NCBI RefSeq assembly: GCF_041381155.1
Contig: NC_091147.1
Span: forward strand, 10,686,837 to 10,750,836
From: Argopecten irradians
Lineage: Eukaryota; Mollusca; Bivalvia; Pectinida; Pectinidae
Reading direction: 5' to 3'
Length of the DNA: 64,000 nt
Shown: positions 1-64,000 of the stretch, piece by piece
Layout of the letters: each line of letters opens with the position of its first letter
Position numbering within the stretch: position 1 is the stretch's first letter
The notes under the pieces: generated by a model
The model's input: the letters and a program-made list of their open reading frames with translations, nothing else
The model's database searches: none
What the model was told of the DNA's origin: nothing
Position numbers and translations under genes: made by a program

Positions 1-198
1 TAATACCCTCTTTCACTCGATGAACACACACTGCAAGTCCTGCTCAGTGCTTGCACAATAAGTGCTTGCACAATACTTATTTGTTCTGTGGCAGTAGCTC
101 GATGTGTATACAAAATATAACTGATATACTTATTTCGCATGTGCGATACCATTTGATTACATAGCTTCCCCGCACTGATCTGGGTGCGCTGTACTCAC

Positions 199-308
199 GT
201 TCGATGTTTTACTAAAGACTTGTCCTTTTACTTTTGTGCTGAATATACAGTATTTACTCGTTAGTGAAACATTGACTACAAGACCAACTGCCGTTGAATT
301 TTTATCTA
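199..308 (-). CDS. Possible exon 16 of the SRCR/YWTD gene
   Basis: A T-rich tract and ATTCAG acceptor, a 110-nt open stretch in the phase left by exon 15, and a consensus donor (TCGAAC|GTGAGT) fit one more exon. Its 36 residues (including TAVGLVVNVSLTSKYCIF) look beta-rich but are not clearly SRCR, so it is not simply the start of a third module. It rests on splice signals alone. Confidence 0.35.
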
Positions 309-1214
309 CTGAATTATGTAAAAAAAAAACGTCGACCACCTGTTCACGGTCCACATCTCGTATGTAGGTTATTTCGACAACAAACACATACATATTTCTA
401 TTGATACTACATGTACATGTATACTGTATCATTATTCCGAAAACATTTTTTTTCAATAGATGACTTAAAAGCGATGAGAAGCAAACGTCAATTAGGGGAA
501 AGAGGACAAGGGACATTAGGACATATATTTGATTTATCTTTTACGCTGAAAAGAACTTAAATTTTAAAATGCATCAAACTTAAACATTCAATTGAAATTT
601 TATTAAATGCAAAACATATATTATACGATGAATGTCAATATAACCTCACATTACATTGTTTATTGAAATGGCAAATTACATTATAATCGATGAAAAAATT
701 ACCAAACATCATCATAAATAATTTCCGAGCGTTTATGTTAGAATGATATAATATTATTTGCATTGAATTGGTATTTTTATTCGATATTGCTTATGTAAAG
801 GCCAACAACCTTTCCGAAACTGTTTTTTAAATGATTAGTAATTTCATAAAGCTGCAAAAGTTGAATAACTTAACCAAAAACATTTTTCATGGTTTTTTTT
901 TAATAACACTGGGCATCATATGCTTCTCGCTGTCGTACTAATAACCACGCGTTAGTTGACTACATGTAGTTGCGTTTGTTCACAATGCAAGACACAAAAG
1001 AGCGATAGGAGTATTCACTATTATAAAGTTTATGCAGATAATCTTTCTTATGTTTTGGTATTGTAACCTCATCCTAGGCAATAAATATATATTTTCTTAT
1101 GTTATTATTATCAAAGTTTGTTTTGGGAAGATAGCTTGCCTTTAGATATGTTTTTAATCCATAGAGTATTTATAAACCTTCGATCTGGCGAAACGAAACC
1201 ATCGCAATGCTCAC

Positions 1215-1330
1215 CTGGTGAACGAGACCTATGGTAGAAGATGACGGATGAATGGTAAGCTGTCCAACTGAACTCTATCGGACCATGGAAACTACCTCCG
1301 GTTCCATCTGCCTTTAAACGAATTACTCCT
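1215..1330 (-). CDS. Exon 15: linker after propeller 2
   Basis: Phase 2 in, phase 1 out, 116 nt. It begins LGVIRLKADGTGGSFHGPI, paralogous to exon 8. Acceptor CTATTAG|AGGAG, donor TCACCAG|GTGAGC. Because the exit phase equals the entry phase of the whole module, the coding sequence must continue past this exon. Confidence 0.8.
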
Positions 1331-4300
1331 CTAATAGAATGGATACAATAAAAAAATGTTAGAAAATGTTATATCTGTGCACAAATGTAGTTTTCATCGT
1401 TTATCGGATCTGCCGGTACTGTGATAATGTTGTCTACGGTGGAAGGACACCTACGCGAAAACTGCTGAGCCATCGTGGTGATAACATACGTCGCAACTAG
1501 CTATATTTGAACCTTAAACTGAAGCGAACGGTCTGCAACTCACGTTTCTGACGATACCTGCCAGTATTTTAATTACCACAACCAGTGAGGAATTGCAAAA
1601 TTGAATGTTGCAAATATTATAATATGATGAAGTTGCTTTGCTATTGTTTTACGTTCTAGAATGTTTATCAACTATATCTAAGTTTAGTTTATGCTCCTTT
1701 CCTTCTGTTTTTGTTTTGATATAATTTCCAGCTTAACCTTTTCACGGCCGTAGCATACTTATGTGTATTTAATATGTATTTGCCCCCATTTTATGCACCC
1801 CTGTGAGCATCAGTGAGGCTCTAGATTAATGAATACTATTTGTTGCAAATGAGTTGTTTTTCACTTCACAATTAGTCATTTTGCCAATATCGACTCGATC
1901 ATAGCTCAATAGACGCCAATTATCACCATTAAACATGCCCAAATAGGTCATTGGACCAGAAATTCATATTTAAGTATGAACTCGGATCCTGTCACTTAGG
2001 GTATTCATTATTTCAGATACAAATACGCGAATAGTCTTGTGTTAAGAAGAGGAAATGGAGGATAGGCTGGAAGGAAACCAGAAGGAAACTTCCTCTGGTT
2101 GCTTTACATTTTGTTAACGTGGTGGAATTAGCAACGAATCAAAACCTCGATACAAGCTGTCATAGTGTCCAGATTATGATTTTATTACACGAGTAAAATG
2201 TTTGTTTACTAAAGGTTGTTGAATTAGTCGGTTCCGGAAAGTTTGGGTCTGGGGAAAATTTAGACACTTGGCTAAGTGGTCGTAACTAATTAGGGTTGGT
2301 ACTAGTGTGTAGGGAAGGCTGTGTACAAAGAAGAGTCTATTTCTAGGCAGTCTGTCTATATTTTTAGTATACAGTTGACCTACTTCTCAGAGAGATGGCA
2401 TTTATACATATTTAGATTTGGGGAATTCACAGAATTATTTTGGGGATCACCTAGAATTTTTAGATAATTTACCATGCTTGGAAAGTATATTTAGCTTCAT
2501 TTTGGATGTGCCTAGTATGTAATTAGTTTAGAAGTAATTCCCAAAGTCGTTACTTAGATTCCTTTATTTTATAGTAGATTCTATATTTGTAGATGTATGT
2601 AATGTTAATGTAATTGATAATTAATAAAAGAGTATAAAAAGAGATGCAGTCCTTGGTATGGTGCTTTTTAGCAGGCCTTTTGGACTGGGATGCTTCGCTT
2701 AGGGCGGAGTTGGCTTTGTAGTGTAATACGCTCTTAGATGCTTGGACTTAAGATTTATTTGAGATTCTTAATTAGAGCAGATTAATTTCAATTTGTGAAT
2801 TCAGAGAAAGCAGTTACGTATGATTTTAGTTTTTATTCGTATTAGATAGTTAAGTGTAATTTATCATCCAGTACACATTGTGAGGTGTTGTAAGTGAATC
2901 GTAATGACTAATTTTAGGTAAGTGGAAGACAGAAAAAAGTAGCAAATGGCATCGGAAGATAAAAGAACGCAACAACTGGTGTTAAAAGTTCAAAATTTTC
3001 AGAAAACATCAGTAGTAAGTATGTATAAAGTGAAAACACAACATTAACATAAGTTGCATTTATTATAACCTACTATAGAATTGAGTAACGCAGGTTGAAA
3101 TGTCGCAGGATGTCGAAAGAAATTTATCATATTAAATTCAAAAATACCTGAAATAACACAATGACCCGAAACACTAACAAAACATAGTATATTGCATATA
3201 CATGAAGGTATAACGCTACACGAAACGAAATGCTGAATGGCTATATCACTTACAATGATCTATATCCGGTACAGTATATCCATTCCTCATTTGCATACAG
3301 ATTGGTGCAGTCCGTCATTACTCCATAGGCTTCATATAACTTGTCCTGGACTGATGTGTTTCTATTTATTCTAATAAGTCCTCGCTGGACGGAATCTATG
3401 GCGAAAATGTATTCACCTGGAAAGAAAGACATTTGCAAAGGGTCAGTTAGAATTCATTAATAAATTGCTAAATGTCCCTTAAACTACTTAGTCATCTATC
3501 GGCAACCAATTTATGCGAATTATCTTAATTGTATCTCGTATGTGCTATAGGGACACCTCATGAACTTATGTTTGGTTTTATTTTACTGGATTGATATTTA
3601 CCGTTGTGAAATATTTTTACTTGTAATTTGCATAAATCTAATGAATGTCAAATGAAGCAATCAGCATTGAAAAAAGATAAACCTTGGTCTAATGAAATTT
3701 GTAAGCAAAAGTATAAAGAATACACAGAGCCTTGTATAATTTTGATAATGACGATGATAATCGTATCAAGTGACTGACGTTCGACATGACCTGCACGTAG
3801 TGAACCAGGTAACTAGCATAAGCGCACATGTGTTTGTTTACGTTTTTCTTCAGGCTAATATGAGCAAATCATGCTGGTATATGTACACAGAATGAGTATT
3901 TGAAACATCCAATTCACACATTGTCGTTAAATATTGTGTGTATCAAATATTGTAGTGTGCGAGCATTATTTTCTTTATAGATCCAGTCAGCTGAGGTCGA
4001 CCACATGTTTTGTTTACGAAAAATTGTTGACATTTTCTCTCTTGGTTTCACAACTCTAGTGTTACTTCGAGATTATTGCGACGATGTTCGGAAGATTTCT
4101 GAATGATTCGGCATCTTTTGAGCCTATTTTTCACGTGTACACGTTAAAAAAACTTTCACTTTTATAATTAAAAATACTTCCAATGATGCAACATTTTAAA
4201 AAGTGGTAAAAAATAGAATGTTTAAAACTCAGACAGACGGAGAAAAATATGTATAACACTTAAACAGTTTTCACTACGACAAAAAGAGCGAAAGAGACAG

Positions 4301-7300
4301 ACCATACATCTTTAAGCATAACGGTTATTATTCAGATATTTTTCCAAATACAATCGGTCTCTTAAAAGGAGAAATTCTCTCCCCGGTTTTGTACTCATTA
4401 TTTGTAAATGATTGTGAAATGCATTTTAATCAGTGAATGCTTTCCATTAATTGAACTTAATTCAATTAGTATTTTCCTTTTAATTTATGCAGATGATACA
4501 GTGCTATTTGTTGAAACACCAGAGAAATTACAGCAAATATAGATGCTCTGAAGTCTAACAATAATAAGCATGGTCTTATTTTGAATATTGATAAGACATA
4601 AAATGGCTGTGTTAAGGAATGGAGCCATTATTAGAAACAATGAAAAGTGTTTGAAGTAATGAAAGCGAATTACAAATTGTTGGCCAATTCAATTATCTTG
4701 GAATATTTTGCAATTATAATGGAATATTTTTATGTGACTCAAAAACATGTTGCTGAACAAGGCAATAAGGCTTATTATGCAATCAATAGTAAGTTCAAAA
4801 ATCATCATTTTAACGTAAGTACATACTATTCTGTATTTGACACATATGCAAATATTATATTGAGTTATAGTGCGGAAGTTTGGGGTTTTCATAAAGCCTT
4901 AGATATAGAAAAGGTTCATTTACATTTTTGTAAACAAAATACTAGGGGTAAAAAAGCACTTGTAATAATTTTAGTTTACGTATAATTAAGTACTGGCTTA
5001 AGATTCGTAACCCAAATTACTGTATTAAAAACTTTCTACGAAGACAGAATACGATTTGATGACAGTTGGATTTTAAACATACGGGGGAATTAGATAGATT
5101 AAGATTAACATTTGTCTGGAATGATACAACAGGTTGCTTATACAATTATTGAGTATAGATTTTATGATGTTTATAGGCAAGAACTAGTTTCAAGTATACA
5201 AACGATATCGAAGGGGTTTCTTTATAGACATCTTGTAGATAAATCAATGTGCCTGTTTTGTTATGCAAAATTTGTCCAGCACTGTCTGCATTGTTATATT
5301 GCATATGTATATATCAACTCTTCAATGTGTTAAAACAACGAGATAAAATAATATAAATCTGAATCTGAATTTAAGTATTCATATATTTCCCTGACCATAA
5401 TATTGTGGTGAATAAATGTATACCTAAACAGTTATAATTATCCGACCAAATGATAAGCCGTGGATAATATGGTACAGAGAGAACAAAACATATTCAAATA
5501 CGTGACCGGTTACACAAACATTGCAGGAGAAGTACGAGCAATATTGATATAATTTAATTCCATATGATACACTCATTTCTATTGGTCAGATCTTTGAGTA
5601 ATATGGCGTAATATATACACAATGATTACGCGTAATTATAAGTATCACCCCTACCATATGTTTGATTTATTACATAACTATAATGGAATATTTAAAAGCA
5701 TCTGAAAGTAAACGAAAATGAAGGAAAAGTGAAATGTAGCATAACTATGTCCTACAGCATCTGAATCACACACCCTGAAATGAATCCTGCAACTATTATG
5801 TGTGTTGAGGTGATAATAATGGCCTTTCTGTATATTTCAAGATTGTTTAGGATTAGATTTATACTTTTTGAGAAAAAGAGCTAAAAGCAAAGCGTTAAGC
5901 ATCCCTACGTTTCACAGCTTCTGCAAGATATCACTGCACTACAACTAAATTTGTTGTATTGTAAAAATAAGTAAAATCACGGACATGTATGCCTAATTAA
6001 CGCTTGAGTGAATTATGTATTAAGTTATAATAAGCATTTAACTCAATTTCTGCTGGGGTTATGAAGTCATAGACAAATGAAGAATGTCCTTCCGCTCTTT
6101 GTCTATGACTTCATAACTCATAACCCCAAAACATATTGCGAATAATGCTTAAGGATGTACATCTCTGAGAAGTCAAAATTTTCTTGTATTAAACTTTTTT
6201 TCTCATATAGAATTTTGGAAATAGTAGTTCATACCATAGAAGAAAATGGAAGAAAAAACATATCTCCGTGTGCTCGTTTTTGAGCTATTGTCACTCAAAG
6301 ATACCTACATTAATTGAAAAAATATTGGATTTTATGGGAATTTTGCCGTTTTTGACCATATTCACCCAGATTAAAGTCATAATTTCCTAATGAGGTGTTT
6401 GATATGCATGGATGTTCGCATAATTTATTTTCCAGTGGTCTTTTGTTTTTAGAAACTTAGCAGTTATGATTAATAAGACTAATATTTTTTTCTCAGAATA
6501 ACGACATATGCTACCTCTACCCCTTAATTTTGAGCTACAAAATGCACGATTTTCAGCCAATTTTGCCAGTCATACCCTTTATAGAAAGAGATCTGGTATT
6601 AACCTTTTGGAAAAAATTTTCATATCAATAGGAAAAAGGCTGCCCTTTCTAAATCAGGCAGATAAATTGGGGGTCCGTGTGCTTACTTTTTTAATATCTA
6701 TTTTTCAACATTTCGAGTAAAAAAATAAAAGTGCTAAAATTACCATTAAATGATTAAATAAAGTGACAAAGGCGTATTATTTCACACATCAATGCTTAAT
6801 ATTTTAATAACCACGAAACTAGCAAAGAATTACAGCAACAATTAGCTCGATACAGCTAAAAATACTGGCGCAGGGATAATTTAAGTAAAAACAATTTAAG
6901 CAAAAAATGGTAAAACTTTGGCTCTACTCAAAGCGGAGAAAGACACATTTTCAAAATGGCCGCCAAATGGGTGTTTTCTTAAATCCCTGTATAAAAAATA
7001 TACTAAGAATAGAAATGAAATATTTTGACAAAATTTGCAACTGGCAACTTGCTACAGATATTGATAGAATCTTTTTTAAAATTTGATCTATGTCGAAACG
7101 AGACTTCAACGGGACTGAAACCTCAGAAGAATACAACCTTATATAACCTGTTTTTAAAAGAGCTAGAAATCATGTTAATAATATGAAAAAAGTAACCTCG
7201 AGAATCATTCTATGTTAAATGTTCTTTTTCTAAATAGTTTGTTATAAAAATTCATTTTAAAGAAGACGTGATTGCAAATATATTAGAAATATGTTCTTGA

Positions 7301-10300
7301 TTATCTACCACAATGGTTTGTCGTGGGTTTTACTGTAAACACATGACTGTATAAAAGTGCATTTATGAACTATTTTAATAATCGACATACGTACCATTAA
7401 ATGTGAACTTTCGAAACGTGCTTGATGTGCTTAAAACATCAACCACCTCGAGACATCCAGGATAGCAAATTCTTTTTAAGATACAAGTGTTTGATTCCCA
7501 CCAATATAGCTCACTGAAATATCGTACCAACATAATTATCATAGTGTAACAGGTATACAGCCTACAGCGTATAAGATAGGAAATTAACATATTAACACTT
7601 GTCAAATAAATTATAAAGAGTGTCGTTTTTTATCTGCCATAAAATGTATTTTTCTGTATAAAATTACTCTTGTAATGTAACAAGAGAACCATGGACCTTA
7701 ACGGTCACCTGAGTTCGGATACGAAAAAACAGACATATCAGCACCACATGTATATATTTGCATATCAGGCTCTTAAAGTCAGTTAGTGATGCTATCAATT
7801 TAACGTTTTAATCTACATTTTGTGTGAAGAGTATTTGATTCCATTACATCTGTTACATTTCATATGAAAATTGAGCAAATAATAGTCATGATTTTTTTTC
7901 CTGTATAAACAATAGAGAATTGACTTCCACCCCAGGGGAAAATCTGAGACCAAAGGGACATGAAATTCACAATTGTGATAGAGGGCCTTGAGATGTTTCA
8001 ATCAATGATTCACAAATTTGATTGGCCTTATACATTAGAAGATTTGTGCAAAAGTCTATTGAATTTGCTTCAGCAGTTTTGGAGAAGAAGTCGGAAATGT
8101 AGATTGTTTACGAACACAGGACGTACGACGACGGACTTAAGTCTCAGGTGACCTAAAAGTCTTTAAAAAGAAACCGTATTAAAACCATTTGGGCTTTTGT
8201 GATAATTTTAAATTTCATATTTCGTTGAGGTTTAAGCGAAAAAAAAAGTTGCGTCAGTTTACTTACTTCCTCTCTGTATCAAGAATCATTTTCTTCCCGA
8301 CGCTTGTTTTATTAACAACAATCACAAACCCCGAGAAAACATTGTCTAGTTCCAATGACACTATCGCATTCCCCATGTAACCGAACAAAAGTCTATCTTC
8401 TGAGTCCACGGCGGAATAACGCAACTCAGTCACTGCAACATCATTTATGTAATTTGAAAAAAAAACCCATATGAGTGGAAACGTGTTTATTAATCTTAAG
8501 TTTTCTCTTCAATATAAACAGAAATAACACGGGGTGCCATAATCAACTAAGTATATGGTGTAAAATCATAATGTTTTAAAACATACCGTTTGGACGAATT
8601 TCTCTGATGCCCTCACTCCATCGACAGCCCCACAATGTTTCTGATTGGAGTGTGAGAAATTGTTGAGTAACATAATCGTACACCACTTCGACGTCACTGC
8701 CGTAAAACCCATAAATATCATTACATGGATTGTTCGTGTTGATGTAGCCAGACATCGTCCATGGATTTGTAATGGACAATGTAAATGACCAATCATGCAT
8801 GCCTCGTTTTAGAAAGAAATCTTCAACAACTGAAAGAAAATTTAAAAGTAAATAATTATTTTGCATAGATTTTCATGTACTCATTATTTTGGGGCTAATG
8901 ATAAGATGTTTTTCGAGCAAATCCTCTTGATGCTTCGAGGTCTTTTGCGCTGAGATTTTCGGTTTAAGAGATACGTCTAAATAGCTTATAATTTTAAATG
9001 TTCTGTTTAACACGTTTCTTTAACCTTTCTCTCTCTCTTTTTATACTGATGTTGATTCTATCTAAAAACATTTTTTTAATGCAGATATCGATTTCATTAA
9101 TTGTCAATTTGTTACGGGATAAAAATAAATTATCTCAATCATAGAGTTAATCTGTATGTAACATATTTGACCTTATTTCGTATTTTATTTAACCCCCCCC
9201 CCAAAAAAAAAATAGATAAATAGGGAAATATATTTACTAAGGTTTTTTCTTATATGTGCATTTAAACTTTATTTTGACGCTACAAAGATATGTTGTCAAA
9301 TGTGAACATTAAGGTTCTATTATGCAAATCATGTTATGATCTATGCACGCTTGATTACACAGTAAAACCTGCCTTAGCGGCCATCTCTTTCAAATTGTCC
9401 CAAATGACCAACTTCAACACAATCCAACCTGTGTATAGAGACTACCTGGCTATAAAGATAAGTTTCACCTGTTCTTTAAATGGCCTTTATAAACATGTTT
9501 TACTGTATATGTAAATAGAATAAAAAAATAAAAAGACTCATTTAGTGCAACCACCGTGTCTAGACAGCTCTTCAAAATGTTTATCCAAAACAAAGATTAT
9601 GACATCATTGTTTATAAAGTCTTATCACTGGCATTTGTGGATTTTTTTTTATTTTATTTTGTAATCTTTTGTAACCACTTTGTTACAAAACAAATGCAGC
9701 AAAATGCACCTTTTCTGAGGTATATATGGTGTTATACCGGCCTGGTAGAATTAAATGTTGATCATCTACCAGCTGAGTTGGTTTACCTGAGATTTACCTG
9801 TGATATTTTACTGAGAGAGAACAATTCTGAGATAGACTATAACTCCTTATCAACCAACCTTACCCAGAGTTGGTATTCAGGGAATACACCGAATTAAACA
9901 ATGACCGAGGACGTAACACGAGGTTATTATGTAATATTCTACCTTGGCGGTATCTGGTCATGTGGACCGAATAAAAGGATATTGATTTGTGTTATTGATT
10001 TTGTAATTGTTTCAAAAAAAGGCTTCATGCTAAATACAAAGGCAATGCATAAAGAATGGCTCGACTACATCTTCCCTAAGAACTCAACATTGGGAAATTG
10101 TGACGTCACAATTACAATATCAATTTGGGAGTGACGTCACAATATGAATTATATAGCCAATAAGAATCGTGGAAAAATCAGTGATTATGTATAATGAATA
10201 GTGATGTTATATACATAATATGTACTGATATATGGAATGCACATGTGTAGCTCACCTTTGCACACCTTTGTCTATAAATTGTGAAATAGTGTGCATATAG

Positions 10301-13300
10301 ACATTGACACAATAAATGCCATATTATACTACTCATTGATCTAATATAGTATGGCTCACAATACCTTTGTGTTCTGAGCATAGTAGCTCAGCCCGATAAC
10401 AGTCTAGTGTAGAGGAATCGCTGATATTGCACCGTGATAATTCGCTTTCATCACCATTACAGTCGAATTGAAAAGGCCAGTTGGAATATGCAGACACACT
10501 TATATTAAAGGTTGCTTTCGCGTCTTCGCTGTGAACAAAACCAATTAAGTATTTGAATTTTAAATCATCAATGTACTACTATATTTCAAAAACTGCTACG
10601 GGAATGGCATCTTGTTTATTTTATTAACTGTGCTATTTAAACAAAATAAGCATGTTATGGAGGGATACCACTTTAACTAAAGATGATTTTGTTTTTTTAA
10701 ATCATTCAATAATAACCTTTACAATATACTGTCAAACCTGCCAATAAAGACCGCCAAATAGACCAAGAGCACAATTGTCTTTATAGCCAAGACATTGTTA
10801 TACATAGAGAACATTTGTGTTGAAATTTAAACCCTGAGAAAGGGTCTTAGTAAGCAGGTGGTCTTTATACAAAGGTGATCACTAAGGCAGATTTGACTTT
10901 AGCTGTATGCAAGTGATAAATATAATTTTACAAACCCTGAGTATCCTAACATCCGACACGCCACTGCAGCATCAGCATCGTCCCATCCGTCAGCACAGAG
11001 AGGATGCCAGTCTATACCATTAGATATCGACACCTGTCCTTCATTCGGCTTTACACCATAGATGTTTATATACACATTCTGACCTAAATCAAAATATAAT
11101 GATGGTGTAATTTACTCATGTCTAATACTGTGCAAACAATTCTTGTTTTTTAATTTCCTTCGCTTTTATTTTTTTTGTTCCCTACGTCTACCAACTGTAA
11201 ATATTTATGTATAGGAATTCAAAGGAGTGTATTCATGTCATATCATTTTATATCGTTTTATATATTTAGTCGCTTTTGGCAAGCTAAAATGAAAACTTCG
11301 AGAAAAGTTTCATCACATCAAATGAAATTTAAGAAAGAAATAATCATATACATAATTACAAGTGTATAATACCTTAGTACGTAGGTTGGTAGTAGGCAAG
11401 AACCCAGACCTATTTGTCTTTGCAAGGTAGGCTACATATATATATCACATGATTTGCTATATATTTTATGGTGGAAATTGGTTTGACTGTGGTTTCGGCC
11501 AATTGTCAAGGGCTTTCTGATAAACTTAAACGTAGAGATGTCTTTATGTATCTTAGAGATAAGCATTACAGTATTTATTGTTTGCAAGATACCCACTTTA
11601 CTCCGGAAAATGAAGAGCTAATTAGAAATGAGTGGGAATATGAGTCCTATTTTAATTCCTACAGGTCAAATGCCAGAGGGGTTGCTATATTTTTTTAATA
11701 ATAATTTTGAATTTAAAGTATATAGGAAAAAGAAGGATTCAACAGGTAATGTTTTTAGCTTTAGATGTTGAGATAGAAGGCTTGCGAATGGCATTAATTA
11801 ATATATATTGTCCTAACCAGGATCAACCAGATTTTTATAACAAGGTGTATGAAGCCTTAGATTACTTTAATAATTCAAGTATAGTTGTATGTGGTGATTT
11901 TAACTTAGTATTAAAACCTAATCTTGATTATGATGAAAACTATAAGAACATTAATAACACTCGGCCCAGAGATAAAGAGTTAATGGAGAATTGTAATTTG
12001 ATAGATTTTTTTAGAGAACAACACGAGGAAACTAGAAGGTATACATGGAGGAAGAACAACCCAGTTAGACAAGCCCATCTTGATTTTTTTCTTATTTCAG
12101 AAAATGTATTGGGTAGTGCATATACCCAGGCTATAAATCAGACCACTCTCTGCCCAAAATAGTTGTTAAAATAAATGAGTTAAAAAAAAGGTAAGGGTCT
12201 GTGTAAATTTAATAATTCTTAATTACATGATGTTGATTATCTTAATACTATATATAATTGTATTGATACTGTTAAAAAACAATATTGTATTCCTGTTTAT
12301 GACATTGAACATTTGAATAATATTCCAGACTATGATTTACAATTTATGATAAACGATCAGCTATTTTTGGAGACATTGCTAATGGAAATTAGAGGGAAAA
12401 CTATTTCTTACTCATCCTACAAGAAAAAACAGTTGAATATTTGCGAGGATAATCTTAAAAAACTAATTGAAAAGTTGGAAGTTGAAGGAAATGTTAATAT
12501 AGAAGAATTAGACATGAAGAAAACGGAATTACAGTCTATCAGATTACAAAAAATTAAAGGTAGTATAATTCGCTCTAGAGCACGATTGGTAGAAGAAGGG
12601 GGAAAGTCTACAAACTATTTTTTAGCCTAGAGAACAAAAATTTTACGTCCAAAATTATACCTAAGTTGTTTACAGATAATGGTGTTATAACAAAACAGGA
12701 TGACATTTTCGAATAAGTAAGCAGTTTTTATATGAAATTATATGATTTACCTTGTGATTCACCGGAAAATATAAATTTAGAACTTTTTCTCCAAAATTGT
12801 GAAGTACCAAAATTATCTCAAATTGAATCAAATAGTTTAGAAGGGGAGATAACTTTTAAAGAAGCAGGTAAAACTTTAAAACACATGAAGAATAACAAAA
12901 GTCCAGGGTCTGGCGGGGATCCACAACTGAATTTATTTAATGTTTTTGGAGGCAGATAGGTCATTTTGTTGTCAGATCAATTAATTATGGGTATAGAATG
13001 GGAGAATTGTCTATAACTCAAAGACAAGGAGTTATTACATGTATTCCAAAAGCTAACAAACCGAAACATTTCATAAAACTTTGAGGCCCATGTCATTATT
13101 GAATATTGTTTACAAAATTGCATCAGGTACTGTAGCTTATAAAATTAGAAGTGCTATTGACAAATTGATAGATAGCGATCAAACAGGATTTCTTTCGGGT
13201 AGATACATAGGGGTAAATATTAGGTTGATTTATGATATAATGCATTATGCAGAAGAACACGATATTCCTTGGATGTTATTAATGATAGACTTTGAAAAAG

Positions 13301-16300
13301 CTTTCGATTCTGTATCATGGGATTTTATTGAAAAGGTTTTAAATTTTTTTTTGGTTTTGGTAACAGCATTTTGTCTTGGGTTAAAACTCTACATAGGAAT
13401 CCTTTCTCAGAAGTTAATCAAGATGGTAATTTGTCTTCTTCTCTTAATATTAAACGAGGCTGTCGTCAGGGAGATCCAATCGCTTCTTACTTGTTTGTAC
13501 TATGTGCAGAAGTTTTGGCCATAGTTTAAGAAATAATGATAATATTACAGGTATTTATATCGATAATTGTCCAATACTAGTATCACAGTATGCAGGCGAC
13601 ACATCACTTATATTAGATGGATCCGAAAAATCTTTGGCTGAGGCAATTAATGAATTGGACGAATATTAAAAAATTTCAGGTTTAAAAATTAACATAGAAA
13701 AAACTCAAGTAGTTTGGATAGGTCGCAAAAAGTATAGCTAGGACTCATCTTTACCACATTTAAATTTACATTGGGGTAGAAACAAATTAACTTTGTTAGG
13801 AATTGAGTTCAGCGTGAACCTCCATGAATTCCAAAGTTGAACTTTGATAAAAAAATAATTAAACTTAAGTCTCTGATCAAAACTTGGAGTAGAAGGTCTT
13901 TGACCTTAATAGGCAGAATTCATATAATTAAGTCATTGCTTGTATCGCAACTTAATCATCTTTTTATTTCGCTTCCAAATACAAATGAACGTTTTCTGAA
14001 GAATCTAAACTCAATTCTGTTTCATTTCTTATGGAATGGTGGGTCAGATAAAATCAAGAGAGATGTTGTGGTTCAAAATTACATGATTGGAGGCTTGAAA
14101 ATGATAAATATTGACACGTTTATTTGCTCGCTAAAATTGAAATGTATAAGGAGACTAATCCAAATCAATGAAAAATGGCAATCTATTTTGAAAACTTATA
14201 TTGATATTGATTTATTGGCCAACTGTGGTAGCGAATATATTTACTTATGTATAAACAAATGTAAAAACCAGTTTTGGAGGGATGTCTTAAGATCATGGCA
14301 TAGACTTAACCAACAACAAGAAAAGATGGAGGACAATGAGTCAGTTGGGAAATACCACTCTGGTATAACAAAAAGATATGTATTGGGGGGGAACGATTTT
14401 TTATAAAAATTGGTATAAAAAAGGCGTTGTTAATATTTTTGATGTAATGAAAGATATATCCACAGGATCTTTTTATTCTTTAAATGAATTCTCACAGAAA
14501 TACCAGATTGTGACAATATCACGGCTTTACATCAGACATTAAGAAGGTGATTTCAGGTTTGGATTTGAGTAATAATAGAATTGTCTGTCCCTTTATACCA
14601 TCAAATTTAAAATTATTTTTCGAGTGTCCTAAAATGAAAGACTCGAAGATTTGATGATTGGAATGATACTGATTGGACAAATATATATAAAATCCCTTTC
14701 CATGTCACAAATAATACTAAGCTTCAGTGGTTTCAGTTCCGAGTAGTTCATCATATTTCAACAACAAATTCTTTTTTATTCAAATTCGGTGTGGTTACCT
14801 CCCCTTTTCTATACTGTTTTATTCTGAAAGAGAAACTATTATACATATTTTATGGGAATGTATTGTGTATTTGTCTATATGTTCCTGCATATTATGTGGT
14901 GTATTGCACATGAAAATGAAATAAAAAATAAATTATAAAAAATAATTACAACAGCCAACAATCCAACTACTTGCAGAGGGTCACCATTTTGTCACGACGT
15001 GTAGGTGACGTCATTGTTGGATGACATCAAGCATGCCGTCACAATGGATTTCCAGCCTATGAAGCGCACTGCAGTTTATACTGCACAAGTGACATGTAGG
15101 GAAATATTACATGGTTGAAGTCACGGGATAACAGACTGATTATTATAAATAAAACAGTTCGTACATAGCATTATACGCGGGTATTAAGTGTTTTCCAGAG
15201 TTTGTCAGTGTCGGCTGCTTTTGTTTACATGTCCCATATATTTGCTAGCGTTTTGAAATAGCCTTGTTATCATAAAATTGAAATTATCTTATTACGCGTA
15301 TAAAGTTTGTCTGCAAATGTAACAAACAAATATTTATTACAATAAACAATGATATTAAATAAGCCCTGCACTTACATGTGTTTTCCAAATTTCCGTTAAA
15401 GATGTACCCTTTAAACTGTTGATTTAGCTCATGAAAAGGTCCAAAATAACCACCACATTTCCCATATTGTTCCAGTCGAATTACACCACTTAAAAGTAAA
15501 CATTAATAAAAAAAATAAAAAAACTCAAAACAGAAATAAGATTACACATTTAAGAAAATCAGATGTAAATATGTACGAATTCTCTTAAACATTTACATGG
15601 ACTTCAAAAGAATAGTACATTTTCGTGTAGGTGAAGGGAACACAGGGGTTATATTTCTCCCATACTAAAAAGACGAAAAGTGATCCCACCATAGTCAATT
15701 TCGGTCGTATTCTTTACAGTTTAACTTTATCCTACAACCAGCATTGATGGTGTCGAAATATATCTAACATATATATGTTTACTGTACTCGGCACTGACGG
15801 CAAACATTAGTATTTTTAAATTAATGTTGCAAGATAAAAGGAATACATGGTCTTTGTTTTAAAATGTAAGCTTCATTTCGCTCGGTTCAGTAAGAAGAAA
15901 AGTGGCTCGCTTTTGTCTTTCTTAACCCTTGCCAAAATACAGCTTATATTGAAGACACGGACAATGTATTCTCTATATATTCATCCACTTTAGTTACAGA
16001 TTTTACTCAGAGTCATTAAAACTAAAAATAAAGCAATAATTTTCTGATTTTCATGCCATTTATTACAAAAAAAAATGTAAACAGACATTACAAATAATTG
16101 TATTTCCCACTATATGAATATATATACGTTGTTGTGCCTTTGAACGCCAGGATGTAGCTTTATGTGACGTCATTGTTTAAGTCAAGTATATGTAATGTGA
16201 GGTGTCTAGACTCCTTTGTGGAAGACCGTGCTTTTCTTTTGCTTTGGACTACATAAACTAGTAAACAATGCCTAACCATGACTTTGAATACCCAATGCAA

Positions 16301-19300
16301 CTATGAAATGTGTTGTATCACAACCATAATGCGACTTATTGATTCCTGCCTCGATGGGACGAACTGCTGTGACAAGTCGTCGGTACACGCCGTACTCTGT
16401 GAGAATGAATATCATGGCTTTGACTCGCAATCCTCCACACAATATCTCGTGTGATCAATTTGTATTTCCAATTCGTTAGTCTCCAACCTGTACTCTGTAG
16501 GTTACTGGTCCTAGCTTCTGTACAATCATTCCATGAGTCCATGATCGTTTTCGGTAAGTGCCTCGATAATCATGGCACCATTACCAAGTTTTCCAAATCT
16601 CCATTTCGCGACCTTTCTTGGCCACGACATTTTTTAACAGACGTATTTGAACAGATTGTTCAGGGATTTTGGTCTGATAATGTACCAAACGAGCTCTCTG
16701 CCCATGAATAACTCAGCTGATGTGACCTTGGTAAGAGTATGAGGAGTTGTCCTATATGACATTAGGAATGACGCCCAGCTTTTGGTTCATCTTCCCTTCC
16801 TCATCTTCCACATATTTATACCAGTCCTTAAAATGTATTCACCGCACGTTCGGCTTCATCATTTGAACATTGGATGATATGACGCTGATTTTGAAATGTT
16901 TGACGCCATTGAATCTTTACGAATTCTTCGAACTCAGCTGCCACGAACTGTGGTCCGTTGTTTGACACTATTTCTTTTGGTAGTCCGTACGCGGAGAACA
17001 TATCTCGAAGCGCGTTTATCGTGCTTTCAGCATTCTCACAACGTCCAAACGTTTGGAGTGCGCGTCCATGACTACTAAGAACATACTATTCAGGAATGGT
17101 CCAGCGTAGTCGATTTGTCCACGTTTCCATGCTTTCTTCGGCCACAACCATGGATTAGATCGCGACTGTGGCATGCTCGGTAGTTGTTTTCTACAACTTT
17201 TACACTTTGCCACCTTAGTTTCAATATCTGTGTCCAACGTTGGCCACCACACGAACCATCTCGCCAACGCCTTCATTCTTACTATTCCTGGATGGTTACC
17301 ATGTAACTCGTTCAAAATTTCATCCTGGAACCAATCTGGAACAATAACTCGGATTCCTCTCAGGAGACATCGTTCCTCCACTGTCAGTTCCTCTCTGACA
17401 CGGTAAAAGGGGAGTAACTCATTTTGTGGCTTTTCATGCGCCCACTCGCCTTTCACCTAGCCGGCCGGGGTTCGATCCCCGGCACGGACGTGAAAAAGGT
17501 CAGGGGTCACCTGCCCGATCACGTGGGTTTTATCCGGGCACTCTGGTTTTTCCTCACACACTAAGACCCTCGCGCGCTTAGACCCGGGCCATCGAGAGTG
17601 ATTTACATAAGTTGTATAACTTGTTTCTCAATCGATGTAAGATAAATAAAGTTTATATATTATATATCCGTTTATCGTTACAAAGTCCAACACTCACTCT
17701 AGACAAAACAGGTCCCCCATTTTTTGTTGCCGGTGTGGCAATTTTTGTGGTCTGTGATTGTATAACATATGCCTCAATTGAATGGTTGATTTTCACTCTT
17801 CATGGTATTCCTGGTCTATTTCAAGACGACATCCGCGCTCAGGTGGTCAACAGGAATAACGCGATAAATGTATTCAGCACTTTCCGTTCTGAGTGGTTGA
17901 CCTTATACTTTATATCCAAATTGATGACGACGCCGCAACTGGAATAGGCCCACCTCTTGCAACAGCGAGGTAGCTAGCACAAGGAATAACCTTACTTTGT
18001 CCTAGAAACAGTGTTAATGGTTGTATGGTCATGTCGCAACAAAGTTTTTTCGGCCATAAAGATACTGATGAAACTTTCCGGACTCCATCTAGATCACATG
18101 ATTCCTGACCAAAGCCTCCCTTTTCTCAATTTGGGAGATAATGTTTTTCGGTCTCACAGATGAGGATACGCAATTGGTCGATCATCGTTGCCAAGAGTGT
18201 GAGAAATCGCGGCTCCTAAACCATAAGAAGATGCATCTACTGCCATGGTTACAGGCTTTGCAGGGTTATAATGAACCAATACATCTGTTGACACTAAAAA
18301 TTTGTTCACAGACTGAGTGACAATCTGCTGTCCAATGCCAATCGACCTTGTCTGCCAGTAATATCGTGAGGGGGTTGGACAATTGACATATTTTGTATAA
18401 ACTTCATGTAGTAGTAAACAATGCCTAACCATGACTGAAGGTTTTTCTTATTTTGTGAATCCTTTAACTGTAGGATAGTTTCAATCTTGCGTGGTGATGG
18501 GTGAATTCCGTCTTTATTTACTACGAATGCAAAATATTCCAACTCCTCCCTCATCAAATAACACTTGTCTTTCTTCAACTTGACACCATAGTCATCCAAA
18601 CACTTTAGTGTAGCATTCAGGTTTTGCTGATTAACAACATAATCTTTTCCCGTCACGAGAACATCATCCAAGATATACAACCAACATTGTCTAATAATTG
18701 TAGAACAGTTTCCATTGTCCGCTGTAAAATAGCTGGTACAGACGCTACACCAAATGGAAGCCTGGTGTATCTATACAAACCAAGATGAGTGTTGATAGTT
18801 ACATATTTTCGCGACTCCTCATCCAGAAGAACCTGGTTGTAAGCTTAAAGCTTGGGTCAAATCCAGCTTTGAACATTCTGTCCATTTTTGAGCTTGGTGA
18901 ATATCTCCTCGCTGGTTGACATGGGATATTCAGGTACATCCAGCACGGGGTTTTTGGTGATTTTGAAATCGCAATATATTCTCACTGAACCGTCTGGTTT
19001 CATGACAAGCATTATGGGTGTCGCCCAATCTGAGCTTTCTATCGTTTCCACTATGCCAGCAGCCTCTAGTCGCTGAACATCTGTGCCTATCTGATTTTAA
19101 GTGCATAAGGTATAGTTCTAGCTTTGAACTTAGGCTGGGTATTGTCCTTCAGTTTGATAGATGCTGTGATTCCCTTAACTGTGCCTAATTTGTCCTCAAA
19201 TACAGAATATTTCTGCTCGTTGATAGTAATCAGGTGATTGTTTTCCAGTTAAGATGTAGCTGTCCTGACCAATTTCTATCAAATAAAGCAGGTCCTTCAC

Positions 19301-22300
19301 CTTCCACTACTAGCAATGGCAAAAGTTTGTTCTGTCCTTCATATGACACCTGGGCACTAGCCTCGCCCAACACTGGCAATACTTCACCGATATATGTTTT
19401 CAACATGGTTGAGCTGTCTTGTAGTTTAACTTTGTCCTTGAACATAGCCCTGTAATATTTGTCCGATATCAGAGAAACTGGTGAACCGGTGTCCAGCTGC
19501 ATCGTTTTAGGTGTGTTTTCAATTTCAAATGAAATGCGGATCCGTTTTTTGCCCCTCAGAGACATCCATGAAATGGAATTTCGAACTCTTTTTACTTTTC
19601 TTGGAGTTTCACTTTGTCGGTCTGGTTGAATCAGAACTACCAGTACTTTGATTTTTTGAAGTCCAATGTTTATCTTTGGAGGGATTTGATTTCGGGCACT
19701 TTTTATGTAAATGTCCTATCTCTTTGCATGTATGGCACTAACTACTTTTGTAGAAACATCTGTCTGCACTGTGGTTCGTCTTACCGCAGCGAAAACAATC
19801 CTTGAATGATTGAAACTTGTTGGCATTTCCAGTTTTGTCTACACTGTCTCCTTTCAATTTTCGTGCCTCATTTTCAGCCATCTCCATGCTCACCACTATT
19901 TCCTTTGCTTTGACATTGTCAGAGTTGCGGTGTGTAGGAATCGAGGACAAACCTGACACAAACCTGTCTCTCAATACATCGTCTAGAAACGTGCCAAATT
20001 CACAATGTTCTGTTTCATTCGACTGCTGATCCCTATGATAGAATTTAAACCTTTCTGATATAATAAGCGGTTTTGGTTTTAAATGTTGAGATATTAGTTC
20101 CTTCAACTTATCGTTTGTCTTATCAGAGGGTTTTTCGGGAGATGTTAGGTTCCGCACGAAATCACACATTTTCTTACCCATATCTGTCATCAATAGCGAG
20201 CGTTGTTTATCAACATCATCAACTCCGTTTGCTAAGAAATATTGTTCCACCCTTTATGGAATGGTAACACTGAGAAAAGGTCGGGAACATTCACCCACCT
20301 TGGCTGTCGGTGAATGGCTTTTTAACTAATTTACAACGATTTTGGTTTACCATACTGCCGTTATCTTTAGCTTCGTTACACCAGAAATCCTCGTCGCCAC
20401 TGTAATGCCCGGGTGTAGGCTTTCATTAGATGTTATGTCAGGAACAAAAACGGCACACATGTTTCACACGTTATTGCAATATGGGGCGGGGGGGGGGAGC
20501 AGTCAGCAACAACATCTATAGGCATGCGCAATACACATACAAGCTAGGTCGTACTAATTACCATTATGACTATTTGTAGGATAATGGCTAGTGCAATATT
20601 GTTAAGTACTCTAAATCTACAAACATTACAAAAAGTGAATCTTTCTTAATTTGAAATTAAATGATTTAAGTTCATGAAAATGAATGCCAAATTTGTGCGA
20701 AATTACGTCCCCTTAGTCTATTATGCGATTTGCATGAATGGAGATTAGCCTTGCAATCGTGGTTTTCTTCGAAAATGCCAAAGTACATGTACCAAAATAA
20801 ATGGTTTTTTTTTATAAAAAAAACGCAGAAGCATTACAGTATATACCTGCATATTATGGTATTGCAGTTTATTTATCTCAACATTTGAGAATCAATAATT
20901 CATGGTAGGTTTAATATTTTAACTTAAATGTTAATGAATTTGACACATCCATATGAACTTGTAGATGTATGTTTCAATAGGAACGATACATGTAATATAA
21001 TTTATCGGCTTTCATCCATTTATTGCATACTATTGATTCTCTCGCTTTAAGAAGTAATTATTACTTACAAGTCTGACGTACACCACAGCCACTCGCCAAG
21101 TATGTAGAGGTCGGTGCAGCCAGGAACACCTCGGTAAAGCGTCGTTAACCCAGCACCGTTTCCCAAACTCCTCGATATTCCTTCCATACGTGTATCCTTC
21201 CAGAAAACAGTTTTAGCTGTAGGGTAATTATCAAATTACGTTTTTCATTCATAACACAAACACGTTATCAATCATATGATTGTTAATAAAGATTATGCCA
21301 TTCATATTGCCTCATAATACCATGTGACATGTTTAACACATTTTTTTAGAATCCCATAAATATAATTGTTTCCTGACTATCTAGTATATAACATATTGTA
21401 AATTAAGTTTTCACAATTTTCACAATGCACCTATTTCATGTGTAAATACAGTGTATCTTTTCATTACGCATAGTGAGATAAGACAAATTCACTCAGCAAT
21501 TTTTCTTTGACAGGATTATTTACTTTGAAAAAATAATGTGTTTATTATTTTGTTAATCAATTTGATACAGACATTTAGTGTATTGCTTGATTATTGCACA
21601 AATAGTTTTGGTTTGTAAATGTATTTGATATATTTATTTTTTCTATGATAAAAATAATGTTTTCCAAAGAAGGAAACAATCTATTAGTGGTCACGATTAG
21701 AGCAGCTCTATTCTAAGAAATACGCCTTAATATTGATCTACATAATTATTTTGTAAGTATCTTTTGCATACCACATGTCATCTTGAACTCAAGCAAAGGG
21801 AAACTAGTTGATATATGTATGTATACCTCATTTATAAAATGAAAATAAAAATAAATCAACCTAAAATTGAAATATGAAATAATTTGATAATGGGTGGTAT
21901 GTACACCCATATATATAATATATATAACGTAAAAACAACTTGAAATAATACGAGCAGTCACTAGATTATATGTGAAAAGACAGAGCATACACATGCGTAT
22001 CAAAAAGATCTCCTATACTTTTAAAATAAGCTGAGAATCAATCTACAAGTAAATGTTTCTGTCAGTATATTACACTTCAAACTGAGCTTGCTGTGTTTCA
22101 GAAGAAAACACATTAAACCGGTATTGATATCTTAATATAACGTGCAACAGCATAAGGATGAAACGCTAAAAAGTAGATGATTATACCAATTGTCATGGCA
22201 AATTCAGAGAAGTGATTCAATCGTTAAACTTAATTATTAACTCAGAGGAATGGGTGTGTGTATTCTTTGTTTAAAGCATGGCTTGTTTGGGATGAGGTGG

Positions 22301-25300
22301 ACAAGATTACATTTAACGGTCTCGGAATTGCAGTTCAGAATGATTGGATTTCGTGTTGTGTACATTAATTTCAAATATTAATTTACTTAATTACTGTATT
22401 TGAAATATTAGTTTTGCAGGCTTTTCGAATCTTTAAACCAGAGCTTTGTATGGTCGTAAAATATTGTATTTAATTGTATTTGTATATTAATATTTCTATT
22501 TTGAACAGCTTATAGGATTATGGTAAGTGGAGGTAACCTAGATTGATTTTACTCAGCAGCCGTATACATATAACAAAGTTCATAAGAGAAAAAAAACATA
22601 CATTCAAATGGACACAAATGAATAAGAACTTATAAATATAAGTAGACAAAATATTGATTAGTGAAGCTAGGGATATCTAATAAACTAGAACCAGCATAAA
22701 AAATACAGTCTAAAGCATATACATATAGATAGAGTAAAAATGAATTGAAGATGTTTTTTCAGCCTCCATTGCTTGTTAAAATGATCAAAACTTATCTCTT
22801 GTTTTAGATAATTTTGAAGATTCAATCTTGTTATGTTAACATGACTTCATAGATAGATATTAAACTGCTGCTGATTATAAAATATGCACTTTTCTGAGTA
22901 CTCAAACCACACATACTCAAACTGATATTATTCATATTTTCATTTCAGTTATAAGCCATAAGCCATAAAACATTTTTGATAGTTTTAATACAACGTATCA
23001 ATAATGAGCGAGTCAATGGTGGAAAGGAAACAACTCCCAAAAAACATGTTGTAAATCCGGGAATTCTGACCGGGCACTTGCATTATTCCAATGTTTTGGT
23101 CGTGTGCACATGCATTGCTGATGTTGAATGGTATTTTAAAAGGAATCATATATGACACATTTTACCTTTAACCACATATTTCTGCCTCAGGTATGTAGTT
23201 CGTATATATTTATTTTGTTATTATTATTTTTGATATCTGGATCGTCGCACGATGTGTGCTTAGACTACATGTACATTATGTACAAATTCGGCATACCTAC
23301 CCATATCGCAGCACTGGATCAGAAATGATCCATCGGAAATGAAACAGAAATGCAGTTTTAGATAACGTCACGTTAAAAACATATTTACGTGCAAATTCCC
23401 GTATTTATTGCGGCGTTCATTTCTCCACGTTCATCGTAATCTTTTCTTGTTTCAACTGTTACAGGATGTTATTAATGTCCGAAACTGAGCTCTATGCCAG
23501 ACTAGTATCGCTACAAATGCTATAAATGAATTGTTTATGAATGTTGTTCCGTTTCATTTGTTAAAAATCGCAAAATGAACTTAACCTTTCGAAGGGCGTC
23601 AGAACGACTGTTTTCAACGGGAATCAAAATTTGCTGTGATGAACGCAAACTTTTTATGTATTGACGACAGAGATTATTTGCTCGGGGAAACAGGGATACG
23701 AATTAGTTGAATAATTGATTTTCTCCCATACGTAAGTTACAATACGGTATATTAATTTTACTGGAACACACTTTATATAATCTTTTTGATTTCAGACCTG
23801 TTCGAATTTTTGCTCCATGGACATGGATAGCAATTAAGTATGATCTATCTTATTATCATGAATAATGTAATTTTTATCTTAAACTCCAGAGAATGTTGTC
23901 GTTCCAGTAATATCTTAGCGAACAACACAAGCGTTTGCGACAGGCTTCTGAATTGTTGCAATAAATGTAGATTGTACAATATTGAAGACTATATTTCATA
24001 TCGTCACGGATAGCATTTCCCAGAGAGAATCGCGTCGTATACATTAAAAAACAATGTATCACTTTACTTATATTTGTATCTAAACCAATTACATTGTTCC
24101 TTGCAATATAATACAATTAGGATGTGTCCAAAGCTAATTGTAATTGTTCCTCGATTGTACGATCGGTTCTGAAATTTTACAGTTACAAAAACAGTTTCTG
24201 ATACGGACCATCATACATATATATTCATCCGCTCGGCTTCAAATGCGGGAATGTATCCATTGTGATATTGTGACCATTGTGAGCGAGCACACGTTATATT
24301 ATATAAAAAGGATGATGATATACTCTTAAACGTCACACTCAATACATACCTGCAATATGTAAATAACAAACCTGAAAAAGCAAAACCAGCAATTGCTCCA
24401 TTTGACATGCTTGCAAAGTTCATCACCCGGGAACCGTCATAAGTGACTCTCATTATCCTAACTTCGAAAGAATTTGCCCAGTATACATATCTGAAAAAAA
24501 CACATTAATACAGGATGAAATTAACGAAGCATAATTATCCTATTCGAACAGATAGATTACAAATATGATAGAGCCATATTCTTTGCAAGCAATCAGTTCT
24601 ACATTAGTTCCCAATATTATTTAGACATACTCTCAACACAAGTACCTTCTCAACGACAATAGTGTTTTTATAATTTTACACATCCGATGCTGTATGATCC
24701 CTTCCTTGTGTCCTACTTCTACATAGCAGTTGAATTGACATATTGGTCTATTCCTTTTTCGTAAACTGTGCAAAATGTCAAAAGTAAATCATTTATGTAA
24801 TGTACATGTTTATTGAATTTGAAATCCGAACATACTCACTTGTTTAAAGTGTCTAAGGCTAATATGATTGAGCCTTTTGTAATATTGAGTACAGAAATTG
24901 GCTTTGAGTTGTAGTCATACGGATTAAGTTTGGATATACCGTCTACCCCGATGTAAAACATTAGTGAGTCTTCGGAATCAAAATCATACTTTAGTAAGAG
25001 TTGACATCGTTTGTTCTACAAAAAAAGAAAATATCTCAAATGTCATTACAAATCTTACACGAATTTGGGACAAAAACATACAGAGAATTAGTGTATGGTG
25101 TGATACTAGTATCCATAACCAATAGAATTGGGGCCTTAAGTATTACCAAAGTAAAAATGTAAAAGGTTTAAGACATTCAACACGTTACAATATCTTACAA
25201 AATAACATCTTCACATATCTCGAATATTAAGTTATCATTTTATGAATATATCTTATCTATATAGATCACAGAAACATAATTTTGAGCATCACGCGATCGC

Positions 25301-26390
25301 GGACGCAATAACTTTGATGTTTTCCATAAACTTGAATAATAAACAGTATTTCGCGGCCAACCGCTGTTGCTTTGACTGTGGTCAGGTAAGTTATACATTC
25401 CTCTTGAACGAAGCATATGGGATAGCTGTTGTTGTTTTTGACGCTAAATCGTTCAAAGGCGATTAATATATTATTATATATTACATAACATTATTATGGC
25501 TCGGATGTTTTACGATGTATTAAACGAAATAGAAGATTATATATTAATCAATTACCACAATCCACTCGTAATTCATCAGGTGTCTTTTGTTTAAAAAAAA
25601 TCAGATTGGATAGGGTAAAACGGTTTACGTTTCCTTTGTTTTTTCAGTTTTCATGTCCATAATCACATACAATACATTGACTGTAATTGGTGATCAAGAC
25701 ACAGAATCACGGTCGCAATCGCTATTGGTTACAAGTTAAAAATAAGGTAATTGAGTTATATATAGACATGCTATTTTGGACATATAATCAAGATTAATAT
25801 CAACCTTTTTCTGCAATTACGAATAAGGTTGCGTCGATAGCAGCGAACAGTTAGGCTTGCATTTGATACTTCGTTTGATAATAACGCCATATTTTCGATT
25901 GAGCTACTGTATTTCTACATACCTAAAACGACGATATATTCAATAATTCCGAATCTGTACAATGTATAAAAAAATTCATTGCATCATAAAATTTATTTAT
26001 ATCTAATTTTATAGCACTTGATATTGCATAATTGGAACGACGGGCAGGAAATTTGTCATGCGGTCAACTGCAAAAAACCACAAAATCACAGACAAAGAGA
26101 GTAATCTCTTGAAGCGGCAGATATAGGAGATATTCATTTCTAACATAACGCCGTTGTGGATAAGCATTTAATCGGAGAAGAGAAGGGGCAATCAGATTTT
26201 CGGGATACAAATTCAATTGTATATTCGACACTAGATCAATTTGGTAACAGAATAGCGCGATTTCGGAGTCCATATTTGGTCGGGTTATGCTATGCTATAA
26301 CCAACAATAACAAACGACGTACAATAATTTAATTTACAACTGCAAAACATTACATTTTGAACTTACCATGTACCCGTTTTTTTTTTTTTC

Positions 26391-26441
<51 letters not shown>

Positions 26442-29400
26442 TATCACCATTTGTTTCTTGTTTGATATAATTTTACAATAATTTTTTATTGTATGCTCCT
26501 ACACCAAAATTTCCTTCACCTATTATATTTTTTCATTTTATATTTGTGTTATATTTTATTTTCTTTTTTTAAGGATATATTTTTCTATCAATTCTAGAAT
26601 GGGGGGGGAACAAGGATCAAGAAGGGAACTCTGGTCATTAAATATGTATTGATGCCTCTTACAAATCTGTAATGGTAATGAATTACCGATTGAAAAAATA
26701 CCGTGACCATTAATTCTTGTTTGACGTGACTTGAACGGGCATGCGAAAGAAAATAGCATGGGCATAAACGTAGCATAATGTAATGAAGACTATAACCTAA
26801 AATTCATTCTATAAATATACTGTTTTATAACTAGTATAATTTCATTGTCAGCTTTGATAGAAACGGAGTTGGAGGAATGTAGATCATCATTAAAAGTTTG
26901 TTTATTAAAACCAAAAGGAATAATTAAAACATCAAGCTGAGCTGTGGAATAATCTCTAAACGATTTTGTACTTATCTACAGTCCCATAGAATATGTCGTA
27001 TTGAGTTATTGTTTCATTTTCAAAATTACATAAAATACCATAAGGAGAGACGGAAAGATGATTTTACTAAATTTGAGACCAAGTTGCATCATTAAGATCA
27101 AATTCTTTGTTCCTCTTAACTTTAGCAGACTCGTTATGTATCAAAATATTATAACAATCTTCAGAATCTTTTCTTTCCTTCAGAAAAAAAATGTTAGCTG
27201 GTACAATATGATACTGAAGTTTTGATTGAAGAATTACAACCGATAATTAGAACTTTTTAACAGCCGATAGGATACTATGGTAATGAAGGAAGTTGATATT
27301 TACAACGAACATTGAACCTGCGAAGAAACTCGGAAAGTGTAAGAAAAAAAAAAAAAAAAAAAAAACTCTTTTAAGTACTGGCTCTTAATAGATCGTCAAT
27401 TGTAATATTTTTTTTTCAAAAGATTTTTATCATAAATGAACTTCTTACCAACAATTGAATTTTTATTCAACCATATAGCGGTTTTGAAATAGATACCACT
27501 GTAGTGGGAAAACCCAATAGATTGTAATTAATGGTAGATATATATTTAATAGTCATAACTTCCTCTTGAGCTTTTTATGTCTGCATTCCATGAGTAAGCT
27601 TTATAATTACCCCGTGGACTGCTAAATATATAATGGTCAAACATATCTGTATTAATGTTTTTCATGTAAATATTATTGGGTAAAACCATGGTTTTTCCAT
27701 CAGCAATGAAAACCCACACCGCAGCAAAGCCGAAATTATAATTGAACATCGATCGCCGACTCCCATTTCAAAGACAACTCTCGTGCGCCGTTGTGTATTC
27801 ATGCTGCCTGGCTTTTTTCTGATGAAGCTAATAGGGTGCATATCGTACAATTTGAAACGTCACACATAAAATGTTCAATGTAACCATAATGATATCAATA
27901 CATAAATGGGAAGTGTTATTAACCATAGTTTTCATTGGTCGAAATAAATAACAATTTAACTATTCTCTTTGCAATTAAAAATCGGTCCTTAAATTATCTT
28001 ACCGAATGTGTATATCGTGTATTCTGGATACAAAAATCCACAGCCTAAAATCGACGAGTCTTTCATGAACAAGAAATGATTATATTTAGGATCATACACA
28101 AAATGTTTACGCGGGAAACAGGATGAGCGGATATCAATTATTCCATTCATTGTTAAAACATTTGTGTTTGATAATTGTCCAGTACTGGTCTGTTGTACCA
28201 AGATGTTGTTTCCTGAAGAGTCTGAAAAATAGTATGCACACGTAATTCAAATTTGCTTGTAACAAGTATTTTCATTGGCTTCAAAAATGCTTTACTAGTC
28301 CATAAAGTAAACAACGGCATCGCCGCTTCTGAATGCAACGGCAGTAATGATTTCATTAAAAATCTAAAAATGAGGAGATAATCTTTAATCAATTGAATAT
28401 TAATCACGAATCTGAATCAGTGTTTTATATTAAGTAAATGTCTAGTCCTTTACGAAGCACACTTAGATAGTTAGGCTATATATCCATTACACAAAACATC
28501 TATTCAACTTAATCCTTAAAAAATCGAACAATGTATTTATTTTCACACAAAACTCATAATTAATAAAGAAGCAATTGCCAACAACTTGCTAGTTGTTTGA
28601 TGCCGTTTAACTATTGATAACTTTCGTGACAAACGATTTTTTTTTATAAAATTTCAAACAACTTTCAAATAAATAATATGTAAACCCGTACTCAGTCTAA
28701 TACTCATAAACAATAAAGTGTACAAATATCAAATATTGTAATTCCATAACGCATAAGATATTGCAATAAACAAGTGTAAACTATTTTAAAGTATATAATA
28801 CATATATGTTTTCTTTTATTTTTAATAAATGCCTAACCGTTTACTAACAGGTTTTTGATATAGAAATATTATCTTTGTTAGTTCTCTATATAAAGACCAC
28901 ATTTCTGATAAAATAACTCCCTCAAGGTCCAATACAGCTTCACTGATAACTCTTTAAGCACCAATACTCTGACTCAGCTATGTGATAATTCGTTATATTA
29001 TAGCACCTTTAGACTCAAACATTGTGTAAATAGCGAGAATCGATATCATACATAATACATCTTCAAACAAATTTATTAGCTGTATAAATCACTTACAATA
29101 TTTACAGAAACTCTACAGATAGTATATAACTGGTTTTGAATTTATAGGAATTTTAACATTCAGGTGTGTTATTGAAACATGGGGCAATACTCCGAACATT
29201 TGATATATTACAAGAACTTTACTTTAATCAAGTACACCGTGACTAACAAATATATATCACTGGTTTCATTTTGAGTTATATATCTGTAATGTAGCTTGCA
29301 TAAAAGGACCATAAATATTTTCTTATCATGGAGAATGATTTAGTAATATATTGTACAATGCCTTATCAATAGCTAGAATAATATGAAAATGAGACTCCAT

Positions 29401-32400
29401 AGGATCCAGTCTTATTCAGGATCTTACGTATTTTGTGCCTGTGCATGTAAATTGCATTTGCATGTACATTTTATAAGCTAGATAAATACAAGAGGCAACA
29501 GAAGTATCACCACCGTTACGTCAGGGCCTTGAAATGCATGTATTAATTTCTATTATTTGCATTGCTTTACATAGTAAGTTTTTTAGGGGGGCCAATTCCT
29601 TATTTCATATTTGAGTAAAATTTTACATATATTAGAACATAGTCTTTGCTGAATGTTATTTATTTCTGTATTTTCTAATTTGAAAGCACAATAATATATA
29701 TATATACACATTTATTATTTTTCTGGATTTTTTGTCACTTCTCATTGGTCAAAAACACGCCACGTGATCACCGATAAAAAAACTATATTGCACGATTTTT
29801 CCGGAAGTAGTTTATAGAAAAAGTATATTGCACGGTTATTTTTAGATAACGTTATCGTCGACGTTACCAAAACGCTTAGTGTTCCTGGCGCTTTGAAACA
29901 AACGCTTTGATGACCTTAGTTTGAAGCGTAACCACAAAATGTGTCAGACGACGTTTGATTGTTTAGGTTTCTAACAAAGATGATGACGACTTCCAGCTGA
30001 TGACTACAGTTTAAAACTTTTAAAGTTCTAATATAAACACGGTATAGGAGAGTAGGAAACAATCGAATAACAGCGTCTGGAGCCATTGAATAGTGAATAC
30101 GTTTGATATTTATTTTTAAAATTACACCTAAGCTACTTACAACATTAGGCCTAGGCTAATCCTACTGTATGTATACGACTTTCATTTTACGGAATGGAGT
30201 ACTAAGCATAAGATAATGCATCTTAATGTCAATCTGAATCTGTTAATATATGTTTGACGTCGAAGTGTATTATTTCAACGGAGAACAAACTATACATTTA
30301 TTTGACTGTCCTTAAGACATGGAGCTACATGTATAATGGAGTACATGTACATGTATGCAATTTACACAATCACGCATGCACCGGGTTCATGTAATAAAAG
30401 CTTGAAGTGCAGCAATTGATACTGTTTTAATTTGTTTTTTTTTTAATTATACTTGTTACAAAGTCATAGGATTGTAACTGTCATCACGAAGCAGAATTTA
30501 AAATGCGATGCTCATTTAGTTTCACACTCATTTCAAAATGTAACAATTTCAGAAAAAAATAATAAAACAATTATAGCATTTTGATTTCGGTCAATACATG
30601 GTTATATCGACCACAGAAAAAATATCGACCTCGGACTACGTCCTCGGTCAATATTTTTTCTTTGGTCGATATAACCATGTATCGACCTCACCAAAATGCT
30701 ATATTTGTATAATATCACTATAAATCTGTATCAACTTCTGTCATATAAATAATATAAAGTTCGACTTCATAGACCAATAGAACAACTGGTAGTTGTGTCC
30801 AGACCTAGGCATGCTTAATTTTCCTTATTTGTTATCACTAAGTTTATGGAAGCTTATTTTGCCAACCGTTTAAGAATTTAGGCAACGCTACAAAAAAGGG
30901 TTTTTCTCTTTTCTGAATGGAGATATCTAGTGGCCATTTTTACTTTGAATTACGGGACATGTGTACACATGTGTTTTTAAATATTAACGTTAGATGTGCT
31001 ACAATTGTGCAGCAGGTAGATACACGTAGTAATCCACCCTTAGAGAAGAACAGATGTTAAATTATCAAGATTTTTAAATTAGGAAAACATGTATGTTTGC
31101 TAACTTACTTTGACATAATTCACTAAATGTCGTCGCTACGGATAGAAGTTTTTTCCGGACAGATCTATGGTGTCGCAATCTGACAGAGAAGTTTCATTTC
31201 CGTTACAAAGGAACTGGAAGCTCCAAAGAGGACGAGATAACTCTGGTAGTCTATAGTCAAAGGAAGCTCTTGCTTTATTACTGCAAATAAATCATGTAAC
31301 ACAGCATAGTTTTAAAATAATTTGCCGTAAAATAAAGAAACTTAATATACTGGATATTTGCTAAATTTCGTGCGTATATAAATATCGCGATTAACTGCTT
31401 GGAATTTATTAAGTATTCATTTGGTTTTATTTGCGCGATCACTTTTTGTGATGTTGAAATTTTTTTTCAACTGACACGGTTCGATTTGTGAAACCATGAT
31501 GTTTGAAAAATTTGGGTAAGTATTAAATTTCTCGAGTTTGGATGGATTCGCATATTTATCGAAGTTAGCAAATACATATTACTTCAAATAAAGATCTAGT
31601 GTTTGTATGCAGTCTCGTCTTTGTATTAAAACATATTAAGATCATTATTCATCAATAAAATCGAAATGAGCAAACGGGAACTAAACTTAATGTGTAAACA
31701 ATCATTATAACAGAGATAAAGGCATAGAGAATACATGGTTAGTATCATACAATAAAATGTTTATTTTGGTGCGAGATTATGGAAAGCTGAGATGAAGAAC
31801 CTTTGCCGAGTCATCTCGTCTTTATGTGTCAAGCACCAAAATAAACCTTGTATTGTAAGATACTAACAATGTATTCTAATGTATCCTGCAACCATTTCCT
31901 TATAAATGAAATTCAAAACAAAGGCAAACTGTCGGTTATTTAATTGTTTTCATTCAAAGGAAGGCACAAGAAAAGATTCATTCACTAAACCGAATGAGAG
32001 TGTGCTTCTTATTACTACCCCGGGGAATATGTAAGCGTATTCAAAAACAATTTTAGTATTTCTGATCAACATTTAATAACAATGAAACAATATGAAAATA
32101 CTAAAAAGCAATAATTACTCATCAGAATTACTTTACAATACACGCATTTGCGATGAACCAAGAAAACTACTACTTTGCACATAATATTATGAGAATTGCG
32201 ATATCGTAAAAATGGCGTCATTTCGATGAATGTTACGTCACATTTTAGCGGGACTAACTGACGTTTCATTCAAAGAAAATTTAAAGTTAATGTGCCGTAA
32301 CCAGGGGACCGAACATGTCTTGGGTGATTCCCTTGTCACTATTGACACTCGAAGCGGAGTTTTCGACGCCATATTTGCTTCGCATACCAAATTACACTAT

Positions 32401-34441
32401 CGCATACCAAGAAACGTTCGACCCCCTGGTAACTGGGCAAGAATTTGGACATGTTATGTTTTCTTTAGTAATCTAAACAAATCATAAGTTATGATGAATT
32501 AAGCTGTCAAAAACATTCAAATGGCTTCTGATGCCCTATAATTATAAACGTTAGTTACAACGCATTTGTATGCTGTTAAATTGGTGTTCTTTATGGTTTA
32601 TGTGTGTTTAATAATTTTCAAAATGTTGGTAACTTTTGATAATGAAAAACATATTAAAAGCTCTTCTTGATACGGCACATACAATTTGACATTTCGGAAT
32701 CAGGTTAGATGTGGAACAAAATTACTTCAAGTGGTCTTCTTGACGGATGAAGTATTTCATATTGACGGATAAAGCACAATTTTATCCGTCAGTATATGCA
32801 GTTGCAGGATAAAAATTAACAGAACGTTTTTACTCATAATATGCGTGAGTTTATTGTGAAAAATAAAAATAACCTATGGTATAATTGATTTGATATTCAC
32901 GGCTTTGTCAAAACCAACACAGCAGAAATGTGATGCAAATTACCACCAAAATCTATCAAACCACGGCGAAATTACTGTAAATTATATTTTTCCATATGGC
33001 TGAGACTATATTCAAATAACTATAAACTTTGACGGGATACAAAGAGTCATAGACAGATATCGAAATGAATTCAGATACTAGCATCGCATTAGCAATCGAT
33101 TATAAATATGATCATGACCTTGCCCTGTATATCCCAACATCCGACACGCTACAGCGGCGTTTTTGTCGTTCCATCCTTGAGAAGGGACAACATACCACGA
33201 AATTCCATCTGACATCTCATTTGGTTCCTTCGTATGGGCCTTTTCTGTGCAAGTTGATGTAATCTTTTCTGACCTGGATATTTATAAAATGGTGAATTAT
33301 ATATCAAGACATAACCTTCCCTTATCCTCTTTTTCAAAATCCTTGTCAATCATGGTGATAATGATAATGGAGATAAATATAGGAAAGATAGTGATAATTG
33401 ATATAATTCGCTGTCTCTTTTCCATTTATACCATAATGGCTGGAAATCGAGAGAAATGTACGTTATGTATTCAAAATAATCGGATAGCATGGAAACACCG
33501 AGTCGATATGCGAAATACCGCCTTCTACTTGACAGTGAACATATGCAATGTAATCAGTTATAATCAAATCAAACATATAATGTAAAACCGTTTACGTTAT
33601 ATTAGTTGCACAACATGCATATATTCATTATCGGTGCATATGCGTCGCACGAGGTATCTTGGTGTTTTCATTGATAGCTGGTGATCCGCAAGTTAGATAA
33701 AGTTGAAATTTGATAGAAAAAAACGTAAAAGAAATCGCAAAATGTTAAATTATCAAAAAACGTTAATTCATTTCATCAACTATCGACAAGCCCATTAAGC
33801 ACTAAGCTTTCTTTTGTGGAGTATAATTATGTTATATAGATGCTACATATTTCCGGACCTAATTTGCTATCTTGATAAAAAAAAGTGTATTGTTTATAAT
33901 TATATTAACTAATTTTGGGGTCTTTCCTCTAAAGTGTTTATTCCACAAGAAGAAACAGCCACAGTTAATGTGTCCATTTCAACATTGATGACGTCAAAAT
34001 AGTTATGTTTTGAGTGTCATGCACAATAACCGACAAAATCCTCAGATAAAATTTCGAAGTAAACCATATAAATATCCATAATCAAAAACACAATAGAGTA
34101 TCGAGAAACTCATCAATATAATATATTTCATATCAACTTAGTTTGAAGCAATAGACAAATACGCTATGTTTCAGGACATGGATTCTTTTAAATTGAACGT
34201 TTATCGTATTTTAAAGCTGATTATTTCCTATTGTATGAAGCACTTCCATTGGCTAAGTTTTTTATACTGTTATCACTAAATAACACGATTTGTTTTCACT
34301 TCCATGACATAAGCTATTCAATATTACTTTTTACAATCAAATGAAAACGGAGATATTAAACTTACCTGAGACGTGAACAATAGTCCAAATAATTGGGCAT
34401 AGGTATATCAGTATCTGCGGCCAATGAATTGAGATCTCCAT
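1215..34441 (-). CDS. Multi-exon secreted or receptor-type gene: signal peptide + 2 x (SRCR-like domain + YWTD-like propeller)
   Basis: Fifteen exons, read from the sequence by splice sites, frame and internal homology, span 33 kb on the minus strand; the 3' end is probably beyond the window. The predicted protein is about 762 residues so far: signal peptide (1-25), SRCR-like domain 1 (about 26-131), propeller 1 (131-352), linker (352-389), SRCR-like domain 2 (390-493), propeller 2 (494-724), linker (724-762). SRCR signatures are GW-D--AAVACRMLGY in both first halves and C-G-E-(S/T)-LS-C in both second halves. The propellers carry YWTD/LDLR-class-B-like strands such as VYWANSFEVRIMRVTYDGSR. 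The two modules match exon by exon with matching intron phases. SRCR and YWTD domains are extracellular ligand-binding folds, so a secreted or cell-surface binding protein is inferred; no transmembrane segment is seen in the window. I do not recognise an orthologue. Exons 3 and 5 do not hold frame as written (see their entries). Confidence 0.8.
1331..3253. other. Intron 14, no gene seen
   Basis: No coding signal. The part at about 2,030-2,935 differs in base composition (G-rich on the + strand) and has AATAAAAGAG and TATAAAAAG close together at about 2,622-2,640, as in a transposon end or solo LTR, but no terminal repeats were found. Confidence 0.4.
3254..3416 (-). CDS. Exon 14: propeller 2, last blades
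   Basis: Phase 1 in, phase 2 out, 163 nt. It encodes YIFAIDSVQRGLIRINRNTS, then MTDCTNLYANEEWIYCTGYR, paralogous to exon 7. Acceptor TTTCTTTCCAG|GTGAA, donor GATCATT|GTAAGT. Confidence 0.82.
4300..5375 (+). mobile_element. 5'-truncated LINE, reverse-transcriptase end and 3' tail
   Basis: Decayed non-LTR retrotransposon inside an intron and antisense to the host gene. The RT palm is visible as LLKGEILSPVLYSLFVND at about 4,353-4,406 and the YADD box (IYADDTVLF) at about 4,484-4,510. Further on is the post-RT region with FVTQKHVAEQGNKAYYA-like and SYSAEVWGFHKA segments (4,720-4,905). It is broken by several stops and frame changes, and no endonuclease was found. The 3' end carries AATCTGAATCTGAAT, a short repeat like the tails of CR1/L2/Jockey-type LINEs; the clade is uncertain. 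Confidence 0.7.
6031..6151. repeat. Fold-back element
   Basis: The arms GGGGTTATGAAGTCATAGAC and its complement, ending in CTATGACTTCATAACTCATAACCCC, flank a loop of about 20 bases. Outer ends TAAGCATTT and AATGCTTA also pair. It directly abuts the 1-kb TIR element to its right. Confidence 0.7.
6150..7141. mobile_element. Non-autonomous TIR DNA element, about 1 kb
   Basis: The left end TAAGGATGTACATCTCTGAG (6,150-6,169) and the right end, which reads TAAGGTTGTATTCTTCTGAG on the other strand (7,122-7,141), are imperfect 20-base inverted repeats. No transposase-like reading frame lies between them. The superfamily is unknown. It lies in an intron. Confidence 0.55.
7395..7513 (-). CDS. Exon 13: propeller 2, YWTD-type blade
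   Basis: Phase 2 in, phase 1 out, 119 nt as in exon 6. It encodes ELYWWESNTCILKRICYPGC and ends KFTFNG. The YWTD position is YWWE and the DGS position is diverged, so this blade is less canonical than its counterpart. Acceptor ATATTTCAG|TGAGC, donor TTTAATG|GTACGT. Confidence 0.78.
7681..8159. mobile_element. Non-autonomous repeat with ACCTGAG-type inverted ends
   Basis: The ends CGGTCACCTGAG (7,702-7,713) and CTCAGGTGACCT (8,143-8,154) are inverted. The start (AACCATGGACCTTAACGGT) and the GTACGACGACGGAC segment near the right end resemble an interspersed repeat widely seen in bivalve genomes. No coding capacity. Confidence 0.55.
8267..8432 (-). CDS. Exon 12: propeller 2
   Basis: Phase 1 in, phase 2 out, 166 nt. 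It encodes VTELRYSAVDSEDRLLFGYM and continues to KKMILDTERK at the donor GAGGAA|GTAAGT. The DSED-L-F-Y core is shared with exon 5. Acceptor GATGTTGCAG|TGACT. Confidence 0.8.
8587..8829 (-). CDS. Exon 11: start of propeller 2
   Basis: Phase 1 in, phase 1 out, 243 nt, 24 nt longer than its paralogue exon 4. It encodes a beta-rich region with GYINTNNPCNDIYGFYGSD and ends GIREIRPNG before the donor AAACG|GTATGT. Acceptor TTTCTTTCAG|TTGTT. Confidence 0.78.
9359..9506. mobile_element. Small MITE-like repeat
   Basis: The ends ACAGTAAAACCTGCC and the inverted ACAGTAAAACATGTTTAT (9,489-9,506 read on the other strand) pair, giving a 148-base element with no gene. It shares the AAACCTGCC end motif with the repeat at 10,731. 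Confidence 0.5.
10101..10139. promoter_or_regulatory. Two CRE-like palindromes
   Basis: TGACGTCA occurs at 10,101-10,108 and 10,132-10,139, 31 bases apart, each within a longer GTGACGTCAC palindrome. This is the consensus ATF/CREB site. No gene start is nearby, so the sites may be part of a repeat rather than functional. Confidence 0.3.
10365..10528 (-). CDS. Exon 10: SRCR-like domain 2, second half
   Basis: Phase 2 in, phase 1 out, 164 nt. It encodes FQFDCNGDESELSRCNIS and ends with YRAELLCSEHKG, the cysteine-containing C-terminal SRCR half. Acceptor TTGTTCACAG|CGAAG, donor CACAAAG|GTATTG. Confidence 0.82.
10731..10897. mobile_element. Small MITE-like repeat
   Basis: The ends GTCAAACCTGCC and (other strand) GTCAAATCTGCC pair across 167 bases. 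Internal GGTCTTTAT motifs recur. Related by its end motif to the repeat at 9,359. It lies in the intron between exons 9 and 10. Confidence 0.45.
10936..11083 (-). CDS. Exon 9: SRCR-like domain 2, first half
   Basis: Phase 1 in, phase 2 out, 148 nt. It encodes GQVSISNGIDWHPLCADGWD followed by DADAAVACRMLGYSG, the clearest SRCR segment in the gene. The acceptor is GATTTAG|GTCAG; the donor CTCAGG|GTTTGT keeps frame with exon 10. Confidence 0.85.
11400..14950 (+). mobile_element. Tx1/L1-like LINE, decayed
   Basis: Endonuclease at 11,468-12,162 (VSANCQG; QDTHF, where active copies have QETH; GDFN; LDFFLIS). RT at about 13,081-13,760 (RPMSLLN, DQTGFLSGRYIG, MIDFEKAFDSVSW, GCRQGDPIASYLF, and YAGD in place of YADD). 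C-terminal region 13,837-14,406, and a cysteine/histidine end ERETIIHILWEC near 14,830. Many stops and frame changes interrupt it and two catalytic motifs are altered, so it is inactive. The A-rich end at about 14,912-14,948 marks the 3' terminus. It sits in the intron between exons 8 and 9, antisense to the host gene. Confidence 0.85.
15376..15488 (-). CDS. Exon 8: linker after propeller 1
   Basis: Phase 2 in, phase 1 out, 113 nt. It begins FGVIRLEQYGKCGGYFGPF and is the counterpart of exon 15, which begins LGVIRLKADGTGGSFHGP. The GVIRL segment closes the propeller. Acceptor TTTTAAG|TGGTG, donor ACACAT|GTAAGT. Confidence 0.75.
16336..17456 (-). pseudogene. Integrase region of the gypsy-like fossil
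   Basis: Carries the H-H-C-C zinc-binding region (HGNHPGIVRMKALAR...CKSCRK) and the start of the DDE core (IDYAGPF, VVMDAHSK). Broken; its upstream side is interrupted by a SINE. Confidence 0.7.
17457..17690 (+). mobile_element. tRNA-derived SINE, 5'-truncated, inserted in the gypsy-like fossil
   Basis: A B box (GGTTCGATCCC, 17,469-17,479) is followed by a SINE core (TGGGTTTTATCCGGGCACTC, then TTTTTCCTCACACACTAAGACC) and an AT-rich tail ending in a TATATATT-type run. No A box is seen, so the 5' end is truncated. The core resembles that of the SINE at 34,738. It inserted after the LTR element, giving a relative age. Confidence 0.7.
18154..19051 (-). pseudogene. Reverse transcriptase and RNase H region of the gypsy-like fossil
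   Basis: RT signatures include SDWATPIMLVMKPDGSVRIY and the YILDDVLVTG catalytic box. RNase H is recognisable from AVDASSYGLGAAI. Broken. Confidence 0.75.
19230..19565 (-). pseudogene. Aspartic protease region of the gypsy-like fossil
   Basis: Contains the active-site pattern QLDTGSPVSLIS of retroelement aspartic proteases. Lies between the gag-like and RT regions, as expected for Ty3/gypsy order. Confidence 0.7.
19738..20250 (-). pseudogene. gag-like region of the gypsy-like fossil
   Basis: Ends in a CCHC zinc knuckle (CFRCGKTNHSADRC), the nucleic-acid-binding motif of Gag proteins. Lies directly upstream of the protease region. Fossil, not functional. Confidence 0.7.
20401..20630 (-). repeat. 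Putative 5' LTR of the gypsy-like fossil
   Basis: The segment starts TGTAATG and ends CATTACA (a perfect 7-base terminal inverted repeat, TG...CA), 230 bases. Directly internal to it (20,387-20,400) the element strand reads GTGGCGACGAGGAT, the usual layout of LTR end plus primer-binding site in gypsy elements. A distal LTR partner was not confirmed. Confidence 0.55.
20631..21068. other. Intronic spacer, nothing recognised
   Basis: AT-rich sequence between the gypsy-like LTR and exon 7, with no coding or repeat signal that I can support. Confidence 0.5.
21069..21216 (-). CDS. Exon 7: propeller 1, last blades
   Basis: Phase 1 in, phase 2 out, 148 nt. It encodes TVFWKDTRMEGISRSLGNGA and then TLYRGVPGCTDLYILGEWLWC. 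The spacing of FW-D-----I-R and the closing C-DLY----W-WC match exon 14 (C-NLY----W-YC). Acceptor CTACAG|CTAAA, donor GACTT|GTAAGT. Confidence 0.8.
21217..24371. other. Intron between exons 6 and 7, nothing recognised
   Basis: About 3.1 kb of AT-rich sequence. Short open stretches on both strands show no domain, codon bias or conserved motif. No clear transposon ends. Confidence 0.5.
24372..24490 (-). CDS. Exon 6: propeller 1, classic YWTD-type blade
   Basis: Phase 2 in, phase 1 out, 119 nt, the same length and phases as the paralogous exon 7,395-7,513. It encodes YVYWANSFEVRIMRVTYDGS, very close to the LDLR class B repeat pattern (I-YWTD----I-R---DGS). Splice sites are TTTTTTTCAG|ATATG and TTTTTCAG|GTTTG. 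Confidence 0.8.
24840..25015 (-). CDS. Exon 5: propeller 1
   Basis: It encodes CQLLLKYDFDSEDSLMFYIG and continues to ILALDTLNK before the donor AACAA|GTGAGT (phase 2 out). It aligns with RYSAVDSEDRLLFGYMG in the paralogous exon 8,267-8,432. The visible acceptor is TTTTTTTGTAG|AACAAACG, but exon 4 exits in phase 1 and this acceptor then puts the conserved part out of frame by one. A one-base indel near the 5' end of the exon, or an unseen small exon, is needed. Confidence 0.65.
26377..27560 (-). mobile_element. 5'-truncated Tx1/L1-like LINE with poly(A) tail
   Basis: A run of about 50 T on the + strand (26,382-26,434) is a poly(A) tail on the minus strand, with AT-rich 3' UTR-like sequence upstream. 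Further upstream are LINE C-terminal segments: CNFENETITQYDIFYGT (compare ERETIIHILWEC in the LINE at 11,400), KDSEDCYNILIHNESAKVKR, and LNKNSIVGKKFIYDKNL. Interrupted by stops and short insertions; no RT or endonuclease remains. The 5' boundary is approximate. Sense to the host gene, in the intron between exons 4 and 5. Confidence 0.6.
28003..28221 (-). CDS. Exon 4: start of propeller 1
   Basis: Phase 1 in, phase 1 out, 219 nt. The acceptor is TTTTTCAG|ACTC and the donor CATTCG|GTAAG. It encodes a beta-rich stretch with HFVYDPKYNHFLFMKD, aligning with VEVVYDYVTQQFLTLQSE in the paralogous exon 8,587-8,829. This is read as the first blade or blades of a YWTD-like propeller. Confidence 0.7.
28222..31108. 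other. Intron between exons 3 and 4
   Basis: No gene. It holds the fold-back element at 30,572 and, at about 29,780-29,850, two copies of a TATATTGCACG motif that may belong to a larger repeat. Confidence 0.5.
30572..30703. repeat. Long fold-back (hairpin) element
   Basis: Two arms of about 60 bases with few mismatches: TATAGCATTTTG and GGTTATATCGACCACAG on the left mirror CTTTGGTCGATATAACC and CAAAATGCTATA on the right, around a loop of a few bases (ACTACG). Such near-perfect palindromes are typical of fold-back MITEs. No coding capacity. Confidence 0.75.
31109..31280 (-). CDS. Exon 3: SRCR-like domain 1, second half
   Basis: Phase 2 in, phase 1 out. It begins NKARASFDYRLPE and carries FLCNGNETSLSDC, the C-terminal SRCR signature (paralogous exon 10,365-10,528: FDCNGDESELSRC). 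The donor is TGTCAAA|GTAAGT. As written the exon is 172 nt, one short of a length that keeps frame: the frame needed after a six-base A run (minus strand, 31,149-31,154) differs from the one before it. A missing A in the assembly or a real frameshift would explain this. Confidence 0.65.
31355..31574. repeat. Fold-back/TIR repeat
   Basis: The left end TATTTGCTAAATTTCG and the right end, reading TATTTGCTAACTTCGATAAA on the other strand, are inverted. The interior has no gene. Confidence 0.45.
31729..31876. repeat. Fold-back element, about 45-base arms
   Basis: The left arm begins GAATACATGGTTAGTATC and ends TTTATTTTGGTGC; the right arm is the inverse (GCACCAAAATAAA ... GATACTAACAATGTATTC). The loop is about 60 bases. 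Confidence 0.7.
32297..32433. mobile_element. MITE with 27-base inverted ends
   Basis: The left end GTAACCAGGGGACCGAACAT and the right end, read on the other strand as GTTACCAGGGGGTCGAACGT, match over 27 bases with a few mismatches. The total length of 137 bases and lack of coding capacity fit a MITE. Confidence 0.6.
33124..33268 (-). CDS. Exon 2: SRCR-like domain 1, first half
   Basis: Phase 1 in, phase 2 out. The acceptor is CAG|AAAAG. The product contains GISWYVVPSQGWNDKNAAVA followed by CRMLGYTG, the typical mid-SRCR pattern (W...GW-D--A-V-CR-LGY). The only donor that keeps the phase-2 exit used by its paralogous exon at 10,936-11,083 is ACAGG|GCAAGG, a GC donor; the nearby GT gives phase 1 and breaks the frame. 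Confidence 0.75.
33269..34365. other. Intron 1, nothing recognised
   Basis: AT-rich intron between the signal-peptide exon and the first SRCR exon. No repeats or genes that I can support. Confidence 0.5.
34366..34441 (-). CDS. Exon 1: start codon and signal peptide
   Basis: The exon starts with ATG at 34,441 and encodes about 25 residues: a short N-terminal stretch, a hydrophobic core (ILIYLCPIIWTIVHV) and a small-residue end, as in a cleavable signal peptide. It ends at a consensus donor (CTCAG|GTAAG), phase 1, matching the phase-1 start of exon 2. Confidence 0.8.
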
Positions 34442-34480
34442 TTCGAAAGGAGGAGTCGGGCCGAATTCTCTCTGACTGCC

Positions 34481-34489
34481 CTTTTTATA
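34481..34489 (-). promoter_or_regulatory. TATA box of the SRCR/YWTD gene
   Basis: The minus strand reads TATAAAAAG here, about 40 bases upstream of the start codon at 34,441. Transcription would start near 34,455, giving a very short 5' leader. The spacing and the signal-peptide exon directly downstream support a real core promoter; the exact start site is inferred. Confidence 0.6.
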
Positions 34490-34737
34490 ATGATCATTCC
34501 ATGGCGTACGTGCCGATATCACACAAATAATGATATCGACTAATATATTGCGAGTACCTAAAGATCTGCAAGAATAAATTATTTTAAGAGTGATTTATAC
34601 CATACCTGCACGGATAAGTCACAGTTAAACCAGTGTATTTAGCGGTTATATTTTACTACATCTGTGTACTCTCATCACGTGTTGTCAACATCTGGCAGAA
34701 CGAACATTCATATAGTGGATTCTGTAAAGAGCTCTTA

Positions 34738-34957
34738 TGGGGCCGCGGTGGCCGAGTGGTTAAGATGTCCTGACATATTACCACAAGCCCTCAACCTCTG
34801 GGATGCGGGTTCGAATCCCATGTGGGGCAGTTGCCAGGTACTGATCGCTGGCCGGTGGTTTTTCTCCGGGTACTCCGGCTTTCCTCCACCAACAAACCTG
34901 GCACGTCCTTACATGACCCTGGCTGTTAATAGGACGTAAAACTAAACAAACCAAAAG
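34738..34957 (+). mobile_element. Full tRNA-derived SINE
   Basis: The head is tRNA-like with variable-arm spacing, an A box TGGCCGAGTGG (34,749-34,759) and a B box GGTTCGAATCCC (34,808-34,819). A SINE core follows (GGTTTTTCTCCGGGTACTCC, then TTTCCTCCACCAACAAACC) and a 3' part (TGGCTGTTAATAGGACGTAA) before an A-rich end. AGAGCTC flanks both sides (about 34,727 and 34,961), a possible target-site duplication. It lies about 300 bases upstream of the host promoter. Confidence 0.8.
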
Positions 34958-37900
34958 TATAGAGCTCAAATTTGATTTCATATACAACAGTCCATATACA
35001 TGTACACAAATTATCCTCACTTGTTCTATGACTTTCATATATATAAAACATGTGTGGCACACGAAAACAAAATACATTTTTGAAAATTAAGTATTACATC
35101 TTGACCAGCCAATTTAGTTGAGGTCCCTTTCTAATCAGTCGTTTTGGAAATAATGAAATTCTCAACAAATATCAGTAAAAAACACAACACATTAAAATGA
35201 AAAGTCAGGCAATAAAGCCAGTCTAAATGTGTTCTTTAGCCTTCCAAAAGTCAGGTTCTGCTTACGATGTCCAGGTTTTACAATATAGCACAGTTTGTAA
35301 AATAAATTCTGAAAGCGAGGCGGCGTAGGAATGTCAATACGGACATACCGAGCCAAGCACGTTTTAGGATTCCAATAATTAAAGTTAATTTCTTCGCATG
35401 CAGAGCAATTTTTTGTAGGAAGTTTTATTTTTCTAATTCATAAAAAATATACTGGATATATCAACACCATTTTACCGACTTTATCCTTCCTTTTGCCAGA
35501 CTATTCACTTTAAATATATATAACACTAACTATGTAAAATGTACAATGTATAACGCGGCCACTTCACACTGGTGTTAATAATCGTCAATGTTTGATTCTT
35601 CCCTCTTGGTGCAAATACAATATAAATCGAGTTACAAAGTGAATAGCTTAATAACATTTAAGACAAAATGATCAAAAATTCATCGCAGATTCTGGATAGA
35701 CGAAATAATGTTGTTTTTTTTGTGTCTTAAAAGACGTTCAAAATGTGTTTGAAGATGGCGGCCATGGCATAAAGAAATAATTTTAAGAAGAAAAAAACAA
35801 TTGGATCCTTAACTGATACATCGTTTACGACAATGCAACGAAGTTAGGAAGTTGTTCGTTATCTGGAATTTGCTTTTCAAGAATGAATCATCTTTTGTAA
35901 ACAGAGAGACTGTTAAGATGAGATGCATTTTATCAACAGAAATATTCTAATCCTGAACCCTCTAAACAGGACATATTTTAGGTAAACATTATTGTGGTTA
36001 GGTTTAACCTTGGTTGAAACATGCCGTGGTAATCGAACTTGGCCGAGCCCTTAAGGCATTTGACTTGTTTCTAAGTTTGAAGAAAATCGGTTAATATTTA
36101 TTAGAGTTATTGCAGGGAAATGGCAGAAAATAATTTTGTTTTATTAAATCAAAGGGCCATAACTCTGCTAATTAAGATCTGCCAAAAGTGGCGATCGAAC
36201 TTGGCCAAGACCTTAAGGCATTCAACCTTGTTACCAAGTTTGAAGAAGGTCGGTTAATATGTATTAAAGTTATTGTACGGAAGTGGCAGAAAATGACTTT
36301 TTTATTTAAACAAAGGGCCATTACTCCGCTAAATAAGGTTCGTTGAAAGTCAAGATCGAACTTGGACAAGTCATTAAGGTATTGAACCTTGATACCAACT
36401 TTGAAGAAAATCGGTTGACATTTGTTACACTTATTGCATGGAAAATGGCAGAAAACGACTAAATAAGGTCCATCGACAGTTGCGATCGAACTTGGCCGAG
36501 CCCTTAAGGCATTTAACCTAGTCACTAAGTTTGAAGAAAATCGGTTTACATATGTGAGAGTTATTGCAAGGAAACGAAGTGTAAAAATGTACACGGAACG
36601 GAAAATTATATTTTGATATGTTATTCTGTCTGATCTCCTGACAAGAATGTTGAAAACCGCATCAAAATCGGCCGCTTCAGTACCGAGATACCGCCCTCCG
36701 AAGTGCTCGATTTTTACCTGTATAACGACTGCTAATCAGGGTATCGGCCGCTCACCCTGATTTGGGAAATAACAGGATGTGACGTCACGAGGACAACGGC
36801 AGTGTGAGCTGTATATGTTTGGTAGTGGGGTTATAGCACAAAGGTGGACATATATATATTCCTGAAATGGGGTTACGATAATTTGACAAATATATGCGAG
36901 CTATGCATATAGCTTATTTTATGCAGCGACACATGCCATTATTATTGATAATTAAAGTTAGTATTTTTCTGTTTTAAGCCATATATACATATGTGCACCC
37001 TTTATGTGGCCTCTTATAGTTACCCTGTGTAGAGCCCCAGTATAAGGCGCTCTCTCATTGGATGTTATATTAATACTGATTGCTGATTGGTTGCTATATT
37101 AAGCTTCATCTCTGCAAAAAATTTTCACAGTCGCCATCATTTTCACCTCATTTTACGATTAATTTTTACAATTTCGGAAAGTTTTAAACCCACCCTACTT
37201 CCCTCCCTTTAATACAAGCTTTTCTTTTGCATCATCTTGGGTGACGTCATTTTGGCATATTTCTGTCGAATCTGACTCTTTTGCGTAATTCTGAGGCGTA
37301 ATTCTGACGAATCCCCACAATAGGGAAAATATTTTGTAATAATTTGTAAATTTTAATTTTTTATCTTTATTGTTCTCTATTTGAAAAGAGAACAGCTATG
37401 TTTATTGGAATGGTCATTTTTAGAGTCTCCAGTTACAATGTATGTGTTGATTGAATATGGAGTACTAATTATTATGATGTTTTGACCATTCCATTATTTT
37501 GTATGTGTTAATTGATAACTTTCATGTGATTTTTACACATATAACATGGTTTAGTTTTAATAAACCGTCATCTTATATAAGAAGTTATCATCTTTATAAG
37601 ATGGTCATTTTCAATTCACACATTTGTGTCGAGTTTTATGTGGAGCATGCATAAATATACATTTATGATGACGATTTGATCATATATTATATTAGGAAAT
37701 ATTGCAACTGAAATAAGGCTAAAATACATATTTATAATCAGTCTAAAAGCATCACTTTGTGTACCTTGTGTAAACTTTTATACGTGCACGCCTCGGTACA
37801 TTTTTACTAGAGATCTAATCTCTGTTTCAACAAATCACTAAATTATCAAACTTCGGGAATATTCAATTTTCACTATGTAATCTTAAAAGAGACAAATTCG

Positions 37901-39600
37901 GAAAATGATGGTCATATAATTATCCATTTGAATATGTTTCTGTATAAATAAAGATTCACTGCTATGAATTTCAAAAACCAACATAACAAAAAAAAAAAAT
38001 GTGTTGAATGTATTTTATAGTTCAATACAGTAGCCATCATAGACATAAATTGGGGGTAAACAATAAAACAAAACTTGAGAGTTTGAATTTATAATATAAA
38101 ATTCATTTATAGCTTTAACGTGTTTCTCTTCTCTTTTAATCTATGTCGACATGTGTTATTTAAACAATCTTCAACAGTACATTTATTGATCATATAGATT
38201 ATTATTTTTGGTATCATAATAATGATCGATATTGACGAAAATTCACAAAGAATTGGACATCTGAGATCTAGTAACTATCAGATGTATCAAAATTCTGACA
38301 TTGTGCATTATATTTGCATTAATCTTTCTCTATATGCCATTTGTAAATAATTTTGCAGTTTTTGTTACAAAAATACATATACATGTAACCAGAAACATTT
38401 ATTATGTACAAATGTATGCATGGGTGTTTCTGAAGTATATACATGTAGTGCTTGACACACTTGTTATATGTTACGTACAAACGGTATATTTTACTTTTAT
38501 TTTTAAACAAAAATTTATAAGTGTTTACAAATTTGACATTATACAACAATAACAGGATGGCCTATCGCTAACTTACCTGTGAACTGATATTTTGACACGT
38601 GACGTGTGCTAATCAACAAAGCGTGGCAGGTCACTAACACCTTTCTTACGTAATCCCCTCATTAGCCAGGGTTGATCACGCGCTTTAGTTACTGTGGTAT
38701 ACTGGTATAGAGATTAACGCAGCACGACATAAAAAGTATACTGATTTTGAAACTTGATATCTGATATTTGGAAAAGACATAGACATCTTCAGTTCGTCTG
38801 ACCCGTGCATGATTTATTATTCTATTAAAGACACTAATGAATGAATTTGAGCGAAATATCAACAAGTCGTCGGATGTACCGTAATTACGTGTATATGAAA
38901 GCTGAATGCATTTCGTCAAAAAACAATTAGATCGGAAAATATCACTCCATCTAAATTCTAAATATGTGTTACGGTTCTCAAAACTTAGTATATAGAATTA
39001 AATCCACCAACTCACAGTAGAATTAAATGACAAACATATTTACTGGTAATTAAACAATGGTATTAAATGTGTATTAAGTCACACGATCGATTTCAGACAA
39101 AACACAATTAGTAGCTAGATGCATTTGCACATGTGCAAAAAACTCTGTTTAGAATCATACCTTAAGTCGTATGGGCAGGTTTTATGAAAAAGTCGGAATT
39201 TTGTAAAGTGGGTTCAAGGATTTATTTGACCAGTTGACATTAGACGACCCGAGTTGGGTTTTGGGTAACATAATCAAGAACATATACGTCCTTGATATAA
39301 TATTCATGTATATATGGTCCCAATCACCGCGGATAAACAACGTACATGGATTATTATATACATTTTATTGTGTATAATTATGCAGTAATCGCGCAGAGAT
39401 GTTCATTTATCTACGACAGGTACATCAATATATATATGGTATAAATCCCTATTTCCATGCATATTCCAAACTCATATCTGTGATTGAGGATGATATTAAA
39501 TAGGTATCGGACATGTACACAGGTATTTGTATTGTAAAAGAATTAGATTTTAGATATTAGAATATATCCATATTTTAGAATTAGAAATATATATTTACAG
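34958..39600. other. Intergenic region upstream of the host gene
   Basis: No convincing gene on either strand. It contains the tandem repeat at 36,020-36,600, a CRE-like TGACGTCA at about 36,781, and long AT-rich stretches. Confidence 0.5.
36020..36600. repeat. About 160-bp tandem repeat, four units
   Basis: CGAACTTGG recurs at about 36,036, 36,197, 36,357 and 36,486. Each unit carries AAGTTTGAAGAAAATCGGTT-like and, in most units, AAAGGGCCATAACTCTGCTA-like segments. Spacing is 161, 160 and 129 bases, so the third unit is shortened. Units differ by many substitutions, so the array is old. This repeat type is common in bivalves. Confidence 0.7.
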
Positions 39601-39608
39601 TATAGATA

Positions 39609-40277
39609 CCTGTACAGGAAGCTGTCCCTCATACGGGCATCTCAATTTAGGGTTAACCAAAGTTAGGGAGTAAAACCCTTGGTGATTGGATAATTGTATG
39701 TACCTTTTTGCGTAGGAGTTGGGCTTCCCTGGGTAGGGCTATAAAAAGGCCTACTCCAGCCAGTTCTAGTCGAGTCTAAGGCTTCCATTTAGCTTTGACT
39801 TCACCTCCCCTCCCAAAAGCCTCCATTTGGCTGTGTCCCTTAGGTCTCCCGTGTGGACCTGTATATTTTAGTAAGGTGAGTATTATGACCCCCTCCCCTT
39901 CTCCCAGTGTAGTGTATACCCCATGTAGTGGTGGTTAGGGATTCATTGATAAGCTAACTCGTATGTGTAGTAGCCGTGTGTAGGGAGTAGGGGGATGAAG
40001 CTGAGAAGGTCATTAATCACATCTATTTATAGGTAGATGGGGCTGTTATAGGTGTGTCGTTTGGAGGATAGGGGCTATAAGCGGTGTAGGTAGGCATTGT
40101 ATCATTATTATATATCTGCATAACCACAGTTACATTTATGTCTAATAAATATAGGTGTCATACACATTTGCATTGCCTTTAGTCTTTCTGTCATCCATTG
40201 GTATCCTTTTTGGTAAAGCTAACAAATTAAGCCCGGACAGAACCTTGGGCCCCCGAACCTGGGTTGACCTTACACAG
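39609..40277 (+). repeat. LTR-like segment, possibly a solo LTR
   Basis: A TATA box (GCTATAAAAAGGCC, about 39,738-39,751) is followed by a GC-richer stretch, then a poly(A) signal (TCTAATAAATA, about 40,140), and the segment ends GACCTTACACA. This is the U3-R-U5 layout of an LTR. The ends (TGTACAGG...TTACA) are only loosely paired and no target duplication was seen. No coding region adjoins it. Confidence 0.4.
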
Positions 40278-40679
40278 TGACGGTGTGTTCGTACACGTGT
40301 GGAAATTCCTCGCGCGTGTGACGAAAACTGGTACTTTTACAGTATCTTCAAAATCGATTTTTACAAACGGATGGTTCACATTAGATGGCAGACACCGAAT
40401 ATCGCCACTAGTACTCTAACTTATGCGAGTAGTCAAAGTATATTTCCCACCCATTTTCATACCCAAGAGTTCGTAATCATTCGGGATATGGGAAGAATAC
40501 GAAAGGCATTCTCAATATCAGTTTTGGCAAGTAATGTCCCAGTCCCAAAATATTTAACCAAACCAATAGCATCTGATATTGACTGATATTGAACCGATGA
40601 ATCTTCAGGAGAAATCCCATCATTTATCGATGATCCCTTAGGGTAGGAAAAGTGATGTATAAGCCTGATACTATTTTTT

Positions 40680-42380
40680 CTCTTTTTTAGGAACTAAACC
40701 CAAAGGAGATACCTGAAAAATTTGTGAAATGGAGGAGAATCCATAATGCCCCGCGATCCTACCTAGTGATACTTCTTTGTCAATTTTCTGTTTCAGAATG
40801 AACAGGATTTTGTTCTGCTGATTTGAGGTTTCTAGATTCACGAAAGCTTCTTTCACCCTGATGTTGTAATGAAAATCCCTTTTCAAAACCTTTTGTAAGC
40901 CTCATCAATCTATCAGAGTCATACCCTCCCAAATACTGTTTTAATATATCAAACTTTACTGGCGTAGGAAGGTTATGAACTGTTTCCCGGACGACCCCTG
41001 GGATTGTTTGAGGCGTTATGTCTGCCTGAGGTGTTTGTTTGGGAGGTTCCGGTGTTGCCCTGAGTGTTTGGTGAAGTCCCATTATTTGGGTTAATGGATG
41101 ATTTGTTTTGGTGTTTGTTGCCCTGCACCCTACATTGTCTGACGTGGTGGTTACCCCCACATTTGGCACAGACATGAAGGAACCTGCACTGTGACCCATA
41201 GTTGCATGAAACCGGTTTTGCATGAATTCCCCAGCACCGACCTTTAATTTTCGTTTCCATTACCATATGGTTGGGCTGGGGTTGATGGAAAGGGCACCTG
41301 TCTCTGAACAGGTTTCAAACTTATAGCCAGGGCATGTAAATACAACTCCTGGTTGATTACGTCCCATGCCATATTACTATTGTGTTGCATGAGTAAGCGA
41401 AACTGTGAATCATAAAAGATTGCAGCAGCAAATCCTGACCTCCGGGCAAGTGTTTGAATAGTGTCTGCATATTTTAGTAGACTAGCTATTCGGTGAGCAT
41501 GGCTCTGGATGTACACTGATGTAAAAATATGAAAAGCTTGAAGCCATTGTTCAATGGTTCGAATTTGAAAATGCTTTTGTTTTGGAACGACAGAAATTTC
41601 GGTTCCTTGAAGCCGTAGTTGGCATTCTTTTGTTTTTGTTGCCGGTAAAAGCAAATTCCCGAAGTCAACAAATTCATGGCTATGAATTTTTGACACAATT
41701 TTTGTATCTAAGTTTAGCCCCAGAGGTAAGGAGATGCTGCTGTAAGGTGACACATTATTAGTCTCACCTGTCATGTTGTTAACAACAGACTGTAATGGTG
41801 GCTGGATACTACAAGGTGGCGAAACTACCAAATTAACAGTCTCATCCTGCAATTGTACTACAGGTGTTGCAGACATCTGGTTTGTGGGAGGAAATGATGT
41901 AGCAATTGGTACCACAAGTGGTGCCCCCAAGGCAGCCGATGGAGGCATCGTAGGCATTGGTACAACTGGAGCACTTTGGACTACCGAAGGTGGTGTAGTA
42001 GGTGGTACCACAGGTGGTGCATCGATAGCAGCTGATGATGATGTCGCAGCAGTTGGTACCACAGGTGGTGCCCCCAGTGCGGCCGAAGGTGGTGCACTAC
42101 TATGGGCTGTATGTAATGAAGGCAATGTGGCACCAGGCAACACAGTTGCCACACCCTTTTCCAACATTTGCTGCATTAATTCCGATGCTATTTCTCTTGC
42201 GGTAGGAAATTGTGACTGTCCAGAATTTGATTCATTTACAGTTGAGTTTGGTTCCACAGTGTCCTGTTGGCTCTCATGAACTCTGACAGCCCTATTTTTA
42301 GGGCTGCCTGTCGCCTTGGTAGGCGTCTTATTGGACCCTATCTGAAATAAGTGATAAATAAAGAAAAACCTTTGTTCCAA
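40680..42380 (-). pseudogene. gag-like gene, copy I
   Basis: Proline/alanine/valine-rich N-terminal half and a zinc-binding region near 41,130-41,235 (CNYGSQCRFLHVCAKCGG). Same layout as in copies II and III. Broken. Confidence 0.7.
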
Positions 42381-42654
42381 ACTTGATATGATTGTGAATA
42401 TTTCCTATAATACACCGATACATATTACCTACTCGAAACCACCTTGGGTAATAAGAGTTGAAATCTGCAATATGTATCCCTTATATCATATTAAGATAGG
42501 TGCTTTATGCATTAACCAAGCACCCAATTACCAACCTGTTTGGTAATGTACCTCAGTGCTATATATGGTGGTACCTTTTTGTTGGTACTCCAATACATAG
42601 ACATTAGTTAAAAATTGCAAATTCAATGATTTATACCTAATACATACCTATGAT

Positions 42655-43175
42655 TGTAAGACAAAATATATTTATATAATTGTACACACCTGATCATGAG
42701 ATGTAATCAACATTCACCTGTACATACCTGTGATGTAAGGCAATATTAAGTTGTAAACCTTTAGATGTACTCGCCATTCATTGATCACCTTGTACATACC
42801 TGAGATGTAAGGCCAATATTTAATTGTACACACCTTAGATGTAACTCAGTTTACCTGTACATACCTATGATGTAAGGCAATATTTAATTGTACACACCTT
42901 AGATGTACTCAGTTTTACCTGTACATACCTATGATGTAAGGCAATATTTAATCTGTACACACCTTAGATATACTCAGTTTACCTGTACATACCTATGATG
43001 TAAGGCAATATTTAATTGTACACACACCTTAGATGTACATCAGTTTACCTGTACATACCTATGATGTAAGGCAATATTTTATTGTACACACCTTAGATGT
43101 ACTCAGTTTACCTGTACATACCTATGATGTAAGGCAATATTTAATTGTACACACCTTTAGATGTACTCCACATTT
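42655..43175. repeat. 63-bp minisatellite, copy I
   Basis: About eight units of 60-70 bases, with CCTATGATGTAAGGCAATAT as the recurring core. It lies between the SGNH and gag-like genes, as in the other copies. Confidence 0.8.
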
Positions 43176-43664
43176 ACCTATCTCACCATTCACCTGTACA
43201 TTACTTAAGAATTAACTAAAATCATTTCAAATCGTAACACAAATCACAATCTATGTCAAAGGGGAAAACAACAATGTTCCAAATATTTACTTAGGAGAGC
43301 GAGAGAAGTAAAATTGACCGTGACCGCTAGACCGTAACCTATTGAATGCTAAACAAGCTAACACTCCAACGTAAACAATGAATTTCTATGTAGTAACCTT
43401 GACCCGTGCAATAAATGTATATATAGACGACATGTGGACGTAAACAAACTGCACATAACTTAACCTTGAACTTTAAACAACTAAAGAATGTCATTTGTTA
43501 ATATATAAAGTTCATATAAAACTCAACCTTTGTAATAAGTTCTCAAGATTGTGATAAATTAGAATTTAATCATACAATGAATATTAATCGCAGCACTACG
43601 CCTAATGTTCGATAAACGAGAGTAACCGTACCTGAACTGGGCGGAAGTGGCCCGTCCCGCATAA

Positions 43665-44321
43665 TTTTATTGTTAATGAGGCAACTCGCTTAGCCTTATA
43701 TGGGCACTCCGCGAAGCGCTCAATTGTCTTGCCCTTCAGTAGCAGCCCCACGCACCGGAGAATAATAATCACTTGCGAGAACCCTTACCTCGAAAGATGG
43801 AACGCCATCATGGCTCAGAGACACGAGAATATCCCACGACTTTAATCCCTTATGTTCGCCAGAAAATAACAATCACTAGAGATCCGCAACACAATGTTCC
43901 GTAAATTAGCATTCACCATATCCACAGCACTATTTATACTTGTCCACTGGTGCGTTGACGGGTCTTAGACCTATACATGAGTTGCATAAACACAAACACT
44001 GGCCACCCAAAATCCACTGGCCATCCATGATGCGATCGAAAATATATCTCTAGCCAATCGCCCAGAAAGATCCTCGCACAAAGGTGAATCAAGGTCATTG
44101 CCACCTATCTGTAACACTACTACAGCGGGTCGATGTCGCCGCGAGAGCTCGAGACATATCAGAACTGGAGAAGGTGACCTACTTTAACCGCCACCCCGAC
44201 CACAACAATGGATCGCCATTAATGACTCATCAAAACCAAGGTTATACCACGACCCTGACATCTGACCTTCTAAACGTCTCACGAAACTATGACCCATAAT
44301 AAGCACCGATATCCTCTCCAT
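43665..44321 (-). pseudogene. SGNH hydrolase gene, copy I
   Basis: Collinear with the intact-looking gene in copy III (59,169-59,783), with the same start position just after the terminal repeat. Fossil; broken in several places. Confidence 0.65.
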
Positions 44322-44326
44322 ATTTT

Positions 44327-44787
44327 CTTTCAATTCAATTTGTTAAAAACGTAACAAATCAAAAAACTGACTGACCTTGAAAAACGTCCTTCTTCTCTTT
44401 GTTTCTCTGTCGCAGCTCTGATGCGCATGCGTAATGACTATTATAAATCTCCTACCCATCTCCCCCTTCTGTATCACCGAAAAAACCGCGAAATTTAAAA
44501 TGACTTTTACACTTAAAGCTTACTTTACGATTACGTTTAACGACAACTCCTAGCATGTATAAAGTACATTAAAATGTTATTTTAATTATCATTTATACAT
44601 GACCGTCGTGAGGGCGAGCTTGTTGAACCAAATACATGCAAAAACAAAGCAGAGACTTGTTCTGATTGAAATTGGCTGTTTATTAAATATAAACGCCGGA
44701 CTTGAAGATATTTACTTTTCAAGTCAATATAAAAACAAATTGACCCCACAAGACATCATTTGGTTCTAGGTGGGGATAAAAAACGCC
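44327..44787 (-). repeat. Terminal direct repeat R of copy I
   Basis: About 460 bases, CTTTCAATTCAATTTG to GGGGATAAAAAACGCC on the + strand, repeated at 44,935, 52,007, 52,607 and 59,777. Lies just upstream of the copy I SGNH start codon. Confidence 0.85.
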
Positions 44788-44934
44788 CCATTTTATAGAC
44801 ACATTCACATAATACAAGACACATTAACATAATACTTAACATGGTAAAAAATACAAAAAAAAAAAAAAAAATAAAAATACAGAATCTCAATAACCAAATT
44901 GGAAGGAGGAGGGGGTGGAGGCGGCTTTCAATTC
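44788..44934. repeat. 147-base spacer between copies I and II
   Basis: Contains an A-rich run (about 44,858-44,872) and GGAAGGAGGAGGGGGTGGAG. The same spacer recurs at 52,471-52,606, so the array grew by duplicating element plus spacer, or the spacer belongs to the element end. Confidence 0.75.
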
Positions 44935-45386
44935 AATTTGTTAAAAACGTAACAAATCAAAAAACTGACTGACCTTGAAAAACGTCCTTCTTTTCTTTGT
45001 TTCTCTGTCGCAGCTCTGATGCGCATGCGTAATGACTATTATAAATCTCCTACCCATCTCCCCCTTCTGTATCACCGAAAAAACCGCGAAATTTAAAATG
45101 ACTTTTAAACATAAAGCTTACTTTACGATTACGTTTAACGACAACTCCTAGCATGTATAAAGTACATTAAAATGTTATTTTAATTATCATTTATACATGA
45201 CCGTCGTGAGGGCGAGCTTGTTGAACCAAATACATGCAAAAACAAAGCAGAGACTTGTTCTGATTGAAATTGGCTGTTTATTAAATATAAACGCCGGACT
45301 TGAAGATATTTACTTTCCAAGTTAATATAAAAACAAATTGACCCCACAAGACATCATTTGGTTCTAGGTGGGGATAAAAAAACGCC
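44935..45386 (-). repeat. Terminal direct repeat R at the 3' end of copy II
   Basis: Second R copy at this junction; separated from the first by the 147-base spacer. Confidence 0.85.
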
Positions 45387-45509
45387 ACAATGTTGTTCTG
45401 CAACAACATACCCCACCCGAAGCCCTCACGACGATCTTTCTTATCATTTGAACATATGAACAAGAAATATAAATAAAATTTCAACTATTCTCAATATTAA
45501 GCAAAAAAT

Positions 45510-46251
45510 AGCTCCGACCCTATGCCCGAGCTAACAGCAGATGTATCTGTCCAAAGAAACATACTCAAACCATGTTGGATGGAATGGTGTAACCTTTTTC
45601 ATGAATATGTTAGTTCCTTTATTCTCAAAAGTTTATCGAGTCATCATCCATATGTAGATAATTGTTCACTTTGATGAGGTACACTGTCACAAAAGCGCAT
45701 AGCATATGATAGTTCCTTGGAAGCAGTGAAATCATAAAACACGTTCATTATCCAGTTATGGTTATCTTTCCTCATTTGTACCATATCCAGCCACCAAAAC
45801 AGTATCACAACATACATTATGTAAACATTACAAGTACATCAACAAGATCAAATTTGACCCAATGCCAAAGTTGATAAATAATAATAATAATTTTTATTAT
45901 TATTATAGTACTAATTTCTACGAAAGCGAGTACCAGGGTACATGTAATTCAGTAAAACAAAGTTCAAAAATCAAAAGGTATGTACAACATGCCATACAAC
46001 TTCGACCCAATGCCCAAGTTGATAAAACACATACCATAAATACCCTCATTGAAATAACAGCAATTAAAAGTCTTATTAATGTAACACATTAATATACATA
46101 CGCACAAAATATTATCCTGTCTTATTGAGTGCAACTTCGACCCTATGCCCAAGTTGACCTCAATTAAAACAAAGGAACTGACCTAATATGATAGAATACA
46201 ATATTAAACTTTGACAAAGCAGTATTCAACTTCGACCCAATGCCCAAGTTG
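45510..46251 (-). repeat. Cluster of five small hairpins, copy II
   Basis: At 45,510-45,532, 45,849-45,873, 45,997-46,021, 46,132-46,156 and 46,227-46,251. On the element strand three read CAACTT-GGGCAT(A/T)GGGTCG-AAGTTG. The first reads AGCTC-GGGCATAGGGTCG-GAGCT: same 13-base loop, different but paired stem. The second is degenerate (stem CAACTTT/AAATTTG). All lie between the recombinase stop and the terminal repeat. Confidence 0.75.
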
Positions 46252-46335
46252 ACAAAAATCCTCCAATACACATGTACAGCATAACCTCAGTATGGAATTT
46301 AAACTTCCCATGTCTTTCAAAAGTACAAATCTTTT

Positions 46336-47268
46336 CTATGCATTGTCAAAAAATGTTGGTAAACGTATATAGCGTTTAAAAGCCAGTGACTTCCATCTAC
46401 CCATGTGTTGAATGTCCTCTCTGGTACCCCTTGAGCTGCAGCCGTACTAGCAGCCCCGATTCGAAAACTGTGGCTAGTTATAGCCTTTAGAATCTATGCC
46501 AGCTGCACATAGCGTTTGTTTCAGACATGTAGTAAAAAACTGATAAGACACTGGTTGATTGTTTGGAAAAGAAAAAAGGTGACCAGGATTAGTGCCTCGT
46601 ATGTCACAAATATGGACTAATTAGCCATTACTGGGCAGATGGAAGTATCTTGCTTTTTCTCTATGGATAGGACAATTGGACGTATATTACAATTGCTTTT
46701 AAAGGATCTAAAAGTAATTTCTATTTTGATTGGATGGCCAAGACAATCTGGAATAATGGCTATGTCGTTATATTGCAATGTATGACAACTAAACGTATTA
46801 ACTGTCATTTCACCTACGCGCAGGAAGGCATGGAAAGCTAAAAGATACATTGCTCGTAGCATACACTGTTGGTATTGTGGTAATAATGTTTTAGGTAATG
46901 CCCCAACCAATTTCCGCAAAATATCTGGAGTAATAGGTAAACGAGAGTCTGGTTGATATGTTCCTCTTTGAATGGCTGCCAAAATCTTTTTGATAATAAA
47001 GGACTGGGCTGGGTCTGCATAGCCTGATAAACTTATTAATGTACCCTACCGCAGCACACATAAGAACTTAATGGTTGCTGAAGACTTGTTCTCACTATAC
47101 ATATGAGCAATGAAGTAGAACCAGCAGGTCCACTTTAGTTGGTAAGCAAAAGCTATGAGAATAAAAATGTGTGTACTAGCGAAATCTTTGAAGTTGACCG
47201 AAAGCCCTCATGTAGCTTTTTCTGGTTTGGGATGCTATTGCAGTCATCAGGAGATGTTGCACTATTGT
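46336..47268 (-). pseudogene. Tyrosine recombinase gene, copy II
   Basis: Collinear with the recombinases of copies III and IV; the FHAFLRVGEMTVN segment with the first catalytic arginine is visible. Broken. Confidence 0.7.
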
Positions 47269-48540
47269 AATCAAATGTGCAACAGATGAGCTGGGACTGG
47301 TACAGGGTCTTTCGTCATGTGTGGAGCTATTTCTTTGAATGCGTGAACCTGCCAATCGAGACAAAAAATCTGCCAAGATATTTCTTTTACCCATTATATG
47401 CTCTGTACAGAATAGGATATTCAGCTGTAATGTTTTAACAACTAGTCTACGTACAAGTTTTCATGACAACTGAGTCCTTGCTTGTATGTTTATTCAATAT
47501 AGAAACAACAGCTGCATTGTCACTGTGAAACAGTATGCATTTGTTCTTCAAATCGTCGCCCCATATTTCTACTGCTATGACTATAGGGAAAAGTTCTTTA
47601 ATAGTTATATGATGACAGGTCATGTTTGACGGCCATTCCCCAATAAAACCACTTATCGTTAAAAACGGCCCCAAAACCTAGTCCACTAGCATCAGTATAG
47701 AAATGAAGATGATTTGATGTTTCCCATCTATCTGCCAAGATAAGAGAAACCCCATTGAAGGATGCTATGAATTCCTGCCAAGCACGAATGTCTAACCTTG
47801 CTTCTGTATTCAAACGAATGCGAAAGTATGGTTTAGTTATTCCTTTGGTAAGGTTGATGAGGCGGCGTAAAAAAGGGCGCCCTGGAAGTACTACACAGCA
47901 TGCAAAATTGAGGAGGCCTATCAGAGATTGGAGTTCTTTAAGTTGGTGGTAAACGTGCCTCCATTTGAACTGTATCAATCTCAACTCCCAAAAAGGTTAT
48001 GACAGTTGTAGGCTGTACTGTTTTGGTATGTTTGATGGATATACCTACTCTTTGACATAACGCAAGGAATGACACTAAATCATTTTTACATTTATCCGAA
48101 TCTGGGGGACCGGCAAATAAAAAATCATCTAGTACATGCACTACTCCTGCAGCTTGAAAATGGTTGGACATACATAGGCCTAGACCATTGCAAAGCTGTG
48201 CTGAGTTGTTCAAAAAGGTTACAGGATATAGAACAGCCCATCGGAAGCACTTTGTCAAAGTAATATTTCCCACCCATTTTTCATACCCAAGAGTTCGTAA
48301 TCATTCGGGGATATGATAAGAATACGAAAGGCATTTTCAATATCAGTTTTGGCAAGTAATGTCCCAGTCCCAAAATATTTAACCAAACCAATAGCATCTG
48401 ATATTGTCTGATATTGAACTGATGAATCTTCAGGAGAAATCCCATCATTTATCGATGATCCCTTAGGGTAGGAAAAGTGATGTATAAGCCTATACTATTT
48501 TTTCTCTTTTTTAGGAACTAAACCCAAAGGAGATACCTGA
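47268..48540 (-). pseudogene. Reverse transcriptase/RNase H gene, copy II
   Basis: RT catalytic box VHVLDDFLFAG, RNase H motifs FYTDASGLGFGAVF and SDNAAVVSIL, and the ILADFLSRL end are visible. Broken. Confidence 0.78.
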
Positions 48541-50201
48541 AAATTTGTGAATGGAGGAGAATCATAAGGCCCTGCGATCCTACCTAGTGATACTTCTTTG
48601 TCAATTGTCTGTTTCAGAATAACAGGATTTTGTTTTGCTGATTTGAGGTTTCTAGATTCACGAAAACTTCTTTCACCCTGATGTTGTAATGAAAATCCCT
48701 GTTCAAAACCTTTTTGTAAGCTCATCAATCTATTAGAGTCATACCCTCCCAAATACTGTTTTAATATATCAAACTTTACTGGCGTAGGAAGGTTATGAAC
48801 TGTTTCCCGGACGACCCCTGGGATTGTTTGAGGCGTTATGTCTGCCTGAGGTGTTTGTTTGGGAGGTTCCGGTGTTGCCCTGAGTGTTTGGTGAAGTCCC
48901 ATTGTTTGGGTTAATGGATGATTTGTTTTGGTGTTTGTTGCCCTGCACCCTACATTGTCTGACGTGGTGGTTACCTCCACATTTGGCACAGACATGAAGG
49001 AACCTGCACTGTGACCCATAGTTGCATGTTCCGGTTTGCATAAATTCCCAGCACCGACCTTTAATTTTGTTTCCATTACCATATGGTTGGGCTGGGGTTG
49101 ATGGAAAGGGCACCTGTCTCTGAACAGGTTTCAAACTTATAGCCAGGGCATGTAAATACAACTCCTGATTGATTACATCCCATGCCATATTACTATTGTG
49201 TTGCATGAGTAACCGAAACTGTGAATCATAAAAGATTGCAGCAGCAAATCCTGACCTCCGGGTAAGTGTTTGAATAGTGTCTGCATATTTTAGTAGACTA
49301 GCTATTCGGTGAGCATGGCTCTTGATGTACACTGATGTAAAAATATGAAAAGCTTGAAGCCATTGTTCAATGGTTCGAATTTGAAAATGCTTTTGTTTTG
49401 GAACGACAGAAATTTCGGTTCCTTGAAGCCGTAGTTGGCATTCTTTTGTTTTTGTTGCCGGTAAAAAGCAAATTCCCAAAGTCAACAAATTCATGGCTAT
49501 GAATTTTTGACACAATTTTTGTATCTAAGTTTAGCCCCAGAGGTAAGGAGATGCTGCTGTAAGGTGACACATTATTAGTCTCACCTGTCATGTTGTTAAC
49601 AACAGACTGTAATGGTGGCTGGATACTACAAGGTGGCGAAACTACCAAATTAACAGTCTCGTCCTGCAATTGTACTACAGGTGTTGCAGACAGCTGGGTT
49701 GCGGGAGGAGATGATGTTGCAATTGGTACCACAAGTGGTGCCCCCAAGGCAGCCGATGGAGGCATCGTAGGCATTGGTACAACTGGAGCACTTTGGACTA
49801 CCGAAGGTGGTGTAGTAGGTGGTACCACAGGTGGTGCATCGATAGCAGCTGATGATGATGTCGCAGCAGTTGGTACCACAGGTGGTGCCCCCAGTGCGGC
49901 CGAAGGTGGTGCTCTACTCTGGGCTGTATGAAATGAAGGCAATGTGGCACCCAGGCAACACCGTTGCCACACCCTTTTCCAACATTTGCTGCATTAATTC
50001 CGATGCTATTTCTCTTGCAGTAGGAAATTGTGACTGTCCAGAATTTGATTCATTTACAGTTGAGTTTGGTTCCACAGTGTCCTGTTGGCTCTCATGAACT
50101 CTGACAGCCCTATTGTTTAGGGCTGCCTGTCGCCTTGGTAGGCGTCTTATTGGACCCATATCTGAAATAAGTGATAAATAAAGAAAAAACCTTTGTTCCA
50201 A
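48540..50201 (-). pseudogene. gag-like gene, copy II
   Basis: Proline-rich N-terminal part (VVPTAATSSSAAIDAPPVVP), then a helical region, then CCCH plus zinc-knuckle motifs (CNYGSQCRFLH; CAKCGGNHHVRQC). Broken. Confidence 0.75.
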
Positions 50202-50454
50202 ACTTGATATGATTGTGAATATTTCCTATATTACACCCGATACATATTACTACTCGAAACCACCTTGGGTAAGAGTTGAAATCTGCAATATGTATCCCTT
50301 ATATCATATTAAGATAGGTGCTTTATGCATTAACCAAACACCCAATTACCAACCTGTTTGGTAATGTAATCAGTACTATATATGGTGGTACCTTTTTTGT
50401 TGGTACTCAATACATAGACATATTGTTAAAAATTGCAAATTCAATGATTTATAC

Positions 50455-50920
50455 CTATACATACCTATGATGTAAGACAAAATATTTATATAATTGTACA
50501 CACCTGATCATGAGATGTAATCAACATTCACCTTACATACCTGTGATGTAAGGCAATATTAAGTTGTACACCTTTAGATGTACTCGCCATTCATGATCAC
50601 CTGTACATACCTGAGATGTAAGGCAGTATTTAATTGTACACACCTTAGATGTACTCAGTTTACCTGTACATACCTATGATGTAAGGCAATATTTAATTGT
50701 ACACACCTTAGATGTACTCAGTTTACCTGTACATACCTATGATGTAAGGCAATATTTAATTGTACACACCTTAGATGTACTCAGTTTACCTGTACATACC
50801 TATGATGTAAGGCAATATTTAATTGTACACACCTTAGATGTACTCAGTTTACCTGTACATACCTATGATGTAAGGCAATATTTAATTGTACACACCTTAG
50901 ATGTACTCCACATTTACCTA
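50455..50920. repeat. 63-bp minisatellite, copy II
   Basis: About seven units; the central ones repeat at 63 bases almost without change (ACCTGTACATACCTATGATG core). Between SGNH and gag-like genes. Confidence 0.85.
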
Positions 50921-51397
50921 TCTCACCATTCACCCTGTACATACTTAAAAATTAACTAAAATCATTTCAAATCGTAACACAAATCACAATCTATGTCAAA
51001 GGGGAAAACAACAATATTCCAAATATTTACTCAGGAGAGCGAGAGAAGTAAAATTGACCGTGACCGCTAGACCGTAACCTATTGAATGCTAAACAAGCTA
51101 ACACTCCAACGTAAACAAAGAATTTCTATGTAGTAACCTTGACCCGTGCAATACAATGTATATATAGACGACATGTGACGTAAACAAACTGCACATAACT
51201 TAACCTTGAACTTTAAACAACTAAAGAATGTCATTGTTAATATATAAAGTTATATAACACTCAACCTTTTAATAAGTCTCAGATTGTGATAAATTGAAGT
51301 TAATCATACAATGATATTAATAGACGAGAGTAACCGATACATGACCTGGGCGGAAGTGCCGTCCCGCATAATTTATGTTAATGAGGGCACGCTTACC

Positions 51398-52001
51398 TTA
51401 TATGGCACTCCGCGAAGCGCTCAATGACTTGCCCTTCAGTACAGCCCCACGCACCGAGAGAATATACTTGCGAGACCCTTTCCTCGAAAGATGGACGCCA
51501 TCTTGGCTCAGACACGAGAATATCCCAGTCTTTAATCCCTTATGTCGCCAGAAAAAAACAATCACTAGAGTCCGCACACAATGTCCGTAAATTAGCATTC
51601 ACCACATCCACAGCACTATTATACTTGTCCACTGGTGCGTGACGGGTCTTAGACCTATACATGAGTTCCATAACACAAACACTGGCCACCCCAAATCCAC
51701 TGACCATCCATGATGCGATCGAAAATATATCTCTAGCCAATCGCCCAGAAAGATCCTCGCACAAAGGTGAATCAAGGTCATTGCCACCTATCTGTAACAC
51801 TACTACAGCGGGTCGATGTCGCGCGAGAGCTCGAGACATATCAGACTGGAGAAGGTGACCTACTTTACCGCCACCCCGACCACAACAATGGATCGCCGTT
51901 AATGACTCATCAAAACCAAGGTTATACCACGACCCTGACATCTGACCTTCTAAACGTCTCACGAAACTATGACCCATAATAAGCACCGATATCCTCTCCA
52001 T
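51398..52001 (-). pseudogene. SGNH hydrolase gene, copy II
   Basis: Shows VLIMGHSFVRR (block I), VVLQIGGNDL (block III) and DGVHLSRKG (block V) of the SGNH/GDSL esterase family. Same position as in copy III. Not fully intact. Confidence 0.75.
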
Positions 52002-52006
52002 ATTTT

Positions 52007-52470
52007 CTTTCAATTCAATTTGTTTAAAAACGTAACAAATCAAAAAACTGACTGACCTTGAAAAACGTCCTTCTTCTCTTTGTTTCTCTGTCGCAGCTCT
52101 GATGCGCATGCGTAATGACTATTATAAATCTCCTACCCATCTCCCCCTTCTGTATCACCGAACAAAACCGCGAAATTTAAAATGACTTTTACACTTAAAG
52201 CTTACTTTACGATTACGTTTAACGACAACTCCTAGCATGTATAAAGTACATTAAAATGTTATTTTAATTATCATTTATACATGACCGTCGTGAGGGCGAG
52301 CTTGTTGAACCAAATACATGCAAAAACAAAGCAGAGACTTGTTCTGATTGAAATTGGCTGTTTATTAAATATAAACGCCGGACTTGAAGATATTATACTT
52401 TTCAAGTCAATATAAAAACAAATTGACCCCACAAGACATCATTTGGTTCTAGGTGGGGATAAAAAACGCC
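52007..52470 (-). repeat. Terminal direct repeat R at the 5' end of copy II
   Basis: Bounds copy II on the SGNH side; the SGNH start codon (52,001) lies a few bases inside it. Confidence 0.85.
52101..52131 (-). promoter_or_regulatory. Putative promoter elements inside R
   Basis: On the element strand a TATA-like TTTATAATAG is followed by the palindrome GCATGCGC (within ACGCATGCGCATC), an NRF1-like site. They lie about 110 bases upstream of the SGNH start codon and recur in every R copy. Promoter function is inferred. Confidence 0.4.
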
Positions 52471-52606
52471 CCCATTTTATGGACACATTCACATAATACA
52501 AGATACATTAACATAATACTTAACATGGTAAAAAATACAAAAAAAAAAAAAAATAAAAATATAGAATCTCAATAACCAAATTGGAAGGAGGAGGGGGTGG
52601 AGGCGG
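52471..52606. repeat. 136-base spacer between copies II and III
   Basis: Same sequence as 44,788-44,934 except for a few substitutions and a shorter A run. Confidence 0.75.
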
Positions 52607-53068
52607 CTTTCAATTCAATTTGTTAAAAACGTAACAAATCAAAAAACTGACTGACCTTGAAAAACGTCCTTCTTCTCTTTGTTTCTCTGTCGCAGCTCTG
52701 ATGCGCATGCGTAATGACTATTATAAATCTCCTACCCATCTCCCCCTTCTGTATCACCGAAAAAAACCGCGAAATTTAAAATGACATTTACACTTAAAGC
52801 TTACTTTACGATTACGTTTAACGACAACTCCTAGCATGTATAAAGTACATTAAAATGTTATTTTAATTATCATTTATACATGACCGTCGTGAGGGCGAGC
52901 TTGTTGAACCAAATACATGCAAAAACAAAGCAGAGACTTGTTCTGATTGAAATTGGCTGTTTATTAAATATAAACGCCTGACTTGAAGATATTTACTTTT
53001 CAAGTCAATATAAAAACAAATTGACCCCACAAGACATCATTTGGTTCTAGGTGGGGATAAAAAACGCC
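52607..53068 (-). repeat. Terminal direct repeat R at the 3' end of copy III
   Basis: Same sequence as the R copies at 44,327, 44,935, 52,007 and 59,777. Confidence 0.85.
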
Positions 53069-53191
53069 ACAATGTTGTTCTGCAACAACATACCCCACCC
53101 GAAGCCCTCACGACAATCTTTCTTATCATTTGAACATATGAACAAGAAATATAAATAAAATTTCAACTATTCTCAATATTAGGCAAAATTT

Positions 53192-53995
53192 AGCTCCGAC
53201 CCTATGCCCGAGCTAACAGCAGATGTATCTGTCAAAAGAAACATACTCAAACCATGTTGGATGGAATGGTGTAACCTTTTTCATGAATATGTTAGTTCCT
53301 TTATTCTCAAAAGTTTATCGAGTCATCATCCATATGTAGATAATTGTTCACTTTGATGAGGTACACTGTCACAAAAGCGCATAGCATATGATAGTTCCTT
53401 GGAAGCAGTGAAATCATAAAACACGTTCATTATCCAGTTATGGTTATCTTTCCTCATTTGTACCATATCCAGCCACCAAAACAGTATCACAATATACATT
53501 ATGTAAACATTACAAGTACATCAACAAGATCAAATTCGACCCAATGCCAAAGTTGATAAATAATAATAATAATTTTTATTATTATTATAGTACTAATTTC
53601 TACGAAAGCGAGTACCAGGGTACATGTAATTCAGTAAAAACAAAGTTCAAAAATCAAAAGGTATGTACAACATGCCACACAACTTCAGTAATTCAGTAAA
53701 ACAAAGTTCAAAAATCAAAAGGTATGTACAACATGCCATACAACTTCGACCCAATGCCCAAGTTGATAAAACACATACCATAAATACCCTCATTGAAATA
53801 ACAGCAATTAAAAGTCTTATCAATGTAACACATTAATATACATACGCACAAAATATTATCCTGTCTTATTGAGTGCAACTTCGACCCTATGCCCAAGTTG
53901 ACCTCAATTAAAACAAAGGAACTGACCTAATATGATAGAATACAATATTAAACTTTGACAAAGCAGTATTCAACTTCGACCCAATGCCCAAGTTG
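53192..53995 (-). repeat. Cluster of five small hairpins, copy III
   Basis: At 53,192-53,214 (AGCTC/GAGCT stem), 53,531-53,555 (degenerate), 53,741-53,765, 53,876-53,900 and 53,971-53,995 (CAACTT/AAGTTG stem). Same spacing and sequence pattern as in copies II and IV. Confidence 0.75.
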
Positions 53996-54083
53996 ACAAA
54001 AATCCTCCAATACACGTACATGTACAGCATAACCTCAGTATGGAATTTAAACTTCCCATGTCTTTCAAAATTACAAATCTTTT

Positions 54084-55009
54084 CTATGCATTGTCAAAAA
54101 ATGTTGGTAAACGTATATAGCGTTTAAAAGCCAGTGACTTCCATCTACCCATGTGTTGAATGTCCTCATCTGGTACCCCTTGAGCTGCAGCCGTACTAGC
54201 AGCCCCGATTCGAAAACTGTGGCTAGTATAGCCTTTGGAATCTATGCCAGCTGCACATAGCGTTTGTTTCAGACATGTAGTAAAAAACTGATAAGACACT
54301 GGTTGATTGTTTGGAAAAGAAAAAAGGTGACCAGGATTAGTGCCTCGTATGGTCACAAATTGGACTAATGCCATTACTGGGCAGATGGAAGTATCTTGCT
54401 TTTTCTCTATGGATAGGACAATTGGACGTATATTACAATTGCTTTTAAAGGATCTAAAAGTAATTTCTATTTTGATTGGATGGCCAAGACAATCTGGAAT
54501 AATGGCTATGTCGTTATATTGCAATGTATGACAACTAAACGTATTAACTGTCATTTCACCTACGCGCAGGAAGGCATGGAAAGCTAAAAGATACATTGCT
54601 CGTAGCATACACTGTTGGTATTGTGGTAATAATGTTTTAGGTAAGGCCCCAACCAATTTCCGCAAAATATCTGGAGTAATAGGTAAACGAGAGTCTGGTT
54701 GATATGTTCCTCTTTGAATGGCTGCCAAAATCTTTTTGATAATAAAGGACTGGGCTGGGTCTGCATAGCCTGCTAACTTATTAATGTACCCTACCGCAGC
54801 AACATAAGACTTAATGGTTGCTGAAGACTTGTTCTCACTATACATATGAGCAATGAAGTAGACCAGCAGGTCCACTTTAGTTGGTAAGCAAGCTATAGAA
54901 TTAAAATGTGTACTAGCGAAATCTTGAAGTTGACCGAAAGCCTCATGTAGCTTTTTCTGGTTTGGGATGCTATTGCAGTCATCAGGAGATGTTGCACTAT
55001 TGTAATCAA
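54084..55009 (-). CDS. Tyrosine recombinase, copy III
   Basis: Main open stretch 54,084-54,875. N-terminal SAM-like core-binding region (ENKSSATIKSYVAAVGYI), then the catalytic domain: Arg I in AFLRVGEMTV, HSFRIGAAS (His-x-x-Arg), HMGRWKS (His/Trp region) and the Tyr nucleophile in RYIRLPTFF. All four hallmark positions are present. Tyrosine recombinases replace the integrase in DIRS-order elements and work by site-specific recombination, usually of a circular intermediate. Overlaps the end of the RT gene slightly. Confidence 0.85.
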
Positions 55010-56307
55010 ATGTGCAACAGATGAGGTGGGACTGGTACAGGGTCTTTCGTCATGTGTGGAGCTATTTCTTTGAATGCGTGAACCTGCAATCGAGACAAAA
55101 AATCTGCCAAGATATTTCTTTTACCCATTATATGCTCTGCACAGAATAGGATATTCAGCTGTAATGTTTTAACAACTAGTCTACGTACAAGTTTCATGAC
55201 AACTGAGTCCTTGCTTGTATGTTTATTCAATATAGAAACAACAGCTGCATTGTCACTGTGAAACAGTATGCATTTGTTCTTCAAATCGTCGCCCCATATT
55301 TCTACTGCTATGACTATAGGGAAAAGTTCTTTAATAGTTATATGATGACAGGTCATGTTTGACGGCCATTCCCCATAAAACCACTTATCGTTAAAAACGG
55401 CCCCAAAACCTAGTCCACTAGCATCAGTATAGAAATGAAGATGATTTGATGTTTCCCATCTATCTGCCAAGATAAGAGAAACCCCATTGAAGGATGCTAT
55501 GAATTCCTGCCAGGCACGAATGTCTAACCTTGCTTCTGTATTCAAACGAATGCGAAAGTATGGTTTAGTTATTCCTTTGGTAAGGTTGATGAGGCGGCGT
55601 AAAAAAGGGCGCCCTGGAAGTACTACACAGCATGCAAAATTGAGGAGGCCTATCAGAGATTGGAGTTCTTTAAGTGTAACTTTTTTGCGTGAACCAAAAG
55701 CTGACAAAAGTGAATTAATTTTCTCAACTTTATCGGGTGGTAAACGTGCCTCCATTTGAACTGTATCGATTTCAACTCCCAAAAAGGTTATGACAGTTGT
55801 AGGCTGTACTGTTTTGGTATGTTTGATGGGTATACCTACCCTTTGACATAATGCAAGGAATGACACTAAATCATTTTTACATTTATCCGAATCTGGGGGA
55901 CCGGCAAATAAAAAATCATCTAGTACATGCACTACGCCTGCAGCTTGAAAATGGTTGGACATAGACCATTGCAAAGCTGTGCTGAGTTGTTCAAAAAGGT
56001 TACAGGATATAGAACAGCCCATCGGAAGAACTTTGTCAAAGTAATATTTCCCACCCATTATCATACCCAAGAGTTCGTAATCATTCGGGGATATGGGAAG
56101 AATACGAAAGGCATTCTCAATATCAGTTTTGGCAAGTAATGTCCCAGTCCCAAAATATTTAACCAAACCAATAGCATCTGATATTGACTGATATTGAACC
56201 GATGAATCTTCAGGAGAAATCCCATCATTTATTGATGATCCCTTAGGGTAGGATAAGTGATGTATAAGCGTATACTCATTTTTCTCTTTTTTAGGAACTA
56301 AACCCAA
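55006..56307 (-). CDS. Reverse transcriptase/RNase H, copy III
   Basis: A single open stretch of about 433 residues. RT motifs in order: VPKKEKNEYTLIHHLSYP, LLAKTDIENAFRI (motif A, Asp), KVLPMGCSIS (motif B), VHVLDDFLFAG (motif C, DD), ITFLGVEI. RNase H follows: FYTDASGLGFGAVF (Asp), IKELFPIV (Glu), LFHSDNAAVV (Asp), RNILADFLSRL. The order and motifs match DIRS/Ngaro polymerases. It looks whole. The recombinase lies directly downstream in another frame. Confidence 0.88.
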   Translation of the reverse strand: MGLVPKKEKNEYTLIHHLSYPKGSSINDGISPEDSSVQYQSISDAIGLVKYFGTGTLLAKTDIENAFRILPISPNDYELLGMIMGGKYYFDKVLPMGCSISCNLFEQLSTALQWSMSNHFQAAGVVHVLDDFLFAGPPDSDKCKNDLVSFLALCQRVGIPIKHTKTVQPTTVITFLGVEIDTVQMEARLPPDKVEKINSLLSAFGSRKKVTLKELQSLIGLLNFACCVVLPGRPFLRRLINLTKGITKPYFRIRLNTEARLDIRAWQEFIASFNGVSLILADRWETSNHLHFYTDASGLGFGAVFNDKWFYGEWPSNMTCHHITIKELFPIVIAVEIWGDDLKNKCILFHSDNAAVVSILNKHTSKDSVVMKLVRRLVVKTLQLNILFCAEHIMGKRNILADFLSRLQVHAFKEIAPHMTKDPVPVPPHLLHI

Positions 56308-56341
56308 AGGAGATACCTGAAAATTTGTGAATGGAGGAGAA

Positions 56342-57942
56342 TCATAAGGCCCCCGCGATCCTACCTAGTGATACTTCTTTGTCAATTTTCTGTTTCAGAA
56401 TAACAGGATTTTGTTCTGCTGATTTGAGGTTTCTAGATTCACGAAAGCTTCTTTCACCCTGATGTTGTAATGAAAATCCCTTTTCAAAACCTTTTTGTAA
56501 GCTCATCAATCTATCAGAGTCATACCCTCCCAAATACTGTTTTAATATATCAAACTTTACTGGCGTAGGAAGGTTATGAACTGTTTCCCGAACGACCCCT
56601 GGGATTGTTTGAGGCGTTTTGTCTGCCCGAGGTGTTTGTTTGGGAGGTCCCGGTGTTGCCCTGAGTGTTTGGTGAAGTCCCATTATTTGGGTTAATGGCT
56701 GATTTGTTTTGGTGTTTGTTGCCCTGCACCCTACATTGTCTGACGTGGTGGTTACCCCCACATTTGGCACAGACATGAAGGAACCTGCACTGTGACCCAT
56801 AGTTGCATGAACCGGTTTGCATGAATTCCCAGCACCGACCTTTAATTTTGTTTCCATTACCATATGGTTGGGCTGGGGTTGATGGAAAGGGCACCTGTCT
56901 CTGAACAGGTTTCAAACTTATAGCCAGGGCATGTAAATACAACTCCTGGTTGATTACGTCCCATGCCATATTACTATTGTGTTGCATGAGTAACCGAAAC
57001 TGTGAATCATAAAAGATTGCAGCAGCAAATCCTGACCTCCGGGCAAGTGTTTGAATAGTGTCTGCATATTTTAGTAGACTAGCTATTCGGTGAGCATGGC
57101 TCTTGATGTACACTGATGTAAAAATATGAAAAGCTTGAAGCCATTGTTCAATGGTTCGAATTTGAAAATGCTTTTGTTTTGGAACGACAGAAATTTCGGT
57201 TCCTTGAAGCCGTAGTTGGCATTCTTTTGTTTTTGTTGCCGGTAAAAGCAAATTCCCAAAGTCAACAAATTCATGGCTATGAATTTTTGACACAATTTTT
57301 GTTTGTATCTAAGTTTAGCCCCAGAGGTAAGGAGATGCTGCTGTAAGGTGACACATTATTAGTCTCACCTGTCATGTTGTTAACAACAGACTGTAATGGT
57401 GGCTGGATACTACAAGGTGGCGAAACTACCAAATTAACAGTCTCGTCCTGCAATTGTACTACAGGTGTTGCAGACAGCTGGGTTGCGGGAGGAGATGATG
57501 TTGCAATTGGTACCACAAGTGGTGCCCCCAAGGCAGCCGATGGAGGCATCGTAGGCATTGGTACAACTGGAGCACTTTGGACTACCGAAGGTGGTGTAGT
57601 AGGTGGTACCACAGGTGGTGCATCGATAGCAGCTGATGATGATGTCGCAGCAGTTGGTACCACAGGTGGTGCCCCCAGTGCGGCCGAAGGTGGTGCACTA
57701 CTATGGGCTGTATGTAATGAAGGCAATGTGGCACCAGGCAACACCGTTGCCACACCCTTTTCCAACATTTGCTGCATTAATTCCGATGCTATTTCTCTTG
57801 CGGTAGGAAATTGTGACTGTCCAGAATTTGATTCATTTACAGTTGAGTTTGGTTCCACAGTGTCCTGTTGGTTCTCATGAACTCTGACAGCCCTATTGTT
57901 TAGGGCTGCCTGTCGCCTTGGTAGGCGTCTTATTGGACCCAT
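56342..57942 (-). pseudogene. gag-like gene, copy III
   Basis: Starts MGPIRRLPRRQAAL at 57,942. Layout: basic N-terminus; long Pro/Ala/Val-rich low-complexity stretch; helical region (RTIEQWLQAFHIFTSVYIKS); CCCH-type zinc finger (C-EFMQTGSCNYGSQCRFLH) running into a CX2C-H-C knuckle (CAKCGGNHHVRQC); Ser/Asn/Thr-rich tail. A nucleic-acid-binding structural protein is inferred. Counted with the fossil material; not fully open. Confidence 0.72.
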
Positions 57943-57965
57943 ATCTGAAATAAGTGATAAATAAA
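57940..57965 (-). promoter_or_regulatory. Putative 3' splice site just before gag, copy III
   Basis: The element strand reads a T-rich tract ending ATCACTTATTTCAG directly followed by ATATGGG, with the gag ATG two bases after the AG. This is a strong acceptor match and is conserved in copy II. Splicing to it from a donor upstream is inferred. Confidence 0.45.
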
Positions 57966-58229
57966 GAAAAACCTTTGTTCGAAACTTGATATGATTGTGA
58001 ATATTTCCTATAATACACCCGATACATATTACTACTCGAAACCACCTTGGGTAAGAGTTGAAATCTGCAATATGTATCCCTTATATCATATTAAGATAGG
58101 TGCTTTATGCATTAACCAAGCACCAAATTACCAACCTGTTTGGTAATGTAATCAGTACTATATATGGTGGTACCTTTTTGTTGGTACTCAATACATAGAC
58201 ATATTGTTAAAAATTGCAAATTCAATGAT

Positions 58230-58690
58230 TTATACCTATGATGTAAGACAAAATATTTATATAATTGTACACACCTGATCATGAGATGTAATCAACATTC
58301 ACCTGTACATACCTGTGATGTAAGGCAATATTAAGTTGTACACCTTTAGATGTACTCGCCATTCATGATCACCTGTACATACCTGAGATGTAAGGCAATA
58401 TTTAATTGTACACACCTTAGATGTACTCAGTTTACCTGTACATACCTATGATGTAAGGCAATATTTAATTGTACACACCTTAGATGTACTCAGTTTACCT
58501 GTACATACCTATGATGTAAGGCAATATTTAATTGTACACACCTTAGATGTACTCAGTTTACCTGTACATACCTATGATGTAAGGCAATATTTAATTGTAC
58601 ACACCTTAGATGTACTCAGTTTACCTGTACATACCTATGATGTAAGGCAATATTTAATTGTACACACCTTAGATGTACTCCACATTTACC
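58230..58690. repeat. 63-bp minisatellite, copy III
   Basis: Unit starts at about 58,386, 58,449, 58,512, 58,575 and 58,638 are exactly 63 apart, with two less regular units before them. On the element strand each unit reads ACATCATAGGTATGTACAGG then TAAACTGAG, containing two splice-donor-like motifs (ATAG|GTATGT and ACAG|GTAAAC). Confidence 0.88.
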
Positions 58691-59168
58691 TATCTCACCA
58701 TTCACCTGTACATACTTAAAAATTAACTAAAATCATTTCAAATCGTAACACAAATCACAATCTATGTCAAAGGGGAAAACAACAATATTCCAAATATTTA
58801 CTTAGGAGAGCGAGAGAAGTAAAATTGACAGTGACCGCTAGACCGTAACCTATTGAATGCTAAACAAGCTAACACTCAAACGTAAACAAAGAATTTCTAT
58901 GTAGTAACCTTGACCCGTGCAATACAATGTATATATAGACGACATGTGACGTAAACAAACTGCACATAACTTAACCTTGAACTTTAAACAACTAAAGAAT
59001 GTCATTGTTAATATATAAAGTTATATAACACTCAACCTTTTAATAAGTCTCAGACTGTGATAAATTGAAGTTAATTATACAATGATATTAATAGACGAGA
59101 GTAACCGATACATGACCTGGGCGGAAGTGCCGTCCCGCATAATTTATGTTAATGAGGGCACGCTTACC

Positions 59169-59783
59169 TTATATGGCACTCCGCGAAGCGCTCAATGACT
59201 TGCCCTTCAATACAGCCCCACGCACCGAGAGAATATACTTGCGAGACCCTTTCCTCGAAAGATGGACGCCATCTTGGCTCAGACACGAGAATATCCCAGT
59301 CTTTAATCCCTTATGTCGCCAGAAAAAACAATCACTAGAGTCCGCACACAATGTCCGTAAATTAGTATTCACCACATCCACAGCACTATTATACTTGTCC
59401 ACTGGTGCGTGACGGGTCTTAGACCTATACATGAGTTCCATAACACAAACACTGGCCACCCAAAATCCACTGACCATCCATGATGCGATCGAAAATATAT
59501 CTCTAGCCAATCGCCCAGAAAGATCCTCGCACAAAGGTGAATCAAGGTCATTGCCACCTATCTGTAACACTACTACAGCGGGTCGATGTCGCGCGAGAGC
59601 TCGAGACATATCAGACTGGAGAAGGTGACCTACTTTACCGCCACCCCGACCACAACAATGGATCGCCATTAATGACTCATCAAAACCAAGGTTATACCAC
59701 GACCCTGACATCTGACCTTCTAAACGTCTCACGAAACTATGACCCATAATAAGCACCGATATCCTCTCCATATTTTCTTTCAA
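59169..59783 (-). CDS. SGNH/GDSL-type hydrolase, copy III
   Basis: About 200 residues in one open stretch. SGNH family blocks are block I ISVLIMGHSFVRR (Ser nucleophile in GHS), a glycine-rich CCGRGGGKVG (block II region), block III VVLQIGGNDL, and block V DGVHLSRKG (Asp-x-x-His). No signal peptide or membrane segment is seen. The likely start is MERISVL at 59,771, six bases from the R repeat; an upstream in-frame ATG exists at 59,783. SGNH proteins are esterases/lipases; hydrolase genes of this kind are known in Ngaro retrotransposons, where their role is unclear. It is the first gene on the element's strand. Confidence 0.82.
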   Translation of the reverse strand: MKENMERISVLIMGHSFVRRLEGQMSGSWYNLGFDESLMAIHCCGRGGGKVGHLLQSDMSRALARHRPAVVVLQIGGNDLDSPLCEDLSGRLARDIFSIASWMVSGFWVASVCVMELMYRSKTRHAPVDKYNSAVDVVNTNLRTLCADSSDCFFWRHKGLKTGIFSCLSQDGVHLSRKGSRKYILSVRGAVLKGKSLSASRSAI

Positions 59784-60243
59784 TTCAATTTGTTAAAAAC
59801 GTAACAAATCAAAAAAAACTGACTGACCTTGAAAAACGTCCTTCTTCTCTTTGTTTCTCTGTCGCAGCTCTGATGCGCATGCGTAATGACTATTATAAAT
59901 CTCCTACCCATCTCCCCCTTCTGTATCACCGAAAAAAAACCGCGAAATTTAAAATGACATTTACACTTAAAGCTTACTTTACGATTACGTTTAACGACAA
60001 CTCCTAGCATGTATAAAGTACATTAAAATGTTATTTTAATTATCATTTATACATGACCGTCGTAAGGGCGAGCTTGTTGAACCAAATTAATGCAAAACAA
60101 CAAAGCAGAGACTTGTTCTGATTGAAATTGGCTGTTTATTAAATATAAACGCCGGACTTGAAGATATTTACTTTTCAAGTTAATATAAAAACAAATTGAC
60201 CCCACAAGACATCATTTGGTTCTAGGTGGGGATAAAAAACGCC
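59777..60243 (-). repeat. Terminal direct repeat R shared by copies III and IV
   Basis: Only one R, without spacer, lies between the recombinase side of copy IV and the SGNH side of copy III, unlike the R-spacer-R arrangement at the other two junctions. This is what recombination between two R copies, or a head-to-tail intermediate, would leave. Confidence 0.8.
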
Positions 60244-60377
60244 ACAATGTTGTTCTGCAACAACATACCCCACCCGAAGCCCTCACGACGATCTTTCTTA
60301 TCATTTGAACATATGAACAAGATATGAACAAGAAATATAAATAAAATTTCAACTATTCTCAATATTAAGCAAAAAAT

Positions 60378-61181
60378 AGCTCCGACCCTATGCCCGAGCT
60401 AACAGCAGATGTATCTGTCCAAAGAAACATACTCAAACCATGTTGGATGGAATGGTGTAACCTTTTTCATGAATATGTTAGTTCCTTTATTCTCAAAAGT
60501 TTATCGAGTCATCATCCATATGTAGATAATTGTTCACTTTGATGAGGTACACTGTCACAAAAGCGCATAGCATATGATAGTTCCTTGGAAACACTGAAAT
60601 CATAAAAACACGTTCATTATCCAGTTATGGTTATCTCTCCTCATTTGTACCATATCCAGCCACCAAAACAGTATCACAATATACATTATGTAAACATTAC
60701 AAGTACATCAACAAGATCAAATTCGACCCAATGCCAAAGTTGATAAATAATAATAATAATTTTTATTATTATTATAGTACTAATTTCTACGAAAGCGAGT
60801 ACCAGGGTACATGTAATTCAGTAAAACAAAGTTCAAAAATCAAAAGGTATGTACAACATGCCACACAACTTCAGTAATTCAGTAAAACAAAGTTCAAAAA
60901 TCAAAAGGTATGTACAACATGCCACACAACTTCGACCCAATGCCCAAGTTGATAAAACACATACCATAAATACCCTCATTGAAATAACAGCAATTAAAAG
61001 TCTTATTAATGTAACACATTAATATACATATGCACAAAATATTATCTTGTCTTATTGAGTGCAACTTCGACCCTATGCCCAAGTTGACCTCAATTAAAAC
61101 AAAGGAACTGACCTAATATGATAGAATACAATATTAAACTTTGACAAAGCAGTATTCAACTTCGACCCAATGCCCAAGTTG
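60378..61181 (-). repeat. Cluster of five small hairpins, copy IV
   Basis: At 60,378-60,400, 60,718-60,742, 60,927-60,951, 61,062-61,086 and 61,157-61,181, with the same two stem types and the same loop as in copies II and III. Confidence 0.75.
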
Positions 61182-61269
61182 ACAAAAATCCCCCAATACA
61201 CGTACATGTACAGCATAACCTCAGTATGGAATTTAAACTTCCCATGTCTTTCAAAATTACAAATCTTTT

Positions 61270-62196
61270 CTATGCATTGTCAAAAAATGTTGGTAAACGT
61301 ATATAGCGTTTAAAAGCCAGTGACTTCCATCTACCCATGTGTTGAATGTCCTCATCTGGTACCCCTTGAGCTGCAGCCGTACTAGCAGCCCCGATTCGAA
61401 AACTGTGGCTAGTATAGCCTTTGGAATCTATGCCAGCTGCACATAGCGTTTGTTTCAGACATGTAGTAAAAAACTGATAAGACACTGGTTGATTGTTTGG
61501 AAAAGAAAAAAGGTGACCAGGATTAGTGCCTCGTATGGTCACAAATTGGACTAATGCCATTACTGGGCAGATGGAAGTATCTTGCTTTTTCTCTATGGAT
61601 AGGACAATTGGACGTATATTACAATTGCTTTTAAAGGATCTAAAAGTAATTTCTATTTTGATTGGATGGCCAAGACAATCTGGAATAATGGCTATGTCGT
61701 TATATTGCAATGTATGACAACTAAACGTATTAACTGTCATTTCACCTACGCGCAGGAAGGCATGGAAAGCTAAAAGATACATTGCTCGTAGCATACACTG
61801 TTGGTATTGTGGTAATACTGTTTTAGGTAATGCCCCAACCAATTTCCGCAAAATATCTGGAGTAATAGGTAAACGAGAGTCTGGTTGATATGTTCCTCTT
61901 TGAATGGCTGCCAAAATCTTTTTGATAATAAAGGACTGGGCTGGGTCTGCATAGCCTGCTAACTTATTAATGTACCCTACCGCAGCAACATAAGACTTAA
62001 TGGTTGCTGAAGACTTGTTCTCACTATACATATGAGCAATGAAGTAGACCAGCAGGTCCACTTTAGTTGGTAAGCAAGCTATAGAATTAAAATGTGTACT
62101 AGCGAAATCTTGAAGTTGACTGAAAGCTCTCATGTAGCTTTTTCTGGTTTGGGGTGCTATTGCAGTCATCAGGAGATGTTGCACTATTGTAATCAA
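61270..62196 (-). CDS. Tyrosine recombinase, copy IV
   Basis: An open stretch of about 308 residues, with a longer continuous N-terminal part than the recombinase in copy III. Catalytic motifs AFLRVGEMTV, HSFRIGAAS, HMGRWKS and RYIRLP are all present. Its 5' end overlaps the RT gene by four bases. Looks whole. Confidence 0.85.
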   Translation of the reverse strand: MITIVQHLLMTAIAPQTRKSYMRAFSQLQDFASTHFNSIACLPTKVDLLVYFIAHMYSENKSSATIKSYVAAVGYINKLAGYADPAQSFIIKKILAAIQRGTYQPDSRLPITPDILRKLVGALPKTVLPQYQQCMLRAMYLLAFHAFLRVGEMTVNTFSCHTLQYNDIAIIPDCLGHPIKIEITFRSFKSNCNIRPIVLSIEKKQDTSICPVMALVQFVTIRGTNPGHLFSFPNNQPVSYQFFTTCLKQTLCAAGIDSKGYTSHSFRIGAASTAAAQGVPDEDIQHMGRWKSLAFKRYIRLPTFFDNA

Positions 62197-63480
62197 ATGT
62201 GCAACAGATGAGGTGGGACTGGTACTGGGTCTTTCGTCATGTGTGGAGCTATTTCTTTGAATGCGTGAACCTGCAATCGAGACAAAAAATCTGCCAAGAT
62301 ATTTCTTTTACCCATTATATGCTCTGCACAGAATAGGACATTCAGCTGTAATGTTTTAACAACTAGTCTACGTACAAGTTTCATGACAACTGAGTCCTTG
62401 CTTGTATGTTTATTCAATATAGAAACAGCTGCATTGTCACTGTGAAACAGTATGCATTTGTTCTTCAAATCGTCGCCCCATATTTCTACTGCTATGACTA
62501 TAGGGAAAAGTTCTTTAATAGTTATATGATGACAGGTCATGTTTGACGGCCATTCCCCATAAAACCACTTATCGTTAAAAACGGCCCCAAAACCTAGTCC
62601 ACTAGCATCAGTATAGAAATGAAGATGATTTGATGTTTCCCATCTATCTGCCAAGATAAGAGAAACCCCATTGAAGGATGCTATGAATTCCTGCCAAGCA
62701 CGAATGTCTAACCTTGCTTCTGTATTCAAAACGAATGCGAAAGTATGGTTTAGTTATTCCTTTGGTAAGGTTGATGAGGCGGCGTAAAAAAGGGCGCCCT
62801 GGAAGTACTACACAGCATGCAAAATTGAGGAGGCCTATCAGAGATTGGAGTTCTTTAAGTGTACCTTTTTTGCGTGAATCAAAGGCTGACAAAAGTGAAT
62901 TAATTTTCTCAACTTTATCGGGTGGTAAACGTGCTTCCATTTGAACTGTATCGATTTCAACTCCCAAAAAGGTTATGACAGTTGTAGGCTGTACTGTTTT
63001 GGTATGTTTGATGGGTATACCTACCCTTTGACATAATGCAAGGAATGACACTAAATCATTTTTACATTTATCCGAATCTGGGGGACCGGCAAATAAAAAA
63101 TCATCTAGTACATGCACTTCGCCTGCAGCTTGAAAATGGTTGGACATAGACCATTGCAAAGCTGTGCTGAGTTGTTCAAAAAGGTTACAGGATATAGAAC
63201 AGCCCATCGGAAGCACTTTGTCAAAGTAATATTTCCCACCCATTTTCATACCCAAGAGTTCGTAATCATTCGGGGATATGATAAGAATACGAAAGGCATT
63301 TTCAATATCAGTTTTGGCAAGTAATGTCCCAGTCCCAAAATATTTAACCAAACCAATAGCATCTGATATTGTCTGATATTGAACTGATGAATCTTCAGGA
63401 GAAATCCCATCATTTATCGATGATCCCTTAGGGTAGGAAAAGTGATGTATAAGCCTATACTAATTTTTCTCTTTTTTAGG
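62193..63480 (-). pseudogene. Reverse transcriptase/RNase H gene, copy IV
   Basis: RT box VHVLDDFLFAG and RNase H motifs FYTDASGLGFGAVF and ILADFLSRL as in copy III. Broken in a few places. Confidence 0.8.
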
Positions 63481-64000
63481 AACTAAACTCAAAGGAGATA
63501 CCTGAAAATTTGTGAATGGAGGAGAATCATAAGGCCCTGCGATCCTACCTAGTGATACTTCTTTGTCAATTGTCTGTTTCAGAATAACAGGATTTTGTTT
63601 TGCTGATTTGAGGTTTCTAGATTCACGAAAACTTCTTTCACCCTGATGTTGTAATGAAAATCCCTGTTCAAAACCTTTTTGTAAGCTCATCAATCTATTA
63701 GAGTCATACCCTCCCAAATACTGTTTTAATATATCAAACTTTACTGGCGTAGGAAGGTTATGAACTGTTTCCCGGACGACCCCTGGGATTGTTTGTGGCG
63801 TTATGTCTGCCTGAGGTGTTTGTTTGGGAGGTTCCGGTGTTGCCCTGAGTGTTTGGTGAAGTCCCATTGTTTGGGTTAATGGATGATTTGTTTTGGTGTT
63901 TGTTGCCCTGCACCCTACATTGTCTGACGTGGTGGTTACCCCCACATTTGGCACAGACATGAAGGAACCTGCACTGTGACCCATAGTTGCATGAACCGGT
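63480..64000 (-). pseudogene. gag-like gene, copy IV (partial, at window edge)
   Basis: C-terminal part only: Thr/Pro-rich stretch (PEPPKQTPQADITPQTIPGV) and RSFRESRNLKSAKQNPV, collinear with the other copies. Upstream part lies beyond the window. Confidence 0.7.

Follow-up and report, generated by a model that had tools for sequence, protein, structure and literature searches.

Five hairpins downstream of the recombinase gene in Ngaro-like retrotransposon units of Argopecten irradians probably act as RNA tags recognised by an element protein

Organization of the locus

The window analysed here is a 64,000-nt stretch of Argopecten irradians contig NC_091147.1 (positions 10,686,837 to 10,750,836), and its part from 40432 to 64000 is occupied by a head-to-tail array of Ngaro-like units. 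All units lie on the minus strand at a spacing of about 7.2-7.8 kb and share 93.6-98.4% identity over BLAST pieces of at least 1 kb; at the left end U1 is truncated within the reverse transcriptase (RT), and at the right end U4 runs past the window. Such an arrangement could have arisen through circle integration or through unequal exchange. In the sense direction, a Gag-like ORF is followed by an RT (with a below-cut-off RNase H), a tyrosine recombinase and the hairpin block described below, after which come a repeat termed X, an ORF resembling GDSL/SGNH hydrolases (E 1.4e-5, below cut-off) and a 63-bp minisatellite. This minisatellite is found between the hydrolase-like and Gag-like ORFs in three units (42716-43179, 50530-50908 and 58301-58680).

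The protein assignments were obtained by Pfam comparison. For U3, RVT_1 reaches E 5.6e-9 and 36.4 bits against a cut-off of 29.6, and RT_RNaseH beside it scores 16.9 bits (E 0.0072), under its cut-off of 24.8. The recombinase sequence shows HSFR and a C-terminal RYIR, which we take to be the HxxR motif and the C-terminal tyrosine of tyrosine recombinases. A PDB sequence search with the recombinase returned seven matches, all RIG-I/DDX58 at E 0.15-0.99, which were dismissed as noise, and no recombinase. The U2 recombinase frame is interrupted, with a stretch of 142 aa at 46617-47045, and the frames of U3 and U4 measure 321 and 345 aa from stop to stop. Pfam scans of five element ORFs up to E 0.1 brought up no methyltransferase family; the lack of this domain separates Ngaro-like elements from DIRS and PAT. 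In having an RT, a tyrosine recombinase in place of a DDE integrase and no methyltransferase domain detected, the units agree with Ngaro-like elements. The name Gag for the ORF with the CCCH finger is putative and is drawn from its place before the RT and from the finger itself. Elsewhere in the window, LINE-type remains lie at 11656-14406 (endonuclease match just under cut-off; RT recognised by eye) and LTR-type remains at 17016-20253 (H2C2 integrase above cut-off; zinc knuckle weak).

Table 1. Positions of the hairpins, repeats and protein-coding regions in the window
Feature	Positions	Strand	Remarks
Hairpin H1, U2	45509-45533	-	Stem TAGCTC/GAGCTA, core as in H4; both sides of three pairs differ from H3-H5
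Hairpin H2, U2	45849-45873	-	One stem pair broken, core altered; G.G mismatch replaced by U-A
Hairpin H3, U2	45997-46021	-	Stem CAACTT/AAGTTG
Hairpin H4, U2	46132-46156	-	Stem CAACTT/AAGTTG; six further bp past a 2x2 internal loop (46124-46164)
Hairpin H5, U2	46227-46251	-	Stem CAACTT/AAGTTG; extra outer T-A pair (46226-46252)
Five hairpins, U3	53191-53995	-	Cores at 53197, 53537, 53747, 53882, 53977
Five hairpins, U4	60377-61181	-	Cores at 60383, 60724, 60933, 61068, 61163
Repeat X (462 bp), adjoining the hairpin block of U2	44925-45386	-	Second copy at 44327-44787, beyond the 137-bp spacer Y
X/Y regions	44327-45386, 52007-53068, 59777-60243		X-Y-X in the first two, single X in the third
Tyrosine recombinase ORF, U3 (stop to stop)	54084-55049	-	Pfam PF00589, E 4.2e-8, above cut-off
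RT/RNase H ORF, U3	55006-56364	-	RVT_1 above cut-off; RNase H below
Gag-like ORF, U3	56574-57308	-	Pfam PF00642 (CCCH zinc finger) at E 2.9e-7, above cut-off; candidate hairpin binder

A 25-nt motif repeated five times per unit

The hairpin block is located between the stop codon of the tyrosine recombinase and the long direct repeat X. It is characterized by a 25-nt motif, a 6-bp stem enclosing a 13-nt near-constant core, of which U2 holds five copies within 0.74 kb; on the plus strand the motif reads CAACTT-CGACCCWATGCCC-AAGTTG, with variants, and occurs five times per unit. The first hairpin in the sense direction, H5, starts 88 nt past the recombinase stop codon in U3, and the last, H1, ends 122 nt ahead of X in U2. 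By itself, a stem of 6 bp around a loop of 13 nt is no rarity: there are 112 instances on the two strands of the window, and these hairpins contribute 24 of them (12 sites counted on two strands, the plus-strand half by symmetry). When the core is searched with up to two mismatches, 15 matches are retrieved in the window, compared with a mean of 0.70 and a maximum of 4 in 100 shuffles, and the full motif with up to three mismatches yields 12 matches (H2-H5 of each unit; H1 falls outside this pattern) against 0.00 expected. An earlier note on this DNA had described a cluster of five hairpins downstream of the recombinase, and the 15 cores, five per unit, bear it out. A covariance model was built from eight of the 15 sites, the other seven each scoring the same as one of the eight, and places all 15 at 42-49 bits in the 64 kb, scores to be read in light of the model having been made from these sites. 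The next matches in the window drop to 12.9 bits (E 1.3, at 37231) and 11.6 bits (E 2.8, at 26847), and the model finds no further copy at the X/Y repeat junctions or elsewhere in the 64 kb.

Among the five U2 paralogues, pairwise identity amounts to 116/130 (89%) in the core and to 44/60 and 48/60 in the two arms, and H3-H5 are identical but for one base; the stem CAACTT/AAGTTG is indeed shared by three hairpins, as had been claimed. The 40-nt flanks agree at 122/400 and 133/400 positions (31% and 33%), near the 28% of random pairs, and the conserved unit is therefore the 25-nt motif itself. The loop, previously called invariant, deserves that name in H1, H3, H4 and H5 apart from one A/T position, but not in H2, whose core is altered on the sense strand at the first base and in U2 also at the last. 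The hairpins recur in U2, U3 and U4, yet these are near-identical tandem units of one array, and the three copies that the note invoked are consequently not independent. Across the hairpin region, 895 of the 910 ungapped columns are identical in the three units, and variable columns make up 1/125 in the hairpins versus 14/785 outside (Fisher p = 0.71). Between units, the hairpins are thus not significantly more conserved than their surroundings, the units being too alike for a test of selection.

Compensated and uncompensated changes in the stems

The stem of H1 had been regarded as wholly different from the others, which goes too far: compared with H3-H5, three of its six pairs are unchanged, and the remaining three are changed on both sides and all compensated. 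In H2, one arm base is changed without a matching change opposite, and the pair is lost in U2, U3 and U4 alike. In an alignment of eight rows, 97.2% of the cells pair, and pairing falls to 15-56% when the partners are slid by 1-3 columns. Three pairs show changes on both sides, a number that 48 of 500 shuffles also reach, and in 0/500 did the count of doubly changed cells or the covariation score reach the observed value. The doubly changed cells number six, lie without exception in the two H1 rows and hence reflect one lineage. Simulations with independently drifting arms give a chance of 0.0002-0.005, varying with divergence and transition bias, that the 3' arm of H1 is an exact complement. 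At the sequence level, the pairing of the hairpins is supported by the three compensated pairs of H1, which represent one independent compensated paralogue. Compensated changes can also be generated by palindrome correction during copying, so compensation alone does not amount to the mark of selection on structure that it had been taken for; the covariation is present in H1, but in one paralogue, next to the uncompensated change in H2.

Predicted folding and strand preference

Where an open loop had been assumed, the 13 nt enclosed by the stem are predicted to fold further on the sense strand, into a G.G mismatch followed by G-C, G.U and C-G pairs and a pentaloop AUWGG, although 43-90 of 1000 loop shuffles with fixed arms (4-9%) are at least as stable as the loops observed on that strand (H1 73, H2 of U2 43, H2 of U3 57, H3 90, H4 60 and H5 89), which makes the inner stem weak evidence. 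In H2, the G.G step is turned into U-A in U2 and U.G in U3, and the lost stem pair is thereby partly offset. Predicted energies on the sense strand are -11.9 kcal/mol for H1, -9.3 kcal/mol for H3, H4 and the plain 25-nt H5, and -4.7 (U2) and -4.4 kcal/mol (U3) for H2; the extended forms reach -11.2 kcal/mol for H5 with one flanking pair and -17.5 kcal/mol for H4 with its extension. On the antisense strand the corresponding predictions are -5.4 kcal/mol for H1, -2.1 for H3, H4 and plain H5, and -0.2 for H2 of U2.

In the 904-nt sense RNA of U2, all five hairpins are part of the predicted centroid structure, and the whole stretch has a z-score of -1.84 (20 shuffles). Mean probabilities of the outer pairs in a context of 0.9-1.0 kb lie at 0.63-0.99 for the three units and both strands, the exceptions being H2 antisense (0.02 in U3 and U4) and H3 sense (0.16 in U3 and U4, 0.63 in U2). 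At 0.16, H3 is predicted to be unformed most of the time in the sense RNA of U3 and U4, where a nearby 61-bp duplication may compete. The outer stems form in antisense RNA too, with probabilities of 0.68-0.98 for H1 and H3-H5. A G-quadruplex and a loop-loop kissing contact were set aside by eye only: each sense-strand core has two GGG tracts (that of H2 a single one), and the loop showed no 6-nt stretch complementary to itself.

Searches for related hairpins

In viral contigs, protein scans with the recombinase, the RT and stretches of each confirmed no relative. A stem-anchored core pattern retrieved 12 single sites from these contigs, about the chance level for the assumed collection size; each locus has one core and none has a 6-bp stem (0/12), the longest measuring 5 pairs, 3 of them forced by the pattern. 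A pattern that demands two cores gave 0 loci in viral contigs and 20 loci with 53 cores in prokaryote genome contigs. These cores served as controls: 0/53 are enclosed by a stem of at least 4 contiguous Watson-Crick pairs and 3/53 by one of 3, so having the core does not entail having a stem, with the qualification that several of the 53 are tandem repeats or from one genome and fewer are independent. The hairpin pattern search revealed no hairpin relative in the prokaryote genome contigs. Applied to the 32 viral and prokaryote loci, the covariance model reported 44 matches up to E 10, the top ones being the pattern-selected sites, and the best of them (locus L001; 25.4 bits, E 0.0026) lies far under the 42-49 bits of the window sites. 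In Rfam, no family reaches its gathering score within the window; RT-6 RNA in 45378-46300, with 14.6 bits against a cut-off of 46.7, was rejected as chance-level.

A proposed RNA signal and its alternatives

The matched changes in the arms, the better sense-strand folding of the isolated hairpins, their position between recombinase and repeats and the CCCH finger in the Gag-like ORF, which is of an RNA-binding type, favour a signal that acts at the level of RNA. We prefer, tentatively and with somewhat less than even confidence, to see in the hairpins a cis-acting RNA signal that is multivalent and sits in the transcript's 3' non-coding part, its likeliest binder being the CCCH Gag-like protein. 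The earlier note had also listed an RNA signal among its options, and this option gains from the folding of the isolated hairpins and from the CCCH finger, whereas folding in the 0.9-1.0 kb context is mixed.

A cluster of binding sites in double-stranded DNA, occupied by the recombinase at accessory sites or by a host factor, with the dyad arms as half-sites, would likewise explain five spaced copies of a near-constant 13-bp core with a mostly conserved dyad, and it sits well with arms that pair on both strands. Half-sites need not change together, yet H1 alters three matched pairs, and the core is asymmetric and has no copy at the X/Y repeats; we consider such a cluster rather unlikely. The recombinase could use the motifs as crossover sites, as the earlier note had suggested from the inverted repeats around a short core; the recombinase gene lies next to them. 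Crossover sites of tyrosine recombinases usually have a spacer of 6-8 bp and copies at the recombining ends. Here, the spacer is 13 bp long and asymmetric, the arms comprise 6 bp only, and the five copies are internal with none found at the repeat junctions, which weakens that proposal to the point of making it highly improbable.

The arms could also owe their match to mutation rather than selection, if a short motif spread recently within the element and its arms were matched by template switching. Such palindrome correction occurs when template switching in replication or reverse transcription makes the arms match. The near-identity of H3-H5 and the lack of significant extra constraint between units agree with a recent spread, and a single correction event would account for H1; the flanks, however, have diverged nearly to random identity while the core is kept at 89%. 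This points to an old motif under constraint, unless it was moved and its flanks were left behind, and the explanation by recent spread is doubtful. Lastly, the RNA could be read by another protein, either by the RT in template recognition or by host proteins for processing or stability. Five copies with a near-constant upper part differ from the single stem-loop of LINEs and exceed what template recognition is known to need, and the window holds no Rfam family at the gathering score. In favour of another reader stand the 3' non-coding location, which the hairpins share with the 3'-UTR stem-loop of stringent LINEs, and the precedent that this stem-loop sets: it is reported to be recognised by the LINEs' own reverse transcriptase (PMC5135761). 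On balance, another reader is very unlikely.

Under the preferred reading of a signal bound by the Gag-like protein, the five motifs would be hairpins of the sense RNA in the non-coding stretch between recombinase stop and X, each built from an exchangeable 6-bp lower stem and a G.G (or U.G/U-A) step, on which stands an upper stem of 3 bp capped by a near-constant AUWGG loop. The constant upper part would be recognised by an element protein, the CCCH zinc-finger Gag-like protein being the first choice, and five copies could provide the avidity with which the full-length transcript is singled out to be packaged and reverse-transcribed. Four steps in this reading are inferred: the identity of the ORF as a Gag, the inclusion of the region in the full-length RNA, the binding and the packaging. 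The fullest form of the proposal, in which five AUWGG-headed hairpins on exchangeable stems are read by a zinc-finger Gag and constitute the packaging signal of a tyrosine-recombinase retrotransposon, is unlikely; if true, it would place a packaging signal in a retroelement order for which none was found among the literature matches listed. A defined, repeated hairpin beside a zinc-finger Gag-like gene would make the choice of RNA for reverse transcription in tyrosine-recombinase retrotransposons directly testable with short RNAs and purified protein.

Comparison with known systems

Packaging hairpins of retroviruses and retrotransposons are bound by Gag zinc fingers. The hairpins described here resemble them in being several, in exposing constant, G-rich portions in the sense RNA and in that their own element encodes a zinc-finger Gag-like protein; they differ in their 3' location, in being five spaced copies of one motif and in that binding is putative. 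The gypsy insulator is a cluster of Su(Hw) sites and, like the present block, places repeated motifs that look like protein sites in non-coding retroelement sequence, but it functions as DNA, for which no covariation of arms is expected. Ngaro elements in bivalves are a subject of PMC10294476 and PMC8905726. Five papers that deal at least in part with tyrosine-recombinase retrotransposons (PMC9210276, PMC8547959, PMC4157794, PMC3266345 and PMC6681497) nowhere use the word hairpin in their main text, and the titles and abstract beginnings of the open-access matches listed mention no such hairpin set; this silence on Ngaro hairpin sets is weak evidence of absence.

The Xenopus element DIRS-53_XT (Ngaro-like, DIRS order; PMC9210276) shares with the present units the RT, the tyrosine recombinase and the absence of a methyltransferase family, as well as a GDSL/SGNH-like ORF (here below cut-off) and long repeats downstream of the recombinase. 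Split direct repeats in Ngaro-like elements follow the plan A1-[ORFs]-B1A2B2. DIRS-53_XT is reported to carry split direct repeats (PMC9210276); the present units stand in a tandem array with X-Y-X at two junctions and a single X at the third.

Repeats X and Y and neighbouring structures

After the hairpin block, the array shows X(462)-Y(137)-X(462) at two junctions and a lone X at the third, and the single X resembles a solo repeat formed by recombination. Spacer Y is found nowhere else in the window, bar matches restricted to its A-rich part, and no free element end was recognised in the window. A perfect 12-nt inverted repeat (45202-45213 / 45422-45433; CGTCGTGAGGGC / GCCCTCACGACG) spans the border of X and the hairpin block in U2. 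The copy on the block side has a single base difference in U3, and in U4 an exact X-side copy was not found. Just outside X, a perfect stem of 8 bp closed by a 4-nt loop at 45390-45409 (also from 53072 and 60247) is identical in the three units. Within X, 60008-60055 forms an imperfect palindrome with 21-nt arms (76% complementary) around a 6-nt centre, a candidate recombinase site or structure whose first arm is present in 5/5 X copies.
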